A program made the translations under genes and the position numbers. Of a DNA stretch of 64,000 bases, positions 1 to 64,000 are shown piece by piece. The notes under the pieces are model-generated. The model was not told where the DNA came from, ran no database searches, and was given only the letters and a program-made list of their open reading frames with translations. The stretch spans positions 496,001 to 560,000 of the forward strand of contig CADCXA010000041.1 of NCBI GenBank assembly GCA_902806565.1. The letters are read 5' to 3'. The stretch's first letter is position 1. Every line of letters begins with the position of its first letter. Source of the stretch: Hypoxylon rubiginosum. Taxonomy: Eukaryota > Ascomycota > Sordariomycetes > Xylariales > Hypoxylaceae.

Positions 1-352
1 TTTATATTTAAATTTTTATTATTATTTATATTATTATTTTTTATTTTATATTATATTTTTATTTTTATTTTTATTATATTTTATATTATTTTATATTATA
101 TTTTATATTTTAAAATTTATATATATATTATTTTATATTATATTTTTATTTTTATTATAATTTATTTTTTATTTATATATATTTTATATATTTTATATAT
201 TTTATATATATTATATATTTTATTATTTTTTAATTTTTATTTTTAATTTTATATTATTAGAAATATCGGCGATATTAATTATATTAATAATATTAAAAGT
301 TATTATAATTATTAAAACTATTTATAACTATTTATAATTATTTATAGTTTTT

Positions 353-457
353 ATAATTATTAGTTTTATTTTTTATTAAAGCTTTTTATAATTATTAATT
401 TTATTTTTTATTAAAGCTTTTTATAATTATTAATTTTATTTTTTATTAAAGTTTTTA
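353..457. repeat. Tandem repeat, 3 units of about 35 bp
   Basis: Three consecutive near-identical 35 bp units (core ATAATTATTAATTTTATTTT followed by TTATTAAAGC and a T run) lie inside the AT block. The copies differ at only a few positions. No coding or regulatory meaning is visible. Confidence 0.75.
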
Positions 458-2184
458 ATATATACTAGGTATATAATTAACTATATTAGTTATTACGTAA
501 TATATATTTAATTTATTTTTTTTTAAAATGTAATATTAATTTAAATTTTTTATAAAAACCTTAATAATTTATACCGTTTAATAAAACGTGTTTTATATAG
601 TTTTTTAACATTAATTATATTATAATTAAAATAAAAACCAAAGTATAAAAGCGAAAAAAATATAAAAATACAAGGTAATTCTAAGTATTTAATTAGCTTA
701 TAAATTTATAACTTAACTAATAAAATAATAAAAACTTAATTAATATTTAAATAACTTTTAAAATAAATTAAATATAAATTAAAAAATATATAAAAAATTA
801 ATATATAAAAGTTAATATATATAATTATAATTAATTAAAAATATATAATTTAATTAAATAAATTTAAAAACAACGTTAAAAAACTTATAAAAAAAATCTT
901 TTATTATTAAAAAAAAATAATAATTTAATTTAAACTATTAATAAAAATTCTGTTTTTATTATAATAAAAAATATATTTTTATTTTAAGCTATTAAAAAGA
1001 ATTTTATTTATATTATAATAAAAAATAAATCTTTAATTTATAATTTTTTAAATAAAAAGTTTTTAGTGGTTTATATTAAAATAAACTATTTATTATAATT
1101 AAAAATATAAATAAACGTTTTAATGTTAAATATACGTTAAAAATATTTTTTTTAATATAATTAAAAATAGTTTATTATATTAATTTATTAAAACCTAAGA
1201 AATTTCTTTTTATTATATAATAATAATTAATAAAAATATTTAGTGTATTATTTTTTAAACTTTAAAATTTTATTAAAAACTTTAAATATAATTTTTAAAA
1301 GTTATAAAGTAATAAAGCGGCGATAAAAGTTTATTATTTTAATTTCTTAAAAAGTTAATAATAAATAAATTTATTTAAACTGGTAAAAAAATTTAAACCA
1401 GTTTATAATAATATTAAAAAACTATTTTATATATTTAATTATAAAGTTAATATTAATAAAAAACTTATTAATATAAAATAAAAACTTATTTATATCTTTT
1501 AATTAGTTTTTTAAATTAATTAAACTTATAAATTTAATATACGTTAAAAATATTTTTATTTTATTTTATAAATATTAAAACTAATTATTTAAAAACATTA
1601 ACTTATTAATTAAACTTAATAAATTGCCAAGGAAATTTCTTATAATTAATCTTATATATTTAGTTATTTATTTTTTTAAGTTATTTAATAAAATATATTT
1701 TATTATATTATTAATATTAATATAAAGGTTTTTTAACATTAAAAACCTTATTAAAAAAGTATTTTATAAATACTATATATTATTTAAAATCTAAGGTAAA
1801 ATCTAATAATTATTATTTATATAATTATTTATTATATTTATTATAATAATTTAATTAATATAAAAGAAAAAAATAAAGCTAATTAAAATTTAAAACTTTT
1901 TTAAAATTTTATATTTATAAAAAACAAAAAATAACTTATAAAGAAAAATAAATAATAATATATAATATATAAAATAAATTAAAATAAGTAAGGTTTTTTA
2001 ATAAAATAATTAATAAATTAGTTTATATATAATTTAATATTATTAACATATAATTAATATTTTATATTTAAAATACTTAAAGTTTAAATATTAATATATT
2101 ATCTTTTATTATTTTTTAATTATATAAAAACTAAATCGCTTAATAATATTAATAAAACCATTTATTTTAAAATAAAATCCGTTA

Positions 2185-3160
2185 AAGATTTTAATAAAAA
2201 TGTAACATTTATATTAATATATAAACTTTTTAATAATACTTATTTAAATATAATTATAATTTTAATAAACTTAAGGAAATTATTATTTAATAATACCATT
2301 AAAATTAATTAATTAAAATTTAAGTTTTTTAAAAGCTTTAATAAAAATATAATATTTATATAACTTTATAAACTTTTAAATTATATTTAAATAAAAGTAA
2401 CCTTAATAAATATTAAGAAATTTTTACTTAATAATATTAAAAAAAAAAGCTACTTAAATTTAATATTATTTAAAAACTTAAGTAAAAATATAATATTTAT
2501 ATTAACTTATAAACTTTTAACTAATATTTAAATAAATATAATCTTATTAAATTCTAATTTATTTTTATTTAATAATACTAAAAAAATCAATTATCTAAAA
2601 ATATAATTTTCTAGAAACTATAATAAAAACATAATATTTTTACCAGTTAAAAAACCTTAAAACAATATTTAATTAAATATAATTTAAATTAAATTAAGGA
2701 TATTTATATTTAATAATACTAAAAAAATTAATTTTTTAAAAATATAATCCTTTAAAAATTATAATAAAACTATAGTATTTATATTAACTAAAAAACCTTA
2801 AAATAATATTTAATTAAATATAATTTTAATTAATAAAAGAAAATTCTTATTTATTAATATAAAAAAAACCAATTCTTTAAAATTATAATTCTTTAAAAAC
2901 TTTATAAAAACTATTATATTTATATTATTTTATAAACTTTTTATTAATATTTAATTTAATGTAACTTTATTAAGTTTAAAAAAATTATTATTTAATAATA
3001 TTAAAAAGATTAATTATCCCGCTAGGAAATTATTAAAAAACTTTAATAAAAATATAATAATTATATAAACATATAAACTTTTTAACGGTATTTAAATTAA
3101 TAAAAGCTTAATAAAAATAAAGTTAATATTAATAATATCTAGGTAAATATACTTATATTT
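2185..3160. repeat. Degenerate tandem array, about 141 bp unit, 7 copies
   Basis: An anchor of the form TTAATAAAAATATAATATTT followed by TATATTAA recurs at about 2191, 2338, 2479, 2620, 2761, 2901 and 3043. The spacing is 147, 141, 141, 141, 140 and 142 bp. A second shared block (ATTTAATAATA followed by an A-run) sits at a fixed place in each unit. The period is divisible by three (47 codons), so the array may be a RIP-killed coding repeat as easily as a satellite. Divergence between copies is mainly C/T and G/A. Confidence 0.75.
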
Positions 3161-6100
3161 TTTAAAGTAAAATTATTTTACTTTAAAATTATTAATTACT
3201 TAATATAAAAACATTTTAATATTAATTTAATATTATATTTCTTTTAATATAAGTTAATATAATAAGGTATAATATAATATAATTTAATAAAATATAAAAA
3301 GGAAATAAAAAAATAAATATAAAATTATTTTTTTATATAAATTTCCACGATAAAACCATTTTTAATTATTTATAGTTTATTAAAAAAATTAATATAAATT
3401 ATGTTCTTTTTATTAAAATTTATTTAGAAAATAATATAAAACGGAAAATTATTAATTTAATTAAACGTAAGTAATATAAAAATAATATAATTAAGTTTTA
3501 TTATAATTATAAGTTTAAATTAAATATATTAATAAATATAAAAAAAAATCTAATATATAAACTAATATATATAGTTATAAAACAACTTATCTTTAAAAAT
3601 ATAATTTAATTTAAATATATTTAAATATACCTAGAAGTTATAAATTATTAATATAACTAAAAAAAAGTTTATTATAATAAAAAACGGAAATTTCTTTTAA
3701 TTTTAAAACTAAATTAACTATAAAATATAAATAAATATTAAAAACTTTATTTTATTAAATTTAAAATTTATATAAATATTAATGTTTATTTTTATAAGAT
3801 TATATAATATAATATTAATAAATTTAATAGTTTATTTATAAATAAAATAAAAATAAAATATTTATAAAACGTATATATTTTAAAATTATATAAGTTTTAT
3901 ATAAATCGGTATAATATAAAAATTAAGTAATAGTAGCTTTTTTTTTAAATTAATATAACTAATTATTAAATTATAAATAAATTAATATTTATATTATTAA
4001 ATATTAATATTAATATTATATTATTAGTAATATTTTAAAAATTTATATAATTTAAATTTATTTAAAAAACATTAGTTTTATATTTAAATTATAATATATA
4101 TTATTTTTAAAAACTTATTATAATAAAAAATAATTTAATATATTTATTTATAAAATATTTATATTATTAAATAATAATAAAATAAAGTTATTAATTATAT
4201 TAATAAACTTTAAATAAACTTAGGTAATATAAAAATAAAAAATTATATTATAAACTTACCTTTAAATTTTTATTATTAAAGCTAATATATTAGCTAAAAA
4301 AACCAATATATAAATATAATTTTAATAATTTTTTAACTTTAAAAACATAATAAATTTATAATAAATAGCTAGTGTAATATTTACTAAGGCTTATTAAAAA
4401 TAAAAACTATTTATATTTTAATAAATATATTAGTTTAAAAAATTATTTAAAATAATATAAAAAAGATAAAAAAGAATTAATATTAATATTTAATAAGTTT
4501 TTATATAACAAGATAATATAATATATAACTTAATTAAATAAAGTAAAAAAACAAATAAAAACAAAATAAATATAATTATATAATTATTTATTAAATATCT
4601 TAAAAATAAAAAAATAAACTTAAGAAATATTAAAAATTTATATATTATTTTTTATAGTAATTATAAATTATTTATTTTTTAAATATATACTTATAATATA
4701 AAACCATTAAAACGGTAAAAACAGTTATTTTAATTATTAACTATTTTTTATTTAAATAAATACTTATTTAATTTACCAGGTATTATTTTATTATTTAAAA
4801 TACCGGTATTTAAATATATATCTAAATAAATAAATACTAGATAAATAAATATTAAATAATAAAAATTATTATTTTTATTTATTAAAAGTTTTAATTTTAT
4901 TAGTTTTTTAAAACTTATATAACTTTTTTTAGTTTATTATAATAAAAGTTTTTTTTTATATTATATTTAATATTATAATAAGTAAAAATAATCTAGTTTT
5001 TATAAATCTTTTTAAAAGTATATTATATATAAAATTATAATTAAATTATCTACTTTAAATTATAAAAGAAAAATCTTATTTTAAATATATTTTAAATATC
5101 TTATAAATTAAACTGTAAAAATATATATAATAATAATTTAACTATTTTTATAAACTTTTTTTAATAAATTTATATCCAGTATATAAAATTTAAAATATTA
5201 TTTAAGTTACTATTAATTTATTTTTTATAATAATTTATATTAATTTTTTTAAAATTAAGGTTTTTTAAATATTAGTTATTACGGTATTAATATATAGGTT
5301 TAAAAGTTTTTTATATTTATTAAAATTAAGATTTTATTATAAAAACCTAGCCTTTATTATTTAAAAGGTTATAGCTTTTAAAATAATAATATTAAATATT
5401 TATATTATTAAAAGTATTAAAGATAAATATAATAAATTTTTTTATTTAATAAGCTTTTTTATTTATTATTTTTATATATATAAAAACATTTATAATTATT
5501 AAATTTATCGCTTTTTATATAATAACATTTTAATTTCTTTTATCGTTTAAACGGTTTTATAATAATATTATTATTTTATAATATTAATATTTTTATTAAT
5601 AAAATACTTTATAATAATATTTTATATAACATTTAATACTTTTTTTTATTTAACACTTATTTAAGTAAAAAATAAATTAAATATAAATAATATTTATTTA
5701 TAATAATTATTTTATTTATATTTATAAGTTTATATTTTAAGGTTTTAAGTTTTTATAACTAGTTATTTTTAAATAAATCCTTAAAATTATAATAAAATCT
5801 TTAATTTATTTTAATTAATAAATTAAATTATAAAAAGAAATTAATTAACTTTTTAATATATAACTTTTAAATTTAACCGCGTATATATATAAAATTTATT
5901 ATTTAAATAATAAAGCTATAAATTAAAAAACTATTATATTATTTTAATATTAAAACCTTATATATAAATAAATTTAACTTATATTTTTTTTAATATTAAT
6001 AAATTAAACTTTTTATTTAAACTATAAAAATTATATATTTTTTATTTAAGCTTTAAAAATAATAAATAAATTTATAATTTTATTTAAATAATAAAAACTT

Positions 6101-6244
6101 AAAATATTTTAATATATAATAACTAAAATATTAAAATTAAAATAAATAAAAAAATTATTATTTAATATATAATAAGTTATATTATTAAAACTATTAATTT
6201 AATTAAAAACTTTAAAAATTTTTAATATAATATTTTATATATTT

Positions 6245-6415
6245 TATAATATAAGAATTTTAATTTAATTATAATTTAAATATAATTTAATAATAACTTA
6301 ATTATAACTTAATAATAATTTAATTATAATTTAATAATAATTTAATTATAACTTAATAATAATTTAATTATAATTTAATAATAATTTAATAATAATTTAA
6401 TAACAGTTTTATAAT
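6245..6415. repeat. Short-period tandem repeat, about 22 bp unit
   Basis: Alternating units such as AATAACTTAATTATAACTTAAT and AATAATTTAATTATAATTTAAT repeat about seven times near the right edge of the AT block. The copies differ mainly by C/T. Confidence 0.65.
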
Positions 6416-6615
6416 AATTTAAATATTATTATAAATATTTTATAAATATAATAAGTTTAATTTTAAATTTAAATATAATTATAATTAACTATTATAAGTT
6501 TTTTATAATTTAAATTAATAAAATATATTAATTTATTAAAAACCTAATATATTTATATAATATAAGAATTATATATATTATAATTTTAACTTATTTTATA
6601 AATTTAGTAAATTTA

Positions 6616-6998
6616 ACAGATTTAACGAACTTGGCACTTTTATCATTTTAGCAGTTTAGCATAAATTTACAGCGGAGAAATAATAGCTTTACCGTTTTAT
6701 GCTTAGTTATATAGCATATTACCACCATCTCTGCTGGAAGACGTAATACAGGAATTTCCCCAACCAGGCATAGGAAAGCTAGTGCAGATATGAATAAGCG
6801 GATATAAAATCTAATCAAATTGCAGTGTCTTCTTAAGCGGCAATCGACGATGTTGGCATCCCGTGAAGAGCCTCCTCACTTCTTTTCACTCTGTCAACCT
6901 ATTCAGAATTTCTAAAATTTATGTTCCGCTAGACCAAATTTTTAGATGCGTTTCGCCAACTTAGCGTGATCCCGCATTTCTACGCTGTGTCGGTCCTT
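6616..6998. other. Intergenic, edge of AT block
   Basis: Normal-composition DNA begins here. No gene is seen; this is the 3' flank of the minus-strand gene that follows. Confidence 0.6.
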
Positions 6999-8291
6999 TC
7001 ACGCAACCGGATGCTGCCACTGCTGCCAACTAATCCACACCTGAAGTATCCCCACCGCGAGACCCAAGACTCCAAGTAGGATGGCGATAACCACACCAGC
7101 TAACGTCACCAGCATGACATACCTCGCACCGCTCTTGCGCTCAAGCCAACTCTCCAAGAATCCCCGCGGCGTCGGGTTTTCGAGCTCATCGTAGAGTCTC
7201 AACAGCCTAGTCCCCCAATATTCGTACCGAATATTGTCTCCTTCTACAGCCTTCCAGGTGGATGCGTCTAGACGACAGTTGTCTGGGTCGAATCTCTCCC
7301 TGGCTACCAGTGAGCGAAGAATGGACTGCGACTCCGGTTCGATAGGAAATATGACATATTTCAGGGTATTTAAGGTCTCTACTATAAGCTCTTTGGGAAG
7401 GGAAACGTTCCTTTGGAATGTTAGCCTTGCCATACCTTCCTTGGGGTGATTTCAGGGGTAGTGTGTATAACAACAATTGGAGTAAGCAACTTACTGGTCA
7501 GCTATCTGATCAGGGTTTCCTTGGGTACCATCATATTGATAAGCCCGGAGATGTTGCTTCAGAACGCTCGTGTGGTGGTATATTGCGACTGTCCCATCCT
7601 TCTCGTCTAGTAGGAGATGGTTTCTAAGGTCATTTGTAGATGTTATTTTCAATTTGGCAAGCTTCTTTAGTCGTTTGGCTGTGATGGAAGCTGGCGGCAA
7701 CGTGATGCTTGGACAGCCACTAGCATAAGACTCGAAAGAAATCGGATTTTGCCTAGGGATAGCCGAGTTGCTGAATTGGTTGAAGGATTGGTCGCTGCGC
7801 CAAGGAGTTGGTTGAGAGCCGGTCTCTAGCAATCCATCAGATTGACCCTCTGCAGAGCATGTCAACATAGTCATGATCCTAGCGGCAACATTAAAAGCTC
7901 TATTTTGGTCGTTTGACAGCAATCCCTTCGAACTGGACGTTGTGTGGTGACTGAAGTAATGTTGCGTGAGTTCTAAGCGAGTATCATCCGGATTATTTTT
8001 GATGAATTGGATCATTCCGCGAAGGTCCTCATGTGTCCTCAATGCTGGGATAGAGTTATATGTGAGCTCAGGCACATAAAATGCAGTGGTTTCTCTATAA
8101 AAGTCGAAGAATGTGGTAAGTGTCTCTGCTCTCTGGCACGAACATGGGATACTCTCAGCACGTTTTTGACAAGTACGTTCCATGGCCCAGTCGGTACACG
8201 GCCTCCAATTCCATAAGACATCGCATAAATTCGCAAGGTCTTCTCGGGAGACCTTTGCTAAGGGGTATATGGAATCCAAGGAGGAAAACAT
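6999..8291 (-). CDS. Conserved fungal protein of unknown function with C-terminal membrane segment
   Basis: Two exons on the minus strand, 8291-7495 and 7425-6999, join through a 69 nt intron with a GTAAGT donor and a GCAAG acceptor, giving about 407 residues. I do not recognise a catalytic domain. The N-terminal half has several cysteines (around residues 23-52) and a Ser/Pro/Gln-rich linker. The C-terminal part has a Tyr/Trp-rich stretch (Y-E-Y-W) and an Asn-Pro-x-Pro-Arg-Gly motif. It ends with one hydrophobic span of about 22-25 residues followed by a Trp-rich tail, which suggests a membrane-anchored protein. This C-terminal layout resembles a family of unnamed paralogous fungal proteins often found beside repeats. 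Its position next to the RIP block fits such an accessory gene. Function is unknown. The splice is phase-consistent, but an alternative donor at G|GTACCC cannot be excluded. Confidence 0.7.
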
Positions 8292-8697
8292 CTTGAGCGA
8301 GAAGTTGTCGTGAAAGAGAAATACACACTTCCTTTCAAAGGTATATCCAGTAATATGCCATCAAGACTCAGGCAATTATGAGATATAAATAGCACCCCCT
8401 CAAATGGCAGTGGCAGAACGCCTCGTAGCCTGCTTACCTACACTTGACCCCACACAACTGCCGTTCGTCGAATCGACAATGCAGGTGGTCACATTATAAC
8501 TTGAGAGCCCAATGAGAACGTCGAAGAGTACATCGCCCGATTGTTGTACCTAGATCGACCATTGCTGGGATCAATGAAGCGGAGCGAATTGCCACACGGC
8601 TATCTATGTACGTAACGTCACTCGGTCGGGGTCAGGCTCTACACAATTCGATCTGGAATCTCTCATCTTTAACAACCTTTTTCTGCATAGGTTTAGT
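8292..8697. promoter_or_regulatory. Divergent intergenic region
   Basis: The 406 bp between two divergently transcribed genes presumably holds both promoters. No distinct motif or repeat was recognised. Confidence 0.4.
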
Positions 8698-10728
8698 ATG
8701 GAATCGTCTGACAAGCGCTCGGCGGCGGTGTGTCTGAAATCATCATTAGACACCAGTAATGTTTCAACAGAGAATTTAGTCCCCCGAGTCCATACTACCA
8801 TGACATCCAGGGAGCCTGCAGGGATGTCTCCGTCAACATCTGGAACGACGACAGAAAATCTTCCGGATTCTGGCTACAATACACAGCCGACGACGCCATC
8901 CGGTAAAGTTTCAGAGAACGCGAAGTCCAATTGGTATCGGCGAAGCTCTATCTCCTCCTTGTTCGGTAAAAAGAAGAAGATCAGATTGATCGCCAAAGAA
9001 GTCGATATACCGACCCTGGAACGATTCAAGGCAATTCAACACGATCTCGAGGAGTTCCTTCTTGGACAGATGCGAGCTCACCAGAAGCCTGGCAAGAGAT
9101 ACGCACCGATGTCGATACGAGTGGTGATGATGGGTATATCGAACGATGATGCGCGCCCTTATATCGTTGTCTTTTGTGAATCTTCGCTCAAGAATCTTGT
9201 TCAGGGATTCATCAAACAAGACATAATCGCAAGTCTCTGTCAGCCAGGGGACATGGGCGTGCCGTCTTTTGAAGTTGTAGTTCATGGCAATGCACCGCGG
9301 TTACGCTTGGGCGAATCAGATATCGATGTCGTTGCTGATACAACTTGCGTATATGGGAGAAATCGTGAAAACACGCTTTGCGGTGTACCCATCTCGTTTC
9401 GGCTTCCAAATGGTCAGCGACATCATGCCACTTTCGGCGGTATCATCAAAGTTATGACTATTAGTGGCGACATAGAACTGTTGGGAATGACCGCGGGCCA
9501 TGTGCTACATCAATGGGACGATATTGGGGCTGTGCTGCAGGACGGCGAAGCACCCATCCGGGACGACCAGTCTGCTGACAGTATATTTCATGAAGAACTT
9601 CTCGTCCATGGCAATGATGTCCAGAGTTCCGTGATATTCGAAGACGAGGATGACGACGAAATTGAAGTTGACATAGAACCCCTCATCCCTAGCCAATCTT
9701 CTGCGGAAAGGCTAGACACGGGTTCGCGTTGGGAATTTAAGCATACGACTGTGCTTGGTAATATTATTGACGTTACAGAGAGCAGTAAACGCCACAGCTC
9801 TAAGCAGAACCATGACTGGGCTCTATTTCGGCTTACGACCTATGCAATGAATTATGCGCGCACCTCCAAGGGAAGAAAGGAACTCCGCACCATATCCCAA
9901 AGAAATCCGGGAGCCAGCGGCAGGAGGCCGATTCGTATGTTAAGTGGCTCGAAAGGGCGTAGGAAAGGAACCTTGCTGTCCGAGCCGGGCCGGATACTAC
10001 TTGAAGGCGACCAAGAATTTGTCGACTCCTTTATGATTACAATAAGCGGTAAATCGGGTATGAATCGTGTCGATTTCCTTCAATGCGCATATACTGATAG
10101 TGAGAATAGGTATATGTGATGGTGACTCCGGCTCATGGGTTGTTGATGATGAGACCTTTGAAGTCTACGGCCAGCTTGTCGCCTCGGACGTCCTTGGCAG
10201 TGGCTATGTTATACCCATGGAAGGTATCATGGACGACATAAAGTCGCAACTAGGAGCTAAGACCGTCGGGCTGCCTGGCCCTACAATCATTTTATGTGCA
10301 TCGACAATCAGGACGGCAGAGGCGAGGCATTTGGCTAAAAAACGTCCTCTTAGTCCCACCACTGGTCTCAAAGGTAGCTCGGTTACCCAGCTATCTTCCA
10401 ACCTAGAGAACACGGATCTAGCCCGATTGTTCTCTCCTGCTCCATTGAGTCCAAGCTTGTCGATGGTTTTTGATTCGGGATATTCGTCAATGGGGAGCTC
10501 ACCAAGCCGCCGACGCAGACGTATATCGAGAGAAGATAAGCAGCTCGAGCATCAGAGGTAGGCTAGATCACGCTTAGGAGCGATAATTTTGATTTGGATA
10601 CGATCGCGCATAGGGTCGAGTTGAATGAATGCAAGGCGGGCAAAGTTTCGTGCTTTTCGTGCTGGGGCGCGTCCGAGTCCTTTCTCTATGGCCATGTGTC
10701 TTACTGCCATTCATGTCGAACCCGGTAG
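8698..10728 (+). CDS. Serine-protease-like fungal protein (GDSGSW family) with possible C-terminal zinc ribbon
   Basis: Exons 8698-10057, 10110-10557 and probably 10614-10728 give about 640 residues. If the second splice is not used, the protein stops at 10561 with 603. The first intron has GTATGA, TACTGAT and ATAG signals. The core looks like a trypsin-fold domain. A candidate triad is His268 in T-A-G-H-V, Asp373 in H-D-W-A-L-F and Ser460 in G-D-S-G-S-W. About 90 Ser/Thr-rich residues precede it, with a basic patch (K-K-K-K) at 91-94. An acidic loop lies near 315-328. The proposed third exon adds C-F-S-C and C-H-S-C pairs about 17 residues apart, a zinc-ribbon pattern. Proteins of this kind are common in moulds, but their substrates are unknown and activity is not certain. 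The domain call is fairly firm; the third exon is less so. Confidence 0.72.
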
Positions 10729-11569
10729 CAAGCAGATCATTCTAGGCCAGATCCTCAATTGAGAAAGTTGCCGGGGACTTTAGGCCGAAGCACAGAAGGA
10801 ACTCGGTATCAGCCTCTTCATTCGCCGCCGAGAGATTGTCAAAGATAATCCGTATTCTATGTCGCTTTACTAAGACGCTTAATTAGCTGGGCGCTGCTTT
10901 CGCCAACTGCTCTCTCATCGTTCCTAGGCAGGACGCAACGTTAACGACGCTACCGGGTCGCTATGAGCAGAATCTGATAGTTTCTGAGAGCTAGCCAAGA
11001 GATGGATTCCATACATAGCAGCAATTGTATTAGATTGTGCAAATTTTAAGTGTTCCAGCCGAGGAAGAGGACGGAGAAAATTAGGTAGGAATTAGGGGGC
11101 AGGTACAGAACCCGTCAATCGCTAAAGGACGATTAAAGGTCTACCTGTAACCTGTAGGTACCCCTCACCCCGCCACCACCATCTGGATGCACTGTAGACC
11201 GTCTAGCCGCCTTGGAGGTATGGCGTAAACTGATGGCACAGAAACCTGACGGTATCTTTTCAGACATTAGTCTAATTTTTCAATTGTATTTAATACATGG
11301 AAAAATCTAGATATACGATAAATCTATATTATATATGGCTTCTTGTTTACGACCTCTAACATTTATAGGGGTCTGGTCGGGATTAGGATCGATCTAATCG
11401 GTCGGCACCGGAAGCTGGCCGGACAGCCGGATCGTACAATGGAAACCTCAACATTCACGTGCAAGCAAATCCATAAGCTTCTAACATGTGATGACGTCTA
11501 GTCTAGATCAATTCCCAATCCCAATCCCATCGCCTACTTTCCCCTAACTCAGTACGAAAACTGTTTAAA
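10729..11569. other. Intergenic, no gene seen
   Basis: About 840 bp of mixed composition between two plus-strand genes. The stretch near 11270-11360 is A/T-rich. No open frame or repeat was recognised. The promoter of the aldolase-like gene must lie towards the right end. Confidence 0.5.
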
Positions 11570-12389
11570 ATGGCATCTGCAGCGACGATTCAGCGATTAC
11601 GTGCCTTTGCCAGCTGTGACGTATGTAACCTTTCCACCTTCATCTCCCCCGCCATACTGTGAACACCGCTAACTTCTCGACGCCAAGATCGGAGATGCCT
11701 TGGTCAAGCTCAAATACCCATTCGGTGGTTTCCTCGATGGCATCACCATGTGGTCGCCTGATAGACGGGCCGGCCAAGCCAAAATGTTTGGCCCTGCAAT
11801 TACGGTAAAAATGGTTGAGATGAGTGATCAATCGTCTCCCTCGCCGCCGCGACATTTCGCGGATTTCAACGAACAAGGAAAGGTCATGTACATCCAGCAA
11901 CCGAAGGGTCTTTATTCTGCCTGTTGGGGAGGTCTCATGTCTACCCGAGCCAATTATCTCGGAGCTAGTGGCGTGGTAATTGATGGCAGGATAAGGGACG
12001 TCAATGAACATCGAGAACTTGGTTTTCCGGTAAGGATGCATTTCAATATGAGATGAAATCTTGTTATACTGGAATGAGACCGAATTCAATCAAAGCCAAC
12101 TAACATCTGAGTCTAGGTATTTGCACGGGATACCTCAATTCTAGGATCGAACACGTTTACTCGAGCATCCGAGATTGATATCCCGCTTCAGTTTAAAGAA
12201 GACCTCTGGGTCAATCCGGGAGACTATCTTGTTGGGGATGCAGACGGCGTCGTGGTAGTGCCTCCTTCTTTGATGGAATCTATCGTAAAGATATGCGAAG
12301 AACGAGCTGAAATCGACCGGAAGACTGTGGAGGCACTTCAACGCGGGGAAGAGATGGGGCCGACACTTAAGAGACTCAGAAAGCCTTAA
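11570..12389 (+). CDS. RraA/HMG-aldolase-like protein
   Basis: Three exons (11570-11620, 11688-12029, 12117-12389) separated by introns of 67 and 87 nt, each with a clear CTAAC-type branch site, give 221 residues. The start is the first ATG, and the short first exon ends S-C-D as usual in this family. The family signature is visible: G-P-A-I-T-V, and G-V-V-I-D-G-R-I-R-D, which supplies the Arg-Asp pair for substrate and metal. A G-D-A-D-G-V-V-V-V-P segment lies near the C-terminus. Bacterial and plant relatives cleave 4-hydroxy-4-methyl-2-oxoglutarate or 4-carboxy-4-hydroxy-2-oxoadipate to pyruvate, using a divalent metal. Some decarboxylate oxaloacetate. The exact substrate here cannot be told. 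A class II aldolase-like gene follows on the same strand, so the two may share a catabolic role. Confidence 0.88.
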
Positions 12390-13169
12390 GACGCTACATT
12401 AGGTAGGTAGGCAAATTATTTATTCATTACAAACCATTATATAAAAAAAACACAAATACCAGGGTAATTGTAGATATTGGGTATTGGGAAAAAAAATAGT
12501 GTCACCTGTGGGATTCGAACCTACAAGCAACCACAGTAATAAAAAAAAAAAGGTAACATTCCGCGAGCTAACCAACTAGGCCACTACCTTCCGTAACCAA
12601 CAACGAAGGATGGAGAGTACAGTCACGGCGTTAGCGGCAGCCCGGGACATGTTGAATTACTACTGCATTAAACCATATTATAAGCTTTACTTTAGGTAGG
12701 TAGGTATGCTACGTTTTTTTTTAACCTACCTTAGGTACCTAGGCATTCTTTGGCAATCTACACGTCGTTCATACAGTTTGAGTGTTTAATATTCATCAAA
12801 ATGTAACCTTTATCGATGAAAGAAGTCCATCTCTCTCTTCATATTTAAATAACTTACCAGTATAGCTGGAAGATCAGAAGTTGCTAGATTTGTGTCCCTG
12901 ATTTGTGCCGAGCGGATGCTTAGCGGGGCTCTCGATCCCCCAATCCCCTCACCCCCTTTTTTTCATCACCCGCGTCTTATTAGTCTAGTCAATTCACGTG
13001 GTCTCCTTGACTTCGGGTATAATGCCTAGTGCTATGTCACCGGCTTTTGACCGAACGCGTGGGCGGAGTCAATTGTGAAATAAGGACTTGTACTTCGTAC
13101 ATATTAAGCCAGTTAAGACAACGGCGCGGGATTGAGAACCAGGACAGCCTACGCGATAATAATCTCAAG
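12390..13169. other. Intergenic with tRNA-like relic and TAGG/CCTA repeats
   Basis: Contains the tRNA-like unit at 12500-12596 and short TAGGTAGGTA / CCTACCTTAGGTACC repeats near 12400-12411 and 12693-12745. No protein gene is seen. The promoter of the next aldolase-like gene is presumably in the right third. Confidence 0.5.
12500..12596 (-). pseudogene. Degenerate tRNA-like pol III unit
   Basis: Read on the minus strand, an A-box match (TGGCCTAGTTGG) and a perfect B-box (GGTTCGAATCC) lie at tRNA-like spacing, followed by a T8 run that would end pol III transcription. The D-arm and T-arm resemble a tRNA. The 3' acceptor half (AGGTGAC-A) has no complementary 5' partner, and the T-stem has one mismatch. 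A run of about twelve T lies where the anticodon arm or an intron should be and should stop pol III early. It is most likely a tRNA pseudogene or a tRNA-derived element rather than a working tRNA. The amino acid cannot be assigned. Confidence 0.5.
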
Positions 13170-14154
13170 ATGGCTTCTTTTCCACACAACAACAGAACTT
13201 TCCAAATCCTTAGCGCAGCTTCCAAAGGAGGGTACGCCGTCGGTGCTTATAACTGGTAGGTTGATAAGAGGTGTGCTGAAATATGATAACTAACCGCACG
13301 GCAGTTACAATGACGACGGCGTCATCGCAGTGATCAGAGCGGCAGAACGCTGCAAGTCACCAGCTATCATCCAGATATTTCCCTGGACTATTAAATTTCA
13401 GGGACCACACTTCGTCAAATATGTGGTAGCGGCAGCACATTCCGCCAGTGTGCCCGTAGCTGTACATCTTGATCATTGTATTGAGCCGGAAGACGTCAAG
13501 ACCGCGCTTGACCTCCCTTTCGACTCGATCATGGTCGATGCGTCGACTCTTGAGCCGGAGGAAAATATCAGGAATTGCCGAGAAATCGTGCAGATCGCCA
13601 ATGCAAAGGGCATCGCGATCGAAGCCGAGATGGGCCGCATCGAGGGTGGCGAGGACGGTTTGCCCGCCGTCGGCATGGAAACCATCTTGACCCAGCCCGA
13701 CTTGGCGAAATCATTCGTGCAGGAGACCGGCGTTCAGTTCTTAGCACCAGCTTTTGGAAACATACACGGAAGATACGGGCCCGGTGGTCCAGAAGCATCG
13801 TGGAGATTACCTCTGTAAGTCGCCTGGAGAACGATCATGTTAGTTGTCGTGGCCATTATATCTGTATTGACCATACATTGCAGGTTAATGGATGTCCATC
13901 GGGCAATCCCGCACATACCACTCGTTCTCCATGGTACGCACGGGGTGTCAGACGAGCTATTCCGAGAGACCAGGAAATACGGGATGGTAAAAATCAACTT
14001 GAACCGAACCGTCCGAGATGAGTACACAGACTTCGTAGCTCAGAATGCTGGCAAACTGGAATTAACGGTACTCAAAGCACAAAGTGTCGAGGTTTACGCC
14101 AAGTCAATTGAACGCATTATGAGAGATGTTCTAGAGTCAGCCGGGAGGGCGTAA
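13170..14154 (+). CDS. Class II fructose-bisphosphate aldolase-like protein
   Basis: Three exons (13170-13255, 13305-13814, 13884-14154) with introns of 49 and 69 nt give 288 residues. The join G-A-Y-N-C-Y-N-D-D-G across intron 1 supports the start and splice. Class II ketose-bisphosphate aldolase features include V-H-L-D-H-C (zinc His and catalytic Asp region), A-F-G-N-I-H-G (zinc His) and V-L-H-G-T-H-G (zinc His and phosphate loop). Relatives split fructose- or tagatose-bisphosphate into dihydroxyacetone phosphate and an aldehyde using zinc. The short length and the second gene of this kind that moulds often carry suggest an accessory sugar-phosphate aldolase rather than the housekeeping enzyme. 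It is probably cytosolic. It lies just right of the RraA-like gene and just left of the biosynthetic group, with no direct evidence that it belongs to either. Confidence 0.88.
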
Positions 14155-14496
14155 CTCAATTCGCTAGATATTTGCAGCTAGGCCCTGTTTGTGACCAGGC
14201 AGTGCTATCAATTAGCAGTAGGTGCGGTAAAATGCCGATATTGTTAGGCGCCAATGGTAACATTAGGTGACCTAAATGCGCTGTAACGCGCTATAAGCTA
14301 CGTACTACAGGCAGCTTAAGAGAATCCAAACAGGGGGTCCGCCTACTACCGCACAACCTCGAAGATAGTAGTGGTGGCTGAATTCCAATATTTCGACTTC
14401 TTAAAAAGAATCCTGCTCTGAGACATATCAACAAGAAATATGTAGGTGACTACCACCGATATTGCTACACGTTGTTGTCACTTGCATATGGCTCAT
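14155..14496. other. Intergenic between convergent genes, possible small MITE
   Basis: Two genes converge on this 342 bp gap. It holds a candidate inverted-repeat element at about 14181-14340, with GGCCCTGTTTG on one side and CAAACAGGGGGTCC on the other. The central part has small palindromes around GCGCTGTAACGCGC. No target duplication was found. Confidence 0.35.
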
Positions 14497-17400
14497 CTAT
14501 TGTGGCGAGTTCAACTTCAACTCTTTCCATGATTCCAGTTGTGTCCAGTACCTTAAGAATTTCCCAATCAGCTCATCGGAAATCCGCACGCCACTTCTCA
14601 AGATACTCGAGCACCGCCTGGAATTCGTCAAGTCCATCTCAAGATTGTTGTCTTGGGCTTCTGAGTCCACCTTAGGCTGGTACTTGCGCTTAAACCACTC
14701 CAAGAGACGGTATGCCGGGTTGTCTTCGACCGGCAAGTTCAGCTTCTCCAAAAGGCACAACCAGTCGGTGGCAGGGACGGCCTCGAAGAGCATACCGTGT
14801 CTTCGCAGCGCCGGGAGAAACTCGGAACTCCACTGCACGGGAGTGGCGTTCGACACGTGGAACACGCTCGCAGATCCCTCCGACTTCCCCTCCGACTTCT
14901 GGAGCGCAAGCTCGACTATTGAAGCGGCAGCGAGATCTACCGGCAACCAAAAATGAGTGTCAAGGGGGCCCTCGGTTATTGGAAGTGTGCCGGTAGTTAT
15001 AGCGCTCTGCACCATGATGGGAATCGTCTCGGTCGGATTCCACATGCCGTAACGAGTATCGCCGGCCACCTGGCCAATTCGTAAGATCTTGACGGGAAGT
15101 TTGACGCCAAGACTTTGAGCATACTGAGCAGCCATGTCACAGATTTTCTCCGCTACCCATTTCGACTGCCCGTAGCCCATGTCACTTGCGGCTTCCCAAT
15201 CGTAAAGCACTTCTCTGAGCGGGGATTCTCTCCCACGAAGCACGGAGGCAACGCTAGAGAGCAAGCAGAATGTCGGCGTAGGAGACCACGGCGAGTGCAT
15301 TGCGAGATCGAGGAGGTGCGCGACTGAAGAAATGTACGGCTCTTCATATGATCTTAAGGACATGTTGAAGTTGACTGCCCAAGCACCGTGTATAATCGTC
15401 GTTACTGACGTGCGGAGGACTTCGTATAGCTCGTCGTCGAGACCCAGACGATGCTGCCCGAGCGCGGTCGCGAGAGGGACGATCTTTGACATTTGCGACT
15501 CATCTAGACCATCAAGTCGTGCAGCAGCAATGGCCTGAATGATGCGCGCCTTTGCTGCGGTGTCTTGTTCGGCCCGGACCAGACAATACAGCTTTTCTAT
15601 ATGAGGTTGGCGGGCAAGTGAGTGCAGGATGTGGCAGCCGATCGTGCCAGTCGCGCCCGTCAGAAGCTAGAACGCGAGGCTTTAGTGACGATACATGAGA
15701 AGAAGTGTACCCCTTATACGCTACTTACAACAATTTCTCCTGGAGGAATTGCGACAGCTCCTGGTTCAATCTTAGAAAAACGGGTGTACTTCTGCACTAG
15801 GCTTTCTGCGAAAAGCTTCATCGTCTCGAAGCTATGCAAAGATTGTCGGCCATTTCGGACGTCTACTATGTGCTGGGTGAGACGGTCGACAGTCGGGAAA
15901 TCGAATACCACATTTGCAGCTAACGAGTGACCACCAAGGTCAACCCTCCTCAGCAGCCGTGACCTGGCGTGAGATGCTTGCAAGGAGTCCATACCTAGGG
16001 AAAAGAAGTCGGAGTCGTCGGCTAACTTGCTGTCTTCAATTAACAAGGTCAACTTCATAGTCTCTCGAACAATCTCTCCCACATCCCCGTCCGTAACTGG
16101 AGCCTGAACTTCATTTCCCAATTCTCTCTCAGCATAGAACCATTCGATGTCTCTTCCGCATAGCTCTAGTAACCTCGAACGAATCCAAGTGGACTTTGCG
16201 GTCATGGGCACCTCAAAACCGACATCCTTGATAATGACAGAATCAGGAGACACTCGCGCATACGCGGGCACTTTAGCGTTTCCCAGTTCTAGACTAGGCT
16301 CGATACTCTCGAGAAGCTCCTCTCTGGAAAGCCCGGCGGCACTGTCAGATGGAAAAACCAACATGCCAAGCGAGTCATAGCCAGAGCCGAACACCACGGC
16401 GGTATGCACATTGACGTTGGCGGATAGAGCCTGCTCTAATGGGGTCGGATCCGCCTTCTCGCCATTGACTAAAACGATAATGTCATCGGCTCTGCCCGCG
16501 AATTTCCATTTCCCGGGGTTGCTTGGGTGACGTTCAAAGAGATCGTTGGTACCGTACGAGCCGTCCTTGCGATTCGAGAGCATCTTAGTGGGGAGGCCTG
16601 GCAGGATGACCAGCTGACAGAAATTCTCTCTGTCTTCGAGGGGCTCGAATCTCATGAATGACTCGGCGTGCGGTAACGGGGAATACCAACACCATTCTCT
16701 GCCTGTGCCGGGCCGCATCAGGCCACCACTCTCGGTCTGGCCGTAGATGGTGCTGATCGTTACGCCCCTGTCCACCAACTCGTCGCCCAGCTCTGGAGGC
16801 ACCGCAGAGCCGGCCGTAATGACCGAGTCCAGCTGCGCCAAGCGGGCGGGGCCTCTTTCGACTTCGGCGCAGAACTTCAGGACGTGGGGCACGGCGACCA
16901 GAGTCATGGAATTCGTCACGTCGAGGGCCTCGAGTACGTTAGTCGCGGTGACGGGCCGCTCGGCGCTTATCACGCTCAGTTTGCGGCCGCTTACTAGCAT
17001 GCGAAAGAGTAGGCCAATACCGAAACTGTGGAAAACGGGCAGTGTAGTCAAAGTATCGTGCTCGGGCCTTCGCCGGACCATCTCTGCGTTCTGAAGAAGC
17101 CACTCGCCAGAGTTCATAGGTACCGGCTTGGGCAAGCCTGTGGTGCCACTGCTGTGAATGATAAGCTGGGGCGATTCCGAGGGGTCTTTAAGCTCGAGGG
17201 CAGGTAGATGGAGATCGAGAGGCCCCTGAGCAATCTCTTCAAGCCTCTGCAGATCTACCATCGGAATGATGTCTAGCTCGAGACCCTCGGAATTCTTCAC
17301 CCGCCTCATGGCTTCTGCCGAGACGCCGGACACCAGTACTGTCTTGCATTGTGTCTGCCGCAACAAGTGTGCGAATCCTTGGTCTGCCAACCGTGGCGAC

Positions 17401-17708
17401 ATGAGCAACGTCCTCCATCCCAGCCGTTGGAGAGCGAAGAAGTAGAGGTGATACACCAAGTTCGAGACGCCGACAACGGTTACGACAGGTCTCTCGCCCG
17501 GACTCGTATCATTCATAGGAACCCTAAGCCATTCTGGGAGCACGGCGATGACGGCTCTTGTCAGCTTCTCCAAATCCGTCGCAGTGAATTCCTTGAAGTC
17601 AAGCGTGTGAGAAGGGTATGAGATCAGCACCCTGTCAGGAATCTGCGCCGCCAGGCTGCGGAACACATTATCCAGAGACAGTTCTCTCAACAGAATTTGG
17701 GGTGCCAT
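14497..17708 (-). CDS. NRPS-like A-T-R enzyme (carboxylic acid reductase type)
   Basis: Two exons, 17708-15729 and 15666-14497, with a 62 nt phase-0 intron (GTAAGT...CTAG), give 1049 residues. Adenylation domain, about 1-510: S-S-G-T-T-G-L-P-K-P at 186-195, Y-G-Q-T-E-S-G at 322-328, K505 as the likely A10 lysine. Carrier domain with F-F-S-L-G-M-D-S-L, pantetheine site Ser575. Reductase domain from 661: T-G-A-T-G-T-I-G for NADPH and Y825-x3-K829. There is no condensation domain. The A4 region reads V-F-H-S-F-G instead of F-D-x-S, so the Asp that binds an alpha-amino group is absent; this fits aryl or cinnamic acids. Known relatives load an acid and reduce it to aldehyde or alcohol. It faces the methyltransferase gene across a 438 bp promoter region and lies in the ammonia-lyase cluster. 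The substrate is inferred. Confidence 0.92.
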
Positions 17709-18146
17709 TTTATCCAGTTGATAGCTATATCTTACGCTGAAGCCATCCGTAATGGTGCACGATGATGCAGATATATATACCTACCTACATAGGTACCTTA
17801 TATCAGGTACCCAGGTACCTTGGGACGCATGAGGTACATGTATGCAACACCCAGTGTGCAAATCCCCACTCACACAGGGAAACGGAATGGAGCGTAGGAT
17901 TCTGGCATGCGTGCACCGGTATGTATGCGGCATCAGACGTGTACATATGGTAGGCAGAGATCATGCAGACGGCATTAGAAATAACAGACTGGCCATGCCT
18001 ATTCCCTATTCCAGGAGGTGGTTTCCCCCCTTACCCGTCCTTTTATGGTTTTCCTAGTTGAGATTTATCGCCTTGAGACTAACACTTACCTACTTCGATC
18101 GATTAAAAAGTGACCAGGATTCAACACTCATACATCGCATCCCATC
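17709..18146. promoter_or_regulatory. Shared divergent promoter region of reductase and methyltransferase genes
   Basis: The 438 bp between two divergently transcribed cluster genes suggests common control. A TATATATA-type element lies near 17770, about 60 bp upstream of the reductase start. Next to it is a run of CCTACCTA / GGTACC palindromic repeats (17778-17822). A pyrimidine tract near 18027-18045 lies upstream of the methyltransferase. No clear CGG-N-CCG palindrome for a Zn2Cys6 factor was found by eye. Confidence 0.5.
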
Positions 18147-19605
18147 ATGTCTAACCAACTAGTCAGCTCTAAGAATGGCACTACTCTTATTTCCCTGGCC
18201 GAGAACATTCATACGCAAACTGAAAGCATCATTGCGTACCTACGGGCCAATAACTTATCTGAGCCGACATTCGATATTGACTCAAGCCCGCCTCCCACGA
18301 CGCCAGCATACCTGGCTCTTCAAAGTAGTCTGACAGGCTCCCTCGAAGATCTTCAACGCCTGGTAGAAGGCCCGACGGCGTTTCTACGATCTGTCTGTGT
18401 CTTGGGCTTCGAGTTGGCCGCCTTCCAGATCGCGCTCGATTTCGACTTCTTTACTATTGTGCAACCTGGACATGAAATATCCGTCGATGAACTGGCCGAA
18501 AAGGCCGGCCTAGATGTCGACCGCACAAAACGTACCATGCGCATGCTGATCACGCATAGATTCTTTCAGGAGAACAGGCCCGGATGGATCTCCCACAGTT
18601 CCAGCTCGATCGTCTTATTCGATGACCTCGAAATACGATCTGCCCTTCTCTACTGGTGAGTCAAACATGGTGGCCCAGTCCAGCTGTTGACTCGTTTCTG
18701 ACTTATGTGCAGCCTAGATGAAATGCTCAAGGCAGCCGCGGATTGCAACGTTAGCCTAAAAGCAGCACCGCATGAGTCTGATAGCGAGCATTGTCCGTTC
18801 AAAACACGACATGGTCACTCAATCTTCAACTATTACACCCACCACCCTAAACAAGCAGCGCGTTTTTCTCAAGCAATGGCTGGCATAACAAGAAGTATGT
18901 TCATAAAATTATGTACCTATCGACTTGAGGATACGTGGTACTGACTCGGGAGCCTGCAGTGGGTCGCGAGGTAGGTCAGCTGAGGGATTGTTTCCCCTGG
19001 AACGACCTCGACGGCACGGTCGTCGATGTAGGAGGTGGGAGCGGCCATGTCTCGATGATGCTCGCCGGGGTAAGTGCACCTATTGCAAATTATATAGATT
19101 GAATACCTCTGACGATAATGCATGCAAGCTGTTCCCTCGACTCCGCTTCGTTGTCCAGGATGGGTCGGCTGCGATGCTCGCGGAGGGCCGGAAGCTGTTA
19201 ACTGACGACACTCGAGACCGCATCTCTTTTTCACAGCAGAACTTCTTCCAGCCCCAGACGTACAGAAACGCGGCCGCCTTCCTCCTACGGCAGTGCACGC
19301 ACGATTGGTGCGACAGCGACGTCGTCACCATGTTCAAGTGCATCGTACCTGGGCTCGAAGGCTCTGCTCCAAATACCCCGTTGCTGATCAATGATATCGT
19401 TCTGCCCGAGCCGGGGACTTGGGCTCGGCACGCCGAGCGCGCTGTGCGAGACCTCGACATGATCATGCTCGTAGGGTTTGGTTCGAAAGAGCGTACTACG
19501 GCCGAGTTCGAGGCTTTGTTGAAGGCGGCGGATTCCAGATACGTGATTTCTAATGTCCACGCTACCGGACCTATGGGTCTCCTAGAGGTCTATCTAGAAC
19601 GATGA
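18147..19605 (+). CDS. SAM-dependent O-methyltransferase (COMT-like)
   Basis: Four exons (18147-18655, 18713-18894, 18960-19069, 19129-19605) with introns of 57, 65 and 59 nt, all phase-consistent, give 425 residues. The N-terminal half is the helical and winged-helix dimerisation region of class I plant/fungal O-methyltransferases. The SAM motif V-V-D-V-G-G-G-S-G-H is near residue 255. The catalytic-base region reads L-R-Q-C-T-H-D-W-C-D, with the expected His. The C-terminus ends G-L-L-E-V-Y-L-E-R as usual. Length is normal. Family members methylate phenolic hydroxyls of polyketides, flavonoids and phenylpropanoids. Next to an ammonia-lyase and an acid reductase, a hydroxycinnamic acid, aldehyde or alcohol is a reasonable substrate, but this is inference. 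It is transcribed divergently from the reductase and convergently with the ammonia-lyase. Confidence 0.92.
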
Positions 19606-19681
19606 TTGCCAAAATTGGGGGTAAGCGAGGTCTAGGATGGCACAATCCTTAGTTTCACATGACCGTTCAGACTGGTTTTCA

Positions 19682-19709
19682 GGGGGGGGGGGGGGGGGGG
19701 GGGGGGGGG
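19682..19709. repeat. Homopolymer of 28 G
   Basis: An uninterrupted run of 28 G follows the methyltransferase stop by about 75 bp. It is followed by an A/T-rich stretch up to about 19870 in the gap between the convergent methyltransferase and ammonia-lyase genes. It could form a G-quadruplex. The true length may differ because such runs are poorly sequenced. Confidence 0.9.
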
Positions 19710-19889
19710 CGTTATTAATGTAAATCTGATATAAAACACAATTCGCAAATTGTAATTGCTGATTCTAAGATAAAAATAAACATAACGTAGTAATTAAAAC
19801 TAGTATAAATAAACTTACCTTGTATTAAATAGTGAAATGTTTTTAATTTTTTAAGATCCTCCTTTTCTTATTTCCTCCGGATTCTCTTA

Positions 19890-22116
19890 TTAATATCCCA
19901 TCGTAGGGGGGCTCTTGATCCTCGCTTCTTCTAGACACTCCATAACCACTCCATAGAGCTTTCCCGACCGAATGGCCTCATGAACGGCTGTGAGATACGT
20001 TCCCAGACTCGGCGCCACTCCTACATGAGCGTCCCGCTCGCCAATTGCCCCGTGCAATCCAGACTCAGGAACATTATCTACGCCCCGTAGCAACTCTTCC
20101 CCAATGAACGGGCAAAGAGTTTCCCGCACAAACTGGTACATCTTCTGGCCTGCTACACCTAAGTATTCCTTCGCATGTAGCCCTCTGCCATCGCCGATCA
20201 AAGCCCGAGTCTTCTCGTACGTTGCAGAGGCGATACTCAACATCTCTTCCTGAAATTGACCAACGGTCACGAGCGTGTCAGCCAAGCTGCCTCGGGCAAA
20301 GCTCTTGATAAGCTCGCCCTCGAGCTCGTGCATCGACTTTTCGAGACGCGGCTTCAGGTCCATGTTCGTGTGTGTTTCCCAGCTGTGCTGAAAACGTTCC
20401 CATAGGGCCGCTGCACCTTGGTCATCGGGGCACGCAGTATGCTCGCAGACCCTGGCGGAGAACTGGGGAGCGAGGGTCTTCCGGAACTCGCGCTCCAGGG
20501 CCCTCAGATCGAGAGCCTGGCAGATTATGACGAGGTGCGCGGCCGCAAGCTGGGTAAATACTTCGACGGATTCTAGGGTGTACCGCGTCGAGACCAGCGC
20601 CAGCGAGTTCAGCGCCTGGTTTCCCATCTCGGCCGTCTGCACGTGGGTCCCGACCGGGTTGGCGAGGAATCCCAGCTCGCTCGTCAGGGCCGCCGTCATG
20701 ACGTCGATTCCTTTGAACAGGTAGCTGCCGGAAGGGTCATCGGACGCCAGATTGGGCGGGAGACCGCGGCTGGTGGCGGGGTTTATGAGCTCGGTGCATT
20801 GCGTAAACAGCATTCGCCCCAGGGACTGCAGTCCCTGGCGGAGCTTCTCGACGGCAGATGTCACTGCCTTGGCCTGGAAGTTTCCGCCGCTGAGGACGCG
20901 GTTGCCAGCCACGTCTACCAGCGGGTTGTCTGTTGCGGAGTTTATTTCGGTAGAGAGTTGTTGGTGTGCCAGTGAGAAGTCTTCAATTACAGGGCCGATC
21001 CATTGGCTAGCTGTGCGGATGGAGTATCTGATTATCATATCAACAAGTCTGTATCAGCGCATTCAATTAAGGGATGCCTCACCTGTCCTGGTATAGTTCG
21101 CCAGCACTGGACTTGAGCGGGTTGTTCTTGGCCGTCTTTAATCTAGAATTGCCGAGGAAGGCATATATGTTTCTAGCAGAGTCGGCCTGGCCTGGGTGCG
21201 GCCGAACTTGGGCTGTAAATGGATCGAAGCTCTCGTCGGTACCGAGGAGCGCCTCGACGCTCATAGCCGTCAGCACTTGTGACAAGGCTGCCAAGCATAG
21301 GCACTCGTGCAAAGCAAGAGAGGCTATACCGGCCGAGACCGCAGTGCCGTTCACGATTGCTAGTCCCTCCTTGGCCTGGATCTCGATGGGGGTAATGCCG
21401 GCGTCGGCGAGGGCAGCATCGGCCCTGACAACCTTCCTCTTCCCTCCGGTGTGAGGACCGGCGAATACGGTTGCAGATCGCTTCCCCTGCATGACAGCTC
21501 CAATGTAGCTCAGGGGGCTCAAGTCTCCCGATGCGGAGATACTACCACGCACTGGGATGCGTGGTACGATGTCGTGATTCAATAGGTCCACCAGAGACTC
21601 GGCAACCCCTACCGTTATCCCTGAAGCCCCGCGGGCCAATGAGTTCAAGCGAACTACCATCGCAGCCCTAGCCCAGGACTCTGGCATGGTCGTGGCCCCC
21701 ACGGGTTCATTGAGTGGGAGCAAGGGTTTGGAAGAATGGTAGCCATTACTGCGGGTCTGGACAGATCCATTGGATTGGTTGGTAGCCGAGGAGGGTTGAT
21801 CTTCAGCTAAGATCCCGAACATGAGATGAGAAAAAAGGCTCTGCTGCAAGTCGCGATATGCAGCCGTCCTTGTATCGGCACTGCCACCGAACCCAGTGTT
21901 TGTTCCGTAAATCACTTCTCGCTTGGCCAATTTATCACGGACGACTGTACTGCCCCGTGAGATGGTCTCCGCAGCTTCAGTTGACAGTGAAGCTGGAAGG
22001 ATATGTCTCGCGACAAGGACGACATCAGCAATTGTTAATGAGTGGCCATCGACAGTGGTCCGCGGAGTATTGAGACCATGCCAGTGTCCCAGTACAAGGT
22101 CTGTGAAAGTAGCCAT
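19890..22116 (-). CDS. Aromatic amino acid ammonia-lyase (PAL/TAL type)
   Basis: Two exons, 22116-21083 and 21027-19890, with a 55 nt intron (GTGAGG...ATCAG), give 723 residues, normal for fungal PAL. The A-S-G triad that cyclises into the MIO cofactor is at 195-197 in G-S-I-S-A-S-G-D-L-S. The catalytic Tyr70 lies in Y-G-T-N-T-G-F-G-G-S-A-D. The join Q-D-R-Y-S-I-R-T-A-S-Q-W across the intron is the conserved PAL sequence. N-S-A-T-D-N-P-L follows. The selectivity pair is His97-Leu98, as in grass enzymes that accept both Phe and Tyr; yeast PAL has His-Gln and dicot PAL Phe-Leu. Reaction: Phe or Tyr to trans-cinnamate or p-coumarate plus ammonia. An aminomutase or histidine lyase is less likely given length and motifs. 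It probably supplies the acid to the neighbouring A-T-R enzyme. Confidence 0.95.
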
Positions 22117-23255
22117 GATTCTTGTTGAAATTATGCGTCAGGAAAGACTTGAAAAGAGGGTCTATCGGTTTAGTGGTAAGAAATGTTGCACTAGCATCTG
22201 AGACATCCTAATAACGTTGTTGACAGCTTTATTAATACTCCGCCACGCTATCAATGAGGATTCCCGATAGCTGTTGAAGTTACAGTATACGTTTGAGGGC
22301 GTCAACAACGTCGGCTTCGAGGAACGACCTCATTACCCCTTATCGGCTATGTGGACACAGTATCAGACACGATCATACAGAATCTGCCTGCATAGCCCTT
22401 GATGCCTCCCAAACTCGTACACTGCTGCTTTAATAGGGGATGCTTACATGGCACTTGCCATGATATATTATCTTGGAGATAGTAGTAGTCGGTGGAACTC
22501 GAATCTCAATCCTTTGGCCCATATCGTCACAGTTCCTACCCAAGCCAGACTCGCCTACGCCTCCTTCCTGCTTGCTGGATAACTTGTCTCCTCGGCAGAG
22601 CTTTTGTCATAAGTCAGTTAGTGTTCAGGCTGATTGCTGCATATATAAGAGATATATGAGGTTGCCGACGTGGTCGGCGACTGGATGGCTTCAGCTACAT
22701 AGGATTCTTTGGTGTTGAAAGTGACAGGTCGTCAAGCCAATGCATATGCATAATGTATGGAGACATAGGTAGGCTGTAGGCTTATCAGTACGTACCGGGC
22801 TGCAAGTAAGACCGGTCCAGCTTACTGCATCTCGAGAGATTAGAGGATTCCGGGCCTTTTGAATCAAAGAGAATTGTTAGTTGAATGCACTTATTCAAGT
22901 TCTATAGTAGTACCAAACTAGCCCTTGTCACACTCTCTAGGTAGCGAGCCCTCAATATCTGTTAAACTGAGTATCTGAGCTAGTTGGCATAATCGAAGCG
23001 TCAATTATTAGCACGAGGTAGTGGACTCCAGACTAGAAGAAAGATGTTTGGCCATTTCATAACAGAAGAAGACGATGGATCTCGACCGATAGTCTTATCC
23101 AACACGTGACCCTACGAAAGGCAGACATACGATACAAGAATGTTAACATTCGGGTGAGAAACAAGTATAATATATACCTAACTAGATGTTTCATTTCAAA
23201 GCGTGACGCGTGGCTATGACGGAATTCTGTAAAAATGGGATGGATGATGACAGTC
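22117..23255. other. Intergenic, promoter of the ammonia-lyase gene
   Basis: About 1.1 kb between two minus-strand genes. The proximal part near 22224-22240 has TTTATTAATAC, a possible TATA-like element. No gene, repeat or recognised operator was found. Confidence 0.45.
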
Positions 23256-24714
23256 TCATAAGCCCTTGGCCAGCTCTCTAATGTGAGTTGGCCAGAAATT
23301 CTCCAATGTATCCATATATCTCGCGAAAGAAGGACTTGAGGTGTCACTCAGGCAACGAAAGAACCAGTCATCCAGCTCTCCAGACTGAATCCTAAGTTTG
23401 CTCTGTAAACATAAAATATAATTAGTGCTCTATCCATCAAACACGGATCTGGAAAATGTACTTACCCAGGTTGAAACCGGATCGACGAAGAACTGGAAGA
23501 CCTGCCGTCGCTCATCCGAGTACATCGTCAATACGGGTTCCACAGGCTTCCCTTCTCGCAAGATCATAATCAGTGCGTCACTGAGAGCCACACAGTCCAG
23601 CAGACAGTTGCTCAGACCTAGGCCGCCAATAACCTAAGTTCAGGATATGGACGTTAGATCTATCTCCATGGTGAGCGTTCATGGCTTTGAAACTCACATT
23701 ATTAACGTGTGCAGCGTCTCCAGCAAGTAGACATCTTCCCTTCTTAAAGTTTGCGGCGAGACGCTGGTGGACGGTATAGGTTGCTTTCCTGTCGATTTTG
23801 TACGACACTGGGCGAGAACCTACCCAAGCTCTATCGTAGTGCTGAGCAATGTGACTCTCATGTAAGAAATCCTCGTCTGTCTTGGATTTTAAGTCTTCCG
23901 GGTTGAGGGCAAAGGTACATCTCCACTTCGATACTTCGCCCGGCAACGGGGGGCTGAGAGGTGAGAGGATGGTATAATGAACAGGATCCATGAGGAGAGT
24001 CGTCGTGGTCGGGCTCCCTTCCTCGTTAGGGAGCCATACGTCGGTGGCAACAAGCTTCTCAGGCCAAGTATGGCCTGGAAAAGGTATGCCTAGCAGTGAT
24101 CTGGTTTTTGACCTGCCACCATCTGCGCCAATCAAGAATGAAGCTGTGTATCTTGATTCAATGTCTGACGCAAGGTCTTTCACTGCTATCGCCACTTCTG
24201 TTGCCCCTTGAACGGTCCCATCACTCTCAATCGAAATGAACTCCTTGCGGAACAAGACTTGGACCTGCCCAGTGCCGATAGCTCTGTCCATCAAAACCTC
24301 GCACATCCGAGATTGCGGGATGTTGAGCATGCTGATGGCCGGGGTCCCATCCAAAGGTCGCCGTGGAGGTCCCTCAGGACGGAACTTGTCTGCATCTTCC
24401 CTGGGGAAACTAGCAACCAGTTGTCCAGGCTTCTTGCCCCCGTCACCGTCAAGTAGCGGGGGGAGCCGTATGTCAAGACCCGTGGTTCTGAAGCCACCAC
24501 CCTTTTCGATGAGATCGTTGTATATCCCAGCATCGTCCAAAGCAAACTGAACTTGGGGGTAAAACATGCATGCTCTTGGGAACTGTGACAAGCTAGCGTC
24601 TCTTTCAAGAACGATCACCGATATTCCAGCTTGGCCAAGGCGCAGCGCCGTGAAAAGGCCTACAGGGCCAGCGCCGACGATGATAACTTCGGCATCACTT
24701 GTTGGGGTAGGCAT
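23256..24714 (-). CDS. FAD-dependent aromatic monooxygenase (PHBH fold)
   Basis: Three exons (24714-23698, 23633-23466, 23402-23256) with introns of 64 and 63 nt, all phase 0, give 443 residues. The start is the ATG directly before the Rossmann motif. An in-frame ATG at 24831 would add 39 residues that look unlike this family. FAD signatures: V-I-I-V-G-A-G-P-V-G at 10-19, the I-G-A-D-G-G motif near 209, and L-L-A-G-D-A-A-H at about 329-336, continuing into V-I-G-G-L-G-L-S-N-C after splicing. Length fits class A flavin hydroxylases without the extra C-terminal thioredoxin-like domain. Relatives hydroxylate phenols, salicylate or p-hydroxybenzoate ortho to an OH with NAD(P)H. In this cluster a 3-hydroxylation of a coumaryl-type ring before O-methylation is attractive, but unproved. 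It sits between the ammonia-lyase and the transposon block. Confidence 0.9.
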
Positions 24715-25040
24715 CGCACAGGAGTTCAATAAGGATTTGCCATCGCAAGTATGTGGTAGCTTGTAGTTAGTGGAACGTGGATACTCAAGAAATATGTACC
24801 AAGCCGCCACGACGTCGGTAGGATTCAACACTACGACTAAGATACAACCCCGTAACGGGAAGGATCGAAGCTAGACCTAATATAAAACTTTGTATCCACA
24901 GCGGCAGATCGACGTTGCTTATTTGAACCCGTCTGTGAGATGCAGGGGTAATCTAGAGGTAGCCCTAGCATCTTGGAGAACGTTTTTAATACCTTTAAGG
25001 CTCTGTTTATCAAACCCCCGACACGTTATTTCACACTCCC
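24715..25040. other. Promoter side of the monooxygenase gene, edge of AT block
   Basis: Normal-composition DNA up to about 25040, where the AT block starts abruptly. It must contain the monooxygenase promoter. No motif was recognised. Confidence 0.45.
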
Positions 25041-25170
25041 CTTGCCTTAAATTAGATCCATTATAATAATAAGAATTATTTAATTTTATATTAAATTTTA
25101 ATCCGCGTATAATATATTTATATTAAGTACTTAAAGTACCTAATAAATATAATAGTAAATTATAAAATTA

Positions 25171-25700
25171 AAAACTGTTAATTTTATTAATTTTAAAAAA
25201 TCCGTATTTTTTTTATTAAATATTATAGTTTTAACATTATATTTATTTTATAATTATAAAATTATAATTTTATAATTTAAACCGTATTTTTATTTTTTAT
25301 ATATTATAATTTTAATATTATATATAATTTTATAATTAATTTTATAACTTTATAATTAATTTTATAATTTTATTATTTATTATATATAATTTTATTATTT
25401 TATAATTTTATTATTTTATAATTTTATTATTTTATATAAAGCGTTTTATAATATATTATAATTATAAATATTATATAAAATATATATATTATAATAAATT
25501 ATAATTATAAAATTATATTTTTAAAATTATAAAATATAAATAATATTAATATTATAATATTTAAAAAATAAAAATATAAATTATTAAAACTTATATTATA
25601 AAGTTAAAGCCTTATAATTATAAAGTAAATATAATATTAAAATTATAATATTTAAAAATAAAAATATAAACTTTTTAAAATTAATAAAATTAACGGTTTT
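25171..25700. mobile_element. Foldback/MITE-like element with long inverted repeats
   Basis: The left end (AAAACTGTTAATTTTATTAA, then TTTTAAAAA) matches the reverse complement of the right end (AAAACCGTTAATTTTATTAA, then TTTTAAAAA). The match continues for about 170 bp per arm (about 25171-25340 and 25530-25700), with differences almost all C/T or G/A. Each arm itself seems to hold two related units that begin near a CCGTATTTTT motif. No coding region lies between the arms. It is probably a foldback DNA element or an inverted duplication altered by RIP. Confidence 0.7.
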
Positions 25701-25749
25701 AATATATATAAAATGAAAATTTATATAATATATAAATAATAAATAATTA

Positions 25750-25908
25750 AATATTAAATTTAAAAATTAATTAGTAATTAAAAATAAATAAACTTTTATT
25801 AAATAAACTTTTAAATTAAAATTTTATATATAATAATAATATAAAAATTATATATTTTTTAATTAAAAAATTTAAATTTAATTTAATTAACTTTTAAATT
25901 TAATAATT
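25750..25908. repeat. Left LTR-like direct repeat
   Basis: Matches 30761-30918 in the same orientation. Where the two differ, this copy nearly always has T or A against C or G in the other, so it has lost more G+C. Confidence 0.65.
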
Positions 25909-28900
25909 AAAAGTTTTATTATTATTTTTTTAATGTTATTTATATATAAAAGAAATAGTAAAATTATTTATTTAAAATATTTATATAATTAAATAATAAA
26001 AAAAGTAATTTTTTTAAAACTTTAACCGATTTAAAAAATTAATATAATTAGGAAAATAAATTTAAATTAAAAACCAAATTATTAAAGTTTTTTAATTATT
26101 TAATTAACAAGATTTTATTATTTAAAAAACCAAAGCTTTTTAATATAATTTTAAAAAAATATAATAAAAAAGTTAATATTATTACCGCTTTTATAAAATT
26201 AAATAAATCTGTAAAATTTATTATAATAAAATTAAAAAAACTAAACTTATTTTAAATTAAAAGAAAAAATAAAAATTAGTTTATTTTAAACTTAATAAAA
26301 AACAAAAAAATTAATTATAAAATAAATATAAATTATTATAATTAATATAAAAAATTATATATAAAATAAACTATAATAATAAAAAAACTTAATAATTATA
26401 TATATTAAATTATAATAAACTATTATAAAATTATATATTATATCGCTAAAAAACTAATATAAAAATAATATTAAAAATTAAATATTTAATATAATAAAAC
26501 TAAATTAAATAAAAAAAATAATATTAAAAAAAAATATAAAAAAATAATAATATCTTTTAAAAATCTTAGAAATATAAGCTAGTGGTTATAAATTTAAAAG
26601 ATAGTTATATTTAAAACTAAGTTTTATAAAATACTTAAAATATAACATTTAAACTTATAAATAAAAAATTTTTTAAATATAATAAAAAATTTTTATAAAA
26701 GTTAAATTATTATTTATAAAATAACTAAGAAATTATAATTTATTAATAACATTTTATAATATAAAAACCTTATAAATAACTTTTATAGTTATATAATTAA
26801 AATAATATATAAAATAAAAAAAATATTTAAAAAAATCTTTAAATTTATTTATAATAAAAAAAACTTTAATAAAGAAAAATTAATTAATTTTTTCCCTAAT
26901 TAATTAAAAAATAAGAATATAAGTAAAAGAAAATTATAAAAAAAAAATTAAGATGCTATATTAACTAATAATTACTTAATATATAATTAATATTATTAAT
27001 TTATAAAATATTATTATATTTTTTTAAAAAAAATATATAATAATTTTAAATTAAAAGATTAATTAACTCTTAAAATTAAAAAGGTTTTAAAAGATTTAAA
27101 GCTTTAAATATAAATATAATTATTTAAAAAAAATAAATTAAAATTTAAAACTTTTTAATTTAAAAAAAAATCCGAAAAATTATAAAAATAACTATATAAT
27201 TAGTTTATAAAAAAAGTGCCAGCTATATTTTTTACCTTAATAATAAATAAATATTTTTTAATTTATTTAATTATTTTAAATAATAAATTAATTATTATTA
27301 TAATAAATTAAATATATTATTTAATTAATTAAAAATAAGTGTTATTTAGTAATTATTTTTAATTAAAAAACTAAACCTTATTAATTTAAATATATAAAAT
27401 AATAAACATATTAATTAAAAATATATTAATATTATTATTAAATATAACTTATTGTTTTTTATTATTAACTATTTTAATTTTATTATAAAAATTAAAATAT
27501 AAAAAATTTTAATAAAATAATAAAATAAATTTAATTTATATATAAAAAAAAGATAATATTTTTATAAATAAAATTAAAAATATATATAAATAATATATAA
27601 TAATTTATTAAATTAACATATAAATAAAAAAAAATATATTTAATATTATTATAAAAAAGTATAAATATAATATATAAACTAAGCAAACTTTTTTAACTAA
27701 AAATACCTAAATATAATATTATAAATTAAAATACTTAAAATTTTAAACCTTAAAACATTTTATAAATTTATTTTAAGAGATGGTTATTTAAAAACTAATA
27801 AAAGTTAAGTGTAAAACTTATAATATATTTAAAATAAAACAATAAATTTAATATGTTTTTAAATTAAATTATTAAATACTAAAAAAATAAATTACTTTTA
27901 ATTTTTATAATTATAAAAAAACACTTATTAAAAAAAACTTATATTTTATTTTTATATATTAAATATTAAAAGCAGCTTAAAATTATATATTTAAGAATTA
28001 TAAAATAAAAATAATTTTTAATATAATAAATAATTATTTAAAATAATTAAAATATTAATATAAAATTATTATAAAAGTAATAAAAACTAATAATAAAATA
28101 ATTATTAATAAATTAACTATTAAAAAAAACCTAAAAATATATAAAATAAAAATTAAGTTTTTAATATTAAATATATAAGTTTAAAATAATAAAACTAAAC
28201 ATTTAAAAAATATAATAAAAATAAAAACGCGTGTAATATAAATTAAAATAAAATTATTAATATATTTATAATTAAAAATATTTAAAGTTATTACTTATTT
28301 ATATAATTATATATTAAAAACTAAAAATAACTAAAAAACTTTATTTAATATATTTTTTAAAATAATTAAATAAAAGTAAGGATTTTTTATATTAAAAAAT
28401 AAAAAACTAAATTAAACGTATTTATAAATATATAAATATAAAATATATATTATAATAAAAAATTAAAAATTTTATTTAAATAAATTAAATATTTAATTAA
28501 TTATTAATTTTTAAATATATATTATATATAAATATTTTATTTAAATAAAATAATTAATATAAAAAATATTATTTTTAATAAAAACAAGATATTTAATAAA
28601 AACTTAAATATTTTTTAAGATAATTTAAGGATTATTAATATAAAAAAAATAACGGCTTTAATTAAAAAATACACCTTATTAAATTTTAAAAATTATACCT
28701 TAAATAAAAAATCTAAAAAAATAAAAAAAATTAATAATATATTATTTATTTTAAAAATAATAAATATAATAAATAAATAAAAATTAAATGTTAATATTAA
28801 AATAAAACATTTATATATTATAATTAAATTTAAATTATTATTTATATTATTATTAAATTTATTATTTATTTTATTATATTATATAATTTAAAATAAAAAT

Positions 28901-30760
28901 ATAAACCTTATATAAAATTTATTTTAAAACCTAGGATTTTATAAATTTAAACTATAAAAAATTATATTCCTAGTAAATTTTAAAACCTTTTTTATATAAA
29001 AAGTAAAACTAAAAATCCTAAACCAAGCTGGTGTGAAAAAAGCATTATAAAAAAAATAAAAACTATATTAAAAGTTTATTAAAAAAACATTTTATTAATA
29101 TAAAAAACTTATAAACTATTTAATAAAATATTTTTTTAAATAAATAAAAAAAGATTATTTTAAAAACTATATTTAAATAAAGTTTTAATTAAAAATTAAA
29201 AAAACAAATTTAACTATAAAAAAGTATTAAATTTTAAATTATATATAAATATATATTTATAAATTTAATAAATATAAACATTTTTTAAAATATAAAATTA
29301 AATTTATTATATAAAAAAACCAATAAAAAAAGTTATAATTAAATAAAATATATATTGTTATTTTTACTAGTAAATTATTTAAAATATTACTAGTAATAAT
29401 TATTTATTTTAATTTTAAAATAATATAATATAATATAATAAATGTTTTTATATATATTATTATAATAAATAAAATTTTTATATATATATTATTAAAATAT
29501 TAAAAAAAAAATATAATATTATAATTATATAAGGCTTTTTATAAGTTAAGAATTTTATTATTATTTTAATAAAAAAAATTCTTAAGGATTTTATTAAAAT
29601 TAAATTTTAAAAATATATTATATAAATTATATTATTATATTAAGAAAAAAATATTAGTATTTTTTTATATAAATAATATAATTATAACGTATTAAAAAAG
29701 TAATAAAATAATAATAATTAAAGTAATTTTGTAATTAAAAAAAAAATATTAAATAATTAAAAAAAATAAAATCTAATGGTTTTTAAAAATTAAAATTATT
29801 TATAATTAATCTTAAAAAAAGATTTAATTATTTTAAACTTTATATATTAAAAAAATAATTAAATTAATTATTTTATTTAATAGATTATTAAATATATTTA
29901 TAATTTTATAAAAACTATTTTTATAAAAAAATTATATTATAAGATAAAAAATTTATTAATATTAGTGTAAAATTAGTTTAATATTATTTACAGTTATATT
30001 TATTAAATTTAATATATTATTTATAGCTTTATAACTAGTTTAATTTTTTATAAATTTAAATAATATTTATTAGAAAATAATAAATTAAATTATATAATAT
30101 TTATATAAAATAAAATAATATACCTTATAAATAAAAAATAAAAATAATCTAATAATAGTTAATAATATTTTTTTTATTAATAATATAATAAATTATAAAA
30201 GTTTATAAGTTTATATTATAATTTTATTTAATAAATTAATTAATTAAAAAATAAATAAATAAAATATTATTATTACGTTTATTATAAAAACTAAATTATT
30301 AATATTAATATAAACTATAAAAAAAATAATATATATTAAATAATTAATTAAAAAATTAAAAATTAAGCTTAATTATAAAAAAATTAAAATAAAATATAAT
30401 AATATATAAATTATTAAACTAATAACTTTAAAAATTATTTAATTTAAAATTAAGTTAAAATATATAAATATTTATAATTATTAATTTTATTAGAAAATTA
30501 AAAATAATTTAATTATAATTAAATATATATTATTAATAAAAATAAAAATAAATAAATTAATTAAAATATTATTAACTTAAAAATAACTAAACTTATTAAA
30601 TTAATTAAATATTATAAATATTTAATATTTAATTAAAAAAAAAAAGATTAGAAAAATTTAATTAAAATTTAAAAAAATGTATTAAATATAAATATTTTAA
30701 TTTTATATTAATAGTATTTAAATTTAAACTTTTAATATAAATAATTATAAATTTAAAAAA

Positions 30761-30918
30761 GTATATTAAATCTGAGAATTAACTAGTAACTAAAAATAAA
30801 TAAACCTTTATTAAATAAGTTTTTAAATTAAGATTTTATATATAATAATAATATAAAGATTATATATTTTTTAATTAGAAGATTTAGACCTAATTTAATT
30901 AACCTTTAAATCTAATAT
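30761..30918. repeat. Right LTR-like direct repeat
   Basis: Matches 25750-25908. It keeps more C and G (for example TCTGAGAATTAACTAGTAAC against TTTAAAAATTAATTAGTAAT), but at one site it is T where the left copy is C, so both copies were mutated independently. Confidence 0.65.
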
Positions 30919-30925
30919 TAGGTTA

Positions 30926-31717
30926 CTCTTAAGGATCCTCGAACAATAACGGCGGGGTTCTAGCCCTACTTAATGAGCACCACGTTGGCCTAGAAAAAGA
31001 GCCTCATTAGTCCTAGATATAGCTTGGCAATTGGAACGTTCCTACTCCTTTTTATTGCGTCGTAACATTAGAGCTCATTCAGCTCTCCTCTAGCTGCGTA
31101 ATACTGTTTCTGCACCGACGTAACGGTCAGTAGAAGCTCTTATTGGGCCGGCAGATACTTCGGCGCTATCATGGAAAGAAAATAGGTGACACGGCGTGAT
31201 CCTTTGGGGTAGGTGTTTGAGTGTTAAGTCTGTGACACAACTTTACTGCAGGCATAGTGGTAGTCTTGGTATTTGGATTGCATAAGAGCAACCCTAAGGG
31301 TAGCTTGCGTATCTAAATAGGTATACGATGCACATACTATTGTGAAATCTAAAGCTGAAGAAAAACAAGTGCTATCCCGAAAATCCGCAAAGTGAAGGAC
31401 TACGTGTCACAGTGTAGATGATGTGTATATACTGTACCCGGCCGTCACAAGATGGCTTTGCAAAATCCCGTTGCCGTTGCCGAGGTTGCTGTTGTGTAAC
31501 CCCAACTTTACCAACACTCAAGCACACCTAGGCAGCGGTGAGATAAGGAGGCGGTGAGAGAAAGGGTTAGTAGCAAGTCCCAAATTATGCGATCTCATCA
31601 CCTGTCTAGGAAAATCTAGGTCTGGACCTACTCGCCGCGTTCCCCGATCAGCTGCGACATGAACTTCTCTCCTTCATCATAGGGAACTTACGCTAGTGGA
31701 TAAGATAGACCACTATC
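30926..31717. other. Intergenic right of the AT block
   Basis: About 790 bp of normal composition with no recognisable gene. The first 250 bp may be older repeat debris. The promoter of the methyltransferase lies at the right end. Confidence 0.45.
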
Positions 31718-32629
31718 ATGTCTGCAGAAAACACGGTGTATAACCTCAATCATGATTGGAACAATGAGATCAAGCGGCTCAAGATACAGCACGACTTCTT
31801 CCGGGAGATGGCCGGGGGAAAGGATCTTCCAGCTGCCGTGTGGGCTCACGTCAAGGAGTTAGAAGCCCCTAAAATCGCGGATGTCGGCACGGGCACTGGG
31901 ATCTGGGCCACGGAGCTAGCTGCCCAGCTGCCTGAAACAACCATAATCGACGGCTACGACTTCGACGTGAAGAAGTTTCCAGATCCGAAGACGTTACCAA
32001 AGAACGTCACTCTACAGTTCGGCGACATCTTTAAGCCCTTCCCGCCAGAGATCAATGGTAAATATGACGTAGTGCACGTGCGATTCCTCGTCTTTGCACT
32101 AAAGAAGGACGACTGGCTCGTGGCAGTGAAGAATCTAAGAAAGCTAGTCGCCCCCGGCGGCTTTCTCTTCTGGGAAGAGACCGGTCCCTACAGTTGGGCT
32201 TCCTCTCCGTGGAGTGAACCTTACTACGAATGGGTCAAGCTCGAATCTGAAGTGGGAAACCAGCTCGGTCGAGATCCTTTGTAAGCAGACAGTTGCCATG
32301 AAACAGTTCCGGTGAGAGATAATTCGCTAACTTCTATACCCAGGGCCCCGGTTCAGCTTCCTTCCCAGTTCAAGGAAGCTGGGTTTACCGATGTTGAAGA
32401 GAACATATTTTCTATGTTGCGACTGTCGAGCACTACCCCCGTGGATGGACAGCCTGGGTTGCTAATAATGGCACAATCTCTCACTGGCCTAGTAGAGAAC
32501 GGGGTCTTGAAGGGCAAGTATACCAAGGATGATGTGCGGAAACTAGTCGAAAGAGCTAGTGAAGATGTTCGGAATGGAACGGCCATCAACGCAAATTTCC
32601 ACTGGACCTGGGGGTGCAACACAGTCTAG
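31718..32629 (+). CDS. SAM-dependent methyltransferase, LaeA/UMTA-like
   Basis: Two exons, 31718-32280 and 32344-32629, with a 63 nt intron (GTAAGC, CGCTAAC branch, CCCAG), give 282 residues. The SAM-binding motif is A-D-V-G-T-G-T-G-I-W near residue 54-63. Further class I methyltransferase blocks follow: F-G-D-I-F-K-P-F and a V-V-H-V-R strand, then G-G-F-L-F-W-E-E. The N-terminus (Y-N-L-N-H-D-W-N) and overall size fit the fungal LaeA-like/UMTA group, whose members include both secondary-metabolism regulators and small-molecule methyltransferases. There are no targeting signals. It is the first gene right of the transposon block and could belong to the same biosynthetic cluster. Whether it acts on a metabolite or regulates cannot be told from sequence. 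Confidence 0.88.
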
Positions 32630-33838
32630 ATCGGAGTACCATGTCCTGGGAGAAGATACGTGTTGAACTCATTTACCAGCGAGAGTGATTGCACAGCACT
32701 CTAAATGGTCTAGAATATCTAGTGGGAAAGAATAGATAGCGTGTGCTGAGGGCGGATATCTGATTTCACCTCAATACAGGCCATTCAACAAGGCCAAGCT
32801 ATCTTTGATCTGGGAAATAGGCACAGATACATTCATCATGTTTGCCTTTTTACTTTACCCAATTATTCCTTCAGGTGCTCTGTAATGTTAGTTACAATCA
32901 CTGGTAGCTTATCAAGATGTAGCGGTCGTAAGCACGCCTATAGCCATATACTTTGATATCACATAACTATACGAAAACACGCTCAATTAAGTCCGGAGCA
33001 TATGCTGAATCAGTGTAGGGAGGTATATAGTCTTTGATCGGTTGCAAGGGAGACTGTTTGTTACTTCGATTGGTTGTTTCGAACGCGTGATATAGCTTTA
33101 GCTTTCGGGCATCATCGTCAACCTTTTCACCACGTTCTTTCATAATTTTCGAGCACTTCCATTATGAATCATTGCTTCATTTGCCATATTCCAGATCATC
33201 GATTGGTATCCTTTGTAGATCCGGAGAGCTGAACCGTTCAATGCGTTTTAATTGACATTCAATAGTCCATATGCTAGGCTCCCCCCTTTTCGACTGCTGT
33301 AATCCTGCGTGGCATTGATTCGATGAGACCGTGAATGAGACGCTTGTTAACCTCCGACAACGCATAATTAATCATCCTCCCCATAGAGCAGTGTAAATCG
33401 CCTGGCCGACTAAGATACATTCCGCTCGTTCCCCTTCATCCTTTGATTCGTGACGGGGAGCCCTCTGTGGCAAAGCCTTAAACAAAAATCGGGGATGATC
33501 TTCAATCTGACGTTACCAGAATTCGCTGTGATAAAATAATCCTGATTTCCAGTGAATAGTCTGGCTTAAGTGCTGATGAAGACAGCCCGTTCAATTACCC
33601 TGCTCTCGAGGATGGCTAGTTAGAACACAATGAGATAAGTCATCCTAAATAACTGCGAGAGCCGACCGGTGAGGCTACATATTGGTCAGACAATGTATCG
33701 ATCAAACCGCGCGCCTTATCAACTGATAAAAAGTCTTGAGATTTTAATTTGAGGTTCGTATCCGCCGCCAGAACTTGGTACAGCTAGATTAATAGTTCTT
33801 CTGATCCCACGATCAACCCACATCATCCTGGTGTCAAC
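32630..33838. other. Intergenic between convergent genes, no gene seen
   Basis: About 1.2 kb of mixed, somewhat A/T-rich DNA between the methyltransferase and the minus-strand membrane protein. Short frames are present but none has family features or splice context. Confidence 0.5.
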
Positions 33839-35196
33839 CTAACTTCTCCTATTCCCGCTTACGTTAACGGAGATGCTGACAGTCTTCCGAATATTATGTT
33901 CCCCATTGCGTTCAGTCAGCTCATGTGAGTTGCTCGAGTCATAACCGGCTCGCACGCTGGGTTGGCCCATGCCAGTCTCCGTACCCATATACGTCAATGG
34001 GAAATCGTCCGCTGCGGGATCCGTAGTTGAAATGTAACCCTTCGGCGTGCTCGATCCTATAGTCCTTATGCCGTGTGCATTACCAGACGCACCCGAATGC
34101 TTAGTCCGCTTCTTGAACAAGGGCCTTAGGGTAACGATAGAGGTGGCAATGATGACAAGGTAGCCCTCGACCCTAAGAATTGGTTAATATGGGGAGGGCA
34201 GTAGATTAGCAAGGGGCAGCTCACATCCACCAGATGATTAGGGGGGCAGTATTATAGGTATAATTCTCTCGCTTTCCAACAGATGGCAAGTAGACTGTCT
34301 TCATGATTGATCCCACCATAGCACTTAGACGATGTCAGTTTCTTAGAAGGGGGGTAACAGTAGCTCAATAAAGGGGCCCACGATAAGCGGGTAAAGAGAA
34401 AGAGAAAGAGAAAGAGAAAGCCAAAACTTACAAGACACCAAGGCCCATTAGGACCGCTAGAGACACCTTTTGGGAGAGCTTCATCTGAAGCCCCCAAACG
34501 AATATGGTTGGGAAGATTGCTAAGGTAAGATCGGTAGCTGCATTCAGGGCTATACATTGCGTCAGCTTCCATAGGCCGCTAGCTTTCACTGCTTAACTGA
34601 CCGCCTTGGAAAAATCCAATTTTCGACTGAGAGTCCAAACCCCAACAGACACCCGTGATTCGGTAGTCCCATAGGGACTCAATTGGCTTGCATTGGGCCA
34701 GAATTAACACAAATACCAGCGTGTTTGCGATAAACTGGGAGACGATGATGACATGCAGCGGAATTCGTCGAGCCTTGTGAGTGCCTATTAAGTTCAAGAG
34801 CAACATCGCGAACGATATTCTACCCAGCGCAGGGCCAATAATGGCTGGAGGCTGAGCTAAATAGTCCCATTTGATTGCTGTGATGGCGTCTTCCTCAAGG
34901 AGCGTCCATTGCGAGTTGCCTAGCCCATGCTGTACCGATATCTGAACGAAGACGCTGTCTGTTATCATCAGCCCCTATGGTCCAACGGTTTGATGTTAGC
35001 AGGATAATAAACGTAAATTCCAGCAACTAGAAACTCGTACAAGTGAAAGTAGCATCATCCAGTCATCCCACCCTACGCGGCGCACAATAATCGCCCGGGT
35101 GTAAAATCTCAAACCAACAACTATGACAGCTACCGTCGTGAGTAGCCACGTCACAGCTTCGAGTGTCCTCGAGAGGCTGGGTTGAGGTTCCGCCAT
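33839..35196 (-). CDS. PTH11-type integral membrane protein (fungal rhodopsin-like domain)
   Basis: Five exons (35196-35041, 34974-34602, 34537-34432, 34323-34225, 34172-33839) with introns of 66, 64, 108, 52 nt give 355 residues. The assembled sequence has about seven hydrophobic helices. It shows hallmarks of the fungal rhodopsin-like domain: a G-L-R-F-Y-T-R loop, a W-D-D-W motif after helix 1, H-G-L-G in the first extracellular part, the C-K-P-I-E-S-L-W-D segment, and F-F-Q-G-A-T-D-L before helix 5. A cytoplasmic tail of about 100 residues follows, rich in Ser/Thr. There is no CFEM domain at the N-terminus. Related proteins sense surfaces or small molecules at the plasma membrane, signalling through G proteins. 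The 108 nt intron contains a (TTTCTC)n tract. Ligand and role are unknown; location near biosynthetic genes may be chance. Confidence 0.85.
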
Positions 35197-36590
35197 CTAT
35201 GCTGTTAAGTTCGATAGTAGAATACGATGAAATGAAATCCTAAAGCTCTAAGGTCATCATAGAGTGCCGGTGAATTATGTAAGGGAATATTACGGGGGCT
35301 AAGAATTACGGACTTGCTTAGGGTTATCACGGCGACGGACACAGGCCGGTACGGGAGGGTACCTACCTAATTAGCAGGCGGATGAGACGCTCATCCAACG
35401 TCATCCCCGAGTACAACTGCTTTACTTCACATCTGCAGGATTCCACGGTGCGGGAAAAGAGTTGGTTAGAGTAGGCATTTCTCGTGTAACCACCCTACCC
35501 TCCCTACACTTCTGACTCTTGCAGGTGAAATGACCAACCAAATAATTGATAGCAGTCCTACTATTTTCAAGACGAAATGCGACCGTGATCATGCAGTGAC
35601 ACGATCATATAATCTAGGCGAAGTCATATCTTGCAAAAGCAGCATTTTAATATGGGGAACGATGTTCAAGTCCATATCCAGGACCGAGCATGGGAAGATG
35701 CACGGTATTACAGGCCCGGGATATAGCGTCGTATTGCAAAAGGCAAAGGCCGGAAGGATTCAGCCGCAAATTCATTTCAAAATCTGAGATGTTACTAGCG
35801 AATTAGATGGTCTTGTTCAAAAATAACGGCATAAGCTACGGGACACATGTATGGTTTCGTACAACCAAAATAAAGTAATATATGCCCCGATAAATTCTTT
35901 TATTTTTTATAATCCCATAGTCCTGTAGCTCATAGCCCGTAGTTCTATCATATCATAGCTTTCATGTTTGAGTCTTAGAGAGGTGACGATATTCAAGTTA
36001 ATGATTATTTGATATATATATCTCTTATATATATGTAGTATACATAAATATGCATACGAGTTTATGACTTAACGATAGTCTTTAAGATCATTTTGACACC
36101 CCCTTAACCCGCTAATAAAAGCCTGAAGGGTTCTCTGCGGGCTGGCAGGATACGTGAAGGGTTGTTACACAGCATATATCATGGATGGTACTCCAATTTC
36201 GATCATCATAACATTCTATTTAGAATACGACGTCCCTTGTGCGATGAAAGTGGCGAATTGAAGCCACCGTTTCCTCTGAGGCATCATTGACTTCAACCGT
36301 TTCATGCGGGCTAACCGGCCCCCAATGATGACTAGATTGCATACGTCCATTGTGCTACCAATGCCTAAGTACTACCTATCATAGGGCACGTTATAGCGCA
36401 TGGAATTATTGGAGTACCGTAACGGGCAGAGCACCCAACAAGCTTTTACATCCCAACTTTTATTCCCTTATATGAATGACGTTTACCTCAGCGTTTATTA
36501 AAATATCGTCGCAAGCCGGCTGACAAAACGTCTGCGAACTACGGTAAAGTCGCTTAGGTCACCCCTTTTCACGCATCGCGAACTCCGGAC
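35197..36590. other. Divergent intergenic region, mostly empty
   Basis: About 1.4 kb between the membrane protein and the P450, which are transcribed divergently. It contains GGTACCTACCTA near 35357, one doubtful small frame (35530-35787) and an (AT)n-rich stretch near 36010-36060. It must carry both promoters. Confidence 0.45.
35530..35787 (+). CDS. Doubtful small ORF, 85 residues
   Basis: An ATG-to-stop frame preceded by a CTTGCAG acceptor-like signal. The protein has mixed composition, two cysteines, no signal peptide and no motif I recognise. It may be a chance frame or the surviving internal exon of a broken gene, because neighbouring frames give no partner exons. Confidence 0.2.
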   Translation: MTNQIIDSSPTIFKTKCDRDHAVTRSYNLGEVISCKSSILIWGTMFKSISRTEHGKMHGITGPGYSVVLQKAKAGRIQPQIHFKI

Positions 36591-38268
36591 ATGGCCAATA
36601 TTTCATCTCAAATCATTGCCTCTCTAGGCGTCATCTTGCTGATTGTCGTTTCCCGTAAGCTTCTGCAAATCGGGCGACGGCCAGCAGATCTTCCGCCGGG
36701 ACCCCCAACCATACCCATTCTAGGAAACATCCATCTGGTAAGGCTCGATGTTACATTGTATTTGCAGCAGATACTCTACTTGTGCCTCTGCTGACTAGTT
36801 GTAGATGCCTGATCGTGATGTTCACTTGCAGTTCCAGAAGTGGGCGCAGGAGTATGGACCGGTGTACAGCCTGATACTGGGAACTAAAACCATGATCGTT
36901 CTCTCGAACGACCGTGCGATAAAGGACATCATGGACAAGAAAAGCGCTATAAGCAGCGATAGATTAGATATGTATATAGGTCAAAGGATAGCTAGTGGGG
37001 GACTAAGGGTGTTGATGATGGGATACGGACCAACTTGGAGGATGGTTCGGCGGATCATGCACGACCTGCTGAACGTCAATGCCGCGCAGGCCTTCTATCC
37101 TTACCAAGAGCTTGAGATCCAGCAAATGATGTATGATATCCTCAACGATCCCAAAGATTTCGAGCACCACTTTCGTCGATACTCAAATTCCTTAATGACG
37201 ACCACCACTTTTGGTTTCCGAACCTCGAGTTACGAGGACCCTCACTTGAAAGAGCTCATGGTGGTGCTCGAAGAATTTCTCATACTCGCGCAAACGGGCC
37301 TAGCCGCGCTGATGGACTTCCTTCCCGCATTGCAGATGCTTCCGACGTGGATGCTCCCCACGAAGCAGCGCGCCGCGAAAAACCACAAGCGGGAGAAGAT
37401 CCTTTACAGGTATCACTGGGACAAGGCCAAAGCCGAAATATTGTCCTCGGACAAGCCAAACCCCTCTTTCAGCGTGGGTCTCGTTCGAGAACAGAACAAG
37501 CACGGCTTCGACGACGACTTCGCCGCGTATATCACCGGCACGCTCCTGGAAGCGGGGACGGACACGACCGCTAATACTCTAATCTGGTTTGTCTGCGCTA
37601 TGCTCGTCTTCCCCGAAGTGCAACAGCGCGCGAGAGCCGAGTTAGACCGCGTGGTGGGTACCGACAGGGTGCCGACGCCCGAGGACGAGCCAGACTTGCC
37701 GTATATACGCGGGTGCATCAAAGAGTCTCTCCGCTGGAATTCCGTCACCATCATGGGCGCTATACCTCACGCCCTTACACAAGAGGACCACTACATGGGA
37801 TTCCGACTACCGAAAGGATCTGCGCTCGTGAATAACGTCTTCGCGATCCACGCCGACGATGCCCGATACCCGAATCCGCACCAATTTGATCCCGACCGTT
37901 TCAAGGACGACAAGCAGAACTTTTACGACGCGGCCGTCAACCCAGACGTTTCGCAGCGCGACCAGTTCGCGTTCGGGGCCGGACGGCGGATCTGCCCTGG
38001 TATCCACGTGGCGGATCGGAGTCTCTTCCTCGGCATCTCGAGGTTGCTGTGGGGGTTTGACTTCAAGCGGCCGCTCGATAGTAGCGGAGAAGAGATAGTG
38101 CCAAACCCCGCACGAGTCACTCAGGGTTTCCTGGCCGCGCCAGTGTCCTTCAAAGCTGTCATTGCGCCCCGAGATGCAAAACGCGCAGAACTTATCCGTA
38201 ACGACTGGGAGATGGCGAAGCGGAATAATCTCGACTCTGAGACATTGCAATGGAAGGTTAAACAATAG
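36591..38268 (+). CDS. Cytochrome P450 monooxygenase
   Basis: Two exons, 36591-36737 and 36805-38268, with a 67 nt phase-0 intron, give 536 residues. One N-terminal membrane anchor (about residues 7-21) is followed by the proline hinge L-P-P-G-P-P. The I-helix motif A-G-T-D-T-T, the K-helix E-S-L-R-W (ExxR), the P-x-x-F-D-P-D-R-F segment and the haem loop F-A-F-G-A-G-R-R-I-C-P-G (Cys446) are all intact. It is an ER-bound haem-thiolate oxygenase that needs a P450 reductase. It resembles fungal secondary-metabolism P450s of the O-methylsterigmatocystin-oxidoreductase-like group. The substrate is unknown; oxidation of an aromatic product of the nearby ammonia-lyase group is possible. The start codon and intron position are typical. 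It is followed by a Zn2Cys6 regulator gene, which supports a cluster setting. Confidence 0.93.
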
Positions 38269-39470
38269 ACATCTAGGTAGTTAGCTGTATTAGATATTAC
38301 AGTTTTAGCCATATACTTGGAATGTTATAAGGGGTGTCAGGTTCGATTCCTATCAGCGCTATCTGGCTGTTCCCTTTTTTCTCATGTCAATGAATTAGCT
38401 TCAATGACCATTAGCTTATTAATTATGCCATGATCTAAAAACTTGATGACATAATATTCCATATGCCCTATAACTGCGCCTTAACTGCCTATAATACAGG
38501 GACCTAAGTGCTGGAGGTCACAGATAAACTCAACCGTGGCTCAGCAATGCCTCGGCAATGGCTCAACAACAGCTTCGCGTATACCTAAGTAAATACTAGA
38601 ATCAATAAGTAACAATTACAATTGAATTGAAATTGAGTTGCATTTGAAGGATACTTGAGAATGTGGTAAAAGGTTAGGTATTCTGTAAGGTCTTTGAACC
38701 ATGGCTCAACCGTAGCTCAGCTGTGCTACTACCCCCGCTATAACTACAGTGAGTTATAGCGCATACCCTCTATAACTTAATATTATGTCATCAATTTTTA
38801 GAGTTTTGACCGGTTTGGCAGTTTTGGGTGATATGGCCAGCCGTCTTATGTCCCTGCTAAAGCCGATCCACTGTTCCCCCCAAATTCCAAGCTCTTTCCT
38901 ATCTTAATTCGGGTACCAGCTCCCATGGAAAAAAAAAACCACGACACGATAGCCCTCGTAAACTCGTAAACTCGGGCATGGACGTAATGGTTAGCTTTCA
39001 GGCCGGTGACGGGGATCCGATTTCCAAGACCGGTGTTAGCCAGCCGCCGCCGACGACAACGGCGCAGAACAGCGCTTCCAGTCAATCAAAGCAGTCAAGG
39101 AAATAACTTTTATTTGAATTGTATAAGACCAATCCAAATATTTGAATATTTACAATTGATTGAGGCTATTCCCGACCGGTCTAATTATCTGACCAATAGG
39201 AAGGCTTCCAGGGCCAATGGACCCATATTAAAAGCCAAACCACCAAAAATCATCGTGACATTTGTTATCGATAACCTATTTATAGGTACATATACTCATT
39301 TTACCATACTGTATTAAGTAATTAGTGGGTCTAAATATACGTCATTTTCGACCGGTTAATCAATCAATTATATAAAAAATCTAATTGGTCCCGATAAATT
39401 TCTAGAATTCTCTGATTGGGCAGTCTGAACCAAGTCAAATGTCAATCGAACCAATCATGTGATTGATTGA
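38269..39470. other. Intergenic with tRNA-like fragment and hidden 5' exon
   Basis: About 1.2 kb between the P450 and the regulator. It holds a tRNA-like 3' fragment (38337-38375). The stretch at 38540-38720 repeats short GGCTCAGC/GGCTCAAC words. The missing first exon of the regulator is probably here. An ATG at 38978 opens a 42-codon frame that could be it. Confidence 0.4.
38337..38375 (+). pseudogene. tRNA 3'-fragment-like pol III remnant
   Basis: A perfect B-box (GGTTCGATTCC) lies in a T-arm-like context, followed by an AGCGCTA acceptor-like half and a T6 run. Upstream (38288-38305) CTGTA/TACAG could form an anticodon-like stem, but with an 8 nt loop, and no matching acceptor is present. 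It is likely a decayed tRNA or tRNA-derived repeat. Confidence 0.35.
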
Positions 39471-41848
39471 TTGGAAGCGCTGGCGCAGAATGCCGGCCGG
39501 AAGAAAGGTACAAGTTGTGCTCGATGTCGCCGACAGAAGATTCGCTGCGATGACAACGTCCCGTCGTGCGGGAACTGTACCAGGGCCGGCCAGGTCTGCA
39601 TCCGCACACGCCTCGGTAACAACCAGGATGTCATCAGGTACAAGAAATGGGAATGCAATGAGGTCGTGTTTCGTGAGTCATAGGCTAACCACATCTCACC
39701 TCGTCCAGTCATCTCAACTATACCGAGGCACGTTTGAGGCTTCTTGAAGATACTCTGCGTCGCGTAGCTCCTGATGAGCTCGCGAAATTAGCAGTTGTTC
39801 CTAGGCCTACACTCGACACGGGAGCCGCCTATGTTCCTGACGCGCCAACTATTGGTCAAGCCAAGCCATCTAATGAACTACACGATGCCATTGAAAATTC
39901 AGGTATTGAACTGAGAACCCAGAACTCATATGATACTCGACCCCAGCACGAAACCCCGTCTGGCGGCGATGGCATTATCAATAGCCCATCAACTTCGACA
40001 CAAATTGGACCTAGCGACCCCCTGGCTCATGAAGTCGGCCTCCTCTCGCTTGCAAATTCTAGGGAGTCCAAGTACCTCGGACCTTCATCTGGTGTTCCAT
40101 TTGCTCGCTTGATATTCTCGGCAATTCCTCAGTCACAAGGACTAGCGACCAGCTGGGTGACATCTGGAGCTGTTAGATCACAAGGCATAACACAAGCCCA
40201 GCCTTTCCCGCTAAACTGGACTTCAGAAGTGGACCTGCAGCATTTCGTGGATGCTTACTTTGAGACGCACCATCCACTTCACCCTTTCTTGGACGAAGAT
40301 GCCATCTCCGACCGTCTTGAACTTCTCTACACCAAGCAATCCTCTACCTTGAATCCGCAGCAGATGCCGCAACTATCCGAAATTGAATCTGCCATGTCTC
40401 CAATGCACTCTGTTCAGTTATTTCTGATAATTGCACTGGGTGCGCGTATTTTAGAGACGCGACTATCAGAATACTTCTCGTCTGAAAGATATTTCGCCAC
40501 CGCACAGGCTCACATCGAGACTCTTAGATTGCCATTGCATGATACTGCCGAAGGTTTGCAGGTTATGCTTCTGCTTACATTGTCGAGTTTCTATTTCGAG
40601 AATGGTCCGAATGCATGGTTCTTGAACTCGAATATCATCGCTAGTTGCCTAGATCTAGGGTTCCAAAGACGCTGGGTAGAGGCTTGCGTACCGGGAACGT
40701 CACCCGAGGAACATAAGCGCAACATCCACCGCAAGAACATTAGGAGCGCAATATTCTGGTCTGCATACTCGATTGAAAGAAACTTATCTGTCGTACTAGG
40801 TCGTCCGCTGACACTCCGCGACGAAGCCATCGACGTCGAATTTCCTGGTGAGGGAACCCTCTCGTACGAACAACACGGGGGCGCGATAAGTCCAGATAGT
40901 GACCATTCTACGGAGAACGGGTTCAAAAGGCCACGAATAGATGGTCACCAATATGCAGCCGCACACTACTCATTCCGCCTAGACAGGATTGTTGCGGAGA
41001 TCAAACTCATGCTCCATCGCGTTGTTAATCTCCCCGATCGTTTCCCGTGGCCGACGGACCTGATAAGGTGGCAAAAAGAGGCGCACGCAGCTTGTGATTC
41101 TCTTCTCGACGAAGTCCTCACTCATCTCAAGTGGCGGTGCCGTCGCAGCACTACTGATATTACTATCCGAAGCCTCGAACTTAAGTATCATCACAACCTC
41201 ATGCTTCTTCACAGGCCATCGCCTGCAATCCCCCATCCAACTATTGATTCATGGAAAACTTGTTACAGTAGCGCTGTGAAGACGATTATGATCTACTCCG
41301 ATCTTCACCGATTCTCCAAACTTACCAACAGCTGGCTGACTGCACATACCGTGTTCGTCAGTGGCATTACATTCGTCTACTGCCTCTGGGCCCAGCCTCA
41401 AATCAAGAATGAGACTTCGCTAAGCATGTTCATAAGAAATACTGCCGCCTGCATAACTCTTCTCAACTTCCTTGGGAGGACCTGGAGCGTAGCGGCAGAT
41501 TCCGTCGGGAAGTTTGAACGACTCGTGCACATGACCACCCAAGCTTGGCAGGCTGGGGATACTAATTCTAGCACGGCGGTACTGGGAGTTCAAGATACAC
41601 CTGTTGCACAGAATCCTCCTTCGCAGCAGCCACCACAAAGTGGGCATAGCCGTGAAATTTCAGAAGCGATATCTACCTCTGGGAATATCGACGAATATTC
41701 CATAAACGAGGATAGGAATGAATTTGGGTTTGAACCAACATCATTTTATACCGAGCTCGGAGATATGAGCTCCTGGTTTGACCTTGATTGGATTTTGAGT
41801 ATGAATACCGGCCCTTCTGGGGAGGTTATATCATATCCTGTCCCCTGA
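39471..41848 (+). CDS. Zn2Cys6 transcription factor with fungal MHR domain (5' end unresolved)
   Basis: The cysteine cluster C-A-R-C-R-R-Q-K-I-R-C-D and C-G-N-C-T-R-A-G-Q-V-C is encoded up to 39637. A 71 nt intron (39638-39708; GCTAAC branch, CCAG) joins it to 39709-41848, giving the linker S-H-L-N-Y-T-E-A-R-L-R-L-L-E-D, a normal coiled-coil dimerisation element. The rest carries the fungal transcription factor middle homology region and an acidic, Gln/Ser-rich C-terminus of about 720 residues in total. An in-frame stop lies at 39468 and no ATG precedes the cysteines in frame, so a short upstream exon must be spliced on, probably at CAG|AAT after 39488. Being next to the P450, it is a candidate pathway regulator of the cluster. 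Its DNA site is unknown. Confidence 0.85.
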
Positions 41849-42525
41849 ATGGTATCGAATAACAGTCAACCTTGTAAAACACTGCACCTGCCCAGGTATC
41901 TATGACGGATCTATTATTTATTCGACATCATAACCTGTTGAAAATACGGCGTCTCTTCTTATGAGAATTCAGCCACTTACAATCGCGACCACTCTGCATA
42001 CGCCAATATCCGGAATGTCCTGAACCGCGGCATCTGTCAGGGGTGCTTGTTCAAAGAACTCTAGGAGTGTGCCAGCACCCCCTACCTCTGTTACGAAAGC
42101 GTTCACGAATAGGATACCTTGGGAAATGCTAGTTGTCTTGATGCCTCTGTTAGTTGAATTTATGATTCTTTTCATTCCCCCTTTATAACACAAAGCAATA
42201 TCGGGCTGATCCCGTCTTGGCGGCAAATCTGAGATCGGACTGATCCGACTATACCGGCATAATTCCCGATTCCACAATCATGTCTCTAATCTTTTGATCT
42301 TCTACTAATTTTTCAATTAGTCACACCATCTGACATGTCTGTACAATGAGACTTGACTAATTAGCGTTGATTAAGACCATGTCGTTCAGAGGGATGCGCA
42401 TCCCTTTTCAAACTTGTTACACGACCTATTTGCAGTGGTCGTCTACGCAACTCGGACTATCAGTTTTACCATGTTGTATTTAAATACGCTTATTTATATA
42501 TACCTATATATATTTTCTTATCGTT
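41849..42525. other. Intergenic between convergent genes, no gene seen
   Basis: About 680 bp with scattered short frames and an A/T-rich right end. Nothing recognised. Confidence 0.5.
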
Positions 42526-45500
42526 TTATCCCCGAGTTGCTTGCTTAGAAATCTCCCTCCTAATCTCCTCGAGGGAGATGTGCCACTCCTTTGCCAGCGC
42601 CTCCTTCCACGCCTCTGCCGCGACCTTTCTGCCGCCGCTCTCGTCGTCGTAGCAGATTTCCAAGATGCTCCCGTCGCCCTCCGTCGGCCGCACCTCCCTA
42701 GGCACCGGCGCGCTCTTCGCCCTCGGCCCCACGTACGTGGCTGCCCCCTGCGGCGGGATCCGCAGCCACCGGTGCCTAGCGCTGCACACGGTGACCTCGG
42801 CGCCCGAGTCGGGGGGCCGGCGCAGCCGCGAGAGGCAGTCCGGGCAGAGTTCCATGTTGGAGCAGTACACGCAGTGGTAGAAGTCACCGCTGAACTCGGA
42901 CGTGTTCTCGCACTCCTTACCGTCGGGGGTGCGCCCGTCACAGCTCCAGACGTTGATCCCGTCCGTGTACTTCTGCTGGAGCGTAGATAGACGGGTGCAA
43001 AGGAGGCCGTGCGCCGCGGCGGTTAGTTTATCCCCTTCGCCTTGGCCTTCGGATCGCTCCACGTCGGTGTGGTCGTCATCCGCCTCCGGCCCGGGTTTAG
43101 TCCCAGCAGTATCCATGAGGGAGGAGACGTGCGCTTCAGCAGCTTCGATGCGTTGGAGTTGCTGCGAAAAGCCTGGGGCCTTGTTTCTGGCGACTCGGAT
43201 TGTTTCCCCGGCCAGCTTAGTGACCATATCTAATAGCCGTTCCTTGTCGACGCCGTCGCTTCCCGCGACGTCCTCGGGGTCGAAGCGCAGCGCGTCGGTG
43301 ACAAGATCCGGCTGGCCTAGAAAAGATAGGGCAACGGCCGCGTTCTCGAAGTCTTGATACTGCTCTAGCGTCTTTTGTAAGACCAAAAACCCCATCCTGT
43401 CGTTCTGGGGAATATCATCCGAGAGGATCTGCAATGCCTGTTTCATCCGCCGCGCGAGCACCGCCCTAGCCTGTTCCTTGTCGCCGTGCAGCGCATACAC
43501 CGTACCTAGAAATCCAACCGCGTCGTTAAAGTACACGTCGGAGTCGGCGCCCTCTGTCAGCTTGGTTAGCGCGCCGACGTGATCCAGATGGTCACCGTCT
43601 AGCATTTCTTGGAAATAATGCTGCGACAGCGCCGTGGTAGCATCTAGTCGGGCCATGAAGGCGTTGCGCCCGCCGACGTTGGAGAGTAGGTTGTAGCTTT
43701 CTCTCCACAGCCGCAGAGCCTCGCTGACAGCTTCAGTACCATCGGGTGATACTTTATATCTGTATGCTGCGATACCCCGGTCGTAGAGGAGCACTCCGCG
43801 TGCTTCATCCTCGGCGTAGATAGCATCCCCGATCATCTCGGCGGTACGGTCATCATTCGAGGTGGGCATCGCCGTCGCTGCCTCCATAGCGCGTACGATT
43901 GCCTTGAGGAGTTCAGGTTCCCCTTTTGCCACGGTGAACATCTTGAAGACGATATCATCGTGGTCGACATCACGCGCAATCATCTTTAAAATGCTGGACA
44001 TCGTTCCATCCTCGCCCTCCCTAGCTAATGTGCTCCTTAACAACTGCCGCGTCGCCTCTACATCGGATAAACCCAGGCCAGCCTTCAGATAGCCCAGCTG
44101 TCCCTGCCTTGCCTGTACTGGGTCCTTACTCTGGCATGCTAACAGGTAGTGCTCTGCCGCCTTCTGCACATCGCCCGCATCATAAGCATATAGTCCTAAG
44201 AGCAGATGCAGCTCCACAATATCCTTGTCTTCCGGTTTGGGCATGGCACCTTCTCGCTCTGCCTCCTTCAGCGCCAACTCCACTTGCACGATGGCCTCCT
44301 GCGTCCGGTCCTGGCCAAAATACGTCTTCGCCAAGCCGCGGTGGCATAGCCAGCTAGAGTTTTCCTTTTCAACGGCGCGCCGGTAGAGCGACAGGACGGT
44401 GTCGGCCTTTGAGTTCTGCGAGAACGAGACTTCGGCGAGACGTTCGTACCAAAGCGAGTTGAGCTCAGAGTCCGGAAGCCCTAGGAAGTCCTGGCACCAG
44501 GTGCTCACGCGGTCCCAGTCGATCTCGTCGAAGGAGTCGACAGATCCGGATGTCTCCGGATGCTGGATCTTCTTGTCCTGTTTCCAACGAATGGTCAGCG
44601 TAATTCTACCGAGGTCGGGGCTCGGAACGGGGGAAGACTCACTATCCCCATAAACTCATGGATCCAGCCATAAGCGTTATGGACTGGCCAGCTCCTCTTT
44701 CTCAAAAGCCCCTCGACGACAATTTTCACGAGCTCTTTCAAAAAGCCTCTCGTCGGGCTGCCAGGCCGCTGCACCTCATCCCGCCACTTCTTGTCCAGCT
44801 TTCGCACAACGGCCGAGTCCATCAACCACTTCTGCACGTCCTCCAGCTCGTTCACCAACCACCGCATCTGCTCGAAGCTCTCCCTGTGGCGCAAGAATAC
44901 CTGTCCGTCTTTGAAGACCTTATACAAGTTTTCACCAATATCAAACCGCTCCGCCGGTGTCAGGTCACCCTTTTCCTCGTCCTCGAGCTGGCGTAGACGG
45001 CCTATGTGGTAGGGTAGCCAGCTAATTAAGTACGTTCCGATCGCTTTGGTCTGCTCTCTGGGCTCCCTTCCCAGGTACTCAAATGTGCGGACAACAACGG
45101 TATGGTTCGCCTCAAACTCGTCAACGGTGATGGCTGCCTGGCTACTGCTATGCAGGCCGCCGTGAGGGGAGGCGGCGTCGAAGTCAAACTTGAAATTTTC
45201 CCGGATCGCCTTATGGGCGAGATCCCAAAGGAAGTGACCGCAGAGCTCCTGGTCCACGTTATTGATGGTGATGGTCATGCTAATAGTTGAGCGTTCCTTG
45301 GAGTGCAATGATTTACCCGGCATGTCTTTGTCCATCTGTAGGTAGTCCTTGACGCCATCTTGGCCGTAGACATAACCGTCCTTGAGTTTTAGGACGGCCG
45401 AGTATTTATTTTTGATGATGAACTGCAGGGATGCAAGGGACTCTGTGCCAGAATAGAGGAACTTTCATGCTATTAGTTATCTCTGCGCTGCCAGATCCGG

Positions 45501-47472
45501 AGTGGAAGAGCTCACCATAGCAGCCTCGAGCTGTTCTAACGTCATAGCCTCGTTACAAAACAAAACCCACTTCAGCAGCTCGTTCAGCTCGTTGATTTCA
45601 TCTGCCGTTAGCGACCGCTGCAGGCTCTTAATGGCCCCCTCGTGGCTACTCAACGGCTGGTCTAGCATGCGGTCTAACTCCCGGGCCGTGGTGCGTGTGC
45701 TCAATAGGCGGATTACGTCGTCAAGGCCAAACTGCAGGCGAGAATAGCTTCCCTTCACATTCTGCGGCAACTTGTCGATAATCTTGTCACGCGCCCTCCG
45801 CTGGTCGGAGTCGGGTTTTGCGTGCTCCAGCATGCCCCGCTTGGTGAGCGCCTCGTCGATTACAATGCGCATATCCGGCACGTTGTGCTCTTCCATTTGG
45901 ATTCTCAGCGCGCTGCTCATCACGACACCTCCCGGCCTGGTAGTAAATTGGTCTTCCGTGCCGCTCACCAGCACGCGCACCCGCTCACCTGATTCCTCCG
46001 ACAGCTTAGGGCCAAAGACGAATTTGAGCAGCATCCCGGTCTGCCTGTCGGGGAGATTCTCCATTCCGTCAAATATGAGGTAGTACGTAGCACTCGACCC
46101 GGGCGTTCCGATCTTCAGCTCCTCCCATAGTGTGTCTAGAGTCTCGAGGCTCGCCGAGCGGCGGAACACGCCGGGCCCAGCGTCGCAGGCCTTGCCGAGC
46201 GGTTTTAGAACGGTGGCGTCGACACGCGCGATCTGGAACGCCATGTACTTTAGGGCCGACTGCACGGGAGTTTTCTCGTCGTCGTTCTTTTTCGTGCTGG
46301 TCGGGAAGAAGTAGTGCGCCACGTACGTGCGCCCCTTCTGCTCCTCAAGCCGTTTTGTGATGAGTGCGCTGGCCGAGGTCTTACCAGAGGATGCGGGTCC
46401 TGACAAGAGGAGAACATTGGAGGTCTCCTTGTCCTTATTGGATGCCGTCCAAGCGGTGTAAGCATCGTGCTCCCAGATCCAGGATCCCGTGCGGTTGAGG
46501 CACCTCTCGTAGATATTAGTACACGTCTGTGTGGTGTTGGTATCTAGTCGCACTGTTGCTGGTACGCCAAGGGTATCGCGGATCTTGATGAGCGTCCTGC
46601 TGCGGTCGACGTCGTCTCTGAAGACCTGCACGTCCTTCTGCGTTTCCTGTACCAACTGGTGCGTCTCCTCGGTCGTCTTTGCAAAAACAATAAACTTCTC
46701 GAGGAACATTGCAATATCGTGCCGGGTTTCGACCACTACCGCGAGCGTCACAGTTCCCTCGACGTCACGTTGCTGTTGGAGTACCCGCTTGAGCTCGGTC
46801 ATCTCGGCGCTCAAGCCCGAGTCCTCGTCGAAGACAGACTTGATCTTTTTTAGGAGGCGGTCTCGCTTGCGGCCCTGCCGATATTTAACAACATGGGCAC
46901 AGAGCTTGACGAGGCTGACCATGACAAGGTGGATCTTCTGGATGAGCAAGGGGTCGACGTTGTTCATCGACGTGTAGATTTGGAACTGGGAGAGTGCCGA
47001 AGATACCTTACCGAAGACTTGGTCGATGGCGTCATTATAGCCTTGGATAGCCACGGGAATATCAAACACGAAGCAGAGCGCGGCGCTGGCTATATTGGCT
47101 GCTGATGAAGGGATGGGGATCTGGAAGCGTTAGCGGCCATAGGGGTAAGCTGTGGAATTCCACACATACAAACGAAGAAGCCTGGGAAGCAGCCCCGACA
47201 AGCATTTTCAAGTACTTGAGCGACTTGAGTCCCACGATTTTCGCCTTCTCCCACTTGCCCTCCTCCTCTCCATCGATGCCATATGACGCTTTGCCAGCGC
47301 CCTCAATCTTCTTCTGCACATCATCAAATCCCTTCACGTCGCCTCTCTGCAGTGACTCGCCGCATATCTCCTCGAATGCCTTGGCTGCATCAGCCCATAG
47401 CTCCTTTACAGACACCTCTCCCCCAGCCGGCTTCCTTTCCACCGGTGAGTCTGCCGGTTGTTGGCCCTTCAT
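42526..47472 (-). CDS. NLR-like STAND protein: Goodbye-NACHT-TPR-ZZ zinc finger
   Basis: Four exons (47472-47170, 47120-45516, 45461-44643, 44577-42526), introns of 49, 54 and 65 nt, all phase 0, give 1592 residues. The N-terminus (about 1-150) reads like the fungal STAND Goodbye domain. A coiled region follows. The nucleotide-binding domain has G-P-A-S-S-G-K-T at 342-349 and a Walker B strand Y-L-I-F-D-G-M near 440. A helical winged part leads into about 270 residues from exon 3, then TPR-like helix pairs (about 950-1350). At the C-terminus a ZZ-type finger has Cys1455, Cys1465, Cys1478, Cys1481, Cys1487, Cys1490 and Cys1507/His1511. Fungal NLRs act in non-self recognition and cell death in the cytosol. 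The combination with a terminal ZZ finger is notable. High G+C in third positions suggests a long-resident gene. Confidence 0.85.
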
Positions 47473-48464
47473 TACGCCCCGGGACTTATTAAGAATGCAA
47501 TCGCAAAGCTAGGGAATGGCTGCCCACACACATATCCTTGCCTACTCCTTTCTCGACAGCTGAAAAGGGCTAGTGGCACGATAGACACACCAGAGCTGTT
47601 CTGGCTAGACGCATTTATCTGCAGCTTTGAGAGCTCCACCACAAATCCCACAGCTTAGGTAGCGACGTACGATATCTCAGTCCTAGCTGTCACCTAAGTA
47701 TAAGGAAAAGAGATAATCTATCCAGAGATATCCACGTCTGTAGCCGAGAGTTGCGTTAGGTCGGCAGAATTCTGTCGGCGCCTAGCATAGCTTCTGTTGT
47801 GCTGAAGTCTCGGGCAAACCTGGGCAGGTAATAACTGTCGCGTCTCTTCAGCCGCTTGGTAGGATTTGCGGCTGTGCTAGGAAGTGCCACAGCATAGATT
47901 TCAGCTGACAGGGAGGAAAATAGGGGGCCAAAATATTAACCCCGCTAAGCCCGCTGTAAGTATCATCTTAAAGGTACCTACTTTTCATGTCTATCCTCGA
48001 ATGGTTCTTGGTAAGAAATACAGATCTCGAAATCTCTCACCTACGATGCGCTCATTTTCATTCGTATAAAACCTGCTTCAGTGTTCACGCAAATCTTAGA
48101 AGAAAATACCATTTCCTCGGCCGGAATTATCGTATCGCGCCGGTTTCTTTTCCACCGAGAATGAGGAGCTGCCGGCACCACTGCCGACCATTTGTCGGCA
48201 TGTAAGCCGTAGCGTCAAATGGGAGAGTCTAGGCCGGACCACCGATTACGACAACCTATACTTTCTCGAGTTTTGGTCAGTTTATTACTTCTAAATTTTG
48301 AGATCCCGAAACCTCGTATCTAAAGAATTACTTCTAAATTCATGATATCGACTACCTTTACTTGAACCTCCGATTATCTCCGAATTTCTATCGGTCTTCT
48401 ATGTCACGTTCTATAGAACAGTCCAAGATCTACTCTGTATTCGACTTCCAAATTAACAGCCGAG
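47473..48464. other. Divergent intergenic region, no gene seen
   Basis: About 1 kb between the NLR-like gene and the Dabb-domain gene. It must contain both promoters. No motif or repeat recognised. Confidence 0.5.
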
Positions 48465-48940
48465 ATGACTATTATTCACATGGGTTCGTCATCTCCAACG
48501 AATTTTTTTTCTTTTCACTAATTCCTTCCTAGTACTTTTCCGCTTCAAACAGGCGGTGACCAAGGAGCACAAGGAGACGTTCGTCCGAGAGCTGAAGAAG
48601 CTTAAGAACTTGCCTTGCGTTAAGGACAACCGCTTGATCGTGGGTGGTCCGTCTATCACCAACCCTATAGAAAAGAGCAAGAATTTTGAATATGCTCTGG
48701 TGAGCTATCACGAAGACCGGGCGGCACTAGAGGCATACCAAGCAAGCAAGGAGCACACATGGTACGAATCAGCCGAGTACTTCTCGGGAAATGCCAACTA
48801 ATTGATACGCACGTTCCAGGGTGACGCAGACATATTTATTCCCGTTCAAAGAGGACTTATGTCGTTTCGACTTTGAAGTTGAACCCGAGGATGAATACAT
48901 GTGTGTGCCAGGTATCGTAACACAGAATATTGGACAATAA
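48465..48940 (+). CDS. Stress-responsive A/B barrel (Dabb) domain protein
   Basis: Three exons (48465-48483, 48533-48761, 48820-48940) with introns of 49 and 58 nt give 122 residues. The very short first exon encodes M-T-I-I-H-M and splices to V-L-F-R-F-K, restoring the usual Dabb N-terminus. The middle has L-P-C-V-K-D-N-R-L-I-V-G-G and F-A/Y-A-L-V-S-Y-H-E-D-R-A-A-L-E-A-Y, and after intron 2 V-T-Q-T-Y-L-F-P-F-K-E-D-L. These are the strands and helix of the ferredoxin-like dimeric alpha/beta barrel. Members include stress-induced proteins and small-molecule cyclases or decarboxylases. No catalytic role is proved for this fungal group. It is probably a cytosolic dimer. The donor of intron 1 is GTTCGT, which is weak, but the frame and family fit are good. 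Confidence 0.82.
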
Positions 48941-49319
48941 ATTGCCATAGATACCTAGGTAGATTTAGGATCATCTCAATCCAAAAGCTTGTTGCCCGCA
49001 GGCGGCATAATAATGTCAAAATAACCAACAGGTAGGAGTCAATTAAGCCTCAATACCGCCTGATCTCAATGAACGAACGTATGCCGTACTTGTTGCTACC
49101 GTCGTGTAGAGCCGTGCTCTTAGATAAATCTTGTAACTATCGTCTTTTCCGGTGCACTAGCTAACCCCTATTTGATCCGGAGCAAGAGGTACTATGGCTT
49201 GTTCTCGGTGAGCGAATACACGAGAAGCACTAGGTATTCCCATAAGCTCCGCGCCATATTGTGAGACTAGAGAGAAGGTCTTCTTTTTCAATTTCTTAAT
49301 TGATATTCGCTGCGGCTAA
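48941..49319. other. Intergenic between convergent genes, no gene seen
   Basis: About 380 bp, with a CCTAGGTAG repeat near 48953. Nothing else recognised. Confidence 0.5.
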
Positions 49320-50282
49320 TCAGTACTCGAACATCTGCCCAACGAGCCTCTCGCTCAGCTCCCACAGCTTATCCGCGCTATCGGGATCTCTCGCATGCTC
49401 AGCGGGCTCGTGAATCTGGCTGTTCATTAAGTAGGCCGGCGATTTCGCAGGTATCGCCGGGTCTAGGGCCGCAATGAGAGACGTGGCCGCGATCTGCGTG
49501 TACGTCTTGGACCGAGGCGTCTCCCACTCCCAATCCCTGCCCGTGTTGCGCTTCATGATCGCGGGTATCTCGCCGTAGTCCTCCAGAGTCAGGTGACTCC
49601 CCAGCTCCGTCTCGTGGTTGTAGCCGGGGTGCGTAGCCGTCGACGTTACACCGCGGCTCTCGAGCCGCTTGGTCAGGCCGTATGCGAACAGGACGTTGGC
49701 CGTCTTGGCCTGTCCGTATCCCGTCCAGTGGTGGTATGTCTTGCCGTCCGAGAAGTTCCAATCGTCGAAGCGGAAGGGGCTGAGAAGGTAGCCGGAGCTC
49801 GTCAGGTTGACGACGCGGGCCCCGCCGGCGGCCGACAGAGCGGGAACAAGAAGATTCGTAAGCAAGAAGTGGCCGACGTAGTTGGCTGACAGCTGTATCT
49901 CGATGCCCTGTTTATCCACCGTGTACTCTTTGATAGCCATATTGCCGGCGCTGTTGATGAGCACGTCGATTTTAGGTGCCGCCGCCAGAATTGCTTGGGC
50001 TGCTTGCCGCACCGAGTCGTGGTCCGTTAGATCGACCTGCACAAAGGTCGTCTTGACAGAACTATCGATGTCGGCAATGTCTTTCAGAACGGGCTCAACC
50101 TTCTTGGCCGTTCGTGAGGCGATGAGAATATGTGCGGGAGAGCCTCTTGCCAGAGAGGTTGCCATTTGACTACCGATGCTAGGCTTTCCGGCGCCGGTGA
50201 TGATGAAGGTTCGGCCTTTGATCTGCGGGGCAAAGGCCTCGATGACCTGCTCGCTGGTAGCTGTTTCATCAAAGGTCGTCAT
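49320..50282 (-). CDS. Short-chain dehydrogenase/reductase
   Basis: A single exon of 320 residues. The Rossmann motif is T-G-A-G-K-P-S-I-G (29-37), N-S-A-G-N starts at 110, and the catalytic set is Ser162/163, Tyr189 and Lys193 (Y-G-Q-A-K). The insertion F-R-F-D-D-W-N-F between Ser and Tyr is typical of the retinol dehydrogenase/WW-domain-oxidoreductase-like branch of fungal SDRs. The basic residues A-S-R-T after strand 2 suggest NADP(H). The substrate is unknown. There is no targeting signal. The gene stands alone, convergent with the Dabb gene and divergent from SRP54 across 1 kb, so no pathway is indicated. The start is the first ATG and the length is normal. Confidence 0.9.
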   Translation of the reverse strand: MTTFDETATSEQVIEAFAPQIKGRTFIITGAGKPSIGSQMATSLARGSPAHILIASRTAKKVEPVLKDIADIDSSVKTTFVQVDLTDHDSVRQAAQAILAAAPKIDVLINSAGNMAIKEYTVDKQGIEIQLSANYVGHFLLTNLLVPALSAAGGARVVNLTSSGYLLSPFRFDDWNFSDGKTYHHWTGYGQAKTANVLFAYGLTKRLESRGVTSTATHPGYNHETELGSHLTLEDYGEIPAIMKRNTGRDWEWETPRSKTYTQIAATSLIAALDPAIPAKSPAYLMNSQIHEPAEHARDPDSADKLWELSERLVGQMFEY

Positions 50283-51295
50283 CCTGAGGTTTGAATTATC
50301 ACACGACGTTGTTGGTTAAAGTGTAAGGATGTTCGATATGGAAGATGGTACTACTTTATTTACCTACCTACCTAGGTACCTAAGATATAGAGAAAGTTGA
50401 TTACAAATAGGATATATTGTAGTTTCATTCATTCCTCCAGGCAACCAACATCCGGCACCCAGGCAGCCAATGTTGACCTATGTTCGCAAGAACAGGGGTA
50501 CACGGTATATTTTGAGGCGACCACAGGAGGAAAAACAAACTGCCATTGTTGGCATTACCGGACCTAAGTGGCTTAAGACCGAGTTTCAATGTAAACATAG
50601 CTTCGGCAGGCTTCGCTAAGCTCATGATGGCTTTCTGTAATGTCTTTAGATTTAGAAATGCCATAGACGATGCAATGACCGATTTTGGAGACGACCGGGA
50701 TTTGTCAGCTACCGGGATTCCACTATCAACCAACCTGCCAACACGGGGCAATACAAGTCCCGGGTACTCAACGGCATTGTCTCTTAGAAGCGACTTGACC
50801 GTGTCCGGGTTGGCTTCAACGGAGATAAGTGAACCATGACAGTGTTGACTTTTGCAAGCACAACACAAACTCGGCGACCCGTAAGTGACTGGAAGATACT
50901 TAGAGGGCAACACATAGAATCTACCTCCTAACTATATGAATGTTTTCGTAGCCATAACGTGATGCGCATTGTTTCGAGTTTGAGTGTCACGGATCTATTT
51001 CACAGGCGACAGCTTAAAAAAAGGGGTCGAGGCCATCCCAACCGAAGCCCTGTTACCTAATGCGGGGTAGCGGAGAAAGTATTATTCCCGACGTATAATA
51101 GACCCTCCGGCCCCAACCTTGGAACCTGACCTAATCAAGTTTGAGGTGGAGCTTGATGAAATCGCACTGGAAGCACATTTACCTAAGTTACCTAAGATAT
51201 CGCTACCTACCTCCTACCTCTTAAGATACTACCAGCATCACGCATTCGCACGTCGCCTTGGATCTGCTACGGCGTGATAGCCGCCGCCATATACC
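50283..51295. other. Divergent intergenic region
   Basis: About 1 kb between the SDR and SRP54 genes. It includes two CCTA/TAGG repeat clusters (50359-50386 and 51179-51236). A 162-codon minus-strand frame at 50425-50913 has no family features and is treated as chance. Confidence 0.5.
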
Positions 51296-52926
51296 ATGGT
51301 TCTTCAAGATCTTGGTCGCCGCATTAGCGGTGCCTTGCACGATGTCACTCGAGCACCTAATCTCGACGAAAAGGTATGCGCCCAGTAAATGTGCCCCGCA
51401 GTGCGATGTTGAGTGTTGGGGGGCGAATATTCTAACGCGCATCGCAGGCCTTCAAAGCCATGCTGAACGAGATCTCCGGTGCCCTCCTCGAAGCCGACGT
51501 CAATGTACGACTTGTTAGCAAACTGAAAAACTCGATAAGTACCACGGTCAACTTCAAGGATCTGCCGCCCGGTGTCAATAAGAAACGATTAATCCAGAAA
51601 GCCGTTTTCGACGAGTTGGTAAAGCTGGTCGACCCTCATGCCGAACCTTTCAAGCCCAAGAAGGGCAAGTCGAATGTTATCATGTTTGTTGGTCTACAGG
51701 GTGCCGGAAAGACAACTACGTGTACGAAGCTCGCCCGACACTACCAAGCAAGAGGATTCCGCGCCTGTCTAGTCTGCGCCGACACCTTCAGAGCCGGTGC
51801 CTTTGACCAGCTGAAGCAAAATGCCACCAAGGCCAAAATCCCATACTACGGTTCCTTGACCGAGACGGATCCCGCGAAGGTGGCAAGAGAGGGTGTTGAC
51901 AAATTCAAGAAGGAGCGGTTTGAGGTTATCATCGTCGATACTTCTGGACGTCATCGGCAGGAGTCGGCGCTGTTTCAGGAGATGGTAGATATTCAAGATG
52001 CTGTCAAGCCCGATGAGACGATCATGGTTCTCGATGCCTCTATCGGTCAACAGGCTGAGGCGCAAGCCAAGGCGTTCAAGGATGCGGCGGATTTCGGAGC
52101 CATCATCATTACCAAAACGGATGGCCACGCGAGTGGAGGTGGTGCCATTTCTGCTGTCGCCGCAACACATACCCCTATCGTCTTCATCGGTACCGGAGAG
52201 CACATGTTAGATCTGGAAAAGTTCGCTCCGCAACAATTTGTCAACAAGTTACTAGGGATGGGCGACATGGCAGGTTTGGTGGAGCATGTGCAGTCTTTGA
52301 AGCTGGACCAGAAGGAGACGATAAAGCACATAACGGAAGGCATCTTTACGATACGAGATCTTCGAGACCAATTAAGCAACATTATGAAGATGGGTCCCCT
52401 TTCCAAGATGGCGGGTATGATTCCTGGCATGTCGAACTTACCGGGTATGGCTGGCATGGACGACGAAGAGTCCAGCTCCCGGTTAAAGCGAATGATCTAC
52501 ATTTGCGACAGCATGACAGAGAAGGAGCTCGACTGCGACGGCAAGATGTTCATCGAACAGCCGACGCGTATGACGCGTGTGGCTCGCGGGAGTGGCGTCA
52601 GCGTCCGAGAAGTTGAGGACCTGCTGACGCAGCAGCGCATGATGGCCGGCATGGCGAAGAAGATGGGCGGCAGCATGAAGAACATGCAGCGGGCGCAGCA
52701 GGCGATGGGCGGCGGGAACAAGGCGCAGCAGATGGCCGCGATGCAGAAGCGGCTGCAGAGCATGGGCGGCGCCGGTGCCGGAGGTATGCCGGACATGGCG
52801 AGCCTTGCCAGGATGTTCGGCGGCGGGGGCGGCGGGATGCCGGGCGGGATGGATATGCAGAAGATGATGGAGAGTATGGGTATGGGTGGGATGATGGGAG
52901 GTGGCGGCCGGGGCGGAAGGCGGTAA
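51296..52926 (+). CDS. Signal recognition particle 54 kDa subunit
   Basis: Two exons, 51296-51373 and 51448-52926, with a 74 nt phase-0 intron give 518 residues, the usual fungal length. The first exon encodes the N domain start [10 protein letters not shown]. The GTPase (NG) domain has [10 protein letters not shown] at 108-117, V-D-T-S-G-R-H, and T-K-T-D-G. The ALLEADVNV loop of the N domain is intact. The C-terminal M domain, rich in Met and Gly with [10 protein letters not shown] for 7S RNA binding, ends in a Gly/Met tail. The protein binds signal sequences on the ribosome and hands the complex to the SRP receptor at the ER, with GTP hydrolysis. It is a conserved single-copy housekeeping gene and marks this part of the window as core genome. 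Confidence 0.98.
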
Positions 52927-55339
52927 ATGCGAACGCGAATAGGAAGACGGGTTCGTACGTGCGCATCATAGGTACGGTTGTCGATTCATACGCGGGCATT
53001 GCATGGCGTTCGGCTACAAAATGATTCGAGATGATATATGGAAATGAGTCCATTGGCTAATGCAGCTATACGTCCGCTTACTTTTCGAATGAAAATCCAT
53101 CTCAAGTTTTTTTTATCCCACGACACACGGGATAGCTCGTAATTACCGCTGTCCTTCGTCCTTCTTCAATCAATTACGACCCCTTAATCATACAGCCTTC
53201 CAGGCTAAGAATCTTTCCACTCCATAACATTCTGCGTCATTGTGATGTTTTGCAGCTTCATGTGTTACAATATTTCATGTCTTTCTGTGCCAGGGTTTTT
53301 TTTTTTCTGAGTCACTGCTGCATCGGCAGTTCCATACCAGATTCTAATATGCGACTGATTCAATTCAGCTGGTATCTACGTCCAATGACCGATGTGTTCA
53401 CAGGCAAGGTTGCCATTATGATGTCTTGCATCTCACGATGGCAATTATTACGCATAGCCAACTGTTATTTTCAATTTCCTACGCCTCCGGTCACCCTGGA
53501 ACGCCCCCCTGATCTCCTTATCATATGAGAGGAGCCGCACGGTTTTTTTCCCCTACTACGCCGGACATACGTCCGCCGCTCCAGTCGAAGGACATAGGCT
53601 GCCGCCAATCAGTGCGGCGAAGGACACCACACTTCAGATATCCCGTGGGGGTCAGCAATTTCATTCCCGCGGTACGGTGTAGACTCTCCGGGTACACCGC
53701 TTGCCTTCCAATACTGCTGGTGTCGTATGTAAATAAGGATTTGCAAACAATTATGTCCTGGTCTGCCTGGCTGGAAGGTCCTTAGATACCTAGGTACCTA
53801 AAGTAGGTAGGCACCTAGGACATCTTGGGAATTTTCAAGGCTTCCATGATGTCAAATTATAGTAAGCTCGGGAATATTTTACCTAGTGCTCACCTTATCC
53901 AAATGGGCGGCGAGCGGGTCGGTGGGTGCTCCCGTGTGGTGTTGACCGAGAAATTGTACTCCCCACGATTTCCATAATTGTTGAACCTCAAAACATTATA
54001 AGCATGATGTCAACTTGACGACTATGGCAACTTATGAAGTAACGAATGTAGCAGTATCTCATCTGATAAGTCCACTCTGGTTGGTCCTGATTCACTAATT
54101 GTGCCTTATTTAATTTGCGAGTTTAGCATGACTGATGACTGCCTTGTCATCTGTTCCCTTCGCACTTAGGAAGAAACGAGTCTTCCAATCTTGTGTTATT
54201 CCCATCCTTAGTTCCTGGATTACATACCTGCCATACATTGATACTGGTATTACTTAGGGACTACGTGTAACTTGCACTGCCTCGGCTTATGTGGCCGTTA
54301 TTTTTATCCGACAGCTTTGCCTCAACGAAGCTGTTTGCCGTTGATACTGGATAGGATCTGTAGGAGCATCTGCTCCGTCCAAATGACGTACATGCTTAAC
54401 CGGCACCAAAAACACCCAGCTGGGACCGGTTCAAAATTAGATGCTGAGGATCACTTCCTGATTTGCTCACTACCCTGTTAGGTACCAACTGACGGGACCG
54501 TTGATTGGCTGAGAAGCTCTACCAGCTGTGAGGATCCCATCTCAGATGAGACCCTTGAAAGTCCTGGCAGCCTGGGGAAAGCTTCGCAGGCAAGACTTTT
54601 GCATTAGCTCCGTTTAACGTTCTCTGACACATTATCTCTTGGAATGTTCTATTCCCGCACTGGTAGACGGGATACCTTCCAGAAAATTCTACCTCATGCA
54701 CTAAGCTAAGCTACCGTGGACCTGATTTGGGAAGAAACCATCATGGATCCGTGGGATGGGATTTCAAGAAAAAGAAACCAGAATTCCATGTCTCGCGCCT
54801 TGTCAGACGTCAGAACTTCCGCCTTCATATTACTCTGAGGCACGTGGTGGCACCAAGCGAGATTTCCACGTTGTATCATCGGCGATCTGTCACTTTGAGA
54901 CACAGCCGGCAGGTCTCACTACATGTACCTGCCTATCTACATAGGTAGGTACAGGGCCATGAGCAAGGATGGCAACAAAGTAATGTTGGGGCCACTGATC
55001 AAGCTCGACCAGAGCTTGCTCGGGGTCTAGCTCCAGCTTAGCGAGACAATGAAGCTCACGAGAAGGGGCATAGCTCCATTACGCGTATGTCACTCTTCTT
55101 GGAAGGCTGACATCAGGAGTCTTCCGCTCCTACCAACATCGCCATGTCACACTCAGCGTTTTTTCACCCGCGGACCTTTTTCCCCGATCAATGTACAATG
55201 TAGCACCAGTGACATTTATAAACCGGGCATCCGCAGCTGAAGGGCTCTGTGGCTTGACACTTATCCTATTGATCTTTGTTGCTACTACTACTTCTATGTA
55301 TTTGCAAATCTCACCCAAATCACCAAGAAACGTAAAATC
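52927..55339. other. Long intergenic stretch, no gene seen
   Basis: About 2.4 kb of mixed DNA with only short frames. CCTA/TAGG palindromic repeats occur at 53783-53822 and 54926-54954. The promoter of the next SDR gene lies at the right end. No RNA gene was recognised. Confidence 0.5.
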
Positions 55340-56585
55340 ATGTCTCTCTGCCAGAGAATCCTTACCAGGCACGGCCTACGGGCATCGCCCGCCGTCATGA
55401 AGACTACATCAACGAGCATTTCATCAACGCAATTCAGACAAATGCATTCCTCAAAGTCGGTCGCGACGACTACGACCCAAGCCCTACTCGCCGAGTTCGA
55501 ACGACGAAGCAACACGATCCCGAAGCCCCCAGAGTCGAGGGAAAACCCCATGATTGGTATTGCGCCTGCTTCGAGAGAGAACGTCGGCCAGAAGCGATTC
55601 GCAGACTTCAACCTTAACGGCAGGGTCTTCGTCGTAACTGGTGGCGCACGGGGTCTAGGTCTATCACTAGCAGAGGCGCTCGCGGAAACGGGAGGGAATG
55701 GTACGTCTGCGCCACCTGCGCCGTTATACGGCCAGCTCCCCCTTTGGGCCCAACATACTCAATTAATGAAATTACAGTGTACTGCTTCGATCGTCAACCG
55801 GAGGCGGGCCCGCAATGGGGTGAAGCGTCAAGACGAGCCGAGGAATACGGCGGATCTCTTCACTACAGGCAGCAAGACGTCCAAGATTCGGAAGGCATCG
55901 ACCGGAACATAGCAGAGATAGCGGATAAGCACCAGCGATTGGATGGCATCATAGCCGCGGCTGGTGTTCAGCACCTGGCTCCGGCCATGGAATGGACCCG
56001 AGAGGAAGCCAACCGGATGATGGATATCAACTACACGGGCCTCATGATGACGGCTACGAGCGCGGCCCGCCAGATGTTCAAGTACAAGTGCCACGGCAGC
56101 ATGTGTTTCATCGCAAGCATGTCCGGCAGCGTTGCCAACAAGGGACTCCTCTCGCCCGTAAGTGAATCCGAAAGCTTGCAATTGATTCTCGTGGACCTGA
56201 CCTAAGATGACAGGTGTACAATTCATCCAAGGCTGCCGTCGTACAGCTTGCGCGCAACCTCGCCATGGAGTGGAGTCCCATCCGGAAAGACGGGACCGGG
56301 GGAATCAGAGTCAACTGCATAAGCCCCGGCCATATCCTCACGCCGATGGTGCTGAAGAACTTTGAGGAAGTCCCCGGTCTCCGCGAGAAGTGGGAGAGCG
56401 AGAATATGAGTAAGTCTTAACCACCTCGCGATATTTACGGCCATTATCTAACGTGATCGATTGCAGTGGGCCGGTTGGCAGAGACAAGCGAGTTTAAGGG
56501 CGCCGCGCTGTTCCTGCTGAGCAATGCCAGCAGTTTCATGACGGGAAACAACCTCGTTATCGACGGCGGCCACACAGCTTGGTAG
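55340..56585 (+). CDS. Short-chain dehydrogenase, polyol/sugar type, possible mitochondrial presequence
   Basis: Four exons (55340-55700, 55778-56157, 56214-56409, 56467-56585) with introns of 77, 56 and 57 nt give 351 residues. T-G-G-A-R-G-L-G at 100-107, A-A-A-G-V-Q for the N-A-G equivalent, and the catalytic Tyr249-Lys253 (Y-N-S-S-K) are present. It ends V-I-D-G-G-H-T-A-W. About 90 residues precede the Rossmann fold. The first 40 are rich in Arg, Ser and Thr with no acids ([10 protein letters not shown]), like a mitochondrial targeting peptide. The fold resembles fungal D-arabinitol/mannitol dehydrogenases and L-xylulose reductases, so a sugar or polyol substrate is likely but unproved. 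It stands alone between long intergenic stretches. Confidence 0.9.
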
Positions 56586-58379
56586 AGGTTTCATCTACAC
56601 CAGTTTCTTTTACGTCGGAGTTTAGATACCTACGGTAGCGGGCGGAGTTTACCCCAAGGAAGCAACTATGCATATTCCCGAACCCTCCCGTTTTGCACGG
56701 CCTGGTGCAGAAAGAAAGGGGAACAAAAAAAATACGATGCGATCGAGCTGCTATACTCGCGCGTCTTGACGACTAGATGATAGAGAGATATCCCATAGAC
56801 AGATCTGTACATTAGCAATGCAAGTGTAACATTCATGAATGCGGAAATTGCAATATTATCCATCGGGACAGTAACGCACATATCGCCCAGCATATTTGGG
56901 CGATATTGTGTAACTATCGTCGAGCTACAGCGCTGGTACAACGTTAGGAGTCCTCAGCGTGGGGGCGATAGTGAGGGGCATATCTCACCTTGACGTAATG
57001 TGTTAGGTACACGCCACTAAGAATACAAGGAAGCCAAATTTCATTCCACGTCCATCCTTTGGTACGAATTCTGCAGTAATATTTTTAGGGCCCGTAGAGT
57101 CGGGATTGGGTGTAAACCCCAACCATCAGAGTTTAGCGGTGCATCTAGGGGATTTCCGTAGCGGAGTCCCTTAGAATGACAAGCGCCCCAACGTTGATTA
57201 TCCAAGACAGGCCCTCGGATGTTGTGCGACCTCAACCAAAACATATGTGGTACACCGACGGCAGTTTATGTATAGCTGAACTAAATCGCTAGGTAGATGC
57301 GCTTCGATATTGTTTAAGACCTAATAATCTTACGGTGTCTTGAACATGCTCAAATACTGAAGAACAGACGTCGAAGTTTCCAAGCAGCCTTGGATTTAGG
57401 AAGTAACAAGGTGGGTATCACGATACGCGCCGTGCCGTGTTTCCGTTTCAGGGTCCAGTTCAAGCAAGCTAATCGTCATTCGTGGCACGGGTAGCTCAGG
57501 AGACTATAGTCCTAGGTAGCAATCCCCATCGCCTATCCGGGAGAATCAAACTTTCTATTAAGTGACCAAGGTACCTTCGTTTGCTCGCGCGTTGGTGGTT
57601 GACTCTACAACTGAGTACAATTGACCGCTCAATGACAATTTCATATCATGTATCACGACTCCGCCTAGAATGCGACGCATCAACAATGTTACAGCGAATA
57701 ACACAGGAGGAGGTACTGGAAGGCTCTTCACGATACTCGTCGAAGGCGTGTTTCAGGATCGCCAATTACCCGATTGGGTAATAAGACAAGCATTTGCCAA
57801 GTCGTGCCAAGTTTTGGGGTGCCCATGACGTTCAGCTCCGAGGGCGACGAATCAGATTTGTCGTATACATGGAGACGGCAATTCAACACCATGCGAGCCC
57901 TTGCCAGACTTACCTAACGAAAGCTACACCATCACCATTCCAGGCCTCAATTAAGTAGTAGAAAAGTTCTGATTGGCTTTGCCTAAGTAGCAGGGGAATA
58001 TAATGATTCATGTCGCTCGGTGTTGGAGCCGAACGTTGAAAACTGGCTCGAATTATCATCAGTCTTTGTCGTCTCCATGTCACAGGTGACGAGGTCAAAC
58101 ATGACGTCAACCACTAGTAAAACGCCGTCGCAAAGTTGCCATACATATATTTGGTTGATATTTGAAGGACCAACGAAGCCGGAATCAACCAGCTCTACCT
58201 ACCAAGACAACTTTCGACATTTCACACCTTCACCGTAGCTCCTAGCCTCTCCCGTTCTTTGAGGCTCGAGTATCCGTAACAGGACTCGAAAGAAGAGCTC
58301 ATCCTCGCGCACGCCACACTGAACACATCACTCGGAGACGGCAATCCATCGTAACTAACCTATCTCGCGTCGCGCAATA
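56586..58379. other. Long intergenic stretch, no gene seen
   Basis: About 1.8 kb, no convincing frame, RNA gene or repeat. The promoter of the PAP2 gene lies at the right end. Confidence 0.5.
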
Positions 58380-59576
58380 ATGGGTTTCTTTAACCGTCGT
58401 CGTCTCGATGGGGCTGGGACCGGAGCTGGATCTGGATCTGGAGCTGGAACTGGCCATGTTAATAAACACCACGACAGGCACGCTCACGATACCCTAGCGT
58501 ACCCCATGGCCACTCGCCCTAGTTTCGGCCAGTGGCTTAAGGTCACATGGCTCGACATTGTCACCATGATCTGCATGGGTGCCATAGGACTCGGCGTACG
58601 TCTTATAAACCCAAATATATAAGCTCAAATCGCCGACTAACACTCAACTCAGGTGTATGAGGCAAACCCGGCCCCGACTCGATCTTTCGCAGTAACATTC
58701 GCCTCCGATGGCGAGGTGGTCTACCCCGAGTTCGCATACCCCATGCGCAAGGAGATCATCCCCATCTGGCTAGCCGCGTTCCTCGCGGCCGTTATCCCCA
58801 TCGCCATCATCCTGGCGATGCAGATCCGAGTCCGATCCTTCTGGGACGTCAACAACGGCATCATCGGCCTCCTCTACTCGCTCATCACCGCCGCCGTCTT
58901 CCAGGTCTTCCTCAAGTGGCTCATCGGCGGCCTGAGACCGCACTTCCTGGTCGCCTGCAAGCCCGACGTCAGCCTCGCGAGCAACGCGCCCGGCATCAAG
59001 GGCGCCGGGTACAACGGCGCCGGGTACTCGAGCATCTACTACACGGCGGAGATATGCACGGGCGACCAGAACGAGATCAACGACTCGCTCGAGTCGTTCC
59101 CGTCGGGCCACAGCACGGCCGCCTTCGCGGGTTTTATATACCTGTACCTCTACCTGAACGCGAAGCTCAAGGTGTTCGCCAACTACCACCCGGCCATGTG
59201 GAAGCTCGTGGCCCTGTACGCGCCCGTGCTGGGCGCGACGCTGATCGCGGGCGCGCTGACCATCGACGAGTTCCACAACTGGTACGACGTCGTCGCCGGC
59301 GGGCTCATCGGGACCGCCATGGCCTTCTCCGCCTACCGCATGTGCTACGCCGCCGTCTGGGACTGGCGCTGGAACCACGTGCCCCTGCACCGCGGCCAGC
59401 CCTGCCTGTACGCCCACGACGGCGCCGAGCTCATGGACGCCCTGTTCACGCGCAGGGCCGGCTGGGGTGCCGGCGGGTTCGGCGGCCACTCGACTGGCGC
59501 GCATGGTGGCGCTACGGGATACCCGCGGAAGCCTGTTGGTAGTGGTGCTGCGCCGAGGGGGGATAATATGGTTTAG
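58380..59576 (+). CDS. PAP2-family lipid phosphate phosphatase-like membrane protein
   Basis: Two exons, 58380-58595 and 58653-59576, with a 57 nt intron give 379 residues. A Gly-rich N-terminus (G-A-G-S-G-S-G-A-G) is followed by about six membrane helices. PAP2 signature 1 is K-W-L-I-G-G-L-R-P (160-168) and signature 2 is F-P-S-G-H-S (221-226). Signature 3 reads A-L-T-I-D-E-F-H-N-W-Y-D (273-284): the His and Asp are kept, but the usual Ser-Arg pair is Ala-Leu. Family members remove phosphate from phosphatidate, diacylglycerol pyrophosphate or similar lipids in ER or vacuole membranes. The altered signature 3 may lower or change activity, or be normal for this fungal branch. Very high G+C third positions create long antisense frames, which are not genes. 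Confidence 0.92.
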
Positions 59577-59973
59577 ATGGTTTGCGTGTTGGTTCGCATG
59601 GTTTATGATTTACGATGGATTGATCGTCTATCACGATAATATTTGACGGGAGAGAAGCTATTAGGTACCTACGTAGGCTGCTAATTCCGTATAATACTAA
59701 TGTACACGTACTTGTTAGTGCAATGAAGACTCGCCATCGTCAGACTGTTGGGGCAATATAGAACCATTTTGAGGGACTCGATGATGTCGAACGAATAAGA
59801 ACACCACCAGCGGCAATCCAAGGCAGAACTGAGCGGCCACGCTGAGGTCGCACGGCATAAAAGACCGCATTAAAAAAGGAGACGTCCTAAATAATTCACC
59901 CAACTCCTTCTCCATTTCCTTCAATTCATTGACTTACTCCGTAGTAAATTTCCTTTCACCAATAGCGACGTAA
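59577..59973. other. Intergenic, no gene seen
   Basis: About 400 bp with a GGTACCTACGTAGG-type repeat near 59665. No gene seen. Confidence 0.45.
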
Positions 59974-60691
59974 TCAACTTCTCTTTATTTCATTAGTACT
60001 GCCACAATTTCACCAGCCAATCAGATACTTAGAATCGCCCTGTACTTTTCGACCTTTTCCTTTATGATTCTATCGCTCTAAGCCTGGGAATAATATAAAT
60101 AGAATAGAAAGGTCATGTAAAACAAGCTTTATCAAACTATATAAATTATTACTCTTTTTAAAAGGTGGTGGAAATGATTAATTAATTTTACGAAGAATTT
60201 ATCAAATGTGCGCTGAAGTGTGGCTAGCTAATTAGAGCCTGATTCCTGTGGCGTAAAGGAAGCTGGCGACAGGAACCCCCCCTTTCCCCGGCCGAAGGAC
60301 GGGTCACGCAGCTAGTTCTACGACATGGTATTTCAACTTCTCTTTATTTCATTAGTACTGCCACAATTTCACCAGCCAATCAGATATTTAAAATCGCCCC
60401 GCACTTTTCGACCTTTTCCTTTATAATTCCATCACTCCAAGCCTGGGAATAATGTAAATAAAATAGAAAAATTATATAAAATAAGTTTTATTAAATTATA
60501 TAAATTATTACTCTTTTTAAAAGGTGGTAGAAATAATTAATTAATTCTATAAAGAATTTATTAAACATGCGTTAAAATATGGCTAGCTAATTAAAACCTG
60601 ACTCCTGTGGCGTAAAGGAAGCTGGCAACAGGAACCCCCCCTTTCCCCGGCCGAAGAACGGGTCACGCAGCTAGTTCTACGACATGGTATT
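59974..60691. repeat. Tandem duplication of a 359 bp unit, second copy RIP-like
   Basis: Unit 1 (59974-60332) and unit 2 (60333-60691) align over their full length, from TCAACTTCTCTTTATTTCAT to CTAGTTCTACGACATGGTAT. Most differences are C-to-T and G-to-A in unit 2, concentrated in the middle (for example ACAAGCTTTATCAAAC against ATAAGTTTTATTAAAT). At least one site goes the other way. The G/C-rich part with AGGAACCCCCCCTTTCCCC is unchanged. The unit has no coding capacity and may be a solo LTR or a MITE in tandem. Confidence 0.85.
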
Positions 60692-60914
60692 ATGCGGAAA
60701 ATGTACGGAGCTAGCTCATTCACTTATTTTCTCCCATATCAATCTCCCTCTCCCTCTCCATTACTCTGGTGAGGATGCGTTTATAAAGCTCGAAGCGTTT
60801 GCTCGTAAGGGTTGTCACCTTTGTACCGTGATGCTTTATTCGCTTCGGCTTGCTGACTACCCTCCACAAAAGGACGATAAAAACCGCTGGGGTGATATAT
60901 CGTGCTTGTGCTAG
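60684..60914 (+). pseudogene. Fragment of a HET-type incompatibility protein gene
   Basis: A 76-residue frame with L-C-G-K-C near the start and K-G-C-H-L-C-T-V about 35 residues later. These cysteine pairs are typical of the N-terminus of fungal heterokaryon incompatibility (HET) domain proteins. Nothing of the HET domain itself follows: the frame ends after W-G-D-I-S-C-L-C and the next 400 bp give no partner exon. The ATG lies inside the last bases of repeat unit 2, so the repeat supplies the present start. It is most likely a truncated remnant. Confidence 0.45.
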
Positions 60915-61319
60915 AAACTAAGTATAGCGAATTGAATTTACAGTGCGGAATAATGACTGATACTACCTTACGGCACAGGACGGTACAAGAAGTTCGTATA
61001 AGATAAATGGGGTCGGAGCTCATACTTCTTCAAAGAAAGTATGCCTATGAAAGGAAATCTGGCGTGTTTACAAAAGCGAATATACACATTGACATGGGAT
61101 GATCTCGTCTGAGGCTTGTTGTGTAGATTATGATAAACCAAACTACTCACACTCTAGACAGCATATCGTATTCTAACATCGTCCGGAATGAGACGGTAGC
61201 TACCAGATACGTAGCTATGTGGCACCAGAGTTACTAGTTCCCATGAAGCTACTATCATCTTTAGAAAGAAGGTCTCATTGTTTCGAGTCTTCTAGCACTC
61301 CAGAGTCAGTCTCATCCAG
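60915..61319. other. Intergenic, no gene seen
   Basis: About 400 bp after the HET fragment. No continuing HET homology could be read in any frame. Confidence 0.45.
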
Positions 61320-62234
61320 CTAGAAGAACAAACCGCACTCGAGCGGATACACATCTCCATCCAAATCGTACGTCTGATCCTCACCCGGCCCCTGAACCGT
61401 AAAGCTGAACGCCGACGGGCCCTCCCAATCGCCGTAGACGTTCCTTACGGGATAGTACCTGCCCCCAACGAGATCGACCTCGGTACAGTTAACGCCGTTA
61501 ACAAAATTGCCGCCCGTGCTGAACGCCAGCGGCGTAGCGTCGGCCGGGGCCGCGCCGGAGAGGCAATCGAGCGCGTTGCCGTCGCCGAAGAAGATCTCGT
61601 TCCGGTTGTCCGCCGACGTGCACAGGCTGTACGTGCCCGTCGCGGGCGCGCGGTAGAACCCCGAGTACACGAGGGTGAAGTTGTTCGCGTCGACCGTGAT
61701 GCCGCCGTTGGTGTCGCGCGTCCAGCCTACCCAGTACGGAGCGGCTTTCCCCAGTTCCGCGCTGGGGTAGACGACGGTGAGGCCGGTGGGAGATTTGTCC
61801 TGGGGGAAGAACGTCCTGTTCGTGAGCGAGGAGTCGAGCGGTGAGAGGTTCTCGGTGATGTAGTAGGAAGAGGGGTAGTCCCCATAGCTGTAGTCGCCTA
61901 GATAGTTCCGGTAATAGTCGATGTTGAGACCGCTGGGCGAGCAGAAGGGGTTCACCAGGCATGACCCATCGGGACTAGGGGGCTCAGGTATCGCGGTGCA
62001 GCTGGGCCCGGCGATTGGCACCTGGATCACGATAGTGACGGTGACGGAGAGCTCGGCACAAGGGAGCAAGGTATGAGTGGCGGTATGGTCTCCGATCCAA
62101 GGGATAGTTGTTGTGGTGGTTGCGAGAGCTAGGGCCGCCGTCGCAGAAGCTACGTTTGCCGCGGTGATTGTAGCTGAAACGCGACTGAGCAAAGATGCTC
62201 CTATAACGGTAGCGAATCTGTGGATGGTAAACAT
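61320..62234 (-). CDS. Secreted GLEYA/PA14-type adhesin-like protein
   Basis: A single exon. The ATG at 62234 is preferred over the one at 62258 because it gives a clean signal peptide (M-F-T-I-H-R-F-A-T-V-I-G-A-S-L-L). The mature part is about 285 residues. A Thr/Ala-rich stalk region is followed by a Cys-containing linker. A beta-sandwich resembling GLEYA/PA14 domains comes next: Y-W-V-G-W-T, Y-S-G-F-Y-R-A-P-A-T-G-T-Y-S-L-C-T-S-A-D-N, F-F-G-D-G, and a G-G-R-Y-Y-P-V-R-N-V-Y-G-D segment. Such domains bind carbohydrate through calcium in yeast flocculins and Epa adhesins. No GPI signal is seen at the C-terminus, so it may be a released or wall-trapped protein. Several N-x-S/T sites are present. 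High G+C3 gives antisense frames, which are ignored. Confidence 0.85.
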   Translation of the reverse strand: MFTIHRFATVIGASLLSRVSATITAANVASATAALALATTTTTIPWIGDHTATHTLLPCAELSVTVTIVIQVPIAGPSCTAIPEPPSPDGSCLVNPFCSPSGLNIDYYRNYLGDYSYGDYPSSYYITENLSPLDSSLTNRTFFPQDKSPTGLTVVYPSAELGKAAPYWVGWTRDTNGGITVDANNFTLVYSGFYRAPATGTYSLCTSADNRNEIFFGDGNALDCLSGAAPADATPLAFSTGGNFVNGVNCTEVDLVGGRYYPVRNVYGDWEGPSAFSFTVQGPGEDQTYDLDGDVYPLECGLFF

Positions 62235-63265
62235 GTTGAAAGGTATCACTAAGGGCAAATATTATGAAAGTTCAGGACGATGTTCAGAAATCCTAGAGGC
62301 TAGTACCTCTGAGTTTAGTCGATAACTGTTCGCTACATCTTTGATACATAGACGCATGCTAAGTCTTATTATATACACGAAACTGATACTCAGACGAAGC
62401 CATCTTAGGGCAACAACGCAAACTTTAGATGAGAAGACGGCATGGAAGTGACAATATCTAACGCCTTCTATCTCAAACTGGTCAATCTGTTACGAATAGG
62501 GATCAATGAACGCCGAATATTGAAGCATGTTCTTGCTGAATCTTTCGTGCATGATCTGAAATTTCTGGAAACTGCATTTTGCAGCTATCAATAAGTCATG
62601 CAGGATTACTCTGGGGACGCAAATATCTGTTCCGGTCACGTACTCACGTGCTGTGCAGGATAATATCGCTAGAAAATCGTTATCTAATTGGGGTTTGAGC
62701 TGACCAGTTTCAGACGTGATCGCCATGTGAAGGCTCGAAATATCTGGTGATGAGAGTCAAATTAGGTAATTCAGCAGTAGATGGCTCTATCAGCTGAAGG
62801 TGAAGTGGTAGAGTGGCTAAGCTGTCTGGCTCTCTGGCTCTCTGTCATTCCGTGTTCTGTCAGCAGCTGAAACAAGTTTTCAGCTGGAACGTCAAAGGCT
62901 TACCTTCGACTATTATTATTCGTCCTCAAATGCATAACTCTTAACTGTGGAAATTGGAAATCTCGTGATTGGTGTATTGACGTCGATCATAACGATATTC
63001 AGAGTAAGCTAAGCAATAGGGGAAATTCTATGGTTGCTCCTACATGACTTCGAAGCAGTTCTCACATTCTACTTGCATTTCGTACTATTACTCCAGGATG
63101 AACCCAAATTTTATCGAGACATGGTGAAACTTTTACCTCAACGGTCATATGCATAGCAAAGGTGTTGTATTATTAAGATTAGTTCCAATTAATGCCTTTC
63201 TACCGTCTTCTCCCACGCTCCTCCAGCAGTCTAACCCATCCCAAGTCTATCGCCAAAAAATTAAA
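62235..63265. other. Intergenic, no gene seen
   Basis: About 1 kb between two minus-strand secreted-protein genes. A short CTGGCTCTCTGGCTCTCT direct repeat is near 62827. No gene seen. Confidence 0.5.
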
Positions 63266-63946
63266 TCAATTGATGTCGGACAGGCTCTCGTAGCAGGCGA
63301 TCTCATTCGCAAACTCGTGGCTAGACATGCTTCCCGAGGGGAGGTCGGGCAGCGTGGTGCACAGGGGTAGCAGATTGATCTGGACGCAGTTGTCGGGTAT
63401 GACAGACTCCACATGAGGCGACACCAAGTCCTTCACGACGGCAAAGCGCCACGAGGGCCCGTAGTACGCGAGGGTCTCGTCGCACGCGATAAAGCTCGCT
63501 GCGCCCCACTCCAACTCCCCGGCCCGTCCGCCGGCCGGCTTGGTCAGGGTTACACCGGTGGTCCCGATTCCGCCGTTGATGGCGAGCGCGACGGGCGAGG
63601 CGGCGTCGGTACTATTCAGGTACGCGCTGAGGCCGAACGGGAAAAGGGGCGTGCCCCCGTCGGAAAGGATGCTGGACAGGCCGTGCTGAACCTCTTCGGC
63701 CGTGCCGTTCTGGTAGAAGATGACCCCCGGGTTGGTGGCATTCAGTACGGTCGTGCTCATGCCGGCGCCGACGTGAGCGCCTTCCAGAAGTGCACCTTGG
63801 ATGGGGACGGAGAGGTCCTTTCTGGGGCCTACGATCCTGGCGACGAGCTTGAAGCCTTTCGAGGAAGAAAGGGCGCGGGGTTGGAACGGTGCGGCCGAGA
63901 TTACGCTGGCGGTGGCCAATAAGGCGGTGAAGACTTTGGCTGACAT
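63266..63946 (-). CDS. Small secreted protein of unknown function
   Basis: A single exon, 226 residues. A typical signal peptide (M-S-A-K-V-F-T-A-L-L-A-T-A-S-V-I-S-A) is followed by mature sequence beginning A-P-F-Q-P-R. The body has the pattern F-K-L-V-A-R-I-V-G-P near the N-terminus, several N-x-S/T sites and five cysteines, two of them (C-V-Q-I and L-C-T-T) in the last third. This layout resembles a family of unnamed fungal extracellular proteins in which a F-x-L-x-A-x-V strand starts a beta-rich domain. There are no catalytic motifs. It could be a wall-associated or effector-like protein; nothing in the sequence decides. The promoter lies at the right edge of the window (63947-64000 and beyond). 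Confidence 0.8.
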   Translation of the reverse strand: MSAKVFTALLATASVISAAPFQPRALSSSKGFKLVARIVGPRKDLSVPIQGALLEGAHVGAGMSTTVLNATNPGVIFYQNGTAEEVQHGLSSILSDGGTPLFPFGLSAYLNSTDAASPVALAINGGIGTTGVTLTKPAGGRAGELEWGAASFIACDETLAYYGPSWRFAVVKDLVSPHVESVIPDNCVQINLLPLCTTLPDLPSGSMSSHEFANEIACYESLSDIN

Positions 63947-64000
63947 GATGGTCTCGTGTATGATCTGGGTTGTCTTGTCGTAGATGTATGCTGTCGATGG

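Follow-up and report, generated by a model that had tools for sequence, protein, structure and literature searches.

The window, a stretch of 64,000 nucleotides of Hypoxylon rubiginosum, harbours within 14497-24714 four genes encoding an A-T-R carboxylate reductase, an O-methyltransferase (OMT), a PAL-type aromatic amino acid lyase and a group A flavin monooxygenase (FMO), all of them intact, which constitute a real biosynthetic cluster that is undescribed as far as the open-access literature shows. The first-pass annotation had named these four genes and proposed them as one biosynthetic group. The identities are borne out by the gene models, Pfam domains and intact frames, and the grouping gains support from what is new here, the partial linkage of the cluster genes, two or three at a time, in relatives. 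Judging from the enzyme families encoded, we lean towards a xylarialean cluster whose product would be a small C6-C3 aldehyde, probably O-methylated and formed without recourse to CoA thioesters.

Gene content of the island

The cluster resides in an island of normal base composition (6802..25000, ~50% GC), which is flanked by two AT-rich blocks of 6-7% GC (1-6801 and 25001-31001) and belongs to an assembly of 48.27 Mb in 70 contigs. All four gene models feature GT-AG introns and a single, terminal stop each. The lyase gene is located on the minus strand (22116-21083 and 21027-19890; two exons, 723 aa), its intron acceptor being placed by means of the YQDRYSIR that relatives display at the exon joint, and its product aligns without gaps to the PAL of Hypoxylon crocopeplum at 93.9% identity. 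It comprises a Lyase_aromatic domain (PF00221, 1.7e-141) and, at residue 195, the MIO-forming Ala-Ser-Gly triad, and its closest solved chain is a PAL (1y2m, 3.8e-119). Moreover, the orthologous protein of H. texense (P0122) clears the cut-off of the NCBIfam equivalog for phenylalanine ammonia-lyase, scoring 579.8 bits where 519.15 bits are required. Removal of ammonia, the predicted chemistry, follows from family membership and the intact residues. A His-Leu pair that might hint at the use of Tyr is generic: in an alignment of the 120 nearest hits and two further sequences, it occurs in 119 of the 122 rows.

The reductase gene, which is NRPS-like, is likewise encoded on the minus strand (17708-15729 and 15666-14497; two exons, 1049 aa). 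Its product shares 99% identity over 590 columns with a partial Hypoxylon rubiginosum model (P0010), 92% with the A-T-R protein of H. crocopeplum and, in a gap-free alignment, 89.7% with that of H. texense. The succession of the Pfam domains AMP-binding, AMP-binding_C_3, PP-binding and NAD_binding_4 corresponds to the A-T-R order. Residues H227, E417, S575, Y825 and K829 match H237, E433, S595, Y844 and K848 of the Neurospora CAR, which have been reported as essential; among 43 aligned rows, E417 is conserved in 35. H227 belongs to a PxxH motif like that of the Neurospora CAR, and its His is found in all 43 rows as well as in all five loci of the same genome whose paralogues cover the site, so that these loci provide no contrasting control. 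Amino-acid A domains generally carry an Asp near this position. The best sequence match of the A domain is 4-chlorobenzoyl-CoA ligase. With respect to the reductive domain, an orthologue (P0002) scores under the NCBIfam cut-off for thioester reductases (197.8 versus 213.35 bits), and Pfam NAD_binding_4 in the window protein lies far over its own cut-off. The conversion of an acid to an aldehyde, again a prediction, follows from family membership together with the intact residues.

The FMO gene occupies the right end of the cluster, on the minus strand (24714-23698, 23633-23466 and 23402-23256; three exons, 443 aa), and its product is 94.8% identical to that of H. crocopeplum without gaps. It features a FAD_binding_3 domain (3.4e-49) with GxGxxG, DG and GD motifs. 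Among solved sequences and folds, the bacterial enzymes PnpA and HspB are closest at 27-29% identity, from neither of which we would deduce the reaction type, and the p-hydroxybenzoate hydroxylases form the third-best fold group. PnpA and HspB act on para-substituted phenols and expel the para substituent. Since group A flavin monooxygenases normally require a phenol as substrate, the enzyme would not be expected to act on plain cinnamate, and a phenolic acid is proposed instead.

The OMT gene lies on the plus strand (18147-18655, 18713-18894, 18960-19069 and 19129-19605; four exons, 425 aa) and encodes a class I enzyme of the plant-type Methyltransf_2 family (1.1e-20), with the SAM motif GGGSG at 255 and THDW at 324, the His of which is presumably catalytic. 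Its ends are less sure, because the model rests on one distant relative, a run-on model of Paramyrothecium foliicola, to which it aligns over 383 columns with two gap openings. The best solved match of the OMT is HpiI, whose family includes pericyclases.

Two further genes of the island, both left of the four-gene group and on the plus strand, are possible cluster members: an RraA-like aldolase-family gene (11570..12389; PF03737, 8.8e-32) and a class II, fructose-bisphosphate-type aldolase-family gene (13170..14154; PF01116, 8.7e-84). The open reading frames at 7002-10558 contain no Pfam family above cut-off. In the Pfam scan of the island's open reading frames, neither a transcription factor nor a transporter was recognised, and the same holds for condensation domains and for a second NRPS. 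With regard to cinnamate 4-hydroxylase, the scanned frames (6.8-25.0 kb) include no P450 and the gaps leave no room for one: gaps between island genes amount to at most 1139 bases, and the open stretches therein reach at most 84 codons, bar one of 150 codons that is devoid of a Pfam family. Likewise, the interval of 6.8-25.0 kb yielded no recognisable alcohol dehydrogenase. The nearest P450 of the window is situated at about 36.6-38.3 kb, past the AT-rich block, and the nearest short-chain dehydrogenase at 49323-50315.

Linkage of the genes in relatives

The protein database used for comparison is devoid of gene order, and linkage was read from identically long contigs and from gene numbers; a shared large contig indicates linkage at contig scale only, while gene numbers and a run-on model indicate close neighbourhood. 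At contig scale, reductase, lyase and FMO are found on identically long contigs in H. crocopeplum (1,544,287 bases) and Xylaria arbuscula (299,075 bases), and reductase and FMO share a contig in Poronia punctata (127,838 bases) as well as in a second assembly of X. longipes (179,586 bases). Close neighbourhood is evident in X. curta, where reductase (g1276), FMO (g1282) and lyase (g1283) are located on a contig of 30,996 bases, in X. longipes, where FMO (CHU98_g1041) and lyase (CHU98_g1042) bear consecutive numbers, and in H. texense, where reductase (Hte_010852) and lyase (Hte_010854) are two gene numbers apart. In P. foliicola, a run-on model of 1780 aa named as an OMT (P0008) strings together FMO, OMT and reductase, which are 65.9%, 66.8% and 67.8% identical to the respective window proteins, though gene order and strands differ between the two. 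For Poronia and P. foliicola, no PAL occurs among the best 120 of 3852 matches. The full set of four was seen in this window only, with hits grouped at 90% identity and queries comprising the three proteins other than the OMT.

In a quick tree built from 36 of the best 120 matches (of 3852), ten rows of cluster-type PALs group as a single clade, separate from the remaining PALs included (SH-aLRT 100), and six of these ten rows come with demonstrated linkage. In the genome to which the window belongs, chance neighbours of lyase and reductase would be rare: given at least three PAL loci (five match rows) and at least 21 loci with similarity to some part of the A-T-R protein (merged manually from 29 rows), about 0.013 PAL/A-T-R pairs within 5 kb are expected in the genome of 48.27 Mb (3 x 21 x 10 kb / 48.3 Mb), an estimate that assumes uniform placement and counts some loci matching the R domain only.

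Proposed pathway and competing readings

In the favoured route to an O-methylated C6-C3 aldehyde, the lyase would remove ammonia from Phe to yield cinnamate or, if Tyr is accepted, from Tyr to yield p-coumarate. Subsequently, the FMO would hydroxylate the ring of a phenolic C6-C3 acid, the OMT would methylate a ring hydroxyl, and the A-T-R enzyme would activate the acid by means of ATP, hold it on its phosphopantetheine arm and release the aldehyde by reduction with NADPH. What we infer comprises every substrate, the sequence of the second to fourth steps and the product. Should the lyase be restricted to Phe, a para-hydroxylase encoded outside the cluster would be needed, and an alcohol as product would require an unlinked dehydrogenase. 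The first-pass annotation had gone further and suggested a plant-like monolignol route, of which the gene identities and the grouping stand. A complete set of steps is not supported: neither cinnamate 4-hydroxylase nor alcohol dehydrogenase was recognised in the island, and the FMO is nearest to PnpA and HspB; the plant comparison is best taken as an incomplete analogy, with two steps missing and one doubtful. In its strongest form, a monolignol-type route that evolved apart from plants would lead from Tyr or Phe via the lyase to p-coumarate, via flavin-dependent 3-hydroxylation and O-methylation to ferulate, and via CoA-independent A-T-R reduction to coniferaldehyde, and would have been clustered in Xylariales and passed to a lineage of Hypocreales; this version is deemed unlikely.

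The idea that an A-T-R enzyme takes the place of CoA ligase and reductase, also put forward beforehand, is supported. The Neurospora CAR reduces cinnamic acid; it was tested on this substrate, and both cinnamaldehyde and the alcohol were determined in cells (PMC5826065). By contrast, PnlA, another fungal A-T-R CAR, accepted 14 of the 28 acids tested and rejected cinnamic acid and the derivatives among them (PMC9605436). Fungal CARs fall into clades of amino-acid reducers, aminoadipate reducers and aryl or aliphatic acid reducers, and several characterised members prefer benzoic acids (PMC9605436). This preference, along with the similarity of the A domain to 4-chlorobenzoyl-CoA ligase and of the FMO fold to p-hydroxybenzoate hydroxylases, would fit a C6-C1 route, in which unlinked enzymes would shorten the cinnamate made by the lyase to a benzoate, the reductase would generate a benzaldehyde, and FMO and OMT would decorate it; we regard this course as rather unlikely. 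Some fungal CARs reduce amino acids (PMC9605436), and PAL activity has been described in a brasiliamide producer (PMC6152788), both of which are in line with a phenylpropanoid-alkaloid route of the brasiliamide or hancockiamide kind, where the A-T-R enzyme would reduce an amino acid and the PAL would supply a cinnamoyl group. The island, however, features neither a recognisable condensation domain nor a second NRPS, and the PxxH motif carries an invariant His, for which the five paralogue loci offer no contrast; an alkaloid product is considered very improbable.

The kinship of the FMO with PnpA and HspB gives rise to a further reading, according to which the enzyme would oxygenate the ring para to a hydroxyl already present, with expulsion or shift of the substituent there, and the final product would be a quinol instead of a monolignol-like compound. 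Such a hydroquinone route is clearly unlikely: an identity of 27-29% cannot fix the reaction, and the reductase would have no evident function once the C3 chain is expelled. Finally, the genes might not form one pathway but be neighbours with separate roles, for instance in handling plant phenolics, a view with which the differing order and strands in the P. foliicola run-on and the want of a recognised transcription factor or transporter inside the island would agree. The recurrence of two or three linked genes in Hypoxylon, Xylaria, Poronia and Paramyrothecium, as well as the small number of pairings expected by chance, speak against it and render it quite improbable.

Relation to known systems

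The closest parallel to the window reductase is provided by the fungal NRPS-like CARs, i.e. the Neurospora crassa CAR, AtCAR and PnlA, which exhibit the same A-T-R order and five essential residues. Searches of open-access papers turned up neither a published CAR reported together with a PAL gene nor a described cluster with the set of PAL, A-T-R enzyme, OMT and FMO; the first-pass annotation, too, had named no described ascomycete cluster with exactly this set. The hancockiamide pathway reportedly includes a PAL gene. It is a dual single-module NRPS pathway according to the title of a cited paper. Brasiliamide and hancockiamide biosynthesis are likewise fungal and join PAL activity to single-module NRPS-type enzymes, but yield amide alkaloids, whereas the island contains no recognisable condensation domain.

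Among ascomycetes, the lignan-forming Phomopsis sp. XP-8 converts 13C-Phe into cinnamate, p-coumarate and pinoresinol (PMC6897942) and displays PAL, C4H and 4CL activities (PMC4557914), its annotated phenylpropanoid genes being unverified (PMC6897942). A-T-R relatives from Diaporthe, however, are only ~50% identical to the window protein, and none was seen beside a PAL. In a passage of a 2025 review, the genes by which Aspergillus japonicus and Schizophyllum commune convert cinnamic acid to cinnamaldehyde and cinnamyl alcohol are described as still unidentified (PMC12388069). A survey covering 13 genomes of Hypoxylaceae together with that of Xylaria hypoxylon, the main text of which is devoid of the terms 'ammonia lyase', 'cinnam' and 'phenylpropan', excluded unclustered A-T-R genes from its count (PMC8403587).

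The likeness to the plant monolignol pathway lies in the steps that the window genes could cover, namely deamination, ring hydroxylation, O-methylation and reduction of an acid to an aldehyde, whereas the difference lies in a flavin enzyme taking the place of the P450 and in reduction of a carrier-bound instead of a CoA-bound acid. The locus constitutes a compact set of genes amenable to testing, whose single carrier-bound reductase would stand in for both the CoA ligase and the reductase of plants.

Surroundings of the cluster

The GC-normal island that harbors the four-gene cluster is bordered by two AT-rich blocks with a GC content of 6-7%, one to the left (1-6801) and one to the right (25001-31001), and the dinucleotide indices of both are RIP-like, with composite values of 0.99 and 0.86, respectively. 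Two aldolase-family genes, one RraA-like (11570-12389) and the other of class II (13170-14154), adjoin the cluster and are possible candidate members of it. In addition, a run of 28 consecutive G is located at 19682-19709, between the O-methyltransferase (OMT) and aromatic amino acid lyase genes.

Genes past the right AT-rich block

The region at 31709-41845 encodes a methyltransferase, a piece of a Fung_rhodopsin-type membrane protein, a cytochrome P450 and, finally, a regulator with a Fungal_trans match. Together they perhaps constitute a separate cluster or one that was split off. At 42529-47129, adjacent ORFs carry the NACHT-like domain NPHP3_N, together with weak matches to TPR.

Relatives in other fungi

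The Paramyrothecium foliicola database protein P0008, publicly named 'O-methyltransferase sol2', is a run-on model comprising the flavin monooxygenase (FMO), OMT and the carboxylate reductase (A-T-R). FMO relatives with 66-69% identity occur in Colletotrichum, Elsinoe fawcettii and Sphaceloma (database proteins P0247, P0248, P0249 and P0251); among the matches listed, none is a close A-T-R from these fungi, and their FMO may participate in a different pathway.
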